DNA of 64,000 nt from the NCBI GenBank assembly GCA_038025085.1, contig CM076147.1:997001-1061000 (forward strand), in the 5' to 3' direction. The stretch's first letter is position 1. Each line of letters starts with the position of its first letter. Made by a program: the position numbers and the translations under genes. The notes below the pieces were generated by a model. That model was not told the origin of the DNA. It worked only from the letters and a program-made list of their open reading frames with translations, and did no database searches. Shown one piece after another: positions 1 to 64,000 of this stretch. The DNA is from Tetragonia tetragonoides (Eukaryota; Streptophyta; Magnoliopsida; Caryophyllales; Aizoaceae).

Positions 1-169
1 ATGTAGACTAGACAACCAAGGACAGAAGTATTTGCTACTCGGATTGACAGATGCTAGTGATTACTGATTATCTATGGCTATCTGTGAGAGGTCTTCTGCA
101 TACATATATGATCTTTATTGAAGTTGTAGTTTCTAGAAATTTAATGTGTGCTCTGCTTGTCAAAATCAG

Positions 170-193
170 GGAGATCCACCTGTGAGCATGTAA
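170..193 (+). CDS. Possible last coding exon of an upstream gene
   Basis: A pyrimidine-rich tract ending in CAG at 167-169 is followed by a short open frame (GDPPVSM) and a TAA stop at 191-193. The next ~330 bases are non-coding with an AATAAA-type signal at 518-523. This would fit the terminal exon and 3' UTR of a plus-strand gene that begins outside the window. The peptide is too short to assign to a family, so this is a weak call based only on splice and polyadenylation-like signals. Confidence 0.22.
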   Translation, partial: GDPPVSM

Positions 194-517
194 GGTTCGA
201 CCTTGGTGAAAGGAGGAACAGAACAGAAGCATTCATGTAACTTGCTAGCTCCGATGGATGGGGGTGAGAAAAGTATCTTTCCTCTGAACTGCTTTGTGTT
301 GAAAAGCTGTTACCCTTCCTTCAAACTCTGAGTTTGTTGGCAACTTGCATAATTGTATATATGTGAAGTTGGGGCGAAATGAATTCGTTGAAGAAGCCCA
401 TTGTATCTTGTTTTGTATTGTTTTTCTTTCGGGGGGCAATAGGGTATGGTTTCTGTGTTATCATTGTGGAAAACAAACATTTGCGTTCGAGTTTTTTATC
501 GCTTCTCAGGCTTCTGT

Positions 518-523
518 AATAAA
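518..523 (+). terminator. AATAAA-type polyadenylation signal
   Basis: An AATAAA hexamer lies about 325 bases after the possible terminal exon stop at 193. Such hexamers are common in AT-rich plant DNA, so it is only suggestive. Confidence 0.2.
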
Positions 524-673
524 AGCTTTACAATTCCGCGTAAATAATCTCAATTATGCTATGGTCATGTGAATTTTTGGCTTAGTAATGTGTTGATTCC
601 AGACAGATATGAAGTGTAAACATGAGCTTCCATCTGTAATCCACGCAGCTCGCCTCCGTGCTGGTAACAATTT

Positions 674-922
674 CCATCTACACTCAACCAACAGAGGTTG
701 GTCTAGTGGTAAAGGCCTTGGTGTTTGTTCCCTCATCACCGGGGTTCAAATCCTACAAGGGGCATTTGGCCCTATCCGTACCCCCCCTCCCCTCCCCCTC
801 CCCCTCCCGCAGTCCCCAAATGCCTGGCCACTTGCTCTCGGGCCCTTCCATAGATGGGTTAACCTAGAAGTAGGCCCTCACCGTCTTTAGAAGAAAAAGA
901 AAAAAAAAAACCATCTATACTC
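674..922 (+). mobile_element. tRNA-derived SINE with target-site duplication
   Basis: The body starts with a pol III A-box-like segment (TGGTCTAGTGGTAAAGG, about 699-715) and a B-box-like GGTTCAAATCC about 30 bases later. It ends in an A-rich tail at about 892-910. It is flanked by 12-bp direct repeats differing at one base (CCATCTACACTC at 674-685 and CCATCTATACTC at 911-922), as expected for L1-type target-primed insertion. The body is therefore 686-910. The open frames inside it are not genes. Confidence 0.82.
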
Positions 923-1367
923 TGACTTGTGATTTCTTACCTAGCTAGTTACCTGGAAGTTGTTATACAATGTCTCGCTAAGCTTGTCTTGGCTGCCCCC
1001 TCATCTCTATCCTTGTTTCTCATTTTTTGGCAATCGGTCTCCACTTAAAACATAAATACACCATAATGTACAGGCAAAACCTTTAGGCTTCCAACTTCAG
1101 ACTCTTACAAGTTTTAAAAATTAGTGAGTATTATTTTCATCGTGTTTGAATCAGAATTCATTTTCTTGAAGTTTTGTTCTTTAACATACTCATTTATTTT
1201 TGTTGGAAAATACTATATAATTTAACTAATTAAGGAAATATATGATAATTTTTTAGCTATAAAAGGAAAGAAAAATTAATGTTTTGGCCAAAGAAAGAGA
1301 TATACATTTCAATTTCTGATAATGCAATACCCGGTATTTACTCGGTTTCGCTCCCTCCTACCTAAAA
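923..1367. other. Non-coding AT-rich stretch
   Basis: No convincing gene, repeat or structured element is visible between the SINE and the next hairpin MITE. Confidence 0.5.
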
Positions 1368-1490
1368 CTGCAATTTGCAATCCTCCTCCCCCCTTCCCAA
1401 TCGGACAGGACAAGTAAACACATGTAAGAAGAAATGATTCTTACAAGTGCTTACTTGTCCTGTTTTAATTGAAGAGTGCAAATTGCAACC
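1368..1490. mobile_element. Short foldback MITE
   Basis: An inverted repeat spans almost the whole element. The left arm (GCAATTTGCA at 1370-1379, then a GGACAGGACAAGTAA block) is mirrored by the right arm (TTACTTGTCCTG, then TGCAAATTGC at 1478-1487), with a loop near 1430. A related hairpin with the same GCAAATTGCA-type end lies at 4308-4437, so this is a repeated family. Confidence 0.55.
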
Positions 1491-1814
1491 TCAAATAATG
1501 ATTGAGCCAGCACCTAAAAAAAAAAAAAAAGATTGAGCCTGAATTTAAGGATCAGGGATTATTGTCGTAGAAAAAAAAGAAATGTAATAACAGGAATTAA
1601 CTAGAATCAGATTCTGCCAATGAACTTGCATCAAAATACAAAACATAAAGGCATCTTGCAATTAATTAAACAACATCCTGATGATACTGAGGGGAACATT
1701 AAAAGAAAGGGAAGAAAACATTTAATTAGCTTAGTGGGTTATAAGTTGGTAACATGCCACAACAGAAACTAACTGCCAAGTATAGCAAAAGCCTTACAAA
1801 GGAGTGGTTTGAAA
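1491..1814. other. Non-coding stretch
   Basis: Poly-A runs (about 1516-1530 and 1570-1578) and AT-rich sequence. No gene or clear repeat is seen. Confidence 0.45.
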
Positions 1815-2148
1815 GGGTGTGTTCTTTTCCACTTATTGGATCTTACTCAATCAGTGGAAATAAGTGGCAAGACCTTACTCAATCAGTGAGAATCAGTGGG
1901 AGGACCTTACTCAATAAGTGGAAATCAGTGTCAGGATCTTACTCAATCAGTGAAAATCAGTGGCAGGACCCACATTTCTACTCACAGAATCAGTGGCAAG
2001 ACCTTATTGAATTAGTGGAAATCAGTGGCAGGACCTTACTCAATCAGTGGAAATCAGTGGCAAGACCTTACTCAATCAGTGGAAATCAGTGACAAGACCT
2101 TACTCAATTAGTGAGAATCAGTGAAAATCAGTGGAAAAGAACGCACCC
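1815..2148. mobile_element. TIR element with internal minisatellite expansion
   Basis: The ends form an 18-bp terminal inverted repeat with one mismatch: GGGTGTGTTCTTTTCCAC at 1815-1832 and the complement of GGGTGCGTTCTTTTCCAC at 2131-2148. The interior is a degenerate tandem array whose ~31-32-bp unit resembles CTTACTCAATCAGTGG plus AAATCAGTGGCAGGAC, with about nine imperfect copies. Elements at 12,221-15,090, 20,929-21,199 and perhaps 29,233-29,321 have related GTGCGTT/GTGTGTT-type ends. The 112-residue open frame across the array is a by-product of the repeat, not a gene. Confidence 0.62.
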
Positions 2149-2731
2149 AAAATCTCAGAACTATAACACTCACTTCCAAAACAAAAACAAAGACAAAAAA
2201 AAAAGGTGTCAAACTTAAAAACCGTTCAGGAATATTCTCTGTGCACTCCAGTTATAGTAAACTTTTTCTGCCTTTCAATCTAGTTAACATGTTTGCAGAT
2301 CCAGTGCTTCACTAGAAAATAGCCCTTGGAGGGTTGGAGCACCAATATACAATCCTCAAGGTAAGAGATCCTTATGGTGAGAAAACCCTTCTTTTAAGAG
2401 GTGTTTAATATTTTAAATTTAAGATTATACAATGATTAAATTTTCAAAATTAGGGATGAATTTGAGAGCAGGGTGACTTTAAGGATAAGATAACTTCTAT
2501 ATCGATCATCATACAGTTATACAAAAGAATCAACGTATTGTGGTAATGCATGTGCGTTCTCTATCTGTGAGAAAGTGATTATTGCATGTACTGGTGCTTA
2601 ATGAGAGAGTGTTACCCAATTCTTTGAAACTCAAGACCATGCTTTGTGTTCAGGAAATCTAGCTATCAACTATGCAAGGGTGTTGTGAGTAAGGATGGCA
2701 ATAGATATCCATCCAATGAACATTCACCCGT
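2149..2731. other. Non-coding stretch
   Basis: AT-rich DNA with no supported gene. No structure was recognised apart from purine-rich runs near 2190-2203. Confidence 0.45.
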
Positions 2732-2913
2732 TGTCCCGACAGTGACGGAGCCAAAGGAGTGATAATGGGAGTGCAAAAATTAAAAAAATAATGGTATAAT
2801 ATACTTATTACCATTTATTTTTCTTTTTTCCCTATAAAAATTCTGATTTTTGGTAGGAGTGGGGGAGTAAGGGGTCTCCTTTGACACCCCTTAGCTCCGC
2901 CACTGTGTCCCGA
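2732..2913. mobile_element. hAT-type MITE with 8-bp TSD
   Basis: The 166-bp element (2740-2905) begins CAGTGACGGAGCC and ends GCTCCGCCACTG, giving a terminal inverted repeat of the CAGTGGCGGAGC type. It is flanked by perfect 8-bp direct repeats TGTCCCGA at 2732-2739 and 2906-2913. An 8-bp TSD with CAGTG-type ends is characteristic of hAT transposons. There is no coding capacity. Confidence 0.85.
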
Positions 2914-3314
2914 TTCATTTTAAGTGGATATGAATGACCATAAATAGATGAATAAAGGATATACACGGGATATGGATATTTATTGGATGAATATGGATGA
3001 TGAGTTATCATTTATTATATATCCAACCGTTTACCGAAATTAAATTTATTATTTTATTTTATTTTTAAAATTTTAAATAAAGTATATATACATTGGGTTG
3101 CTTCTGTATTGTAAATAAATGAATAATTTTTTATTACCACCTTTTTCACATAATAATTGTTTCATTTGCGTTAGGAGGTGTCTTTGTATTTATTGTGAAA
3201 TGATTATTGAATTCATTTTAACGTCGACATTTTGAGGTGTGATTAGTGGATGTTCGTAATTTTTTCGGAGTTCTAATTTTTCTTACACAAGTCAAATTCA
3301 ATCATCAATTTAAT
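2914..3314. other. Non-coding AT-rich stretch
   Basis: Repeated GGATAT/GGATGA-type words (2930-3010) continue the sequence interrupted by the hAT MITE. No gene is seen. Confidence 0.4.
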
Positions 3315-3467
3315 TAAGAGCAAGTTTTGTATGAGATTAATTTATCAAAATATGGGGTCATTATTTGGAATTATAGAGATCATTTATGATAAGCAGTGAT
3401 CCTTATTTCATAAAAAGTGACTCCATCTCACCAAAAGTTACAAAAAAAAGTCTTATAGAAGATTTTG
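3315..3467. mobile_element. MITE, family with TATAAGAC-type ends (copy 1)
   Basis: The ~150-bp unit has ends resembling AAGTTTTGTATGAGA and TCTTATAGAAGATTTT in inverted arrangement, and an interior with GGTCA...AGTGATCC and AGTGACTCC motifs. The same layout (TATAAGAG-type end, TAAAATAAGGGGTCA, GTGACTC, GTTGGTCT, end) occurs at about 5706-5856, 15,975-16,142 and 31,893-32,030, and in part at 16,145-16,270. Confidence 0.55.
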
Positions 3468-3585
3468 TGTTCAAGTAAATGTATATTACCTTATATAATT
3501 GTCCATCATCAAAGCACATGAAACTAAATACTCACACACACATGACACAACAAACAAACCCCAAAGAGCTAAAATAGCTGGATGG

Positions 3586-3952
3586 TACTCCCTCCGGTCC
3601 ACGGAAATCTAGGCGTTTGGAGAATATGACTAATATTAAAGAAAACACATTTTAGCACAAAAAATCCAAATTTACCCTTAAAAGAGCACATGAGGTATTA
3701 ATAGAGAGAAAAAATAATATTTTAGTGGGTATTTATTGCTTTCCTTACTTTTGTATTACTTTCCTTACTTTTGTAGCTAGTGGCATGATAATTTTTTTTT
3801 TTTTTTTTATTTCTTTGCACGTGGGGGTGAGAAGGTGGGAGGGGAAAAATAGTAAAAGGTGCTCAAATACATATCATATGAGGAAACATAAAGATTTTCA
3901 TGGTTCAAACATAAGTAGAAAGCGTAAAGATTTTCGTGGATCGGAGGGAATA
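3586..3952. mobile_element. Stowaway/mariner-type MITE
   Basis: The 367-bp element has ends TACTCCCTCCGGTCCACG (3586-3603) and CGTGGATCGGAGGGAATA (3935-3952), an imperfect inverted repeat of the CTCCCTCCGTCCC type that is typical of plant Stowaway elements. Both ends carry a TA dinucleotide, consistent with the TA target of Tc1/mariner elements. The small open frame inside is incidental. Confidence 0.85.
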
Positions 3953-4307
3953 TTTAACATGTGGTACGTACTACTATTAAAGGTTCGTATACAAAAGCAC
4001 TTGAATAAAAACTAATATGCTCCACTAAAATTAAAACCAAAATTAAGATCAAGACACCCCCAACCCCAGTCCCCAAGTACTAGACAATTACAGTAAGTGA
4101 CCCTTTCCAAGGGCAAAAGTTTGACACGGCGAGTCGACTACTTAACTTTCACTTTTGGTTTCTTTACCACACGTGGGTTAAAAATTTCCACGAACGGCTG
4201 TAGAGTGTAGACCTACATGGCTCGGCCTCTTGTGGCATGTACAATAAACACTTTATAAGCCACCATGATGATGCATACGACTATAAGAGATGCTATCTGC
4301 GTCTTGA

Positions 4308-4437
4308 GTTTGTAATTTACAACCCAAATTAATACTGAACACATAAGTACTTGTAAAAGAAAAAATCAAGATTTCCCCTTGCGATTGCCTATGTGTTCAG
4401 TTTTAATTGATGGGTGCAAATTGCAGCGTCGTTAGAG
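4308..4437. mobile_element. Short foldback MITE, related to 1368-1490
   Basis: The left arm (TGTAATTTACAACCCAAATT, then CTGAACACATAAG) is mirrored by the right arm (CTATGTGTTCAG, then AATTGATGGGTGCAAATTGC). End sequence and size match the element at 1368-1490. Confidence 0.5.
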
Positions 4438-5705
4438 TAAGGTTTCACATATATAACACCCATTATGATTCATTGTAGAATAATTTTCCATACTTCACTC
4501 TCGTAAAGCCAAGACTAGCTAAGAGCGTGGTAGTCTCTATCCATTGTGAAAACTTTTTAAGTTGCCTTTTAAGTTACAATCTGTAAATCGAGTCATATAT
4601 ATAAAGACGGGATGATAATGAGTTTTAAACCCAACTATGTACGTTGAATTATGAGTAGTCCTTAATAATATTATCAGCCAATCTGGCTTAAATTTCTTAA
4701 AACTCTAAAATGTCCAAGTAATCAATAGTAGGAAAAAAAAAAAAAAAAAACAATAATATATGAGATATAGCAATTCCATGATGTTGAGAAAGTATCAAGC
4801 TATGTATGTTATACATGCGTTGTGTACCAAATTTATTGATGTTTTCTTTGAGGATCTCTACAAGGAGAATGATACATTCATCTACTGTGTTGCCAACCCA
4901 CAATTTTGTTGTGTCTATCTCTCTCCTCTATTTTCACAACTTCTCTCTTTTATTTTTAAAAGTAGCAATTAAAGAAAGAGAGAAAAAGACACAATATCTA
5001 AGTGGATTGGCCACTCACTGAATGGATAAAACATTTTCCTCCGTACAAACAAAAAAGAACACTAGAGCAATTTGAGTACGTAAAACAAAAAAAACTAATT
5101 TTTTTTTGTAAGGTGAAGATAAGTAGTTAATTTGATATTATTGTTTAATGCTCCATAAATGCACTGAACTTAAAGAATTTGGGACTTAGCATTAACAACC
5201 TCTATAAATACAACAAGGAATGCTCGAGATTTGCGAAAGAAAGGGGGAGAAAGGAGCGACAACTCCCAATTAACGGTTTAATATACATATATTCTTTTTT
5301 TCTCGTTTTTTTTTTATTTATAAGAAGTTCATCATTTTTACTATTGTCAAAATAATATAAAGGTAAAAAGCCTGAAAATTTTGTATTGCACTAGAATAAT
5401 ACTCCATCTAATCAAACTTGTACTTTCTTTGCTCTTGATTTACTTTTATTATTTTTTTCCTTTAGAATCATTTTCTCAATATAGTGGCACTCTTACACAA
5501 CAAAATAAAAAATAAAAAACCAAACCCATGGTGCCTAGTGGCATGCATGAGCGTTGTTGTCTAGTTCCTTCTTTGTACTTATTCTTCGTCGTTAAGCTAA
5601 TCTTCTAATTTGGTAATGTGGCACACCACTGCCCCACCTACCTTAAACACCTACAAAAGAATTTAACCCCACAACAAATATTAAATAAAATATATTAAAA
5701 ATACA
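4438..5705. other. Non-coding stretch
   Basis: Contains an A-rich tract at about 4733-4750, T-rich tracts near 5098-5107 and 5285-5320, and no supported gene. Short open frames at 4700-5020 show neither codon structure nor a recognisable domain. Confidence 0.45.
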
Positions 5706-5856
5706 AAAACTTGTATAAGAGGGTCTTTGTATAATTTTCGGGAAGACGCTGATCCCATTTAATAAAATAAGGGTCATGTTTTATAATAAATGGCCCTACA
5801 TTTCTAAATAGCGACTCTATTTTATTACGAGTTGGTCTTAAACCGGACTTTCTCAC
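5706..5856. mobile_element. MITE, TATAAGAC-end family (copy 2)
   Basis: Begins ACTTGTATAAGAGGGTCTTT and contains TAAAATAAGGGTCA, ATAAATGGCCC and GAGTTGGTCTTAA in the same order as the copy at 15,975-16,142. It lies about 250 bases upstream of the bZIP start. Confidence 0.55.
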
Positions 5857-5987
5857 TAAGAAAAACATAAAAAGTAAAAGTATATGCAGGAAAAAAGACC
5901 CACAAAAAAGAAAACTTTATTTTGTGGGACAAATATTGTGTGGCCTGTTCCTATCACGTTGCCCCCACACGCCCTTGAATTTATGTC

Positions 5988-5997
5988 CATAAATACC
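5988..5997 (+). promoter_or_regulatory. Candidate TATA box of the bZIP gene
   Basis: CATAAATACC lies about 115 bases upstream of the chosen bZIP ATG. It is followed by a pyrimidine-rich leader (TTCCCTTTTCCCTTCCC near 6018-6035), an arrangement common in plant promoters. Sequence-only call. Confidence 0.35.
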
Positions 5998-6107
5998 AAC
6001 CTCATACAACGCAATTCTTCCCTTTTCCCTTCCCAATTTCTCTCACTATAACATCTTGAAAGTTGAAATTTCCCATATTTTTTTCTCCGGTTTTTTCTCA
6101 AAAAAAA

Positions 6108-6584
6108 ATGATGTGTTCAGAAAACCCGGTTCATTTCCAACCGGCATTTGAAGGGTGTTTCACATTCAGCCCAAATGACCTCAACGAGTTGTTTTCATTT
6201 ATCGACTCGAACCCCCGGTCCGGTTCAGATGACACGAACCGGGAACCGAGCGAGGATATTAATAACAACAACAATAACAACAACGAGCGTAAAGTTAGGA
6301 GAATGATATCGAACCGGCTATCAGCTCGGCGGTCCAGGTGGCGAAAGAAGAGGCACTTAGAAGATGTAACGGTTCAGTTGAACCAGCTAAAAGTCCAAAA
6401 TCGGGAATTTAAAATCCGATTGGGAATGATCACGTGCCAGTCACATGTTGTTAAAAGAGAAAATGAGCGGCTTATTTGCGAGTCCATTTTGCTTAGGCAA
6501 AGACTCTCCTATCTCACTCACACTTTGCTCACTATCAACAAGCTTCAAAATAATACTCCAATTTTTAAAACTTCACATTATTAA
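6108..6584 (+). CDS. bZIP transcription factor, group-S-like, intronless
   Basis: Encodes a 158-residue protein of the basic leucine-zipper family, nuclear dimeric DNA-binding factors that recognise ACGT-core sites. The basic region at about residues 61-80 contains the N-x7-R signature (NRLSARRSR, Asn at residue 69) flanked by RKVRR and WRKKRH. A hydrophobic heptad follows at nine-residue register (V, L, F, I, V, L, L, L), giving about eight turns of zipper. The N-terminal third is acidic and ends in an (AAC)n-encoded run of Asn at residues 52-59. Short length, lack of introns and the SNR.SARRSR core resemble plant group S bZIPs. The start is the double ATG at 6108/6111. An in-frame ATG at 6063 would add 15 residues in a T-rich leader and is less likely. 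No upstream sucrose-control peptide was recognised. Confidence 0.85.
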   Translation: MMCSENPVHFQPAFEGCFTFSPNDLNELFSFIDSNPRSGSDDTNREPSEDINNNNNNNNERKVRRMISNRLSARRSRWRKKRHLEDVTVQLNQLKVQNREFKIRLGMITCQSHVVKRENERLICESILLRQRLSYLTHTLLTINKLQNNTPIFKTSHY

Positions 6585-7212
6585 TGGCTAAAGATATATA
6601 ATGCTCAGAATTTGCACCATTCTCTATTTTCTTTGATTATTTTGTATTTTTTTTCTTTTATTTATTTATTTTTTTTAACCATTTTGTACATTACTACGAG
6701 GCACAAAAACTCATTTGAGGATAGCGACTTAATTTTGGACTCTTTCGTTAAGGAATATATGCATGCACCATACTGTAAAATATTGAGCTTAATTTGTGTT
6801 TTGGAGGCTACATATATAACGTAGACGAAAATTTAATTAACCTTCTATCAGGTTTTTTTTTTTTTATTGATCTTAATTTTTTTTTGCTCTTATCATTTTG
6901 AATAAATGTCTCGTGTCTTTAGTTTGATGAAAGTCTACTTTTCTATAGGGCCAACAGAAAAGCATGCACAAGCTAAAGCTATTATGATAAGCTACTTTCT
7001 TTATCAAGATAAATAGTAATAGTATTTCTCCAATCATATAAATCTAGGTTTGACCAGTCACTACAGAAAAAGAAGTAAAAAAAGACATGCAATCAAATAC
7101 CAAAACAGCTTCACAAAGTATGTAGCAAGCAATGCCGACTGAAAGTTTCTGGAGCAAATGAGTTGATTGCTAGAGGCATGGGCAATGGACATACATCTAA
7201 ATTTTAAGATAA
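6585..7212. other. bZIP 3' flank, non-coding
   Basis: AT-rich with T runs at 6851-6863 and 6879-6886 and an AATAAA at about 6901. No gene is seen. Confidence 0.4.
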
Positions 7213-7505
7213 TCACAAAAACTCGTAGAAGACGGCCTCAAGGTGAGGCCACTTATACAAGCATTATGGTATGTTGTCGTTATGCTTATATAACATTTTG
7301 ATTATATTTTGGTAATACCCGATTAGACGACTCAATATTTTTGATATATAACTTGATAAAATAAAATGAAAGACAAGTTAATAATTTTTTTATGAGGCGG
7401 CCTCATACATGTATAAGCTGGTCAAAATAAAATATCACGTTTAATATATGATGGTTTGGTGTCACTCATGTATGAGGTTGCCTCATACATATTGAGTTTT
7501 TGTGA
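7213..7505. mobile_element. MITE with TCACAAAAACTC ends
   Basis: A perfect 12-bp inverted repeat, TCACAAAAACTC at 7213-7224 and GAGTTTTTGTGA at 7494-7505, bounds 293 bp that contain nested GAGGCGGCCTC/GAGGTTGCCTC palindromic segments. The element at about 25,822-25,944 shares the GAGGCCGCCTCAT...GAGTTTTTGTG end. Confidence 0.65.
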
Positions 7506-8937
7506 AGATTAGTATTCTTAATAAGGTACAAATAAGGTATTAGATATAAATGGCTTTGAGTGGGTTTTAAGATATATATTGGGTTGTATTGAGAGGTTGT
7601 CGAGTATGTCTTGTAAACTCTTTTCATTGTTCATAGTGAATTACTGTTCTTCCTTCGCCCATGATTTTCCCTTGTCTTGGGGTTTTCCACATTAAATTCT
7701 ATGTTATTGTTTCTCAATTTTTATTGTTTGGTTCAATTATCATATTGTTAATCACCTCCAAGAGTTAGAAATGGCTTAATTAGTTCCTAACATAAACAAA
7801 ATGGATGGTTGCTTATTGAGTAGTCGGAGTCCTATATGAAAAAAAAAACTATTTTGCTTTTTTGGTAGGAGAGATGAGAAATAGTTGTTAATAATAGGAG
7901 AGAAAAAGGATTAGTGTGTGCGTGTATTCTTGTGCATGTGTGTGGGATTCACGCTTGATTTTTATTTGTATGTATTATTAACGAAGACAAGGTTGAATTA
8001 GATCAAATAGACATCATAATTATACTCATGGTAAATGGTGTATAGTGTGGAGGGCCTTAATATTGACTTTATTTTTTGGCAATAAGTTGCCTTAATAAAA
8101 AAATTATTTTTCCGTGTAAAACAAAAGGTGAAAACAAGTGTTAAAAATAATTGGTGTTAAAACGGATGCCAAAAAGAAACAAAAAATTAGAGAGATCGAC
8201 AAATAGATTCATCGTGGTTTACCAACTTTATCACGTCCACAACAAAGGAGGAGATCATAATACCCTGAGAGTTTACAAAATACAGAATATATAGATAAAA
8301 CTAGGATTTTCCATAATATACCTTGAGTTTCCAATAATAATTAGATTGGTCTTAGAAAATGAGCTTGGACCAAAAACGGAATACCAAACAAAATATATCG
8401 TAAAGGCATTAATTCGAAGTGGCAGACATAAGATTTCAAGGCATTAACCTAAGCTAAGAGTTGGCCGGAGAGAAATGAGGTAGATGTATGAGAAAGTGAT
8501 AAGGAGGGATGAGAAAAGATTGATAAAGTAATAGTAGTGGGTACTCCCTAAGACATAAATTCATTAATTGGACATCCAATCCAACCAAGTTTTTATTTGC
8601 AGTGTTAAGTTGGTTCTTTCAGTTATTTCAGGACAATGATGGTCTCAGCTTGAGTTTGTATCAGTTTGAACACTCAAAGTCATAAAGTATATGGATATTT
8701 AAAGAAGTAAGGTAATATAATATAGGATTAATTATTATAATAGAAATATTTTAAACTCTTGATATTGGTTAGGATAATCTGAGCCGTTAATTAATTTAAA
8801 TAAAATAAAAATATAAATTATTTATACATTTTAATCCTGACTAAATAATCTGTCATTCGTTATTACTAGTTATAACATACTATTAATCTTACCTAACTAC
8901 AATATTAGTTGGACCCAATAAAAAATACGATAACTTA
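7506..8937. other. Non-coding stretch
   Basis: 1.4 kb of AT-rich DNA without a supported gene, RNA or bounded element. Long open frames are absent on both strands. Confidence 0.5.
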
Positions 8938-9248
8938 TACGGCTATGTTTGGCACGACCAACTAGCTTTTCAATAAAAGCTACAACTTGAAGCTTGCAGC
9001 TAGTATTTTTTTACCTCTGATACCAAATAGTACAGTTTGCCATTAGATTTTCACTTTGCAGCTATAGCTACAGCTAATTTTGTGAAAGCTATCCCTGCAA
9101 GCTTTCACGCTACAATTACTACAGCTAGTTTTATTAGCATTTTGTAGCCCTTTTTAGCAGTTTTCTACTAATTTTATTCTTTGATTTACATTTGACAGTT
9201 ACAACTACAGCTACGGCTACATAACTAATTTGGCCAAACATAGCCGTA
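8938..9248. mobile_element. MITE with perfect 16-bp TIR
   Basis: TACGGCTATGTTTGGC at 8938-8953 is exactly inverted at 9233-9248. The 311-bp interior is rich in CTACAGCTA and AGCTAGT words and has no coding capacity. The GGCTATGTTTGGC-type end is of a kind seen in plant MITEs. I could not define the target duplication, so the superfamily is left open. Confidence 0.75.
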
Positions 9249-9883
9249 GTGGTTAGCCCTAATTATAGTGATTGAGGATTAGCGAATAATTTTTCTACTA
9301 CTAGATTCTTCCTAAGATTCCTTGAGTTAAATTTAATACTCATCACGACAACGCCATCTAGCAGACTTTTCCATTCGTGTCTTTCTGCGACACATTGTAC
9401 TATTTTTAAGGATATATATGGTTCCACTAAAATCTACCACGGATGCATATACTTATACTACAGTGAATTATATATTAACCAACTTTATGGTGTAATTAAG
9501 TAAATTAATCAAATGTTTCCTTTATACATAGTGTAAGACATTGATGGATTTACTTAAACCGCCAAAAGTGTTCTTGATCTAATCTCATGATCATAAGACT
9601 TTTATTATTTATTTTACGTAAGAGGGTTACGTTGCTAGCTTTTCTAGCCACTTTTCCTTATTAATCATTGCAGAAATTTTTTATTTACCTTTCGAATTCA
9701 CATGGTGTCGTCATTGTTCACCACCATCTACGTACTATCACTTTTTTGATTATGCAAATGGCTTTAATTTATCGTCTTTCAATCTATATTACATAGAGAC
9801 GGTAACAGGCATTATTAGGCTTGTAAAGCGAGAAAGGAGAGAGACTAATTGTGCCAACTGTAGAATTGTCTACCGCGGTATAC
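9249..9883. other. Non-coding stretch
   Basis: No supported gene or element. Confidence 0.45.
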
Positions 9884-10064
9884 GTATTAGGTAGGATAAA
9901 TATTAGTTTAGCCACCGGGTAGTCTACCCGGGTGATGTGTGAATTGGTGATTAGTTGAATTTTGATGTTTTATATTTTAAGCTGAAAATAATTTATTTGA
10001 GTTTCAATGTACATGCTTATATTTCTTACCCGGTGGGTAAACTAAGCATTCTCCGTATTAGGTA
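9884..10064. mobile_element. Mutator-like MITE with 10-bp TSD
   Basis: A 161-bp element (9894-10,054) starts GGATAAATATTAGTTTAGCC and ends with the inverse of GGAGAATGCTTAGTTTACCC. Inner ACCGGGTAG/TACCCGGT segments are also inverted. Perfect 10-bp direct repeats GTATTAGGTA flank it at 9884-9893 and 10,055-10,064. A 9-11-bp TSD is typical of Mutator-like elements. Confidence 0.75.
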
Positions 10065-10200
10065 TATTACCTTATTATGTTGTCAAGATCCAAGCAAATA
10101 AAGTTTGAGGTAAATAAAGGTTGGGATAGACTTTAAAGCAATTGATAAGGCGGGTAGCAAGCAAGCTGGGTTGGAAAGTTCTACTCTTGAATATGACTTA

Positions 10201-11265
10201 GGGGCGGATTTAGGGGTGTCTCATGGTTCCAGGTCACTGGATTAATTTCCAAAAAAAATTTGGACACTTAAAAAAAAAATCGTTTTCCCCAAAAGGCCTC
10301 CTGATTTTGAATGTTTGAAGGGTGAAAGGGGTCCTAAGTGTTAAACAAAAAAAGGCAAGGGGATTAAATTGATACCCACTTTTTTCTCTCTCCTCTCTTT
10401 CTCATGTTTCCCTGTCAAAAAAGAAGAAAAACAATTCTCTCTCCTTCTTTTTCTTCTCTCTCAGTCACTGACTCACGACAGTCCTTCCACCGCCGAGCCC
10501 GGCCGCCCGCACGCCGCACCGCCCTCCAGTCCACAACCTTGGCCCACAGCGCAACTTCAAGCCCCTTTTTGGTATATTCTACAAACCCTAACTTTTTTCG
10601 ATTTCAATTCTTATGATAATTAGATCTCAAATTGGCACATGCACTTAATTTATTTAAATTGTTTATTATTATAGGCCTTATGATGATTTATGTATGAAAT
10701 TGAGTTAGATTTTTTGGTTCTTTGGTTTTGTATATTTGTTAGTTGATATGTCACTGAGTTTTAGAATGAACTATTTTGTTGTTATTATTTTAGTATTTTT
10801 GAATGAAAGGGCTATATTAGTTATATTGCAATTTGGGGATTTTTTTTTATGGGATAAATGATGAAATTAGTTTTTTTTTGCTGTTTTTTTTTGGCTGTTT
10901 ATATGTTGAAATTAGTTTTTTTTTGCTGTTTTTTTTTTTTTTTTGCTATTTTTGGGCATGAAGATTGTCAAGAACAAGTTGCGGAATAGTATGGGTGATC
11001 CACTGATCCTATGTTGAATGATTGTTTAGTTACTTTTATTGAGAAAGAAGCGTTTTTGAAAGTTCCCGATGACAACATCATTAACCTCTTTCAAAACATG
11101 AAGACCCGAAGAGGGCAATTGTAACCCCATACCCTGATTATTTTGTATTTTCTCCTAAAACAATGTGATTGTACTTTTCTACCCGATTACTTTGTAATAT
11201 CGAACTTTTGCTTTTTTTAAATTTTTATTTGGCACCCCATTATTATTTTTCTAGATACGCCACTG
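10201..11265 (+). mobile_element. Deleted hAT transposon (TTF-zinc-finger/hAT type)
   Basis: The ends are imperfect inverted repeats: GGGCGGATTTAGG near 10,202 and the inverse of CAGTGGCGTATCTAG ending near 11,265. Inside, only the 3' end of a transposase frame remains (see 10,958-11,124), together with T-rich and low-complexity sequence. The leader-like ORF at 10,369-10,623 has no recognised domain. I read this as an internally deleted relic of an hAT element whose transposase carries a TTF-type zinc finger. Confidence 0.65.
10958..11124 (+). pseudogene. C-terminal remnant of hAT transposase
   Basis: Two overlapping-frame fragments resemble the very C-terminus of plant TTF-type/hAT-dimerisation transposases. 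One begins at 10,958 with MKIVKNKLRNSMGD. The second, at 11,011-11,124, contains LNDCLVTFIEKEAF and ends FQNMKTRRGQL before a TAA. The frame shifts by two between them. The dimerisation-domain core and all catalytic regions are absent, so this cannot encode an active transposase. The family is inferred from the recognisable tail motif. Confidence 0.7.
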
Positions 11266-11360
11266 ATATAACATGAAGATCATAGTTACTTCAAGTAATT
11301 AATCACTAAGAAAATAAATAAAAAAAAAGAGTAATAATGCATGGAATTCGTTACAAAGTA

Positions 11361-11662
11361 GCATAGGTAGAGTTGTTCACTAATCGGTCCAGATTGGTAA
11401 TTTTGACCGGACCGACCCGATCAAGATTTCAAGTCTGGTTCGACTTTTGAACCAGACAAATCGGGTTGTGGTCTAGTCCGGTCTAGACCTATTGGCTGAG
11501 TAAGAGGAAAGGGTAAATAAAAAAATTTCCTCAAAAAAAATTCAAAATTGGATCGAGTTAGGCCAAGATTGGTCAAATATGATCCGGTCTGAAACAGAAC
11601 ATGGGTGGCCTGACCGGTCTGGCCTAGGTCTTAACCAGTAAACATCACTAATAAGCATAGGT
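11361..11662. mobile_element. hAT-type MITE with 8-bp TSD
   Basis: Direct repeats GCATAGGT at 11,361-11,368 and 11,655-11,662 flank a 286-bp unit. Its ends are loosely inverted (GTTGTTCACTAATCGGTCC against GATGTTTACTGGTTAAGACC). The interior is rich in GGTCCGGTC/GACCGGACC-type inverted words. The exact 8-bp duplication points to hAT. The degenerate ends suggest an old insertion. Confidence 0.68.
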
Positions 11663-12220
11663 GTAAGCCCGCCTGTTTGATGTACAATTTTGTTACTACA
11701 ATGGTTTATTACTTGTCGATGACCATCTCTTTTTTTTCTCGAGCAGATGACAGGCCGGGACGTAGTTGCAATATAGATTATGCTACGATAATGCATTTAT
11801 TTCGCCACCATAATAATTAAAATGACAAAACATAAAAATATAGTAGAGGAGCTGTCGAACAAATAAGGAACTATGGGTCAGAAAGACAGGGCTTTTCAAG
11901 CTATCCCACAGACTAGGAATGTTAAATCAGTCATGACAAGAAACTTTGCTAGACTTGATAGAAGCCTAAATGTCGTTAAAGAAGTTGTTAATATTTACAT
12001 ACGTGGAGGGTGCGTGGCAAAGAACCTGTTAGGGTATATATATTTTTTCACTGAATTGAATTGAACTAAACTGTACTAGATGATAATAATAGGTAAGAGA
12101 AAAAGTATATTATCAAACTAAACAACTGAATTAAATTGAATTATACCAATTACTAGTTAATTAAGTGAAAAAGAACAAATTCTCGTACTCGAACCGAACA
12201 TCTACAGTAAGTTGAGAGTA
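11663..12220. other. Non-coding stretch
   Basis: A 63-residue open frame at 11,873-12,064 shows no recognisable domain. Nothing else is supported. Confidence 0.4.
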
Positions 12221-12329
12221 AGGGTGCGTTATTTAGAGTTAACCTGATCAGTTCAGTTCAGTTCAGTTCAGGTGTCAATTTAATGATTTCAAATTCAATT
12301 AAATGATGTTCATTTCAGTTCAATAATGG

Positions 12330-12953
12330 TGTTGTGTGATACCCCAATATTTTCTATAATTATTAGATTGATTTATAAATGGTTTATAAATAGTTTTGGA
12401 GATTAAATCGTATTCCCATTCAATGATTTGATTTATTCAATTAAAGCCATAACAATATTAATTATTATTATGGGACTTTCATAAACTATATTTATTAAAG
12501 CATTGAGAGTTTAATTAAATTGTTTTATATATGAATATTAATTATTCATATATTTTAATTAGTTTTAATTATCAAAAATATTCAAAATTAATTAAAGCCT
12601 CCCCTAATTCTTCCCCTTGACTCTCTTTGACTTGGGGCCTATATAAATGAAAAGATGGGGCAAGTAATCAGTATGCAAAACCGAGTCAAAACCCTCACAT
12701 TCTCCTTTTCTCTCTCACACCCAACTTCCCTCTCTCTTCCTCTCTCTCCTTCTTGCTGTCGCCGGCCACCGGCCCTCCTCCTCGCCGCCGGTAACCTCTT
12801 CTTCTCTCTCTCTTTCTCTTTCTTTTTCTCTTGCTCTCTCTCACGACCTCTCTCTCTCCCTTGGTTGTTGTCGCGCCACCGCGAGCTACCACGATGCCAC
12901 AATGCTGTCGCCTGGATGGTCGCCGGTGGTGACCGGCGTTGTCCCCTCCCCCT

Positions 12954-13033
<80 letters not shown>

Positions 13034-14937
13034 CTCCTCACCTTGGCTCCGGCGAGCCACCGCCGCCCTCACCAGCCCTGGGTGGTCAGTGGGTGGTGGT
13101 GGTGGTGATGGTGATGGGTCGGGTCATGAACCCCATGCATGAGTGACCATGGCCTAGATTTGGTTTGTAAGTTAGGTTTCGGTTTTTATTTTCGTAATTA
13201 ATTATTTTCGATTTCAACAATTTTTCTTTTATTGTTTATATTATTCTGCACTTATTCGGAATCAGAATTCGGATTTTCAAAAGTCTAGATTGGTTGAAAT
13301 AAATAAAGAAATTTGATAAAAGTACCGGATTAATATTTCATTACTGTTTGGATTTTCGTATTTAATTTATACTTATTTGGTAATTGTTTTTAATTAGGAC
13401 CTAACGAGCAAGCGTGATTGTCTTTGATTGTTGGAGCATACTTACTGTTGGAAAACGTTTCAGTGGTAACTGCTCATGACTACCTTCTTTCAAAACCCCA
13501 TCAAAACTATTTTCATGTGTTATGTGCTAATTGGGAATTGTTTGTGAATTTAATATGCGAAACATGATTAAATTATATTGTCGTTATTATGAGATTTATT
13601 AAGCATGTTTACTGCTGTAATTATGTATTATATAATGAGAATGTCGATATTATCATGTTTCGAGAATTAATTAGTTCATATGACGGTTATTGGACAGTTG
13701 TTGAATGATGGATTATTTAATAATATTATGTTATTTAATACTTGCTAATTGGTATGGGTATTATTGAGTGTTAATCGTTGAATGTATTTGGATGATTTGT
13801 GATTTTTGGATATCATATTACCTTGCCGAAGTGTTGCCGAAATTATGCTAGACATTGCAAGTCATCTTTATTGAGTTATCGTTATTGAATGGAAGCATGT
13901 TGAATTCTCATCGTATTGAATTATCATTATCGTCGTTATTTACTATTCATTGTCAAGAGCATGAAATGAGTTAGTAAGTCGTGGTCTCGTAGTACCACTA
14001 TGTCAACCAATGCAAATTATGTGAATTGAATTAAATGAGAGTAAGACTCCAAATGGATCCCTAGGAGTAGTCGAACAATCGGGATTACACCTAATGGTGT
14101 AGTTCAGGGATGCGTGATTCCCAAGTTACTTATGGACACCTCATAGTGTGTCTGGGACGGATCATTCCCCATTTATTAAGTCCTCTAGATTCGTTATTAT
14201 ACTAGAGGTAGTGTGCACACTAGAGTCATTAAGTCCATGGCATGATTGTATCTTTTGATGAACAGTATATGTAATCGCTGTTCTATTCGCTCTCTTCCAT
14301 CTGTCTAATCAAGAAGGATTGTCTATGTCATATTTTGTATGATCACTATATAAGAATTGCATGTAAATGGAAGTCGTTATGCGTATGCTTGATTATATGC
14401 TTATATGCGTATGCAAATGAATTTCGATGATTCTTCTAAAACCTCAGGTAAGGTTTGCGAAATGTTTTTACTGGGTACGGATGACGTTTATTCCGATTTT
14501 TGTTTCTCTTTTGTTTATTTTCTTTTATTCTGTATTTTGTTTTCGTCACGGAAACCAAAGTGCAGGTTTAGTCGAGTGAGGACGTACAACTTGGAAGCTA
14601 TATTGAGTTGGCGTCAGTTTTAGAACTCTTTTTGTTCAGTTTAGATTATTGAGATTTCTGGTTTGTGCTCTTTGAAGGCAAAATTGTAATAATTGGATTA
14701 ATGGTTTTTAGCTCACTAATTTAGATAACTCTGATAATAAATGTGTTAGATTGTTTAAGTTTCCTTAGTAAGATCCTTTGATGATGCCTAGTCTTTCTTT
14801 CTGCTTAGCATTTACTCCTTAGTGATAAATGTTGCAGTAGCGCCATTGGTTTTGTGACGGTTTAGTGGTGTCGAGTCATGTATAATGACGTCGATAGTTC
14901 CAAGGAAATCATTGTAATTCGGGGGTATTACATGTTG
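12330..14937 (+). mobile_element. Solo LTR (Tekay/Del-like family) with 5-bp TSD
   Basis: The LTR proper is 12,335-14,932 (2598 bp). It starts TGTGATACCCC and ends GGGGTATTACA, and is flanked by TGTTG at 12,330-12,334 and 14,933-14,937. A TATA-like TATATAAAT lies near 12,641, followed by a CT-rich leader. A GGGACGGATCATTCCCC segment near 14,156 parallels GGGACGGTTGATCCCTC in the LTRs at 32,302 and 60,787. No primer-binding site or internal coding follows, so this is a solo LTR left by LTR-LTR recombination. It is diverged from the other LTRs in the window. Confidence 0.8.
12954..13031. repeat. (CT)n microsatellite in the solo LTR leader
   Basis: About 39 CT units, almost uninterrupted, lie about 310 bases downstream of the TATA-like box. 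The overlapping long open frames on both strands (Ser-Leu or Glu-Arg repeats) come from this tract and are not genes. Confidence 0.95.
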
Positions 14938-15090
14938 TGTTCAAAAACATACTTTTTGTCTCACATATCAAGTTGTGTTTAATTCAGTTTAGCGGTGTCC
15001 AATTCAGTACAGTGGTGTCCAGTTCAGTGATATTAAATTCAGTTCAATTTATTTCAATTTTGGTAAGTTCAGCTCTAAAAAACGCACTCT

Positions 15091-15655
15091 AATTAGGACG
15101 TCGCCCGACAATACATAACTACATCATGGTGCAAACATATGCCTGATGTCCTTAAGTAATTGGATAAACATCCATCATGCTTCTAACCTGCTTTAATTTC
15201 TTACCGAGTCTAAATTCTAAATTAATATTATTATTGTACCCTTTTTCAAATGACCTTTTTTTGGTCTATCTACTAACATTGATTTGATGGGGACTACAAA
15301 TCCAAATTAGACCCATATCTTTTGATTTATTGGGATGTCAAGAATTTCAAGGCTCATAATCATAAGTCTTTTCTTGCTAAAGACTAGTCGATGATCCATG
15401 CATGTTCGTGATGGGTAAATAAAGAGCAAGAAAACAAGAAAGATGAACAGAAGACCCATTCTTATTAGTTTGAATAAGAGGTTTGAAAAAGATCATCAAG
15501 CTACCACATTATGCTTTATTTGGAGAGGATTTTAGCGACACATGCATGCACATACCAGACCCCTCTAGATCAGATTTAGCTTTTTTGTGGAAAGTATAAA
15601 CATTTAGGCCCACGTACTATTTTGAATACTCCATTATTATTAGGCATAATAATCG
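15091..15655. other. Non-coding stretch
   Basis: No gene or bounded element is supported. Confidence 0.45.
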
Positions 15656-15876
15656 AGTTATTATGTTTTGATTTTTTTTGGTTCACGACCAAAGGTATCC
15701 ACCGTCGATTACAATGACTATTTTTCCGCGCTGGCTTGAAGGCACCTCAAAAAATGGGACAGCTGGCCAAAGAAATTTAAAAATGCTCCATGACCAAGGT
15801 GAAATTCGAACCCTAAACCTTGACTAAAGATGGATAAGTTTCAACCACACCTCCTTGGTTAGTTATTATGTGTTGA
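15656..15876 (-). mobile_element. tRNA-derived SINE, antisense, with 16-bp TSD
   Basis: Direct repeats AGTTATTATGTTTTGA (15,656-15,671) and AGTTATTATGTGTTGA (15,861-15,876) differ at one base and flank a 189-bp body. On the minus strand the body starts near an A-box-like GGTGTGGTTGAAAC, has a B-box-like GGGTTCGAATTTC near 15,800, and ends in an A8 tail (T8 on the plus strand at 15,672-15,679). Tail, boxes and long TSD together make a SINE insertion very likely. It is not obviously the same family as the SINE at 674-922. Confidence 0.82.
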
Positions 15877-15974
15877 TGGTTTGCAGAAAACATGTATCGT
15901 AGGCCCTAGCAACTTATTAAGCTCTCTATCAAATGAATGATTATTATTACTAGTACTCGCGTTACTTAAAAAAA

Positions 15975-16142
15975 CACATAAAAGCTTGTATAAAAGGGTT
16001 TTACTTTACTTTCTGTAAGATGAGGGTAATTTTTTAGTAAAATAAGGGGTCACTGCTTATGATAAGTGACCCCTATATTTCTAAATAGTGACTCCAGAGT
16101 TTTATGTGGATTGGTCTCACATAAGACTTGCTCTTTAAAATA
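15975..16142. mobile_element. MITE, TATAAGAC-end family (copy 3)
   Basis: Best-preserved copy of the family. It starts CTTGTATAAAAGGGTTTTAC, contains AATAAGGGGTCACTG, ATAAGTGACCCC and TAGTGACTCC, and ends GGTCTCACATAAGACTTG, which is roughly inverted to the start. Confidence 0.6.
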
Positions 16143-16144
16143 TT

Positions 16145-16270
16145 AATTACATTCACACAAAACTTATATAGGACAATCTTATTATATTTTTCTCATCGAA
16201 GATGATGGTCACTTTTTAATGAAATAAGTTAAGGATCACGATTAATAATTAGTGACTCGTACCCTTTTAA
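16145..16270. mobile_element. MITE, TATAAGAC-end family (partial copy 4)
   Basis: Starts ACAAAACTTATATAGGACAA, carries ATGGTCACTTTTTAATGAAATAAG and TTAGTGACTCG, and lacks a clear right end. It is adjacent to copy 3. Confidence 0.45.
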
Positions 16271-16675
16271 ATATAGGAAAAATGGTGATTTCTAAAATAT
16301 AATTATTGGATTCTTCCTTATGAACCAGTTAATCATGAGAATTATTGGTTGTGGACTTGTGGTTGGGATTTTGTTGGTAAACAATTTTCACTTTGAATTG
16401 TGTAGTCATACAACTATATGTGGGCCTAGAAATATTTTGGGCTTATAATTACCGGCCATGCCAGTTGGCCCAGTTCTGGAGTGAACTGCTTGGCCCACGC
16501 ACTAAACAGGTGATTTAATACTAGGATGCCCTTCACTCAATTTTTTTTTTTTTTACTAGGATGCCTAATCCGAATTAAGCCTAATGATGCAGGAGATCAC
16601 CTAAATCTATAGATATTGAAGCCAAATTAGGGATGATTTCCTGTTCTCACATGTCACATCTCTCTCTATTTGGAG
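16271..16675. other. Non-coding stretch
   Basis: Contains a T-run at about 16,541-16,553. No gene is seen. Confidence 0.4.
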
Positions 16676-16780
16676 CTACCACAGAGGTAGTCTAGTGGTA
16701 AGACTTTGAGTGAGATTTCCTCTTCATCCAAGTTTAAATCTCGCTTGAGGTATTTGCGGTTAAGACAACTTGTTGGACAA
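16676..16780 (+). mobile_element. SINE head or tRNA-like fragment
   Basis: A-box-like TAGTCTAGTGGTAAGAC at about 16,688-16,704 and B-box-like AGTTTAAATCTCG at 16,731-16,743 have the same spacing as in the SINE at 674. No tail or target duplication was found, so the right boundary is arbitrary. Confidence 0.4.
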
Positions 16781-17949
16781 AGCAACCTAACAATTTCAAA
16801 AATTAAGGGAGATAACTTTTTGGCAGAATAAACTACTGTTTTGCATTTAACAACTAAAAAGCGATTAACGGACAATTTAATTTACCAAATATCTTCTGCT
16901 AGCTAACCAAGCCAACCAGTTAGTCAAACCAGCTGACAACAAACACGTCACCAATTCAACTATCAACTCCATCTACCAGCTACTTGCCGAACAATATCAC
17001 TATAGTTGTAGCATTAACATTCAAATTGTCGTTCATACTATGACATAAACGCGATTCTATGATGCCTAAACAATTATATATACGTTTGTTATAAAATCGT
17101 AATAGTTTGAGAAGCATTGGCAGCTTCGTAAATATTTGTGAACAAAAACCATTTAGCAGCGGTGACATCTAAAAGAACACTACCAAAAGAGATCAAACAT
17201 TTAATTTTAGAATTAGGAATGATTCTCCTAACCACGAAAACATCTCTTAGTTCCATTCAATACTCCTTTCTATTAAGTTTTGTTCAATTTAACAACTTCT
17301 ATTTTATGCTGTTTCACCAAATATGTTGAAAAGAACATATTTAAGTTTTATTTCATCTTATAGCATAGCTATCCATGAACTTGGAGAAGTTCATAGACCA
17401 AAAGAGAAAGGGATGAACTTCAATTTAGGGCATTATACATGAACTTGGCATGTTCATGATAAGAGAGATAGGAGAGAGAATAGTGAACATTGGCCAAAAT
17501 GTTCGTAGAATGGCCTTTGGACGAACACGGGGAACAAACATAATCAGGTGAGATCTTAACTTGTGGGTGAAGCGTGTAAATGGGTACCACTGGATTATAA
17601 TCTTTTTTTTGCTTTCAAACGCTACAAAATGTAGTGTTTTAGTCAGACCGTAAACACTGTGTTTTGCATGTTTTTGGGGAAAAAAAAAGCGTCAGACTGA
17701 CCTGACACGTTCTGGGCTGGAAGGCAATTCGCTCTTGGAGCAATCGATGAAAAGGTTTGTGGGTGGGCGGTTGACTGCACGAGCAGGAACCCCACCAACC
17801 CAAATGAGCCGAGTGCCACTCACATGCCTTCACAATTGCTGCGCCAAAATCACCCTCGATGTACCCACGAAACTACATAGTAGCCCCATGGATGACTGAG
17901 GGAGACCCCAACGAGCACAACGCTCGGCGTGAAAATCTCGATGAAGGTA
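16781..17949. other. Non-coding stretch
   Basis: No supported gene. CATGAACTTGG...AAGTTCATG short inverted words recur at 17,370-17,460 and resemble sequence at 21,270-21,300. The GC content rises after about 17,690, approaching the minisatellite. Confidence 0.4.
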
Positions 17950-18300
17950 CGTTGGAACTCCACCCGCTGGATAGCTCATCCTGAAGGAGATCATATCCAT
18001 CCGACGTTTATACTACATGCCGGCTGGATAGCTCTATATCGAAGGAGATCACATCCATCCGACGTTTATACATGCACGCCGGCTGGATAACTCTATCCCA
18101 AAGGAGATCACATCCATCCGACGTTTATACCCGCACGCCGCCTGGATAGCTCATCCCGAAGGAGATCACATCCCTATGGCGTTTGTACCCGCTCGCCGGC
18201 TGGATAGCTCATCCGAAGGAGATCACATCTATCCAACGTTCGCCGGCTGGATAGCTCATCCCAAAGGAGATCACAACCCTCCGACCTTTATACACCCGTC
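17950..18300. repeat. ~64-bp minisatellite, about six copies
   Basis: Each unit contains GCCGGCTGGATAGCTC, AAGGAGATCACATCCATCC and GACGTTTATACCCGCACG. About six units can be counted. The fifth and sixth are shortened. GC content is well above the flanks. A ~35-bp segment downstream (CGACTTGACATTACTCGGCG near 18,347) is also duplicated at about 18,479 with small changes. Confidence 0.85.
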
Positions 18301-18859
18301 GTTCCCGTTTGCCGTCGTCAACCTTGGCAGCACTCGAGTGGCCTCGACTTGACATTACTCGGCGCCTATAAGGCGCTTCATGTCGCGTCGCGTCCGTCTC
18401 TGGCGCCGCCTCCATCTCCGGCGTAGGGGGCATGTGCTTGAGCCGAGGTGTTGTGGGTGTCCGGCAATGATGGCACACGACTTGACATTACTTGGCGCCT
18501 GGTAGGCACTTCATTTCGCGTCACTTGCCTTCCTTCGCCCACAAACAGTCTCTCAAGCAACTAACCCCTAAAGAGTCTTATAAGATTTAGTGGTTCTGAC
18601 AGGAGTAGACATGCTCAGTGCATAACTTTTATACTGGGGTTTTTGAAAGTTTGAATAATTATTTTCCAAAAGTTCCACCTCAAAATTTTCAAGTATATTA
18701 TTAAGTTACGGAAAAATATATTTTTTTAATTTTTCACACAAGTAGCTATTTAGTTAAATTTTTAATTGAAAAAATACCTTGAAAAATAAGAAAAAAATAT
18801 CAAAAAAATAAATAAAAATAGAAATCACTTCAAAAAAATTGGAAAAAATTATGAGACCT
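18301..18859. other. GC-rich then AT-rich non-coding stretch
   Basis: Contains the duplicated CGACTTGACATTACT segment and then A/T-rich DNA with poly-A runs. Minus-strand open frames at 18,209-18,560 overlap the repeats and show no domain. Confidence 0.4.
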
Positions 18860-20765
18860 TACTATAATAGTAGACAGGGCTTGGGGGTAGGTTTGGTGGC
18901 ACGGGATGGTGGGGAGCCATGCTCGTTACCAAAAAACCGTGAATTAGCCTCCAATGTCCCATAATAGGCCCTTCCAAGCCTACCAAGGACCTGATAACCT
19001 ACCCCGGGGGCTTTATATGTCCCCTATGGGTAGGGCTGCACATAGGTCCAGAACCTAACCGAACCAAACCGAACCGAATCTGAATTGGACCGAACTTGAA
19101 TCTAGTCAATTGGTGGACCGAGGACCTAACCTAAATACAATGGGTCTTGGACCTAACCGAACCTGGAAAACCTGGACCGAACCTAAATGGACCTGAATTG
19201 TTTTGAGCTCCAATACAATTTTTAATATTACTCATAAAAAAATTGCTCAAATAATATTCAAGTAAACAACACAAAAAAAGTACAATAAAAGTCCAAACAA
19301 GCCTTAATATGGTTAAGAAATGCAAGGATGAATTAAAAAAAAATCAAAAATTCAAAGATTTTCGGCTCACAAAGCCCACAAGAACATTTTTTTATATATT
19401 TTTTTTCATAATTTCGAAAGTTTTCGGTCCATCAACCCCACAAAGCCACTTTTTTTTTATATATTTTTTATAATTTAAAGATTTTCGATCCAACCAGGTC
19501 TAATCAGGTCCAATCAGGTCCAAATCGGAAAAAAGATCGAACCGGACCTAAACCGAAATTTTATAAAAGCTGGACCGTGGACCTAACCGAATACATTAGG
19601 TTCGGTTTAGGTCTGACCCGGTTAGGTGAGGTTCGGTCTAAATACTAGGTCTGGACCTATTCTTGTGCAGCCTTACGGCTATGGGTGTCCCGTGCCATTT
19701 AGTGCGAAAAATATAAACCTTTGTTCCGGGGTTTCTCGGAAGCCCAAAAAACGTGGATTAGCCTTCGTTTTCGGCTTCCTGAGGCCCGAGTGTCATTTTT
19801 GCCCAAACTTTTGCGGGGGGTCTATCATGACCCTAAAGGATCCTCGGTGCCCCGGGAGGGTCATCCGAGTCACCAAACTTCGATATCACCCATGCCTATG
19901 GTGTTCGGCTCTTACACCAGTGTCTTGTAAAACGCCCTTTCAAGGACTAGATAAGCGGCCTTGGGGGCCTCCTACCTTCCCTAAGGGTGTCCCTTGCGAT
20001 GTGGTGGAATAAAATCCACGTTCGTTCCGGGGCCTCCGCGGAGCCAAAAAAACGTGGATTATAGCCTACGTTTTCGGCTTCCCAGGTCCCAGATGTCGTT
20101 TTTGCCCAAACTTCTCCAGGGGGTATCATGACCTTAGATGACTCTCGGTTCCGCGGGAGGGTCATCAGGTTCCCCGAACTTCGATATCACCCATGCTTTT
20201 GATGTTCGGACTCTTACATTGGTGTTCTGTAGAAACGCCCTTACAAGCCTATCCGGGACCCGATAGCAGACCCCGGGGGCCTCCCATGTTCCTTAGGGGT
20301 GTCCCTTGCGATGTGGTTTGAAAACATTCACCTTCATTCCGAGGCCTCCCGGGAGCCAAAAAACGTGGATTATAGCCTACGTTTTTGGCTTCCCGGGGCC
20401 CGGAAGTCATTTTGCCCAAACTTTTTCGGGGGTCTATACCTTAGAGGACACTCGGTGCCTCGGGAGGGTCATCAGGATCCCCGAATTTTGATATCACCTA
20501 TGCTTTCGGTGTTCGGGCCCTTACATTAGTGTCCGTAAAAAGCCCTTACAAGCCTATCAGGGACCCGATAACGGACCCCGTGGGCCTCCCGTGTTCCCTA
20601 GAGGTGTCCCTTGCGACGTGGTGCGAAAATATTCACATTCATTCCGGGGCCTCCCGGGAGCCAAATAACGTGGATAGCCTACGTGTACAGCTTTCCGGAG
20701 CCCGGATGACGTTTTTGCCCAAATTTCTCCGGGGGGCCTATCATAACCTTAAAGGACCCAATTTT
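18860..20765. repeat. ~305-bp satellite array
   Basis: Four consecutive units start near 19,688, 19,988, 20,299 and 20,606, each with GGTGTCCCTTGCGATGTGG, AACGTGGATTATAGCC, CCGGGGCCCGGAAGTC-like and GGGAGGGTCATCAGGATCC-like segments. A degraded unit at 18,860-19,023 precedes the hAT MITE inserted at 19,032-19,678. Spacing is 300-311 bp. The same family, inverted, lies at about 30,890-31,700 and in part at 32,160-32,296. Apparent ORFs across these units recur because the repeat recurs. Confidence 0.85.
19024..19686. mobile_element. hAT MITE (647 bp) inserted in the satellite, 8-bp TSD
   Basis: Perfect direct repeats CTATGGGT at 19,024-19,031 and 19,679-19,686 flank the element. It begins AGGGCTGCACATAGGTCCAG and ends CTGGACCTATTCTTGTGCAG plus CCTTACGG, which is inverted with a small gap. 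The empty-site sequence can be inferred from the other satellite units. The interior is full of GGACCTAACCGAACC-type repeats and has no transposase. Confidence 0.85.
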
Positions 20766-20928
20766 TGTTTTGTGAATCTCAAATTGCCATAGAAAAATAA
20801 AAATAAATAAAAATACTGGTAGACCCAATTTATTATATTTTGACATAAATTTGCAATAAATTCATTTTGCTTATGATGGAGAAGTGAGAGAGAGATGAAC
20901 TAGTAAATTGGGTTCATGGATAATTTTA

Positions 20929-21199
20929 GAGTGCGTTTGTTAGAGTTGAACTTACCAAAACTGAATTGAATTCAACATCACTAAATTGGATACTACTGAA
21001 ATGAAATGGACACAAGTCATACACAACTAAGTTGAATTGAACACAACTTGATATGGGAGACAGAAAATATGAATATGAACTCAACACTACTGAACTGAAC
21101 TGAACTGAACATCATTTAAGTGAATTTGAAATCAGTGAATTAACACCTAAACTGAAAATAAATTAAACTGACCGTATATGTTCTAACAAACGCGCACCA
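20929..21199. mobile_element. MITE, GTGCGTT-end family, intact copy
   Basis: GTGCGTTTGTTAGAG at 20,931 is inverted at 21,181-21,197 (TTCTAACAAACGCGCAC). The interior carries ACTGAACTGAACTGAAC repeats and matches, in reverse, the two halves of the MITE at 12,221-15,090. Confidence 0.75.
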
Positions 21200-21488
21200 T
21201 TACTTAAGAGTAAAATTCATAAGATGGATTCACGGTGATACGGAAGAGGGAGAAAGTAAGATAGAGAGAGATTCATGAACTTCGACAAGTTCATGAATGG
21301 CCATGTTCATTGTTCAGGCTGGAAAAACAAACACTTACTTACAAGTGAGGGCATTGCAGTAATTCAGTATTTTTCAAAATACTCTCTCCCCTACGCAGAG
21401 CCCGCCCCTTAAAGATTCAAAATCACAACACATCTGCTGATACAGAGAGAGAAACTGTGAGAGTGTGTGTGAAAGAGAGAGAGAGAAA

Positions 21489-24400
21489 ATGGAGAAGATC
21501 TGTGTAGCAGTGAGAGTAAGACCAGCAGCAACAGTAAGCCAACAAGAACCCTTCAATGGAACCTTCTGGAATATTTCCGATAATCGCATCTCTCTTCACA
21601 AGCCCACTGGCACCCCCATTTCCGGCATCTCCTATACCTTCGGTATTCTCTCTCTCTCTCTCTCTCTCTCTAAATATTCAATCTTTGTTCATTTCTAAGC
21701 TATGAGATTGATAAATTTAACAACTTTTGTTTGATATGGTGTCGTTGATGATTTTGCAGACCATGTGTTCGATCAAACTTGCCCAAATTCTAGGGTTTAT
21801 GAGCTTCTTACTAAGGACATTATTCATGCTGCCCTTGAAGGGTTTAATGGTAAAACAAAGATTCATCCTTTATTTTCGTTTTTCCATAAATTGATTAATT
21901 TAGGTTCTAATTAGTTAGGCTAGGTCGAAAGATTTGTTTTTTATGGGTTTTTGGTGTTGTGTATGAGTTGATAATGATAAAATTGAATCTAATTGATGAT
22001 TTGTTTCTTTCTCAATGCCATTTATCGAGTTATAGCTGTTATGCTTTGGAGTTGTTCTTTTGGCTGGATTGATATCAAATTGAGTGTTACTGAGTTGTTT
22101 GGTTATGCCGATTTTGATAAGTAATATATTTGGGTTTTTTTTGTTAGGGACGGTGTTTGCATATGGACAGACTAGTAGTGGAAAGACATTCACCATGAAT
22201 GGTTCGGAAAACGATCCAGGAGTAATTCACCGGGCAGTTAAAGATGTGTTTGACTTAATTCAGCAGGTAAGAGCTGTGCCCGTTGTGTTCTTTTAGTTCC
22301 ACTCGATCCCCCCAACTCGACCTTGCTAACTAATGCAAGTATTGTAATGCAATCATTTTAGTGAGTAGAGGTAGAGGTGGATAGGAAGGGGGGAAGAGAC
22401 TAGAAAATGGAATTGATTACACTATTCTATGGCTAAAGTTGAGTAATTGTGACTACATTAGAGGATGTAATCAATCACTCTCTTCACATCTCTCTCCTCC
22501 GCCTACTTCCATTTTCACTCCACATTTACTCTATAAAATGGTGCATTAGCTTGTGATCAACATTATTTCCAAGTAAACAAGTAATGTGATAATTGTATGA
22601 AGATTATGTCGAGTTTCGTAAATTGTTTATTTGCTGTCATTTTCAGAATAATGAGCGGGAGTTTCTGATTCGTGTTTCCTACATGGAAATATATAACGAA
22701 GAAATAAATGACCTTTTAGTGGTGCATAACCAGAAGTTGCCCGTGCATGAAAGTTTAGAGGTAAAAATTGTACTTTGCACGATAGTTTCTGTTCTGATTG
22801 TGCAAGGTTACCAAATTCTTTTGTTCTCCCAGCGTGGCTTTTTTGTTGCTGGCCTTAGAGAGGAAACTGTGAACAATGCTGATCAAGTGCATAAACTTCT
22901 TGATGCTGGAGAAGGTTGGTCTATATTCATTGCAGAATGCCATTTAGTTCGTGAACCAGTAGTTACTTATGCTTTCGAACTTCATATTGCAGTAAATAGA
23001 CACTTTGGTGAAACAAATATGAATGTGCGAAGTAGCAGGTCTCACACAATATTTAGAATGGTAGCTCCTTGACACTCTTTGTTGATTTCTAGGATCGATG
23101 TTGAGGCTCTTGATTGTTTCTAAAAACAACAGGTGATAGAAAGCAAAAGCAAGGAGATGGATTCTTCACAGGGCTATTCAAGCTCAGACGCTATCCGTGT
23201 TTCTGTTTTGGTTCGTGTTATTTTCTTATTTAAATATATATATGAGCTGTGTATGTCGGATATCTCTACTTTTCAATACCACACGTATTGATACCCTCTT
23301 TCTTTTCCATTAAATCTAGAATTTGGTGGACTTGGCGGGATCTGAAAGAATTGCTAAAACTGGAGCTGATGGAGTAAGATTAAACTTGTCATCAACAAAC
23401 TCAGTGAAGGAGCTAAGCAGAGGTATTTATGTTGCAAAAGTGAATTGTTCTTATGTTTTAAAATTTTAATCTCATAATATCCATTTAAACATGAATAATA
23501 TTGTTAGTGCAGGGGACATATTCCTTATCGTGATAGTAAGCTGACTCGTATTCTTCAATCTGCTCTTGGAGGCAATGCTAAAACATCAATAATCTGCACG
23601 GTGGCTCCTGAGGAGGTTAGCTCACTCTATATTCCTCAATTTATATCCATTTAAATACTTCTTTAGTTGTTTGACTGTGGTATCTGACCAAAATGTTTAG
23701 GTTCATGTTGAAGAAACTAAAGGAACTCTTCAGTTTACTAATAGAGCCAAACGCGTTACAAACTGTGCTCAAGTGAATGAGGTTTGTTATTTTCTAGTTT
23801 ACCATCTTTATTTATCTCTTTATACTATCAAGGAATATTTGTGCTTTTCATATTTCACTCCATGTATTATTTCTAATATGATAGCCTTTGGGCTCCGTGG
23901 CTGACTAGGAGCTTGCAGATATGTCATGTAAACTTCTTAGGCAAGTCTACCAGACATGCTGGCCTAAAGATTGTCTGTTTTAGATTATCAAAATATACTG
24001 TATTAACTAATATCTCAATTGCATCATTGTTTAAATGGCATGCCTTTGCTTCTGTTAATTGTTACTAGCTTCGTTATTTCCATTGGGTCTTAGCCAGTTA
24101 GACCTAAGTTTTCACTTACTGTACGAGACAAATCAGTACTCTACTTTTGGTCGATTACTGCATGTAGCTTCTTTTATGAAGGAATAAAAGTTAACTACAA
24201 ATTTCCCTATAGTAATTGTTCTTTAGTTGAGCACACAGAATTAGGTCTTTACCACTACATCTATTAGATTGTTGGGGGCCAACTGATCTGTCATTGATGT
24301 TTTAGATCCTGACTGATGCGGCCTTGTTGAAGCGGCAAAAGATAGAGATAGAGGACCTGCACCAAAAACTTCAGGTGAGTGGTCTTTTCGTGTTGTTTTT

Positions 24401-27400
24401 TTTTCCTTACCTTTATTTTGGGGTGTTGTAAAATGCATTTAAGTTGCTTAGGGTAACTTAAAATTAAAAATTTCTTCAGGGATCGCACGCTGAGGTTCTG
24501 GAGCAAGAAATATTCAAATTGTGGAACGATTTGCTTAAGGTACAGAATACTCAATTTGATTTGTGGAGTGCCTGCTTGGCAGCTCCCTCGCTCACCTTTT
24601 TTTGATTATTCTTTCATTAGTATGAACTTGAGCGGGAAAAGCTTGCTACGGAGCTTGAGGAGGAGAGAAAATTGCACAGACAAAGAGATCAGCACATTAT
24701 AGAGCAGCAAATCAAGATTGATAATCTTAGCAATTTGGTGAACTTTTCAGATAGTGATCAAAAGAGCCATAGTCAGGTGAGCTTTGACACACTAGTATTT
24801 TCAGTTCCTTTCTTAAAGCTGATTCATGAGGATATTGTGATATCCTTCTGAAAATTTATGTCTGGTTGTAGAAACAAGATTTATCAAGGCTAGGTATCAG
24901 TGAGAGGAGCAGTAGCAGCCACCCTATTTGGCAGGAAGATGCTCTTAGTACCCCTTGCTGCAAAGCAGCTCCAAAATCCTTTGTTGCTAAAAGATCAAAT
25001 TATTCAACAGTATCTGATAGTGATTCGAGCCCTCTTCCTGATGCATTCAGCAATGTCGCAGACGAAGATGTTTGGATGAAGTTGAATAAAGGATATGTAG
25101 CCGATCTTGATTCACTTCATATGACTCCTGCTGTTAAAGTTCGATCGCTGTCATCTGATGGCATTAGCCCTGTAAGTCTCATTTTGTTTCACTTGTATCG
25201 GTTTGAGTAATTCTTAATAAGTTAAGATCCTTAATCCCAACAATACCTCAAATACTGTATATCACTTGTTTACCCATGGGACTGACTAATATACATGCAA
25301 AGTTTTGAAAATCTCACAAAATGCCTAAATCATATCTTAAAGTTTTGGTCTGTGATAATTATGGCCCATCAGCCATGAAATCTTTTTTTTCATATAGACT
25401 CTCATTGCTCCTATTGAAACTTAACAATAATGTCCTTTCTTCAAATTGGCAACTGGACTTGTGTCTAAGGTAGCACACCTGAATCTGCCAGTGAAAGGAA
25501 GGGGTGGAAGGAGTGGAGTTTGAGTCTAAGTTATTTTACTTGGACATCAAATTTACAAATTCTTTCAATGACCTATAGGTTGCTATTTAAGATACACCTG
25601 AACGTTGCCGCATATATAGAGTTTCTATGACTAATTGGACCTTGCAATGACTTTTATCAGGGTTTCTCGAAAGATTATTATGAGCAAGAGAATCAAAATA
25701 TCAAGAGGCAAATGGAACATGCCATTAAAGAGAGAGATGAGCTTGAGGTATGTTTCTTATGGTTACCATTTCCTTATTTTTCTGTTAGAAATGACAGTAT
25801 ATGATAGTAAAACCAATAGGTCTCTTATGAGGCCTCCTCAACATGAGGCCACCTCAATAGCCAAGTATGACGTCAGCATCATGACATCAGCATCATGACG
25901 TCATGCTTGTTTGAGGCGCCTCATGTTGAGGCCGCCTCATACGAGTTTTTGTGTAGTAAAATGCTAGCTGAAGAACTTTAGATTGTTGAGCGCCCCAAAT
26001 AGCAATTATAGTGGTGACTTGTGTAGGTAAACTGGTCAAGTGCTTCCGAAAAAGCATTCTTGAAATACTGACTTCCTACACAATCATGCACTTAATGGCT
26101 TATTGCTATTGTGCATGTACCATTTGAGTCAGTGATTGGAAAATCTTATACTCCGTTGTTGAAATCTTGTAACATCACCTATGCATGCTTATCCAATTGA
26201 TTGACCTAATTATTACCTCTCTGATGCATCTTACACTCAGTAGTCAGTACTACAACTTTTACCACACTAAATTAGTATATTGCATTTTTAGTAAAGTAGG
26301 CAAGAGGACACTCTAAACTGAATAATCATAATCATAAGTTCCCTCCAAAAACAAAAGAGTAAATAATCACAAGTAATCAAGAGTTTGAATCTTACTATGG
26401 AAGCTACTTCCTAGTAATATAGATATTTAATTTTTATGTGTTTGTTTTGTGGATAGGCATGACAAACCAATGGAATTGTCATATAAATGTTTCTGCCAAA
26501 AACAATCCAACAGAGTACAAGCTATAAACTTGCCCCTTAATAGTATCATTGGTGATTTGGTGGACCAGGTGGTTGAGCCAAGAATACTTCCTTCTTAGCT
26601 TATGAGACCAGTAGCCAACACAACACTATTTTCTGGATAAACCATCAAGTTGAACACATATAATTTGATGAAGTTCATGGGCGTAAATTGCCAGTTCTGT
26701 GTCAATCAATTCCCCAATTGCCCAAATCTTTAAAAAGATAGAATAAACTAACAGGATGCCTTCAATATGCTTAAACATTTAGCTTATAGAAGTGAAGTCT
26801 ATACATTTTCTCTTTGTGATTTTACAGTAATAGGAGTTTTGTATGTAGCACCGTGAAGGGCTGGTCACAGAAAATGAGTGATTTAATTTGTTAATTCTTT
26901 GCTATAATTAGCAGCTTAAAGGCCTAGTCTTTAAGAATCAAAATGACACTCCAGTGTTTATGGTAGTTAACATTTTGGTTGCGGAACGATAGTTTCGGCC
27001 ATTCCTGAACTCAGTTACCTAGTGGGAGATATTGGATGCAAAATCTTGAAAGTGTTCTCCCAATTCCGATGAGAATTTGTCCGAATATCTATAGCTATTT
27101 CTTCAATGCGTTGTGAGACTTTTGACTCTATAGATGTATAGTATTCATGAATTTATTTACTCAAAACTTCAAATTTCTTTCTTCACAATGTCGGTCCTGA
27201 TGTCCATGTATTTGCAGAAACATCACAGAGAGCAGGTCTTGTTGAACAATCAATTAACCAAAAAGATCGAAAAACTTCAGGAGGAGGCTAAGCTAGCTCA
27301 AGAAATTCCACAAATGTTGTGTGAATCAGTTGCAACTTGTAGAGATATTTACAAAGATGTCTTATCAGTTATGGAGGTAAAATGTGCCCAGAAAGCCCAA

Positions 27401-28872
27401 CTCTCTGCAAATATCTGTCACAACTACCTGGCTTAGCTGATAATATCTTTTGCCGTTTATGCAGAGTTCTGTAGCTGATGAAAGGTCTTTTGCCAAAAAG
27501 TTGTTGTCCAGCATGAGTGAGATTGGGACAAATCTTTTTTCAACCTTGGAAAGTCATTGCACAATGGCTAAAGATGGTCATCAAACCTTCAGCAGGGATA
27601 CCTCTTTACTCCAAGAACAGTGCAAAACTCTTTGTGAGAGATTGAACGCCGCAATTGCATTGTCAGCATTGTCAGATGTACAAAGTACAGAGAGAGAACT
27701 GAGCACCAGACGACCTAGCTGTGATTATAAGGTAGTTTCCAGGTTAAAATTGCCCAGATACAGCTCATTCTTTCTAGTGCTATTCTTTTCCATGATATTA
27801 GGTTACACTATTTTGCTTTCTGGACTTCCAATCATTTAATGATTTTAAGTTTCTACCTCTTGCTTTTTCTCTCATTGTTGTTCATGTTTTGTTAATTTAT
27901 CTATCATTGTTGCAGTAAGTGTACCACATCTTTGTGCTGGACTAACAAATAAAATAAAGGAATCAATAGAAGGAAAGTCATTAAGAATGTCAAACGACGT
28001 TCATTGTCACATTTTTTTCATGCCCTGAAGCCACTTCTCTGAGTCTGAAAGATTCTAAATATTGCAATGACTGCTTGCACAGTTTCAGATCAGTTTGATG
28101 CGGTTAACTTTTGACACTAGAAAGTTCAGTAGCTTGCTTCTAGTGGAAAAATGATGCCATATTCACTGTTTTTGACCAAAAAATTGCTGATACTCAGCTT
28201 TAGGTCCTTGTTTTGCAAAACCTCAGCTTAAAGTGTCAATCATCATTACCCTTGGTCCTGACAGCATGTTGACTAGGAAAGAGTGATTCTTACTTGAGCT
28301 TTACATAATACCCCGTTAATTAGAATGAATCATAGTTTAGTAGCATAGTTTAAATTGAGTCCCATGTGGAGAGACTAGAGAGCATGGAGTCTTATTGTGT
28401 CTGAAAAGCTTTGCTTTCATTTGATTTGGCCAAGGACCTGGACTTTGGGGGACAGCCTGCTTGTTGGAAGGAGAAACTGAGCGATGAACTCGACAGAATG
28501 CGAGAAACTTACATATGCTTGGAAAAGGATATTGACCCAAACAATCAGATTCTTGAAGATTCAAATGCTAGGTACTATGAGTTGGAGAAAGAACTTCATG
28601 TTTTGAAGGAAGAAAGAGACTCCCTGCTGAACAAAGTGAATAAATCAGCTCAAAACCTCACATTAGTTTCAGAACAAAGAAAATTGTTCTTGGAGAAGTA
28701 CAACACTGAGGTACAGATGAGGAAAGATCTCAACGACGGGATCAAACAATTATATGCAGTCTTTGCCTCTAGACAGAGGTCACTGGCATCCTTTCACAGT
28801 GATTTCAAATCTAAACTTGAGGATCTACGAGCCCAGAATCCATTTTCGGTACCCAATTCTCTTGGGTGTTAA
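21489..28872 (+). CDS. KIN7N: Kinesin KIN-7 (CENP-E-like) gene, about 18 exons, with motor-exon deletion
   Basis: N-terminal plus-end-type kinesin motor followed by coiled coil. It starts [12 protein letters not shown], as in plant KIN-7N proteins; the predicted ~840 residues fit that subtype. Exons I infer: 21489-21642, 21760-21849, 22148-22266, 22647-22760, 22833-22914, 22993-23060, 23133-23210, 23320-23422, 23513-23615, 23701-23781, 24306-24374, 24480-24539, 24621-24776, 24872-25171, 25661-25747, 27218-27376, 27465-27731 and about 28435-28872. All internal junctions are GT..AG with compatible phases; the last acceptor is uncertain. The P-loop GQTSSGKT is in exon 3, switch I SSRSH in exon 6, switch II DLAGSE in exon 8 and PYRDSKLTR in exon 9. 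Exons 11-13 and 15-18 look coiled-coil. Exon 8 jumps from GADGVRL to a frame-shifted copy of the segment before HIPYRD, so the KEG..INKSL helix is missing. That predicts truncation: pseudogene, null allele or sequence error. Confidence 0.85.
23320..23422 (+). pseudogene. Damaged motor-domain exon 8 (about 40-nt deletion)
   Basis: The exon reads correctly through [18 protein letters not shown] to VRL at 23,382. The sequence [12 protein letters not shown], expected about 15 codons later, appears only five bases further on and in another frame (GTCATCAACAAACTC from 23,388). The exon 9 phase matches that second frame, so about 40 bases with the KEG..INKSL motif have been lost. A GTAAGA at 23,374-23,379 resembles a donor, but no acceptor at a workable distance restores the motif. 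Confidence 0.75.
25822..25944. mobile_element. Foldback MITE in a kinesin intron
   Basis: CTCTTATGAGGCCTCCTCAA plus CATGAGG on the left is inverted on the right as CCTCATGTTGAGGCCGCCTC plus ATACGAG. Between them, ATGACGTCAGCATC words repeat. It lies in the 1.47-kb intron between exons ending at 25,747 and starting at 27,218. It shares the GAGTTTTTGTG flank with the element at 7213-7505. Confidence 0.65.
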
Positions 28873-30614
28873 TATTATCAGTAGCTGCCCCACGTTTAAT
28901 AGAAAGCTCAGGCTTTCTCTGAGCTTATTTATCATGTACACCCCATAAACAAGAAGCGTAAGCCTACTTAGTCCAGGACCCCAGGTTTGTGTGTTTGAGG
29001 TGTATTTGGTTGATCTCTTTGATATAAGATGAGTTGGCATTTTCACTTCTGTCAAGTTTCATTCATTTTTCATTCAAACATTGTACCTAGGGTGACAGGG
29101 TCCAACTCCAAAGTCAGAAGACTTCTCCATCCTGAAATCTAGGATGTTGGATTTTAGTGTTTCCTGATGCTAATATTCGGATATCACTCAGTCATTCGCT
29201 TTCCCTTTGGAGATTGCGAAGGACAAATTAAAAGTGTGTTCTTTTCCTCCGAACTCAACTCTACTTAATTGAACTAAACTAAATTGAACAAATTATTGAG
29301 TAAGTGGAAAAGAGCGGACCCTAACACTACGGGTGTAACTAGGGTCTTGTTGAAAATGAAGTCGTGATGCCAGTTTTCTGGTTTATGAAATAGGAGTATA
29401 TTGTTAGTTCATCATAAAACAATGTACACCAACTACGCCTAGTGATGATGAAGACAGACATGAATGCGCCTTGTTAATTATTAGAGCCTCCGTGGTAAAT
29501 GGCTAAATGCTTCATCTTTTTTATGCAACTCTTGTTTTCCTTCCATATGAGCTCTGGTCAACCTGCACACTGAAAGTTTCTAACATGTTAGATCAATGCA
29601 GACCCAGGTCCTAGTCGTTGTACTAGCGATGATGGTTAAATGTTAATTTAAAAATGCATGGAAATGATCCAGCTTTTAGTCTTAATTAAGTATTCCTGGC
29701 CAACGACTAATAGAGGTCGTGAAACACATTGTTTTTGGTAAGAATTCATTGCTTTTGGATCAACCACTCCCACTAATATTATCCACCAAACTCTCTAATA
29801 TTTTGATTAAGGGTTTGTTCTCTTCATGTGGATAAAATTGAACACGATTCGAGCTAAACTTACATGAAATAAATTGAATTGATATTTTCTACTTGACCTT
29901 TCATCATTTTAACTCATCAAAATTCCTTTAATATTGGTCTCATTTGTTTGTATGCATAAATATTCCCAGTAACACATACATGATCATGAAATTCTATTGT
30001 AATTATAAAATGTAGTCGAGTCTCCTATGTACCAAAATAGAGAACATCCAACACCTTTAGTCCCTTTTTCGCTCTTTTTTCTATGAGGTTTACGATTAGA
30101 ATAGGACTGTCACGTGTTACAAGAACAACTATAATCCAATACAAAAAATAACTGTCTCTTATATAAGCTGTGACTCTTCAATCCCTGAAATTTCTGCCGT
30201 GAAAAAATAACCCAAACAAGAGGATGGCCCTAGACTGAAGCCTAAGGATTTTGTTAATTGAGACTCAAAAATAAACAACATTTATTAGAAGTTGAGGTAT
30301 CATTGTATGAAGATACTGCCTTTTTTTTTTAGGGGTCAAGACTCAAGATAGTGCCTTCTAATCAAAGACAGCAGCATTATTATAATACTTCTTTTGAAAA
30401 GAATTTTGCCAGAACACATAAATCAATTTTGAATGGATATGAAATGAGAAATGGGGCCAAAATATTCTGTCAAAAAAGTATAGATAGAATGACCCCGTCC
30501 ATGGTACACTGAATCATATTGGACGCGGCCAAATAATTATTTGTTGTCCAAGCTTTTCTCTATTTATATTCTTTAATCACAATTTATAATGTACTTTGTT
30601 TATCTATTAACTAG
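28873..30614. other. Downstream of kinesin, non-coding
   Basis: Mostly featureless. A short possible TIR pair (GTGTGTTCTTTTCC at about 29,234 and GGAAAAGAGCGGACC at about 29,306) bounds ~90 bp resembling the GTGCGTT-end MITEs. No gene is supported. Confidence 0.4.
29233..29321. mobile_element. Possible small GTGYGTT-end MITE
   Basis: The inverted ends TGTGTTCTTTTCC/GGAAAAGAGCGGA match the TIR of the element at 1815-2148 at most positions, and the interior has AATTGAACTAAACTAAATTG words like the 20,929 family. No target duplication was identified. Confidence 0.4.
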
Positions 30615-32200
30615 GGAAGTAGTGGATAAGTAAGGCACACAGTCACACACTGCACAGTCTACAAGACTACAACCCTACCATGCGTGCGCTGCAGAATTTT
30701 TATTTTGAAGCACTTGGCTTTTTTTTACAAAAAAATGTACAAATTGTATTTATCATTGATTAAAGATTTATAATTGATAGTAACCATTTTTGGAAATTGA
30801 AATTACAAATAACTAAATATTTATAATTCATCTTTAATAGAAATTGTTTCTGGACAACGAAATATATACTAGTGGGAAATATTTCACTATATAGCAAAAA
30901 CTGGCTCATAAAGGGTGAAATTAGAGTTCGGGGATCCGTATGATCTTTCATGGACATTAGGAATCTTTTAGGGTCATGATGGACCCCCTACAAAAGTTTG
31001 CGAAAAAAATCTCAACTGGGGTCTGGAAAGTCGAAGGTTATAATCCACGGTTTTTGGACTTTCGGGAATCCCCGGATCGAAGGTGGATATTTTCGTACCA
31101 CATCGCAAGGGACACCCCTAGGTGACATAGGAGGCCCCAAAGTCGATTATCGGATCTCATATAGGGTTGGACGATCGTTTTACAGACCACCACTCTAAGG
31201 GCCGGAACACCGAAAGCATGGAGGAAGTCGGAGTTCGGGGACCTGAAAGATCATCCTGGGGGTATCATGGTCCTTTAGGGTTACGATGGATCCGCCCCCC
31301 CCCAATGGTTTGGCAAAAAATCTTTAACTGGACCCCGAAAAGCCGAAAATCGAAAGTTATAATTCATGTTTTTTGGGCTTCCGGAAATCCTGGAGCGAAG
31401 GTGAATATTTTCGCACCACATCGAACGGGACACACCTAGGGCATATGGGAGGCCCCGGAGTTGGTTATCGGGTCCCTTATAGGTTTGGACGACCGTTTTA
31501 CAGGAAACCACTCTAAGGGTTGGAATCCCGAAAACATGTGTGAAATCAGTGTACGGGAACCCGCATGACCTTCTCGAGGCATCAAGGGTTTTTAGGGTCA
31601 CGATGAACCCCTTACAAAAGTTTGGAAAAAAGTCTCAACTGGGCCCCAAAAAGCCGAAAATCAAAAGTTATAATTCACCATTTTTGGTTTCCCGAATGCC
31701 CTGAAACGAAGTAGAGAAGTAGTGGATAAGTAAGGCACATAGTCACACACTACACAGTCTACAAGACTACAACCCTATCGTGCGTGCGCTGCAGAATTTT
31801 TATTTTGAAGCACTTTTTTAATTTTTTGTGTGTAGAAATTGTATATATCATTAATGAAAGATTTATAAATCAACTATGATAGTAGCCAAAAAATTTTATA
31901 AGACAGTCTTTTTGTAACTTTTGGTGAGACGAATGTCATTTTTCAATGAAACAGAGGTCACTGTTCATCAAAAGTATTTAAAAAGTGACCCAAATTTTTT
32001 GTTAGTTGGTCTCAAACAAGACTTGCTGATAATAGTAACCATTTTTGGAATTGGAATTTCGATTGACTAAATATTTATAATTCATCTATAATAGAAATCG
32101 TTTATGGACAACGAAATATATATTAAGTGGGAAATATTTCACTATATAGCAAAAACTGGCCCATAAGGGGTAGTATTGGAGTTCGAGGCCCGGATAACCT
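30615..32200. repeat. 1.1-kb direct duplication containing inverted satellite units
   Basis: The segment beginning GAAGTAGTGGATAAGTAAGG, with CACACTGCACAGTCTACAAG and GTGCGTGCGCTGCAGAATTT, occurs at 30,615 and again at about 31,715. In both places it leads into TAGTAACCATTTTTGG and AATATTTCACTATATAGC. Between the copies lie about 2.5 units of the ~305-bp satellite in inverted orientation (CACATCGCAAGGGACACCCC near 31,102). The second copy carries a MITE at 31,893-32,030 that the first lacks. Confidence 0.75.
31893..32030. mobile_element. MITE, TATAAGAC-end family (copy 5), with empty site nearby
   Basis: Starts TTATAAGACAGTCTTTTTG and ends GGTCTCAAACAAGACTTGCT. It interrupts a GATAGTA...CCATTTTTGG segment that is uninterrupted at about 30,776-30,795, so the pre-insertion state is present in the same window. 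GATAGTA/GATAATAGTA at the two sides looks like an imperfect target duplication. Confidence 0.65.
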
Positions 32201-32721
32201 TTCCGGGATATCAGGAGTCCTCTAGGGTTATGATGAACTCCCAGCAAAAGTTTGGGAAAAAATCTCAACCGGACCTTGAGAAGCCGAAAATGGAAGGTCA
32301 TTGTAATACCCCGTATTATTATTCATTTTAGAATAATAATAACTTAAAAAGAAAATGCAATTTTGGATTTAAAACATTAATTGGGCTCATGAATTAAAGT
32401 GCCTAATTAATGTATAGTTTATTTTGGATCTAATTAAATTAATTGGGCCAAAACTAATTAAGCAATTGAGCTTATTATTTTCGGATAGGGTGAAAATAAT
32501 TAAGGCCTAATTGAGTGGCCGAAATTATGGGGCAAAATCAGCTTTTTATTTTGTAAAATTATTTTCCTAAAAAGGTATAGATTTTGGAGAGTTGATTGGT
32601 TGTTTATTTAGGAAGTTAGAGAGAGTTAAGGAAGGAGTAAAATTAGGGGATTTAGTTTCCTAATTGGACTCAACTTCCTCATTCTTCAACTTAACCTAGA
32701 CAAAAAAAAAAAAAAAAACAA

Positions 32722-32878
<157 letters not shown>

Positions 32879-33680
32879 ACACGGCCGAAAATCCAATGGG
32901 AGAAGGAAGAGAATTTTTCTACTCTTTCACAATTCACCCTATTGCTTAAGTTTAATCCTTTTTTATTCCAAGTAAGTGTTTATTGCTTTTTATGATTAAA
33001 GGTTTTGTTCTTGATTCAAATTCAATGTTTTATGAACCCTAGCTTGTTGTTGACCAAACCCCTAATTTTATTTATTGACCTAGGGTTGCTAGATTCTACA
33101 ATTTTGCATGCTAGAGTCATGATTAGGGTTGGGTTTAATGTTTTATTGAATTTGAACCAAAGGTTAAGTTTAAAAGATTGAATCTTGTGGTTTTATTAAA
33201 TCTGAAAATTTATTAATTATTCATGTTTAATTTAGATTTGGATTTGTTAAAATTGATTAACAAAGAAAAGGATTTTATCAGGCGAACACGACTGGGCCCT
33301 GTACAGTGCATGGCTGCACCGTGCGCAGTCGCTGGGCAGCTGTTACGGCTGCCAGCCGTGACTATCACAACCGCTAGCCATCGCTGAGCGGTGGTCAGCG
33401 GCGTTGGAGGTGGTGGCAGTTGGTTGTTGGTGGTGTTTTGATGTTTGACTTGTGTTTTGACTTGTTGACTTCAATTAGGTTTTGGAAAGTTTCCTAATCT
33501 AGTCATGTAAATTTTGTTTTGGAAACTTTTGAGCACGCATGAGTAATTTAAAATTCCAACAACTTAATTGTTTTAATTAAGGGTACTAAATCATCTTTAA
33601 AGTTTAATTAAGAGGTTTAGAGGTCAAAGTTTTGACTATTGGTTATTGTGGATTTGTTAGGGCCCGTTGACCGCACCTAA

Positions 33681-33697
33681 ACGTAAGGAGCTTACGT
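33681..33697. promoter_or_regulatory. Conserved 7+3+7 palindrome in the LTR
   Basis: ACGTAAG-GAG-CTTACGT, embedded in a strongly conserved CCCGTTGACCGCA context. It recurs at 60,338-60,354 and, with a 4-base spacer GGAG, at 62,008-62,025. The arms are unchanged in all three while neighbouring sequence differs. Confidence 0.5.
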
Positions 33698-35241
33698 GAA
33701 TTTGTTGGATTGTTATTGCACAAGGTGTATTCATTGTCTAGTATTGAATTGAGATTTTTATTCGTACTTGGTTTGTGGATAAGAGATAATTGTTATTTAT
33801 TTCCTTATGATAATTCGAATAGAATTATATGATAGTGAATGCATGTTGAAAAATATTGAAAATTCACTTTGTGTAGCAATGTCTACTTGTTAGGATTCAT
33901 GTTATATGAGAATACATGTTAATCTTTGTAATTACGTGGAGTAATTATTTGTGATGTTGAACTAAAGATATATTAATATTTGTTCAATTGGATATAGCCT
34001 ATCGATATTTGGATCATGTTTGTAAGCATGTTAGTTCAATAGGTTAATGATATTTTGACTATTGATTTGGTAAACAATATTGGAAGCCTGGAAAAGGTAT
34101 ATTGTTAGGTAGTTGTGAATAGAGTGTTGATGCTCATTCATGTGAAATTATTTCCATCGGAATTGTGAACTTTAATTGTTCATTTTATAACTGTGGAGTA
34201 GTTACTTGAGAAATGTCAAGATATGTGTAATACTTGTTATGTGATCACTTTATGAGAATGAATTGAGAGTTAAGACTTCTTTGGTAATGGATCCACCGCA
34301 GGAGGCGAATGAAAATTTGTCACTTGTTACGTTGAGTTGGACTATGACTGCGGGTATGGCCCCAATGTATTGAAATCTTGTATCTGGCCATACTGAGTAA
34401 TTGGGCGAGTGGTTCTCTGGAACAGTTCTTTCTGTATACCTAAGGGTTGAAGGAGGGTATGCATACTTAGGAACATTTGAAGTACTTCGGGAGTCATTTA
34501 TACTCCGGGACGGTTGATCCCTCTTTTGCCAATGTGCACGGGACTAAGCTCCCATTGAATCGACTGCTGTTGGTTTGACTATGCTTGCGATTCCCTTCTC
34601 TCTAATGAACTTGGCTAATGGATAATAATAAATATTGAATTTATTATTTGGTATTGATGCGTGTCTTTAATTTGAAGCATGTTGTCTTTTATTTTCGTAA
34701 AACATGATTATTTATTTTATTAAGCATGTTGGCTTGACTTGGAGATTTAGATGGACTATGTGATTATCAATTACTCAGTGTAGCTAATTGATTATTTTTC
34801 TTTCTACTTGTGTTTGGAATTCGTCTATATGGGGGAGTAGATTGACAGGATTGTAGCTCGTGGAGTAGAGCTAGTGAGAAGGCGACTGAAGAAGATTGTA
34901 TATCTTCTAAAAATAATTTATCTTTATTGTTTAGATTTGGATTCTTATAGTATTGAGGATTTTTATATTGTAATGAGATTAATTTTCTTGCATGAGAATT
35001 AATAGTCTACTATTTCTTATATCATTTGGATTATTTGTTTTAAGTTTAGTTTTGAAAAGATAGTTATTATTTAATTATCTAGTATGTGTGTTTGGGATAT
35101 AAACATTTGTTTTCTTTCTAACCTTGTATTTAATTTGAACATTAAATACGGCGATAGCGCTTCGAATTTCTAGGGTTTTTCCGCTGCAACTCGTGATTTT
35201 AAATGGTTTTAAATTAGACGGAAATTCGGGGCGTTACAAGT

Positions 35242-35254
35242 TGGTATCAGAGTG
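35242..35254 (+). other. Primer-binding site (tRNA-iMet type)
   Basis: TGGTATCAGAGTG lies three bases after the LTR end. TGGTATCAGAGC is the usual complement of the initiator-tRNA-Met 3' end in plant retrotransposons; this copy has one change, while the second copy (63,681) has the full match. Confidence 0.88.
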
Positions 35255-35453
35255 TATGTTATTATCCCTAATATACGTTTTGAATTGTAAAGTATGTCCT
35301 TAAGCCATATTATTAGGTTGAAAACTTAAATAGACTTAAGTTATGTGAATAAAAGCTTTATAAGCCGAAATGAGTTGATTTGTTTCTTTTACTTGTTTTG
35401 GTATTATTTGAAGTACTCGAGTGAAGTACTAACGTGTTGTTTCTCGCGTGCAG

Positions 35454-36186
35454 ATGGTAAAGTGCGAACGACCCGTTACTGCTGAAGATCCAAGGGATCT
35501 CCGCTATGAGGGAGGCCGCTTGGAGGAATACTTTGACCTAGTACAAGAGGTATTCATGCAGTACAATGAGCGTTACGATGTTCACTCGCCTTTGCGCTCG
35601 GAAAAGATTAATGCCTTCTACTTCATCAAAAGCTTTTCCTACACGACTGCCAAGTGGCGGCGATTTCACAATGATTGGCTAGTGGACTGGGAGATGAAGA
35701 ATGATAGGGGCTACCCCAATCTGGAGACATTGGAGACCTTGATCACGAGGGCATACGCATGGGACGAGGAGCACCCGGATATGCTTAGAGACCCTTACGA
35801 GGTGTACGTGGAGAATGCTGAAGGGTACGATCCATTGCTAGAGGTGGACGACCCAATGACTCAAGAGGAGGAACACGCTGATCTAGATCGTGCACTGGCG
35901 TTCGAAAAAGGCGTACTTTGCTAATGAGACAGAGAAATGCAATTTCGAGGTCAAGGAGGAGTCTTCACCTCATATTCCTGAGGTTCCTGTGAGGTCATCT
36001 AGACCTAGTTCTGTTAAAGATTGGCCCATAGGCTTGAATGGCAAGCCCAATGAGCCAAGGACCCCTACTGAGGAGGAGGAGGATCCAGAAGAAGATGAGG
36101 AGCCTATGGAAGAGGAGGAGGTGGACGAGGTCCAAGTGACAGATGTGTGTCGCTATCCTTTGAGGAACCGCGTGAGAGGAGCGTGA
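35454..36186 (+). CDS. Extra ORF between the primer site and gag, unknown function
   Basis: The first frame (35,454-35,924) starts MVKCERPVTAEDPRDLRYEG after a TTTCTCGCGTGCAG that looks like a 3' splice site. It is rich in aromatic and charged residues (EEYFDLVQEVFMQYNERYDV, WRRFHNDWLVDWEM) and has no zinc knuckle or gag motif. A +1 shift at the A5 run near 35,902 continues into an acidic, Glu-rich tail (EEEEDPEEDEEPMEEEEVDE) ending RYPLRNRVRGA. The true gag starts about 500 bases later. The beginning of the same ORF is present in copy 2 at 63,893. Extra ORFs upstream of gag are known in some plant Ty3/gypsy elements. I do not recognise this protein. Confidence 0.6.
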
Positions 36187-36701
36187 TTCTTGATTTGATT
36201 TAGTTTTATTTGAGTAAACTAGTTGAGACTTGATTTGGGCCTGCGAGCCATTTGTTTTTGACATTATGATTACAATGTTAAATTTTACTTTATTTCATGC
36301 TTTATGAGGCTTGGGTTGGCAATCACTCATTTTTGGAGAACAAATACTTGACTATTTGATTTATGAGATGGAAGTTTTGCAAGAAATGTGTTATTTTTAC
36401 TTGCTATCTGGAGCATGAGTATTATGAAAGCGCCTATGTGAAAAAAGCATGAATGTTTCAATGTGACTATGATTTGGTTATTTTTGAGAAAGAACAAGGT
36501 CTATTGAAACCTTGAGCTTGCTAGTACGCAAGAGTGTGAAAAGGCCATGCTTGAATGCAATAAGAGCCTAGAGCTCTAGTTGGCTATTGAACATATATAT
36601 GAGTCGATGTGTATATGTTAGTTGTGATTATCGCACCTGAGTGTGATATGGGTAGCTAATACCCTTTTTCTTTTGCTTTTGTTGATCCTTTAGGTTGCTA
36701 G
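36187..36701. other. Leader between extra ORF and gag
   Basis: No coding signal. A CCTTTAG just before the gag ATG at 36,702 is another acceptor-like site, so gag could be reached by splicing. Confidence 0.4.
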
Positions 36702-37886
36702 ATGCCACCTAGAAGAAATAAACAAAGAGTCAGCTAGTTCAATGGGGGATAACAATAATGTTAATGGAGAGGCATCAACGCAAGCTTTGTTGGCGCAACT
36801 GGCTCACTCGCAACAAGCTTTGGCGCAATCCAATGCATTCATCGTGCAGATGATGCAAACGGAAGAAAAACGGGTAGCTGGGGGTGACGATTTTGCCTCA
36901 GTGTCAAAGAAGATTAAGGGGCATAATCCGCCTGTGTTGAGGGACGCGAGGATCCTGTAATCCTTGACGATTGGAAGCGGGATTTAGAGAAAATCTTCAC
37001 GATTACTAGGTGTCCGGAGGCATTTAAGGTGGACAGTGCTGTCTATTTATTCCGGAGAAAGGCAGATTGTTGGTGGAGGACCAATGGCACAACTATTAGA
37101 GCTCGAGAGGGTTTTAATTGGGAGATGTTCAAAACGGTCCTTAGAGAGTAGTACTATCCAGAGTATCTCTAATACCAAAACTATAACGAGTTCTTGAACC
37201 TTATCCAAGGAAGGATGACTGTTTAGGAGTATGCTGAAAAGTTTGACTGCCTAGCTCGTTTCGCGGGAGGATTAGTCCCTACGGAACAGCATAGGGCCCC
37301 TAGATTCCAGAATGGGTTGTACTGGACCATTCGTGAGTCTTTTGGGGGTTATATCTGTCAGACCATGCAAGAGGTCTACAATCGTGCTGCGAACCATGCT
37401 GCGGTTTAGAAGCACAGAGAGGAGGTGACTGGGAAAAAGAGGAAGTTTGACGACCATCAGGGTAGTGGTGGCGAGAATAAGGATAAGTTCCGGGGAGGGA
37501 ACAATCTCAATGGGAAATTCCAAGAATGGAAATGACAAGAATGGCAATGGAAATGGCCATCGTAACAATGGGGGTTGGAAAGGCAAACCTTACATTTGTA
37601 GACAGTGCAATAAGAATCACCCAGGGGTTGACTGTGCTGGTAACAAGGTGAGGTGCTTCACTTGTCAAGAGTTGGGGCATCGTTCTTTTGATTGTCCTCG
37701 AAAGGGCAAAACCGTGAACAATGGTGGGGGCAACAACAATGTTCAAGCTCCTGCAGTTCAGAGTCAAAACAGGAATAACCAGGGTGGTAATCGACAGAAT
37801 GGGCTGAATGGACAGGCTGAAAATGTTCGGAACAATAATGGCAACCAGAGCAGAAATGAGGGTCGTTTGTTTGTGATAAATCAAGT
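36702..37886 (+). pseudogene. Chromovirus gag (broken)
   Basis: It starts MPPRRNKQRVS at 36,702 and meets a stop at once. A Gln/Asn-rich segment follows in another frame at 36,742. The capsid-like region (FRRKADCWWR and similar at about 37,050-37,080) has further stops. The nucleocapsid zinc knuckle CFTCQELGHRSFDC (CX2CX4HX4C) lies at 37,654-37,695, preceded by CRQCNKNHPGVDC. It packages element RNA in the family, but this copy cannot make an intact Gag. Confidence 0.8.
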
Positions 37887-38706
37887 ACAGGCTGATGCGC
37901 CAAACAATGTGGTGACTGAGACGTTTCTTGTAAATTCCTTGCCTGCCTATGTATTATTTGATTCTGGAGCATCACATTCATTTTTATCTGAAAACATTGT
38001 TAAGAAACATGGGATGAGAGTTGTGGAGTCTTTATAGACTAGTATTGCAACTCCTTCTGGAGAGGTGGTATTGTGTAAAGTTGTGCATCCCAATGTTCGT
38101 GTGAACATTGCAGGGTCTGAATTGCCTGCAGACCTGATTGAGTTCCAGTTGAGAGATTTTGATGTGATTTTGGGGATGAATTGTCTTAGCAAGTATAAAG
38201 CGAGGATCGATTGTAGTGAACAAAAGATATCGCTGAAAGGACCTAGAGGTAATAGAATCTCTTATAAAGGAATTGTCTTTAAGAGAGGAATTGAGATTAT
38301 TTCGATGTTAGTGGCGAAGAAACAGTTAGAGAAGGGATGTGAGGGATTTTTTTTGTCACATCCAGAATGTAAAGGGAATAGACGAGGAAATCTCAAAGAT
38401 TGATGTGGTCAATGAGTTTCCGGATGTGTTTCCTAAAGAAATTCCTGGTATGCCATCAGTAAGGGATACTGTGTTTCAGATTGACCTAGTTCCTGGAACA
38501 GATCTGATTTCGAGGGCACCGTATAGAATGACACCTTTGGAGATGAAAGAGCTAAAGGAGAAATTAGAGGAGTTGTTAGACAAGGGGTACATTAGACCAA
38601 GTGTATCGCCTTGGGGAGCACATGTTTTATTTGTACGTAAGAAGGATGATAGTCTGCGTCTCTGCATTGACTATCGTGAGTTGAACAAGGTCACTGTCAA
38701 GAATAG
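37887..38706 (+). pseudogene. Chromovirus protease and RT N-terminus (5' part)
   Basis: The aspartic-protease motif FDSGASHSF is at about 37,957-37,983. It is followed by a stop at 38,035 and by the protease tail DVILGMNCLSKYKARIDC near 38,160. From 38,402 the RT N-terminus is readable ([38 protein letters not shown]). It breaks exactly at 38,706, where the Ogre-like element is inserted. The reading resumes at 56,217. Confidence 0.88.
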
Positions 38707-40273
38707 TGTGGGCTACCGTATTTTTCTCCCCTCTTTTCCGCGTGCCTTACCTTCGGCCCTCCTTTCGGGGGGTCGGGTTTTCCGAACAGCTTGGGAGAGC
38801 GCGTTGGGTGATCGAATTTCGTGAATCTTTTAGTGTATATGCACATAGAGATTTTTGTACCAAGGACATGATTAAGATTGTCGGAAGTCGCCACCAAATT
38901 TTGAGGTAATTTGGGAACCTTGGAGATCAAGTCGATAGTCTAGAAAGACGTCAACTCAACTCCTGTGCACCCCAATGCCTATTGGGAAATTGACTTCATT
39001 AATGAGTTCGGGGGCGTAGGTAGGACCTAAGAAGGTGTTAGGCACCCAACTCGCCCGTTAACAACAACGACCTTTACTAATCGATTCAATATAATTATTA
39101 ATGCTACGGTTCCAAACAGAGTTCAGTTTGTCCAAATTCCTAGTTTTAACTAATGGGTTTGAACAAGCATTATTAATGTGACCACTTTTAACAATTTATC
39201 AAGTTACATACTTTTTATTGCTAGAAAACAATAAATATGCTAAAAACCTGCGAGTTAGAAGACAAACAAGGTAATTCATCCACCAATTCACAAACAAAGC
39301 ATAATTCAATATGAAGCAATAAATAATAAATATGCATTCATTCATCCATTCATTAGGCCTAATACAAGCCCTATTGCCCAAAACGCGCCATGCATGTACA
39401 TATCACATAAACAAAATTCGTTAGTAATAATAAGCAATATAAAATTTATTGAAAACCCTCAGGTTGGATTACCTGGATGCTCACAATGAACTTATTGGGT
39501 TGTATTGCTTGAATTCATGCTCTTGATGAAGTATGAAGGTTTATTTTTGTGGTGCTAGGGCTAATCCTAAAGAAGGAGTAGAATCAGAATTTAGGGTTTA
39601 TAATATGAGAGAGAATGTCCAACCTCTTAGAGAGAATCTCCAACCTCACTCTAAAATTCCCAACCTCTTCAACTGAACCCTAAAGTTTGTTTATATAGAA
39701 GAGGGGTAGCTGTCAGGGTTTGGCACGGAAATCGAATGGGCCTCGAATTTTGCCGTCCGCGAGAAAGGGTCCAGGTGGCCAAACCGCTAGGCTGAGCGGC
39801 CAAACCAGCAGGCCAAGCGGTCAAGCCGCTTGGCAAGCGGTCAAACCGCTTGGCCTAGCGGCAAGGCCGCTTGTCCTAGCGGCCACCGCTTGAACCCAAG
39901 CGTGGCCGCTTGGACCTGGTGCGTTGTGCCTGCATAGGCGCCTGGCATGATTTTCGTGCGGGGGAGGCTCTTCCGAGGGGGTCCACGCGTGATTGACTGA
40001 GCTCCCTTGTTTGACCAAGGGTTGACTCATGGGTTTGGGTTCCCTTTCGGGCCCTTAGGTTCAAAGAGGCCTATCTCTCAGTTTTGGACTCCAATTGAAT
40101 TGAGTCCAACTGGTTTGAATCACCTGTACAAAAGGCTTCCACTGGCTAATTCAAATGAACTGGGCTAATCATCAGAGCAATTATTCTCGCAACCCAAGTT
40201 CGAGCAAAATCCAATCCTTTCATCATCGAGTTTTAACGGGGACTTATTATAGACACAATTTTTGGTATCTACA
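38707..40273 (-). repeat. 3' LTR of the Ogre-like element
   Basis: 1567 bp on the left side of the element. On the plus strand it begins TGTGGGCTACCG and ends TTTGGTATCTACA. It pairs with 54,663-56,211. A TATA box (minus strand TCTATATAAAC) lies at about 39,691-39,699, with the GCGG/CCGC array upstream of it at 39,779-39,912. Confidence 0.92.
39779..39912. promoter_or_regulatory. GCGG/CCGC palindromic array in the 3' LTR
   Basis: Half-sites of the form AGCGGTCAAACCGCTTGGC recur every 15-20 bases, about eight times, upstream (in minus-strand sense) of the LTR TATA box. Directly outside it is the motif CCAGGCGCCTATGCAGG (minus strand, near 39,930-39,947). Related arrays lie at 41,119-41,240, 44,973-45,110 and 55,735-55,850. 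Confidence 0.7.
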
Positions 40274-40291
40274 GAAGCCCCTACTTTGGCC
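40274..40291 (-). other. Polypurine tract of the Ogre-like element
   Basis: On the minus strand, a G/A-rich CCAAAGTAGGGGCTTC directly abuts the 3' LTR start (TGTAGATACC). It would prime plus-strand synthesis. Confidence 0.65.
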
Positions 40292-40394
40292 GAGCTCGAA
40301 TAGAGTGAAGGTCAACGTATTCCTGTGCCAATACCTGCAATAAAACAAGAAAACTTAGTGAGGTGACAATCAGTTAAAGATAAACAATCATTAA

Positions 40395-40905
40395 GTCCCC
40401 GGTTTATTCGACCGAGAGTATGATCCTATGCTGTAGGTCTGACAATAAATGTCCTCCAATTTTCAGTCGAAGGGGACCCTATGCTGTAGGTTACACAATA
40501 AACTTCCTCCGATTTTCAGTCGAAGGGGACCTTATGCTGTAGGTTACATAATAAACGTCCTCCGATTTTCAGTCGAAGGGGGCCTTATGCTGTAGGTTAC
40601 ACAATAAAATATTTTATTAGAGATAAGATAAGAGATAAAAATCCTCCGATTTTCAGTTAAAGGGTGACCCTATGCTGTAGGTCAAACAATAAACGTCCTT
40701 CGATTTTCAGTCGAAGGGGAGCCCTATGCTGTAGGTTACACAATAAAAAAAATATTTCGTTAGAAATAATATAAGAGATAAGAAATCTTTCGATTTGGTC
40801 GAAAGGTGACCCTATACTGTAGGTCAAACAATAAACGTCCTTTGATTTTCAGTCGAAGGGGAACCCTATGCTGTAGGTTACACAATAAAAATATTTCGTT
40901 AGAAA
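40395..40905. repeat. 3'-side tandem repeat of the Ogre-like element
   Basis: Units of about 53-55 bp (CCTCCGATTTTCAGTCGAAG, then CTATGCTGTAGGTTACACAA). The ATGCTGTAGG word is present eight times (once as ATACTGTAGG). Some units are lengthened by an A/T-rich TTAGAGATAAGATAAGAG insert. Tandem repeats in this position, near the 3' LTR, are known from the Retand/Ogre group. Confidence 0.9.
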
Positions 40906-42209
40906 TAATAAGTAGTAAAGGGTAGTAAAATGTTGCTCAGACCTTAGGTCGGGTTTGAGCCCATGCCATTTGGCCAAGTATAAATGTGCAAACCTGTGGG
41001 TTTAAAGTAGTCCTGTTTTTCATAACGGACTTTGGCGCGCAAATAACTGCTATGGACCTCGTGTTGGGCCCACTGATTTTGAACCAATGGCCCAAAGATA
41101 CGTCAGGGGTGAGAAAGTGGGCCAGGCGGTCAAACCGCCACGTCAAGCAGCCAGCGGCTATGCCGCTTGGCTTGCGGTCTGACTGCCAGCTGGGCGGTCT
41201 GACCGTCCACATGGCGGTTTGACCGGCCACTAGGTCATTTGTGCGGTTCTGCCATAAAAGGAGAAGGGGGTGGCCGAAATGGGTCATCTCCCCATTTCGA
41301 GCTCTCTTTTTCTCTCTCCCCCATTTTTGCTCAAGCTTTTCAACCTCAATCAAAGCCCCTAGCTCCAAATGTTGAGGTTTTCTTGCTCAAATACTTAGTA
41401 GAACTTGATTTTGCTAGTTGTTCTTGTGTTTTTGAGTGCCAAAACTCAAAATTGGGTGAATTTGTGAGTTTTGTGAGTTTCACTCAAATTTCAAAAGCTC
41501 CATTTTTTGCTCTTCATCCATTGCTCCTAATGTTTTTACTCGGGTTTTTGCTTCCGGTATACCCCATCACCGGGTGGGTGAGAGCCGGTTAGTCCAGGAT
41601 GATTTCACTCGCAGTGATTTCCATCCTACCGATTGTTGGAAGCCCAGCGATCTTGTTTTCAAGAGGAAGGATCATTTGGTTACCGTTGGTACCAAATGTC
41701 GGGTATGTCATCATTTCTTGTTCTCGCTCTTTTACACTTAGAAAATCATGTGTAGGCGAACATAGAATTTCTAGGTTGAGAACTGTAGTGTAGTTAAATG
41801 TGGAAAACCAATTTGCGTGAAATTATTTTTCTGGTTAATTTGCGAATTCCCGCAGAATTCTTGTATTTATATGCATGTGAAGAATGAATTTGTGTGAAAT
41901 TGATCTTTAATTTGTGGAAGATAAATTTGTATGAAATTTACTCTCGTTGCAATTATATATTTCTGTGAAAATAAACTTGAATGAAGTTTACTTTTGCTGT
42001 GGAGGTAAACGGTTTTTCGAGTAAATTGTGGAAAATAAATTTGTGTGAAATTTATTCTCTTTAAAATTTACTCTCGTCATGTTGGCTTAGCTAAAATGCT
42101 AAATTTTACGATTTATAAAAATTTAGGACTAAACTGGAGACTGGTAGTTGTTACTAGGATCACCTAGCTACTTTTCTTTGCACTCTTTTTTTTTTTGTGC
42201 TGTTTTAGG
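40906..42209 (+). promoter_or_regulatory. Promoter, leader and 5' UTR intron of the antisense PMD gene
   Basis: A GCGG/CCGC array (41,119-41,240: GGCGGTCAAACCGCC and similar) is followed by a TATA-like CATAAAAG at 41,253-41,260 and a CT-rich leader (CTCTCTTTTTCTCTCTCC). A possible 5' UTR intron runs from GTATGTC near 41,703 to TTTTAG at 42,208, directly before the ATG. The small open frames in the leader (41,239-41,592 and 41,599-41,793) have no recognised domain. Confidence 0.5.
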
Positions 42210-44472
42210 ATGTCGACACGGCCATGCGGGGTTACGGTAGCCCGTAGGTACGTGACTCCTTTGGTGGACGCTATTGTGGCGCGTTGTGGCTTCAGTCACT
42301 TTTTAGCGGCCATGGCTTCTGCTGAGCGCTCCGATCTCCTATTAGTTTGAGGCCTTGCGGAGCGGTACTGGGATACTACCAGTACCTTTCATTTTCCTAT
42401 GGGTGAGATCATGATCACCCCTTTCGAGTTCGGTCTCATTTTTGGGCTTCCTTGCACCGGTACTCCTGTTACTTATTGAGATGTGAGCCGGGAGGTTATG
42501 GTGGAGATGTTAGTCTTTTTGGGACCAACTGGGATGATAGGGAGTATGGTCGGACTGACGTCATGGTCCAGTTCCTGACCAACCCGAGGAAATTGAAGAA
42601 GCTCACGGCGGAGCAGCGCGCTCGCCTTTTCTTGGCCCTTGTTCTAGCTTGTTCCGTCTTTTTGGATAAAGCTAGTAGTTACCATGTTCGTTACTTCCCA
42701 TGCTTGCAGGATTTGGATAGAGTTTCTGAGTACAACTTGGGTCTTCCCGCATACTCTTGTCTTCTATGGTGTTTGAGGTAGTCCAGTCGCCTCAGTGGAG
42801 AGGAGGGCGCATCTCGCGTCTCCTTAGTTGGATATTGGAAGGTTATGGAGGTAATTTCCTTTTACCCTTCTTGTACTTTGTGTTTCGGCTCTTTATTAAT
42901 AACTTGTGCCTAATCCATGTACTTTGCATGTCTTAGATTTGGTTTTATGAGCATTTTCCTAACCTTGCCCCTCTTCTCGAGACAGGGTATTTGTCCTTTC
43001 CAGCGATGCAGACCTGGAGGGGACGGGCTTCTTGCCCATTTACTACACTGCACGCCCTTAGGGAGGCGATATATCCCTTGACCGCTCAGGATGTAAGCAA
43101 TTTTCCTTTGTGCTTCTTTGGTCCTTTTATCCTTTTGTATGCTTATTCTTGCTTTTGCAGGTTGACTGGTTTCCCTGGACGGATTACGTCCCGGGCCTAT
43201 CGGATAGATTCTTGGGTGCTCGGGTGTACGCCCAGAGGAGGATCCTTATTGAGGGTCCCTTTGGTTTTGATTGGTTCTTGGGGGAGAGACTGATTAGGCA
43301 AACTTTCCCCGACCTTCCGGCTTCGAGGATTCCTTTGGGTCCTCCGGATTCTATGCTTTATGTTCGTCACCTTACCGTGGAGCAGGTGAGGGCGGCCACC
43401 ATTGGGGCGAATGCCCTTGAGTATTTGCTTCCAGCTGATCCTGAGGTGGATCTCATGGGGGCTTATACTGATTTCGTTGAGGCGCGGTTATGCCCCAACT
43501 TCTCTACCGATCCGGTGACTAATGTACTTTTGTTTCTTAACTTCGTTTGGAAATTTAGAAATGTGTCTGACATTCTTAAATCTTTGCAGAGTGCTTCGAG
43601 TTCTTCGGCTGTTTCTGCTCCGCGTCCTACTCCTCCTACTTTGTCGGTGAGCTATACAGGAGCGGACGAGTCTCCTTAGGTTATACAGGTTCCTGAGCTT
43701 TGTGGTCCTGATGAGGAGGTTGAGGGATTGCCTCTACCTGTTGGCTGTAGGGGGGTAAGTTAGAATTCATTGTTATTTGCAATGTTTCCTTTGTATTTAT
43801 GCTGATTCTTTTTCTTATGTGCACAGTTGGATGCTGCTGAGACACGGAAGGTCTTTAGGGGCATGCATGCCCTTAAGAGCCTGATTTCCAAATTCATGTC
43901 TCGGAGTGTATGCACGAGTCGTCGGTCCGACGTTTGAGAGGTATGTTCATTTCAAGTAATAATGCTTGATTTGAATTTTTGGCAGCTTTCTTACCTGGAG
44001 CTTATTTTCGCAGCCTGTTCCCGTGGTGAGGCCTCCTAGGCCTTCAGTTGTTCGTACTCCGGAGTTGGTGTCTACACCACAACGTCCTCCTCCCAGACAG
44101 GAGAGTGTAGAGGTGCGGCAGGGGAGGCCTCGGGCTAGAGTGGATACGGGGAGCTCGCCCCAAGTGCCTTCTCTTCCGCAATGGCCTGCGCCACCTCCCC
44201 ACATGGGGTACCCGGGCTATCATATGCCCACGTATCCTCCATTCCCTCCGAGGGGTTCTTGGAGTCAGGAGAGTACGGAGTATGGCGGTTATCCCGGCAT
44301 GTCGGATCCACCTCGTCATTCATTGGATCTCGCTTACTTAGCGGGTTCATTATTTGCTTTCGACCCTAGAGCTTGGGCGATGTCTCAGCCCGGTCCTTCA
44401 GGTGCTCCACCATCGAGTGGACCCGGAGAGTCGTCTCAGGCGGGTCCGAGTACTGGCGAAGATGGCCAGTGA
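42210..44472 (+). CDS. Antisense plant-mobile-domain (PMD) gene in the Ogre-like element, intron-containing, decayed
   Basis: Lies between integrase and 3' LTR but on the opposite strand to the retrotransposon genes. The protein resembles plant mobile domains (PF10536, 'aminotransferase-like'): AERYWDTTSTFHFPMGEIMI, then FGLIFGLPCTGTPV, AEQRARLFLALVLACSVFLD and DLDRVSEYNLGLPAYSCLLW. The later part has RILIEGPFGFDWFLGERLI and PDSMLYVRHL, and the tail is Pro/Ser-rich. Several introns with GT..AG ends fit: about 42,850-42,936, 43,093-43,160, 43,516-43,589, 43,756-43,826 and 43,939-44,013. In-frame TGA stops (about 42,347 and 42,477) and a frameshift near 42,480 show decay. Host PMD proteins such as MAIN and MAIL1 act in transposon silencing and development; the role of an element-borne copy is unknown. 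Confidence 0.72.
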
Positions 44473-44959
44473 TATTTGCTGTAGTGCATTTCGAACTTTC
44501 GGGCTTGTATTAAACCTGCTACAAATTATTGCATTTTATTCACACACAAACATGTCATACAAATGCCCATATGTGAACTTCAATCAACTACTTTCTGAAT
44601 GGGAAATCACAAATCACGACATTCGGGAATTTAGGAATCCCGAGAATTTAGCACATTTGGGGTACCCCTTCCCCTAAAATAAAAATAAAGTAAAGAAAAG
44701 TAAAATAGAAAAAGATTATTAAAGAGGAAAATATTAATAAAGGAAATCCGAAAATAAAAGGAATAAAAGTGGAAATTGATAATCAAGAAAGAAAATAAAA
44801 AGAGAATAAATAGAAAAGTGGCAACAGCCAAAATTAAGGTAAGAAAAATATAAGGAAGGATTCCAAAATCTGTCCAAGTGGGAATTAGGAAGGTAGAGTC
44901 CGGTCAGGCGTGGGGTCGGTTGAACCGAGGTCTCTCGCGAAAAGAGTACACCAGGCGCC
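44473..44959. other. Spacer between the two antisense genes
   Basis: Strongly purine-rich on the plus strand at about 44,675-44,830 (AAATAAAGTAAAG-type words). It then leads into the shared motif CCAGGCGCCTATACAGG at about 44,952-44,968. No coding signal. Confidence 0.45.
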
Positions 44960-45194
44960 TATACAGGATGACCGCTAGAGCTCCTAGCGGCTGTGCTAGA
45001 GCTCTAGCGGCTACCGCGTGGATAAGCGGCTATGCGCTTGGGCTTGCGGTTTGGCCGCTTGCTGGAGCGGTTTGGCCGCTTGTCCCAGCGGCTTAGCCGT
45101 CCAAGCTAGCTTCAAGGCCGCCTGACCTTTTTTTCGTCGTTTGTCTGGATTTCCTTAAATCTTCGACGAGAATCAAACCGTAGCCTCTATATAG
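44952..45194 (+). promoter_or_regulatory. LTR-like promoter of the DUF7745-like gene
   Basis: CCAGGCGCCTATACAGG is followed by a GCGG/CCGC array (44,973-45,110: GCGGTTTGGCCGCTTG and similar) and a TATA box TCTATATAG at 45,186-45,194. The LTR carries the same three parts in the same order: CCAGGCGCCTATGCAGG, array, TATATAA. The orientation is toward the gene at 45,280. Confidence 0.65.
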
Positions 45195-45279
45195 TTGGGT
45201 CTCTTTCTCTTCTCTTCTCACCACTTGCTTTAAGCCCTTAGAGAGAGAATTCCTTGAGAGAAAATCATTAATCTTAACA

Positions 45280-46832
45280 ATGGTGAACTTTGATGATACT
45301 TTTGATGCTTGGTTGGCTTCCATGACTGTAGAGGAGAGGTTAGAACTCACCCCTTTTCATCTCAATGCCTTCTTTCACCTTAAACATGTCAAGATTCTAT
45401 GGGACTTTCTTCATGCTTCAGTCGAGTTTTGGGACCCGAAATTCCATGTCTTCCGTTTCGGTGCTATGAGATGTGTCCCTTGGTGGGGGAATTCTCCGAC
45501 ATAATTGGCTTTCCAACCGAAAGTCCTCCTGCCATTCCCTACTTGGGGAATGCCTTCATGGGTGATTTCCAAAGGTGCCTTGGGTTGTCTCCCCATCAAG
45601 CGGGTCAAGTGCTTAATGGTAAGGACGTCGACCTTGCCAAGCTTGTGACTTTCTTCACTTCCAAGGCCCAACGTGCGATGGACATGAGGTACAAGAAGCG
45701 TGCCTTTGTATTTTGCCTCCTCCATCGTTATTTGTTTGTTGGTGGTAATGAAGATGCTCTTATTCCCTTCGAAAAGAAGCTTACCATTAATAGGGGCAAG
45801 GCTTGCCTTCTTAGGGTGACCGAACAGATACAATGGGATAGCTCTCCTATGCACTTGGTTGTGGAAGAGACAATCCTAGGTTTAGATAGGCTCAAGAGAA
45901 ATCCTCAAGAGTCCTTCACCGGGAGCCCTTTACTCCTTCAAGTAAGTATTGTGATAAAGTCTTAATCTTTGCGGATTTAACTTTATTTGGTGAAATTCTT
46001 ATCTTGTATTGACTTGAATTTTTCTTTTTGTTGTTTCTGTGTAAATATGGCTCCAAGAGAGGCTTCACTTGCTTGAGGCTCCAATAGATACTAGGAAGTT
46101 CCTCCCTAAACATTTTTCAGCGAGGCGCCGAGAGTTCTCCGAATCCTCTCGGGAAGTGTGGATAGCATATCTCTATTCCAATATCCAAACGGCTTGGTTC
46201 ATCCCGTGGTGGCGTACCACCAAGATTGTGGGGTGTAGTGAGAACGTGGCCTTTACGAGGATTATTGGTTTGTATACTTTGACATTCTTCTTGCCGAATC
46301 GCCTCCTCCGCCAATATAACTTAAGGCAAAGGATCCCGAACGTGAGTTGTGAACCTCCTTGTCAAAGGCCCTTAACATCCTCCTTGGTGTCTAATTGGGA
46401 ATGGCACTGGAACCGTCGCCAAGTGTGGACTAAGCCGGTCTACCCGCATTCAAACGGGTTGTCTAGCTTTTACGAGGAGTGGATTTGGAGCGATGACCAT
46501 CAAGTTAACAAAAAGCTCCTAGAGGAAGAAAATGAGTTGTTCAAGGCCCGCAAATATGATGAGCAAAACAGTATAAGGATCACTCCAATGGATAGGCCCG
46601 CTAAACCTTCAAGCCCCAAACTAAGGGTAAGGGAAAAGGTAAGGCAAAGGCCCAATCCAAGAAAAGGAAGAATCCGGCCCATTCGGCCAAGCAAGTAATT
46701 CCAAGTAGGCCCAATGATCACGAGGCCTCTTCTAGCTATGGTAGGGAAAGGTGGGCTCCAAGAGAACGAATGGAACTTGATGAGCCTAGCGAACCCGTAC
46801 AAGAGCCCGAAGTCAAAGACAAGGAGGAGTAG
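45280..46832 (+). CDS. Antisense DUF7745-like gene in the Ogre-like element, decayed
   Basis: Starts MVNFDDTFDAWLASMTVEER, with LNAFFHLKHVKILWDFL, FWDPKFHVFRFGAM and, after a frameshift at about 45,470, CPLVGEFSDIIGFPTESPP. The WDP...F.FG...CPLVGEF pattern resembles DUF7745, a domain common in plant transposon-associated proteins. A GTAAGT at about 45,942 and an AG before 46,056 suggest one intron. The second exon has an aromatic segment (WIAYLYSNIQTAWFIPWWRT) and a lysine-rich, then acidic tail ending at the TAG at 46,830-46,832, reached after another frameshift near 46,620. It is antisense to pol and directly downstream of an LTR-like promoter. Function unknown; the family assignment is from pattern memory only. 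Confidence 0.62.
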
Positions 46833-47192
46833 TCCACCTCTAATTGTCTAGCAAGTCTTGCCCTTTTTGCTTAGTAGTATAATTCAAATAACGGGTTTGT
46901 ATGCCCAAGTAGATGTAGCTTAGAATTGCCCTTTTATTTATTTATTTATTGTTGTTATTTATTTATTTATTTATTTATTTATTATTATTCGCGTTTTATT
47001 TATTTTTATTTATTTATTAGAGCATGTAATGGACTTTAGCCATATTAATGAAAGACTTGCTTATTTTTGCATTAATCGAATGGATCAAAACTCCCTTTAT
47101 AGATTTATTTTGTTAAAGTGGTCGGGCCCAAGTTATATGGGTTACCTACATATCCATGCGGAATCAGGCCAATGTAGTTCGTAAAACCAAAT

Positions 47193-47224
<32 letters not shown>

Positions 47225-47339
47225 GGTCGTGGGTCCCACATGGACGAGTTGACCGATTTTGACTTGGATTTGGTGCCTTAGTGGGCTCTCTCAAAGATTT
47301 CACATTTATACATAGAACCGCTTAAGTTGGTCCTTATTT
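46833..47339. other. Junction between antisense gene and pol 3' end, with microsatellites
   Basis: Holds a (TTTA)n tract at about 46,927-47,021 and a T tract at about 47,193-47,224. Both the antisense transcript and the sense pol transcript would end or overlap here. An AATGAAAG-type signal lies near 47,048. Confidence 0.5.
46927..47021. repeat. (TTTA)n microsatellite
   Basis: Runs of TTTATTTATTTA with short interruptions (GTTGTTA and CGCG). Confidence 0.9.
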
Positions 47340-48045
47340 GTGAGTTGGGTGAACTCGTTGCCATCTAAGTCCATTAGCTTTTGCTGCTCCACCGGATAAT
47401 ATTGTCTTAATAAGGTATGGGCCGGCCTAATTAGGCTTGAACTTTCCCCGACGATCGGCCACAATTGGTCTCACCTCTTTTAGGACTAAGTCTCCTTCTT
47501 TTAGTCCTCTAGCCTTGAATCGTTGATCAAAATGCCTCGCCATCCTTGCTTGGTAGACATGACCATAATGTAGGGCATTTAGTCGTCTTTCATCTAGCAA
47601 GATTAATTGGTCATACCGGGCTTGAACCCACTCTACTTCGGGTAATTCACTTTCCAAAGCTATCCTCAAAGAGGGAATTTCTACCTCGACTGGGAGTACC
47701 GCCTCCATTCCCTATACTAAAAAATAAGGTGTTTCTCCCGTTGAGGAACGAATGGTGGTTCTATATCCCCATAAGGAGAATTGTAGCTTCTCCGGCCAAT
47801 CTTCGTAGTTTTCCGTCATCTTAGCTATCATTTGTTTCACGTTTTTGTTTGCGGATTCTACGGCTCCATTTGTTTGTGGCCTGTAAGGTGAAGACTGGCA
47901 ATGTTGAATTTTAAACTTAGTGAAAAGCTCGGCAACATCCTTTTTGAATTGAGACCCGTGATCACTTATGACCTCGTGGGGCACCCCATATCTGGTGATG
48001 ATGTTTGTCATGTATGAACTTTGTCACGTGTTGGGACGCTATCCT
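47340..48045 (-). pseudogene. Ogre-like integrase, catalytic core end and C-terminus
   Basis: Frame 47,712-48,011 carries the core residues Asp (VISDHGSQFK) and Glu (NGAVESANKN) and ends TGETPYFLV. The next frame (47,427-47,708) has ALPVEVEIPSLR-like and ARYDQLILLDERR segments of the integrase C-terminal region, and the end (to about 47,345) reads GPYLIKTILSGGA and WQRVHP. Stops separate the frames. Integrase inserts element cDNA into the genome; this copy is interrupted. Confidence 0.85.
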
Positions 48046-48048
48046 TGC

Positions 48049-49062
48049 CTACGAACGAGCTTCAACCCATTTGGTAAAGTAGTCTATCGCGACTAAAATG
48101 TATTCATGGCCTCCTTTTCCAGTGGGGGTGGTTTTTCCAATGATGTCAATACCCCATGCAGAGAACGGCCATGGTGAAGTGAATGTATGTAAAGGGGTAG
48201 GTGGTCTATGTTGTAAATTAGCGTGAAATTGGCAGCGTGTGCACTTTCTCACGTATTCAATGCAATCTTTTTCCATTGTAGTCCAATAGTATCCTTGCCT
48301 TAGGATTTTCTTATCCAAGGTGAGTCCATTCATGTGGGGACCACATACGCCATTATGTATATCGCTCATGACTTTGATGACCTCGCGTTCTTTTAAGCAC
48401 AGAAGACTTAACCCTTGTGGTGTCTTTTTATAAAGTTTGCCTTGCACATGTATGTATTGTGCGGCTAGTCTTCTTAAGGCTCTTTGTGCCCTAGGTGTGG
48501 ATTGTGGAGGATAAACTCCTTTGGCGAGTAAATTGAGAATGTCGGTAAACCATTCTTCCTCTTCTTCCTCGTTGAGGCATACTTCAAGTGCATTACAAAA
48601 GGCGGGCTCAGTGCGCCTTTGAATGTGAATGGACATGGAGATTACATCATCTGGAATATTTATCATAGAAGCCATCTTTGTTAAGGCATCTGCGAACTGG
48701 TTGTCATCTCTAGGAAGGTATGTGAAACGGACATAAGTGAAATATTTGGCTATCTTTTCAAGATATTCCTGGTAAGGTGCCAGGGATTCGCTTTTCACTT
48801 TCCATTTTTTGGAAACTTGGTTTATGATGAGAGTTGAATATCCATATACCTTTAGATCCTTAATTTGCAGTTCTATTGCCGCTTCTAGACCAATGATGCA
48901 TGCTTCATATTCGGCGCCGTTGTTGGTTACCTCATGATCTAACTTGACGGCTATGGGAGTATGTGCACCTTCGGGGCTGACTAATAACACTCCTACGCCA
49001 TAACCCTTTTGGTTTGATGCTCCGTCAAAGTATAATTGCCAAGTGTTCTCCTCGACACTCAT
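48049..49062 (-). CDS. Ogre-like second RNase H and integrase N-terminus
   Basis: 337 residues. The first ~130 are the additional archaeal-type RNase H found in the TAT lineage: YFDGASNQKG (Asp), NNGAEYEACI (Glu) and FADALTKMAS (last Asp). The third catalytic Asp, normally in a GDS motif, is replaced by Tyr (KVYGYSTLII). The remainder is integrase: zinc-binding HHCC (DIHNGVCGPHMNG, CTRCQ) and the first core Asp (AWGIDIIG). Known role: degradation of the RNA-DNA hybrid and integration. The Tyr change would be expected to disable the second RNase H. Confidence 0.88.
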   Translation of the reverse strand: MSVEENTWQLYFDGASNQKGYGVGVLLVSPEGAHTPIAVKLDHEVTNNGAEYEACIIGLEAAIELQIKDLKVYGYSTLIINQVSKKWKVKSESLAPYQEYLEKIAKYFTYVRFTYLPRDDNQFADALTKMASMINIPDDVISMSIHIQRRTEPAFCNALEVCLNEEEEEEWFTDILNLLAKGVYPPQSTPRAQRALRRLAAQYIHVQGKLYKKTPQGLSLLCLKEREVIKVMSDIHNGVCGPHMNGLTLDKKILRQGYYWTTMEKDCIEYVRKCTRCQFHANLQHRPPTPLHTFTSPWPFSAWGIDIIGKTTPTGKGGHEYILVAIDYFTKWVEARS

Positions 49063-50324
49063 TGTTCCTTCATCTGGAAAGTCATGTGTAGCATCTTCAC
49101 TAGTAACTGGGTTTTCGGCGAGATGTTCAGAAATGGCATGTCCTTTGATCGCCTTTTAGTGTTCAAAAGTTAGATCGAATTCTGAAAGCATGACGGTCCA
49201 TCTTGCTATTCTTCCACTAAGGATGGGTTTTTCGAACAAGTACTTAACAGATTCATCCTTGACTTTATATGAACGGAATGTTGTAGCATGTAGTGTCGAA
49301 GCTTCTTGGTTGCAGTGACCAATGCGAGACACGTTTTCTCTAGGGTGGAGTATCGTGTTTCATATTCAAGGAATTTCTTGCTAAGGTAGTATATTGCCTT
49401 TTCGTCATTCTCCACCTTTTGGGCCAACATAGCACCCATGGCGGTTTCTGTGACTGTTAGGTATAGCATAAGTGGTTTTCCCGGAATGGGCGGAACCAGT
49501 ACCAGTGGTTTAGCTAAGTATTCCTTAATCTTGTCAAAGGCTTGCTGGCATTGATCATCCCAGGCAGATTTAGTGTCCTTTTTGAGCTTCTTGAAGATGG
49601 GCTCGCATGTAATAGTCAATTTGGATATGAATCGACTTATATATTGGAGACGTCCTAGGAATCCTCTTGTCTCCTTTTCATTTTTGGGAGATGGCATATC
49701 CCTTATGGCTTTGATTTTGGTAGGATCGATTTCAATACCTCTTGTGCTTATGACGAATCCTAAGAGCTTGCGCGAAGTTACTCCAAACGCACACTTTTGA
49801 GGATTTAATCTCATGTTGTAATTCCGAAGCATGTCAAAGAATTTCCTTAGAGAGGGTATATGCCCTTCTCTCTCCTTTGTTTCAATGATCATATCGTCTA
49901 CGTACACCTCGGCTTCCTTGTGTATCATGTCATGTAGAAGGGAAGTTGCGGTTCTTTTGTATGTTGCTCCCGCATTCTTCAACCCGAAAGGCATGACGGT
50001 GTAGCAATAAGTCCCCCATTGGGGAATGAAAGTGGTTTTCTCCATATCTTCTTCAGCCATTTGTATTTGGTTATACCCTACATAGCCGTCCATGAATGAT
50101 AAGAGGGCATGTCCTGCGGTATTATCCACCAATACGTCTATATGTGGCAAGGGAAAGTCGTCCTTTGGACTTGCCTTGTTCAGATCCCTAAAGTCAACAC
50201 ACATCCTTACTTTGCCATCCTTTTTTGGAACGGGCTCTATGTTAGCAACCCATTCTGGATATTGAGCAACCCTGATAAAACTCGCTGCGAGCTGTTTCTG
50301 CACCTCCTCTTTGATTTTCAGTGC
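49063..50324 (-). pseudogene. Ogre-like reverse transcriptase and first RNase H
   Basis: The frame 49,206-50,303 contains RT blocks: EPVPKKDGKVRMCVDFRDLN, FPLPHIDVLVD, SFMDGYVGYNQI, MPFGLKNAGATY and the active site EVYVDDMI, then FLGRLQYISRFI and RNase H segments (YYLSKKFLEYETRY). A TAG after MKPE at about 50,325-50,327 separates it from its upstream part. A frameshift near 49,290 and a TAG near 49,158 break the RNase H end, after which the frame runs into the second RNase H. Confidence 0.9.
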
Positions 50325-51128
50325 CTACTCAGGCTTCATTCTCCGAAATTTCTGCTTTACTGGCTTTGAATCCGGATTGAGCGGTATTGTATGCTGTGCT
50401 ATTTCGCGACTTATTCCCGACATGTGTTTGTAGGACCAAGCGAAAACGTCTATGTATTCTTTTAAGAGATTTATAAAGCTTTCTCGCTCTTTGGGAGTTA
50501 ACAATAAGCCTATGCGCACTTGGCGCGGCTCTTGATCGTTTGCAAGATTGATTAATTCTGTTTCTTCCACAATTGAAGTCTTTTGTTCATGCTCTAACAG
50601 TGCTTTAGTTACTTCTTTGGGCAATTCTTGTTCATCTTTTGAATTATTAGCTACTAAGTAATCCAAGAAGTAAGCAGAATCAGTTATTATTTCATTGATA
50701 GGGGAAACTAAAACATCAACTGAACCATTACTATTGGCTTTAACATCTTTCGACTTGCGAACAGAATTAAACATAGATTTGGGTGGACCACCCGACTCTA
50801 CTATATTAGACTCATCTTCGGAATCGGAATCGGACTCGGTCCGGTCGGAATCAGTGTCGGAGTTAGGCTTGGATTCTTCGGAGATCGTGATCTTGATCTT
50901 CTTTCCATTGGCTCCTGTCCAGCTTATAGTACGTTTCTGCTTTGTGAGTTGACCCTCGTTTGGAGTGATCAACTTAGTCGTGTCAAAGTTTGCATCCTGA
51001 ATTGCATTATTGACATTGTGGAGCTCTTCATCTTTTGGATGGCGATGCTCTTGTCCAAATAATAGACCCAAAGCATTGTTGGGTGTGTTCTCTACCCAAT
51101 CAAAATTCAGCCTCCTTCTTACAGGCAA
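50325..51128 (-). CDS. Ogre-like pre-RT region (RT N-terminus)
   Basis: 267 residues ending with the recognisable RT start DVFAWSYKHMSGISREIAQH and TIPLNPDSKPVKQKFRRMKP. The first half (RRRLNFDWVENTPNNALGLL) and a Ser/Asp-rich stretch (SDTDSDRTESDSDSEDES) have no recognised domain. No D-S/T-G type aspartic-protease motif is visible here, although a protease is expected between gag and RT in this lineage. It may have been lost or be too diverged to see. Confidence 0.7.
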   Translation of the reverse strand: MPVRRRLNFDWVENTPNNALGLLFGQEHRHPKDEELHNVNNAIQDANFDTTKLITPNEGQLTKQKRTISWTGANGKKIKITISEESKPNSDTDSDRTESDSDSEDESNIVESGGPPKSMFNSVRKSKDVKANSNGSVDVLVSPINEIITDSAYFLDYLVANNSKDEQELPKEVTKALLEHEQKTSIVEETELINLANDQEPRQVRIGLLLTPKERESFINLLKEYIDVFAWSYKHMSGISREIAQHTIPLNPDSKPVKQKFRRMKPE

Positions 51129-51149
51129 AGGAGGGATGAATGTGATCCT

Positions 51150-52412
51150 TCCTTTGTTAAGAGTGTCGGATAAGGCCTTATATCATACGAACGACCCCTT
51201 CATTGACGAGGTCTTGTATCTTGCGTTCCATGTGCACACATTCGTCCGTATGATGTCCCCTTCCTCGGTGATAGATGCAAAAGGAGGTATGGTTCCAGTC
51301 CTTACTCTTATTTCCTGGATCTGGATCAGGTGTTGGCCCAATGGGCCCTAGAATACCTTTCCAAAACAGGTCCTAAAAGATTTGAGTTGGGGTTGAAAGG
51401 ATGGAGGTGTATACCCTTTTTGGCATTTGGTTATGGTACTCTCTCTCGAGATTGGCGATGTTTCTGCAGCTGTATGGTTGAACTTCTATGAGATCTTGAA
51501 TTCCGTGCTTCAACGCCCAACACTCTTCAGTGTCGTGGCCTCTTCCCATGTGGTAATTGCAAAACTTACATGGGTGCCAGGCGATCCCTGGAGAGACAGG
51601 ATCGGGGGTTGGTCCCAGTGGTCGTATAATTCCAATGCTTATGAGTATCTCAAGAGTGTGAGTCAGATGGAGAGGTAGCGGGGAGAAGTTTCTTTTGGTC
51701 ATATCCCTCATGGATGGGACGTGACTAAGTGGGAGACTCACGCTTGGGTGGATGATAGATGCGGAATGTGCTTCTGCGTCCTCTCTTTTCTTTTCTCTTC
51801 ATCTCGATGTTAGTTACTTCTTCGTCTATTTGTTTTAGACCAGCAGTGATTTCCTTGACCAACTCCTCCAATGATTTCTTGGGGGTGCTGTTGGTTGTGT
51901 GAAGGTCATCCTCCTCATCACTATCCCAAATTCTGGCCACCTCTAGATGGAGGGAGTCAATCTTAAATGGTGGGATGCGATGTCCAATTGGCACAATCAG
52001 GCGAGAGGGGTCCTTTTCCTCTTCTTCATTTGTAATGACGAAAACTGCGCCTAGAGGGTTGGTGTTGTTATTTGGAGTGGGAACATTCTTTGGCTTGGGA
52101 ATAGTCCCATTGTCAAAAAGATCCTGGATTTTATTCTTGAGTGTCCAACACTTCTCGGTGTCATGTCCTTTTCCTCTATGGAATTTTCAATAAAGATTAG
52201 GGATCCGAAGTGGGGCCCACGACATTGCGGTAGTCATTCTTGACAAGCTTTTCCAAAGCTTTAGCATAGGTCATACCCAATGGGGTATATTGCCTTTGCG
52301 GTTTGTCGTAGACAACATTGATTTCATTAACCTTGTTGGAAGAGTTTCCCGAATTGGGGTTCTTCTTGTAGCTTGAGTTATAAGCACCTTTGTTGAAGAA
52401 GTCCTTGTTTTT
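51150..52412 (-). pseudogene. Gag C-terminal region with three zinc-knuckle-like repeats
   Basis: Three related segments read on the minus strand: near 52,125-52,195 (KFHRGKGHDTEKCWTLKNKI, its first Cys now a TGA), near 51,490-51,570 (CKFCNYHMGRGHDTEECWAL) and near 51,195-51,270 (CIYHRGRGHHTDECVHMERK). Each ends in an IQDL-type helix. The pattern C-x2-H/C..GH.T..C is the TAT-type knuckle, normally described once per Gag. Intervening frames (51,373-51,741 and 51,725-51,994) are open but mutually out of phase. Confidence 0.7.
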
Positions 52413-53414
52413 CTACTTTTTGAGTGTTTGATCATCCTCTATGAGCAATCCCACACTATTGAGTTGTACATATGAAGTAATTGCTTGGTATTTGAGAGGA
52501 TTCAAGTAAGGAGGTTGTAAGTTCTTGATGAGTTTCCGAATTTGCTCTTCCTCGGATGGACGGTCGAGCATTTCGGCCACTTTAGTTCTCCATTTCTTGA
52601 CAAAATCAGCGAAGCTTTCATTTTCACCTTGCTTGATTGGTTCCAACTCTCTCATGGTGGTTGGTTGGATGACATTGTCGGCATACCTAGTGAGGAATAA
52701 ACTTGACACTTTGTTCCATTCCTGAACCTGATTGGGCTCGAGCTTGAAAAACCATGCCCTAATAGTCGCGTCCAAGGTTTGTGAGAAAAGGTGAATATAG
52801 AGGTCGGGATCTACTCCTCTTAGGCCCATTGCAGCGGTGAAAGCCCTTATGTGATCTTTTGGATCATCGGTCCCTTTGAAGATAGGGACTTCAGGCATAG
52901 AGAACTTTTGTGGGAGCTTCCCCTTGATGTGAGAGGAGTATCCTTCAGCATTGATCATGTAGTCATTTATGATCTTGTTTTGAGTTAGAGCTAACTCAAG
53001 GTTCTTAATTTGAGCACTTAGCTCTTCTACCTTGTCATCTCGAGGTGGAGGATCATCCTGGTTAAGAGGGTCAACTTCTTTGACCTTGCTCTCTATCCAT
53101 GTCACACGGTTTCCCATGGTTTCCAGCATTTTCATCATTTCATTCAGCATCTCATCGGTGGTCTTAGGTGGTGGAGGGGGCATATCATCTTCGGCCATTT
53201 CACTCAACTTAGAACAAGATGGTCGATACGGAGGGGGAGTAACAAATACTGCGTCAGGCCTAGCTTTGCTCGAAGGGGGAGATTCCAATACGAGCTTCCT
53301 AATCAGATGTTGATTACTATGATCGCGTTCCCAACTTTTCGGACCGACTGTTTTCTTCCCAATCCTGGACGGCGGATAAGACTTAGAAAAAGAAAGACTA
53401 ACAAGTTCCACCAA
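52413..53414 (-). CDS. Ogre-like Gag, capsid part
   Basis: 333 residues. A Pro-rich and coiled-coil-like N-terminus (DDMPPPPPKTTDEMLNEMMK, VEELSAQIKNLELALTQ) is followed by the retrotransposon gag domain (FKGTDDPKDHIRAFTAAM, IRAWFFKLEPNQVQEWNKVS, LEPIKQGENESFADFVKKWR). Gag forms the particle that packages element RNA. The frame ends at a TAG near 52,413 within a linker before the knuckle region. The start at 53,414 is the first ATG and may be too far upstream. Confidence 0.85.
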   Translation of the reverse strand: MVELVSLSFSKSYPPSRIGKKTVGPKSWERDHSNQHLIRKLVLESPPSSKARPDAVFVTPPPYRPSCSKLSEMAEDDMPPPPPKTTDEMLNEMMKMLETMGNRVTWIESKVKEVDPLNQDDPPPRDDKVEELSAQIKNLELALTQNKIINDYMINAEGYSSHIKGKLPQKFSMPEVPIFKGTDDPKDHIRAFTAAMGLRGVDPDLYIHLFSQTLDATIRAWFFKLEPNQVQEWNKVSSLFLTRYADNVIQPTTMRELEPIKQGENESFADFVKKWRTKVAEMLDRPSEEEQIRKLIKNLQPPYLNPLKYQAITSYVQLNSVGLLIEDDQTLKK

Positions 53415-53510
53415 AGAAAAGTTTTAAAACAAAGATGGGAAGTTTCTATCTAGGATGTTCTATCAACATAGTTACCCTTGGGGACTAAGTAATGGGTTTA
53501 GGTCAAAAGA

Positions 53511-53925
53511 TCTCGACTCAATATAGGATAAACAAAAGATATTATACTCTTGACTAAAGGAGAGGGGAGAGATATTATCTCGACTCAATATGGGATAAAG
53601 CAAAAGATATTATACTCTTGACTAAAGGAGAGGGGAGAGATATTATCTCGACTCAATATGGGATAAAGCAAAAGATATTATATTCTTGACTAAAAGGAGA
53701 GGGGAGAGATATTATCTCGACTCAATATGGGATCAACCAAAAGATATTATACTCTTGACTAAAAGGAGAGGGGAGAGATATTATCTCGACTCAATATGGG
53801 ATAAAGCAAAAGATATTATACTCTTGACTAAAGGAGAGGGGAGAGATATTATCTCGACTCAATATGGGATAAAGCAAAAGATATTATACTCTTGACTAAA
53901 GGGAGAGGGGAAAGATATTATCGAG
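53511..53925. repeat. 5'-side tandem repeat of the Ogre-like element
   Basis: Six units of about 68 bp, each with CTCGACTCAATATGGGATAA, AGCAAAAGATATTATACTCT and TGACTAAAGGAGAGGGGAG. They lie between primer site and gag in the element's 5' untranslated region. Units are nearly identical. The plus-strand open frame through them is a by-product. Confidence 0.93.
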
Positions 53926-54642
53926 ATCTTTTGACCTAGACTCACTACCTAAATAAAGGGAAAGAATATAGCAACCAAATCTTTCCTAAGGTAACGAGCA
54001 TCATATAGAACATTCAGGGATATTATTTCCTAAAAATAAAGATTCTAGACTCGATCTTAAGACAAAATCTAGACTCAAAAAAGGAAAAGATCCTAATTGG
54101 GGTCTAACCTAATATTCTATGACAACCAAAAAGACTACGCAAAGATTGCGTTCACATATGGGCAAACAACAAACAACGCAATATGACATGATTATGCAAA
54201 TCTAGCATGGACATGGGACTGAGTTTCAACCTAAACATCGGTTCTAGTTCATGCAATGGGGTAGGCTTAAGGGTTTTGGTCAAAAGGTACTCATGATCAA
54301 GAATGTACTACAATTCGTGGGATGCGCGACAATGTGAGGCATTCTAGTTATCCTACTCGTAGAGTGGACGAATGCGTAGGAAGGTACATGAGGTGGGGGG
54401 ATCCATGTTGCTTGGAAAAGAAGAATCGAGTGGATTCTCACCAAGGCACTTCACACACTCCATTGGCTAAAAACTGGTTTGAACTTGTAAAAACAAGCTC
54501 GGAAGTCGCACAAGCGCATGCACATGAATGCAAATTAATGATGAATGACAAGTCACAAAATAATAATAAGAACACTCAAGGCAGTGAACCAAGAAAAAAT
54601 AATTATAAGGAATCGATTTTCAAGTTACACCCTCTTAATCAT
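53926..54642. other. Ogre-like 5' untranslated region
   Basis: No coding signal on the minus strand between the tandem repeat and the primer site. The plus-strand open frame at 54,322-54,780 runs into the LTR and has no domain. Confidence 0.45.
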
Positions 54643-54661
54643 GTCCCCAGTGAAGTCGCCA
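54643..54661 (-). other. Primer-binding site, Arg-tRNA type
   Basis: On the minus strand TGGCGACTTCACTGGGGAC follows the 5' LTR after one base. TGGCGACTCCACTGGGGA-type sites complementary to tRNA-Arg are known from Ogre elements; one position differs here. The tRNA assignment is from memory of the family. Confidence 0.72.
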
Positions 54662-54662
54662 C

Positions 54663-56211
54663 TGTGGGCTGCCGTATTTTTCTCCCCTCTTTTCCGCGTG
54701 CCTCACCTTCGGCCCTCCTTTCTAGGGGTCGGGTTTTCCGGACAGCCTGGGAGAGCGTGTTGGGTGTTCGAATTTCGTGAATCTTTTAGTGTATATTCAC
54801 ATAGAGATTTTTGTACCAAGGACATGATTAAGATTGTCGGAAGTCGCCACCAAATTTTGAGGTAATTTGGAAACCTTAGAGATCAAGTCGATTGTCTAGA
54901 AAGACGTCAACTCAACTCTTGTGCACCCCAATCCCTATTGGGAAAATTGACTTCATTAATGAGTTCGAGGGCGTAGGTACGAGCTAGGAAGGTGTTAGGC
55001 ACCCAACTCGCCCGTTAACAACAACGACCTTTACTAATTGATTCAATATAATTATTAATGTTACGGTTCCAAACAGGGTTCAGTTTGTCCAATTTCCTAG
55101 TTTAAACTAATGGGTTTGAACAAGCATTATTAATGTGACCACTTTTAATAATTTATCAAGTTACATGCTTTTTATTGCTAGAAAACGATAAATATGCTAA
55201 AAACCTGCGAGTTAGAAGATAAACAAGGTAATTCATCCACCAATTCACAAACAAAGCATAATTCAATATAAAGCAATAAATAATAAATATGCATTCATTC
55301 ATCCATTCATTAGGCTTAATACAAGCCCTATTGCCCAAAACGCGCCATGCATGTACATATCACATAAACCAAATTCGTTAGTAATAACAAGCAATATAAA
55401 ATTTATGGAAAACCCTCAGGTTGGATTACGTGGATGCTCACAATGAACTTATTGGGTTGTATTGCTTGAATTCATGCTCTTGATGATGTATGAAGCTTTA
55501 TTTTTGTGGTGCTAGTGCTAATCCTAAAGAAGGAGTAGAATCAGAATTTAGGGTTTATAATATGAAAGAGAATGTCCAACCTCTTAGAGAGAATCTCCAA
55601 CCTCACTCTAAAATTCCCAACCTCTTCAACTGAACCTTAAGTTTTGTTTATATAGAAGAGGGGGAGCTGCCAGGGTTTGGCACGGAAATCGAATGGGCCT
55701 CGAGTTTTGTCGTCCCCGAGAAAGGGTCCAGGCGGCCAAACCGCTAGGCTGAGCGGCCAAACCGGTAGGCCAAGAGGTCAAGCCGCTTGGCAAGCGGCTT
55801 AGCCGTAAGGCAAGCGGTTAAACCGCTTGGCCTAGCGGCACAGCCGCTTGGACCTGGTGCGGTGTGCCTGCATAGGCGCCTGGCATGATTGTCGTGCGGG
55901 GGAGGCTCTTCCGAGGGGGTCCACGCGGGATTGACTGAGCTCCCTTGTTTGACCAAGGGTTGACTCATGGGTTTGGGTTCCCTTTCGGGCCCTTAGTTTC
56001 AAAGAGGCCTATCTCTCAGTTTTGGACTCTAATTGAATTGAGTCCAACTGGTTTGGATCACCTGTACAAAAGGCTTCCACTGGCTAATTCAAATGAACTG
56101 GGCTAATATCAGAGCAATTATTCTCGCAACCCAAGTTCGAGCAAAATCCAATCCTTTCATCATCGGGTTTTTACAGGGACTTATTATAGACACAATTTTT
56201 GGTGTCTACAA
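54663..56211 (-). repeat. 5' LTR of the Ogre-like element
   Basis: 1549 bp, nearly identical to 38,707-40,273. The main difference is in the GCGG/CCGC array (55,735-55,850), which is about 20 bases shorter and lacks one TGTCCTAGCGGCCACCGC-like segment. The TATA box is at about 55,648-55,655 (minus strand). Confidence 0.92.
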
Positions 56212-56216
56212 ATAGG

Positions 56217-57260
56217 TATCCTTTAACTTGGACTGAGGACTTGTTTGATCAACTCTAAGGGGCTGGAGTGTTTTCGAAGGTTGATTTGCGGTCTGGTTAT
56301 CATCAACTTAGAATTGATGAGGTCGACATTGCAAAAACTGCCTTTAGGACAAGGTATGGGGATTATAAGTTTACTATTATGCCATTTGGGTTAACTAATG
56401 CACCTGACAAGTTTATGGAGATGATGAATAACACCTTTAGAGCAAATCGGGATAGTTTTGTGGCCGTGTTATCGATGATATCCTGGTGTATTCGAAAGAT
56501 AAGGAGGAACACGCAAGACACTTGAGGACTGTCTTGGAGGTGTTGCGAAATGAGAAGTTGTACGCTAAACTCTCAAAGTGTGAGTTTTGGCTAGAGAGTG
56601 TTTCTTTTCTAGGGAACATTATCTCTAAAGAAGGAGCCTCTGTTGATCCTTTTAAGATTCGGGCTGTCATGAATTGACCTGCTCCGAAGAGTGTGACTGA
56701 GGTGCGAAGTTTCCTCGGATTGGCTGGCTATTACAGGAGATTTCCGCAAGACTTTTCCATGATAGCGAGACCTATCACAAATTTGATAAAAAAGGAGATG
56801 AAATACAAGTGGAGTGAACAATGTGAAGAAGCATTCCAAGAGGTTAAGAAGAGGTTAACAACGACACCAGTTCTGACTTTACCGTCTGGTACGGAAGGGC
56901 TTGAGGTGTATAGTGATGCATATAAGAATGGGTTGGGGTGTGTGCTTATGCAACATGGCAAGGTGGTTGCTTATGCCTCTTGCCAACTGAAAGTGCATGA
57001 GAAGAATTACCCTACTCATGACATGGAGTTAGCTGCCGTAATTTTTGCTTTGAAGATTTGGAGGCATTATATGTATGGAGCTCGCTGCAAGATCTTTACA
57101 GATCACAAGAGTTTGAAGTATATCTTCACTCAAAAGGAGTTGAATATGAGGCAACAGAGATGGCTCGAGTTGATATCTGAGTACGGTCTGGATATTCAGT
57201 ATCACGATGGATAGGTCAATGTAGTGGCTGATGGGTTGAGTAGGAAGACTTCACACATTG
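56217..57260 (+). pseudogene. Chromovirus RT and RNase H (3' part)
   Basis: Resumes the RT cut at 38,706: [20 protein letters not shown] and [14 protein letters not shown]. The active-site IDD motif near 56,470 is knocked out of frame by an apparent one-base loss. The thumb and connection follow ([21 protein letters not shown]), then RNase H ([36 protein letters not shown]). Stops at about 56,257, 56,676 and 57,212 interrupt the frame. Confidence 0.9.
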
Positions 57261-58838
57261 TGAATTACATGATGGTGTTACCATATGACTTGTGTGAGGA
57301 ATTCAGAAAGTTGGACTTAGAAGTTGTTCAACAAGGTGAGGCTGCAGTGTTGCTGAATGCACTTGTAGTGCGACCGTCGATCTATTATGAGGTCTGACAG
57401 TTACAAGTTCATGACTCGTTTCTAGAGGAGTTACGTGTCAAGATCAAGGATGGGAAGCATCCTGATTATGAGATCCTTGATGATGGTACGATCAAGATGA
57501 AAGGGCGTTGGTGTGTACCAAACAACGCCGAGTTGAAGAGAAAGGTTCTCGATGAGGCGCATGGAACTGCGTATTCTGTTCACCCATGTGGTGATAAGCT
57601 GTACAAACACTTGAAACTTTAGTTTGGTAGACAAACATGAAGCGAGAATGTGCTGAGTATGTGGCAAGGTGTCTTACTTGCCAAAAGGTGAAGATCGAAC
57701 ACAGAAGGCCTGGAGGTCTTGTTCAATCGCTGGAAATTCCTGGATGGAAATGGGATTCAATTTCGATGGATTTCATGACTGGATTACCAAAGACGAGGTC
57801 TGGGAAGGACACTATTTGGGTCATTGTCGATCGATTGACGAAAACGGCGAGATTCATTGTAATAAAGAAGACTTGGTCAATGGACCAACTCGCTGAAGCT
57901 TGTGTAAAAGAGGTCATAAGGTCACATGCAGTGCCTAAAGACATTGTGTCAGACAGGGATACGAGATTCTTGTCGAACTTTTGGGACAAATTGCAGAATG
58001 CATTTGGTACAAAGTTGAAATTTAGTACGGCAATTCATCCTGCGACAAATTGTCAAACGGAGCGTACTATTCAGACGTTGGAGGACATGTTGAGAGCTTA
58101 TGCTCTAGAGATGAGTGACTCTTGGGAGAAGAGTTTGCCTTTGATTGAATTCTCCTACAACAATAGAAACCATGCGAGCATTGGTAGAGCACCTTACGAG
58201 GCGCTGTATGGAAGGAAGTGTCGATCTCCTACGTGTTGGAACGACATAATTGAGACTTTTGTTTTGGGTCCGGATTTTATCCAAGCGACTGTGGATCAAA
58301 TGAAACTTGTCCAAGAGAAGATGAAAGCTGCACAAGATTGATAGAAAGCCTATGCAAATCAACATCGACGGATGGAGGAATTCCAGGTTGGTGAGAAAGT
58401 ACTTCTCAAAATATCACCTACACGTGGAGTTATGAGATTTGGGCGCAAAGAAAAGCTTACCCCAAATTGGACCCTATGAGATTCTTGAAAGAATTGGAGA
58501 GGTCGATTATAGGCCTGCTATGCCTATGGATTTAGAGCAAGTGCACGATGTGTTCCACGTGTCACAACTCAAGAGGTATCACCATGATCCAAGTCATATG
58601 CTGAATCCTGAAAAGGTAGTGTCAGATGACACACTTACCTAGGAAGAGCAACCTGTTCGAGTCCTTGAGGAGCGAACTAAACCTGTGAGGATCCTAGACG
58701 AGAAAACGAAGAAAAATCGTGCATCTACGATCAATCTTGTGAAAGTGTTGTGGGCTAACCACAAAGTCGAAGAAGCGACTTGGGAGACTGAGGCTGATAT
58801 GCACAAGCGTTATCCTCAACTGTTCGAACAAGGTACTT
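57261..58838 (+). pseudogene. Chromovirus integrase with chromodomain-like C-terminus
   Basis: Zinc-binding region CLTCQKVKIEHRRP, core residues SMDFMTGLP, VSDRDTRFLSNFW and TERTIQTLEDMLRAY, and the GRAPYEALYGRKCRSP tail. From about 58,655 the segment reading VRVLEERTKPVRILDEKTKK, then VKVLWANHKVEEATWE and KRYPQLF, matches the C-terminal chromodomain-type module of Del/Tekay chromoviruses, thought to guide insertion into heterochromatin. Several stops (for example TAG and TGA at about 57,620-57,635 and TGA at 58,339) break it. Confidence 0.9.
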
Positions 58839-58841
58839 AAC

Positions 58842-59113
58842 CTTAGTTTCGAGGTCGAAACCTTTTTAAGGGGGGAATGGTGTAACAATCCACAAAAGAA
58901 AAGAAATATAAAGACCGGAAAACTCATTGCATTGCATTGCATCATGCTCACTTTGTTATTTGGAAAAGTTGTGAAAACTTTTAAACTTTCGAGTTGCCTT
59001 ATTGCGTTGAACTTTGGAAATTGTGGTGAAAAACTTCGCCTTACGGAACTAGCTTCACTTTGGTGGTGATCCTAAGTTTCGAGGATGAAACTTCTTTTAA
59101 GGGGGTAAGGATA
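58842..59113 (+). repeat. Duplicated polypurine-tract region
   Basis: AGTTTCGAGGTCGAAACC, then TTTTTAAGGGGGGAATGG, at 58,842-58,880 is repeated as AGTTTCGAGGATGAAACTTC, then TTTTAAGGGGGTAAGG, at 59,074-59,109. The first is followed by TGTAACAATCC, which looks like the start of an LTR. The second is followed, after ATA, by the real 3' LTR TGTAATACCCC. The second tract is the one abutting the LTR. Confidence 0.7.
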
Positions 59114-60786
<1,673 letters not shown>

Positions 60787-62429
60787 TGTAATACCCCATA
60801 TTATTATTCATTTTAGAATAATAATTACTTAAAAAGAAAATGCAAATTTGGATTTAAAATATTAATTGGGCTCATGAATTAAAGTGCATAGTCAATGATT
60901 GGGTTTTATTTTGTATCTAATTAATTATAATTGGGCAGAACTAATTAAAGTAATTTGGGCTTAATAATTTTCGGTTATGGCCGAAAATTATAATGCAAAA
61001 TTGGGCATTCGGCTCTCCTAGCAGAAAATATGGGTGAGAAAAATTAGAAATTTTGTTTTAAAATTTTTTTTCCTAAATTGGTGGATTGAGGAGTGATCTT
61101 AGTAGAGATTTTAGGAAAGGAGAAGTTGAGGGAAAGAATGAGTGTATTTGGTTCCTAAATATACTCTACTTCTAAAACAACTGACACTTTACTAAACCAA
61201 AAAAAAAAAAAAAACCTCGGCTCTCTCTCTCATTCACTCACGCACGACCGAAACAAAGGAAGAAGAAAGAGAATTTGGCTCTCTTTCATAATTCATCCTT
61301 TTGTGCAATTTTGATCCTAAATTTACAAGTAAGTGTTTTTAATTAACTAGTTTTTGATTCTTAAAAGATTTAAATTTGATTCAAGTATGAGTTTTTATGA
61401 ACCCAAGTTTTTTATGAGTAAACCCTAATTTTATGTATTGCCTAGGGTTTGCTAGATTCTACTATTTTGCATGTTAGAATCATGATTAGGGTTGGGTTTA
61501 ATATTTTGTTGAATTTAAATCAAAGGTTGAGTTTTAAAGGTTGGATCTTGTGATTTATTAAATCTGGAAATTTATTAATTATTCAGGTTTAATCTAGATT
61601 TGAAATTTGTTAAATTGATTACAAAAAAAAAAAGGGGTTTCGGATTGGTGCAACACGGCAGGGTCGTGTGCTGCACAAGGCAGTACCCTGCCGTGCTGCA
61701 GCGGCGGCTGCTCGGCGCCACCAACTGCCGCTGGCGGTGGTAAGCGGTGGTGATGGTGGTGTTGGGTGGTGTTTTTGTGGTTTGACTTGTTTTGACTTGA
61801 TATATGGTTTTGGAAAGTTTCCTAATTTAGTTTATGTAAATTGGTTTTGGAAACTTTTGAACATGCATGAGTAATTGAAATTCCAGCCACTTAATTATTT
61901 TAATTAAGGGCATTAAATCATCCTTAAAGTGTATTTTGGAGGTTTAAAAGTCAAAGGTGTTGATTTATTTTTTGTGTGGACTTGTTAGGACCCGTTGACC
62001 GCAATTAACGTAAGGGAGCTTACGTTTGTGTGAATCTTTTGCCTTTGATCAAGGTAATGTCATTGTCTAGACTCTTGAGTGTAATTCCTGTTGTGAATTG
62101 TGTATGACAAAAAAACAATTGATTATGTTGTTTCTTATGTTGAATTTGTATAGAATTATGAGAATGAGAATACAAGTGAATGCATGTTATATGTTGGAAA
62201 TTCACTATGTGTAGCCTCTGATTACTTGTTGAGATTCATGTGAGGGGCAGGTGATGCATGATTTATTGTGATCATTGGATGAAAATTATGTTAATAATGG
62301 TTCAGTTGGAATATAGCTTATATTGCTATATTTGTATCTTGTTGGTAAGCATGTGGATTCATGTTAATAAGCATGGTACTTCAATAAGTTGAAATGAACT
62401 TTAACTATTGGAACGTTTTAAAAGGTATT

Positions 62430-62591
62430 GAGTTAGGTGGTTATGAATTGAGGCGTAGATGCAATTCACGTAAAATTTGCCATCGGAATTGTAACCATAT
62501 TGTGTTGCTTGAGTTAGGTGGTTATGAATTGAGGCCTAGGTGCCATTCACGTAAAATTTGCCATCGGAATTTTAACCATATTGTGTTACTT
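62430..62591. repeat. 81-bp tandem duplication inside the copy 2 LTR
   Basis: GAGTTAGGTGGTTATGAATT to ATTGTGTTGCTT is present twice in a row with a few base differences. The LTR of copy 1 has only one. Confidence 0.9.
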
Positions 62592-63680
62592 GAGAATTGC
62601 ATAGATATGTGAATTACTTGACTATGTGATCACCTTTGAATTAATGAATTTGAGAGTTAAGATTTCCTTGATAATGGATCTACCAAAGGGAGCGAATGAG
62701 AATGTCAATTGGTACGTTGAGTGGGTTTCACATGAGCGGGTGTGTCCCCAACGTATTTGGTTAAAGCTTGTATCCATACATGAGCAATTGGACAAGTGAA
62801 GTTTTATTGTGAAACTGTTCTTCTTGTAAACCTAAGGGTTGAGAGAGGGTATGCATACCTAGGAACATCTAGAAGTACTTCGGGAGTCATCTATACTCCG
62901 GGACGGTTGATCCCTCATTGCTATTATGCACAGGACTTTTGATCCTATTGAATCTTCTGCGATTGGTTCTGACATTCATGCGATTCTCTTCTCTCTAATG
63001 AACTTGGCGAATGAATAATAAATAATGAGATTTATTATTTGGTTTGTTTGGTTGTTTAAATTAAAGCATGTCGCCTTTATTTATTCAAGCATGATTAGTA
63101 AGTATGATGGCTTAAGTTGATGATTTAAATGGATTGTGTGGTTATAACTTACTCAGCATAGCTGATTTGTTGTTTTCTTTTTACTTGTGTTTGTTGTCCA
63201 TTTCTCTTCAATGATGGGCCTATGATGGGCCTATGATGAACCTATATGGAATTCGTCTATATGGGGGAGTAGATTGGCAGGATTGTGGCTCGTGGAGTAG
63301 AGCTAGTGAGAAGGCGACTGAAAAAGATTGTATGTCTTCTAAGAACAATTTACTTTTATTGTTTAGACTTTTGGTTTTGTATTATTGGGATTTATTTTTA
63401 TACTGTAATGAGATTAATTCTCTTGCATGGGAATTAATAGTTACTATATATTTTCTTTATTTCATTTGGATGATTTATTTTGAGGTAGCTTTGAAAGATA
63501 GTTATTATTTAATTATCAAGTACGTGTGTTTGAGATATAAACATTTTGGTTTCTTTGTAGCCATGTATTTAATTTGAACATTAAATACGGCGGTAACGCT
63601 TCGAACTTCTAGGGTTTTTTCGCTGCAACTCGTGATTTTAAATGGTTTTAAATTAGACGGAAATCCGGGATGTTACAAGT

Positions 63681-63693
63681 TGGTATCAGAGCG
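63681..63693 (+). other. Primer-binding site of copy 2
   Basis: TGGTATCAGAGCG begins three bases after the LTR end, as in copy 1. Confidence 0.88.
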
Positions 63694-63892
63694 TATGTTA
63701 TTGTCCCTAATGTAAGTTTTGAATTGTAAAGTAAGTCATTAAGACATATTATTCGGATGAAAACTTAAATAGACTTAAGTTATGTGAATAAAAGCTTAGT
63801 AAGCCGAAATGAGTTGATTTGTTTCTTTTACTTGTTTTGGTATTATTTGAAGTACTCGAGTAAAGTACTAACGTGTTGTTTCTCGTGTGCAG

Positions 63893-64000
63893 ATGGTGAA
63901 ACGTGAGTGACCCGTTACTCCTGAAGATCCAAGGGATCTCTGCTATGAGGGAGGGCGCTTGGAGGAATACTTTGACCTCGTGCGAGAAATATTCATGCAG
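63893..64000 (+). pseudogene. Extra ORF of copy 2 (partial, early stop)
   Basis: Begins MVKRE after the same TTTCTCGTGTGCAG acceptor-like sequence, then a TGA at 63,908-63,910 where copy 1 has CGA. The downstream frame continues to match copy 1 (PVTPEDPRDL, EGGRLEEYFDLV) to the window end. The change is a C-to-T transition at a CpG. Confidence 0.8.

What the first reader, a model, noticed from the sequence alone, without database searches (positions are those of the whole stretch)
42210..46832. Two antisense genes, one with several introns, carried inside a giant Ogre-like retrotransposon
Seen: a PMD-like gene (42,210-44,472) with about five plausible GT..AG introns and a DUF7745-like gene (45,280-46,832), both opposite in strand to gag-pol, between integrase and 3' LTR. 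Known: some TAT-lineage elements carry extra antisense ORFs, and host PMD proteins (MAIN, MAIL1) take part in transposon silencing. Inference: because the sense genomic RNA does not splice antisense introns, such genes can be carried through retrotransposition with introns intact, so this element could transport working, intron-bearing genes. Two unrelated domains side by side in one element is unusual.
Basis: partly seen in the sequence, partly recalled or inferred. Interest (0 to 1): 0.88.

Follow-up and report, generated by a model that had tools for sequence, protein, structure and literature searches.

The report
Retrotransposon with two spliced antisense genes
A large plant retrotransposon carries two intron-bearing genes on its opposite strand, and one exon of the second gene exists in two very old, protein-coding versions that are shuffled among otherwise near-identical copies.

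Summary
A 17.5 kb Tat/Ogre-type element (minus strand, 38707-56210, AATAG on both sides) carries two plus-strand genes between integrase and 3' LTR. Both lie in order in 17 of 17 aligned sister copies with all six internal introns kept, so they are resident genes, not nested insertions. The copy in the window is broken in both. The domains are not unrelated: both proteins pass Pfam's PMD cut-off; DUF7745 is just below its own. PMD genes in Ogre elements are known.

The unexpected part is gene 2, exon 2. In 36 fully typed copies it comes in two forms (A 21, B 15) that differ by 29% of bases, while flanks differ by 3-5% whether copies share a form or not. Between forms dS is about 1.2 or higher and dN about 0.19 (ratio 0.15): two old alleles of a constrained protein. 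On the flank tree the forms are scattered as if shuffled, so recombination moved them repeatedly.

Whether the pair is kept by selection or one form came from another family is open; the donor search did not complete. No transcript data were available.

The parts
38707..56210 (-). whole LTR retrotransposon, Tat/Ogre type, 17.5 kb
   Evidence: LTR pair; AATAG at 38702-38706 and 56211-56215
38707..40273 (-). 3' LTR (TG..CA)
   Evidence: 94% identical to 54663-56210; K2P 0.050 over 1547 sites
54663..56210 (-). 5' LTR (TG..CA)
54645..54661 (-). probable primer binding site; resembles the tRNA-Arg type (tRNA end recalled, not from a call)
   Evidence: sequence
52413..53414 (-). gag ORF
   Evidence: PF03732, E 6.3e-9
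49206..50303 (-). reverse transcriptase and RNase H
   Evidence: PF00078, PF17919, PF17917
48049..49062 (-). second RNase H (aRH position) followed by integrase zinc-binding domain
   Evidence: PF13456, PF17921
47427..48023 (-). integrase core and C-terminal pieces, broken frame
   Evidence: stop-to-stop peptides; assigned by reading, not by Pfam
41251..41702 (+). possible promoter (TATA-like at 41251) and first exon of gene 1
   Evidence: start codon not settled
42209..44472 (+). gene 1, PMD gene: exons 42209-42850, 42937-43092, 43161-43514, 43590-43754, 43827-43940, 44014-44472
45186..45194 (+). TATA-like box upstream of gene 2, identical in 17 of 18 rows
45280..46832 (+). gene 2, PMD/DUF7745 gene: exons 45280-45941 and 46045-46832
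45942..46044 (+). intron of gene 2; acceptor lost in the copy in the window
46065..46600 (+). two-form segment of gene 2 exon 2 (the window has form A)

Best explanation
The element is a Tat/Ogre-type LTR retrotransposon with two accessory genes of the plant mobile domain superfamily on its antisense strand. Exon-intron anatomy is shown; TATA-like boxes were seen, but promoters, transcription and splicing are inferred. The introns persist because the genomic RNA that is reverse transcribed is of the other strand, on which these are not splice sites (retention shown, cause inferred). The proteins most likely act in the nucleus as regulators of the element or of host silencing (inferred from the role of host PMD proteins). 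The second exon of gene 2 exists as two old alleles, A and B, shaped by purifying selection as proteins (shown) and passed as a block between copies by recombination in the near-identical flanks, most likely template switching between co-packaged RNAs (repeated exchange shown, route inferred).
For: LTRs and target duplication; second RNase H between RNase H and integrase. Both genes in order in 17 of 17 aligned copies. Splice dinucleotides in 17-18 of 18 rows; intron lengths. Predicted homologue P0001 is continuous over the predicted gene 2 junction and P0002 has an extra stretch at the same point. PMD hits. Two forms: 144 diagnostic sites, 77, 39 and 28 at codon positions 3, 1 and 2. Net dS 1.24, dN 0.19, ratio 0.15; codon bootstrap 0.06-0.21, 193 of 200 draws usable. 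pN/pS between forms is 0.30 in the predicted frame and 1.1-1.7 in four of the other five; the fifth, a minus frame, gives 0.38 but holds 5.8 stops per copy against 0.9. Distances within A, within B and between (9 A and 8 B copies): 0.040, 0.034, 0.038 for 45280-46060; 0.032, 0.037, 0.037 for 46610-46900; 0.054, 0.048, 0.294 in the segment. On a tree of 5.6 kb of flank (18 rows) the form needs 6 changes (shuffled mean 6.3; starred branches force at least 3); on a tree of gene 2 flanks (35 rows) 10; on the segment's own tree (35 rows) 1, shuffled mean 11.
Against: No transcript data. Gene 1 has no deep comparison: changes private to one copy run 364 non-synonymous to 152 synonymous, the neutral ratio, and gene 2 exon 1 looks neutral too (106 to 42). 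pN/pS among copies is 0.46-2.39 for gene 1 exons 2-6 and 1.11 for the first part of gene 2 exon 1. So constraint is shown only for the two-form half of gene 2. Gene 1 and gene 2 do not match each other directly (BLASTP E 0.077; hhalign E 0.043, probability 1.2%); their kinship rests on the PMD profile. Gene 2 is 1 bit under the DUF7745 cut-off. The flank tree is weak (2 of 15 inner branches starred). Whether P0001 comes from spliced or intronless DNA is unknown. The label Ogre was not tested by an RT tree.
Confidence: 0.65

Rival explanations
1. One-off introgression: form B (or A) came by a single inter-family recombination from a distant related family, then drifted or hitchhiked to a middle frequency and was reshuffled by ordinary intra-family recombination. 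The two forms have no functional meaning as a pair.
For: High synonymous divergence confined to one block; intra-family recombination in bursts is documented (Sanchez 2017, abstract).
Against: Both forms also occur in more diverged, presumably older copies (A: L040-L044, B: L039, L045, L046), so the pair probably predates the last burst. This does not exclude an older introgression. The donor was not found because that search did not complete.
Confidence: 0.35
2. The two genes are separate nested insertions inside one copy, not part of the element.
For: Nesting is common; the element itself sits in another gypsy element.
Against: 17 of 17 aligned sister copies carry both genes in order, 16 of them running on into pol; aligned pieces are 89-96% identical.
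Confidence: 0.02
3. The antisense frames are chance or dead remnants without a protein product.
For: The copy in the window is broken; predicted exon frames are unbroken in 2 of 18 rows for gene 1 and 1 of 18 for gene 2; private changes are neutral.
Against: dN/dS 0.15 between forms in the predicted frame; conserved splice sites; PMD hits above cut-off. In gene 1, nonsense changes are 29 of 545 in single copies, 5 of 96 shared by two and 0 of 30 shared by three or more, a weak hint.
Confidence: 0.04
4. Forms A and B mark two separate subfamilies that do not recombine.
For: The segment's tree splits cleanly in two.
Against: Flank distances between forms equal those within forms; labels on the flank tree are as scattered as shuffled ones. 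LTRs and gag were not compared.
Confidence: 0.04

Closest known systems
Ogre (Tat) retrotransposons with a PMD extra ORF (Neumann 2019, PMC6317226; passages only)
   Same: Large element, aRH between RNase H and integrase, PMD-coding extra gene
   Different: That survey predicted extra ORFs as frames of at least 250 codons, so multi-exon antisense genes would be cut up or missed; two PMD-type genes and a two-form exon do not appear in the passages read
Retand antisense ORFs with TRP28 (Vicient 2025, PMC11963269; abstract, section 11 part 1 and passages)
   Different: Domain is TRP28, not PMD; the word intron does not occur in its main text; no TRP28 hit here at E up to 1
[quoted passage not shown] passages)
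   Same: PMD genes of Gypsy elements, widely distributed among angiosperms
   Different: Assignment of gene 1 or gene 2 to A1 or A2 was not tested
Onsen intra-family recombination (Sanchez 2017, PMC5668417; abstract)
   Same: Recombination between family members, likened there to sexual exchange
   Different: Here a block with near-saturated synonymous divergence is exchanged as a unit
Grande gene23 (as described in the review PMC7264820; passages)
   Same: Antisense accessory gene between pol and 3' LTR with its own promoter and a nuclear product
   Different: No PMD and no introns mentioned in that text (0 occurrences of either)

Membership tests
Ogre (Tat lineage) | aRH between RH and INT (angiosperm Tat: Ogre and Retand) | tested here: met
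   PF13456 lies after RT/RNase H and before PF17921; that it is the aRH type rests on its position
Ogre (Tat lineage) | PBS of tRNA-Arg type | tested here: inconclusive
   Site read at 54645-54661; tRNA end recalled, one mismatch; a text search for the motif gave 0 papers
Ogre (Tat lineage) | Place in an RT-RH-INT tree | not tested
   No reference set at hand
Ogre (Tat lineage) | Intron between gag-prot and pol | not tested
   -
Retand | Antisense TRP28 (PF04195) gene | tested here: not met
   No such hit for either spliced protein at E up to 1
PMD (PF10536), gene 1 | Score above Pfam gathering cut-off 34.9 | tested here: met
   88 bits
PMD (PF10536), gene 2 | Score above Pfam gathering cut-off 34.9 | tested here: met
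   44.6 bits, profile 9-345 of 347
DUF7745 (PF24924), gene 2 | Score above Pfam gathering cut-off 26 | tested here: not met
   25.0 bits, E 1.2e-5; the six homologues found, four of them from one Rhododendron molle locus, all carry PF24924

The most novel reading that the evidence does not exclude
A retrotransposon family behaves like a sexual population that keeps a balanced polymorphism: two ancient alleles of the C-terminal half of an antisense PMD-type protein are held at similar frequencies through successive bursts by selection (for instance against host recognition, or because A and B proteins work together), while recombination makes the rest of the element uniform.
Probability: 0.22. 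Interest if true: 0.85.

Novelty: new variant of a known kind. Interest (0 to 1): 0.6.

Why it matters
It shows multi-exon antisense genes carried intact through many insertions of an LTR retrotransposon, which surveys that look for long unbroken ORFs would undercount. The two-form exon gives a natural handle on what these orphan PMD proteins do: the exchanged half is where a functional difference would lie. It also shows, inside one genome, alleles of a retrotransposon gene that are old, constrained and reassorted between copies.

Tried and rejected
Structure of homologue P0001 from a six-row alignment: mean pLDDT 48, so no fold search was run. Homologues of gene 1: none at E up to 0.001. Solved structures: no credible match for P0001 or for gene 1. 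Viral contigs with P0001: none. The A2 profile search brought no new homologues. Selection within the family: neutral, uninformative for gene 1. Nested-insertion reading: rejected by the sister copies. Separate-subfamily reading of A/B: rejected by flank distances. Loci dropped: of the 19 other copies, L016 and L026 were left out of the alignment as truncated or deleted; L017 was left out of the later gene 2 alignments and trees (insertion in the segment; typed B); L047 and L048 gave no match to gene 2 in the 2 kb fetched.
Full report
What is there. The window is G000:C9:997001-1061000 of a 752.8 Mb genome. An LTR retrotransposon lies at 38707-56210 on the minus strand: LTRs 38707-40273 and 54663-56210 are 94% identical (K2P 0.050 over 1547 sites), start TG and end CA, and AATAG stands on both sides. 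Gag, RT, RNase H, a second RNase H and the integrase zinc-binding domain follow in order, which is the arrangement that Neumann 2019 gives for Ogre and Retand (passages). With recalled plant rates of 0.7 to 1.3e-8 per site and year the LTR distance means roughly 2 to 4 million years.

Gene models. On the plus strand between integrase and 3' LTR lie two genes. Gene 1 has six exons from 42209 to 44472 and very likely a further exon upstream that ends at 41702. Gene 2 has two exons, 45280-45941 and 46045-46832, with a TATA-like box about 90 bases before its ATG that is identical in 17 of 18 rows. The five internal introns of gene 1 and the intron of gene 2 are phase 0. Each core splice dinucleotide is kept in 17 or 18 of 18 rows. 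For gene 2 the junction has outside support: the predicted homologue P0001 is continuous across it, and P0002 carries an extra stretch exactly there. Whether P0001 comes from a spliced gene model or intronless DNA is not known.

The copy in the window is broken in both genes: frameshifting deletions private to it among the 18 rows, nonsense codons, and a lost acceptor in gene 2. Of 18 rows, 2 have unbroken predicted exons in gene 1 and 1 in gene 2. Changes found in single copies are at the neutral ratio. So these are mostly dead copies of a family whose source elements had open genes.

Resident genes. The DNA search scored 40 of 1239 candidates for gene 1, at 90-100% identity; a search with gene 2 scored 40 of 1043, at 89-100%. 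I fetched 20 loci of 9.5 kb: one is the window itself, 17 were aligned and hold gene 1 and gene 2 in order, and 2 were set aside as truncated or deleted. Of the 17, 16 run on into pol; L017 carries a 2.6 kb insertion and its fetched stretch ends just after gene 2. All six introns are present in all 18 rows.

Domains. Gene 1 scores 88 bits for PMD. Gene 2 scores 44.6 bits for PMD over almost the whole profile, above the cut-off, and 25.0 bits for DUF7745, just under its cut-off. The two proteins do not match each other directly. The safest statement is that both belong to the PMD superfamily and have diverged far. PMD genes in Gypsy elements are known: in 57% of Ogre elements (Neumann 2019, passages), and clades PMD-A1 and PMD-A2 only in Gypsy elements (Ikeda 2017, passages). 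Whether gene 1 and gene 2 are those two clades was not tested.

The two-form exon. In the alignment of 18 rows, mean pairwise difference per 100-bp bin is 2-9% and mostly 3-6%, except in 46100-46600, where it is 11-23%. The cause is two discrete forms. Over the 40 gene 1 hits, 36 were fully typed: A 21 and B 15 (18, 10). One more, L026, keeps only part, which is form A; L016, L047 and L048 gave no match to the exon in the stretch fetched. These 40 are the best-scoring hits, not a census of the family. Apart from scattered single sites no internal mosaic was seen between 46065 and about 46545 in the 27 rows; at least four copies (L025, L028, L039, L045) switch near the 3' edge. Form B has one codon more, so the frame is kept. 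One A and one B peptide are identical at 127 of 190 aligned positions.

Age and constraint. Net of variation within forms, dS is 1.24 and dN 0.19, ratio 0.15 (9 A and 8 B copies); a codon bootstrap on 16 A and 11 B copies gives 0.06-0.21 (193 of 200 draws usable; dS 1.0-2.6, so near saturation). Four of the other five frames show pN/pS of 1.1-1.7; the fifth, a minus frame, gives 0.38 but is full of stops. This is the strongest evidence that an antisense gene here is a real, constrained protein. It applies to the second half of gene 2 only; within the family gene 1 and gene 2 exon 1 look neutral.

Reassortment. Just beside the segment, distances within and between forms are the same (0.040, 0.034, 0.038 upstream; 0.032, 0.037, 0.037 downstream). 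On a tree of 5.6 kb of flank (18 rows) the form needs 6 changes, the shuffled mean is 6.3, and starred branches force at least 3; that tree is weak, with 2 of 15 inner branches starred. A tree of gene 2 flanks (35 rows) needs 10, the segment's own tree 1. So the segment moved between backbones several times. Intra-family recombination in bursts is published (Sanchez 2017, abstract). High divergence inside the segment would keep exchanges to the identical flanks, which explains why it moves as a block (inference).

How it works, most likely. Two antisense genes make nuclear regulatory proteins; introns persist because the reverse-transcribed RNA is of the other strand; template switching between co-packaged RNAs shuffles the two forms of gene 2. 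Shown: anatomy, intron retention, constraint on gene 2 exon 2, repeated exchange. Inferred: promoters, transcription, nuclear role, route of exchange. Open: whether the two forms are kept by selection or one came from a distant family. More diverged copies carry both forms, which suggests that the pair is older than the last burst but does not decide.

In print. No paper in the held library contains DUF7745. 'plant mobile domain' with 'LTR retrotransposon' and 'intron' gives 6 papers (listing; passages read in PMC6317226 and PMC9289625 only), and antisense with intron, LTR retrotransposon and additional open reading frame gives 4 (listing). None of the passages read describes a spliced antisense PMD gene or a two-form exon. 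Most subscription papers, among them Steinbauerova 2011, are not held, so priority cannot be judged from here.

Noticed in passing
32302-35561 with 59114-64000: The element seems to sit inside another Ty3/gypsy element on the + strand: long direct repeats with pieces 90-95% identical, protease and zinc knuckle at 37447-38037, RNase H at 56693-57214, integrase core (below cut-off) at 57637-58341.
   Followed up: partly
53488-53990 and 40416-40910: Tandem repeats of about 68 bp near the 5' end of the internal region and about 53 bp next to the 3' LTR.
   Followed up: no
6063-6584 and 22593-23072: ORFs with a bZIP domain and a kinesin motor piece, perhaps host genes.
   Followed up: no
19679-20751 and 31032-31710: Roughly 305-bp tandem repeats, with an inverted relative about 11 kb away.
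   Followed up: no
L017, after window-equivalent 46487: A 2.6 kb insertion inside the two-form segment of gene 2.
   Followed up: no
P0003-P0006: Four proteins named after one Rhododendron molle locus share the first half of the DUF7745 gene but differ in the second half.
   Followed up: no
P0001 and P0002: The one-residue length difference between forms A and B also separates P0001 (A-like) from P0002 (B-like), by eye; overall scores do not sort them clearly.
   Followed up: partly
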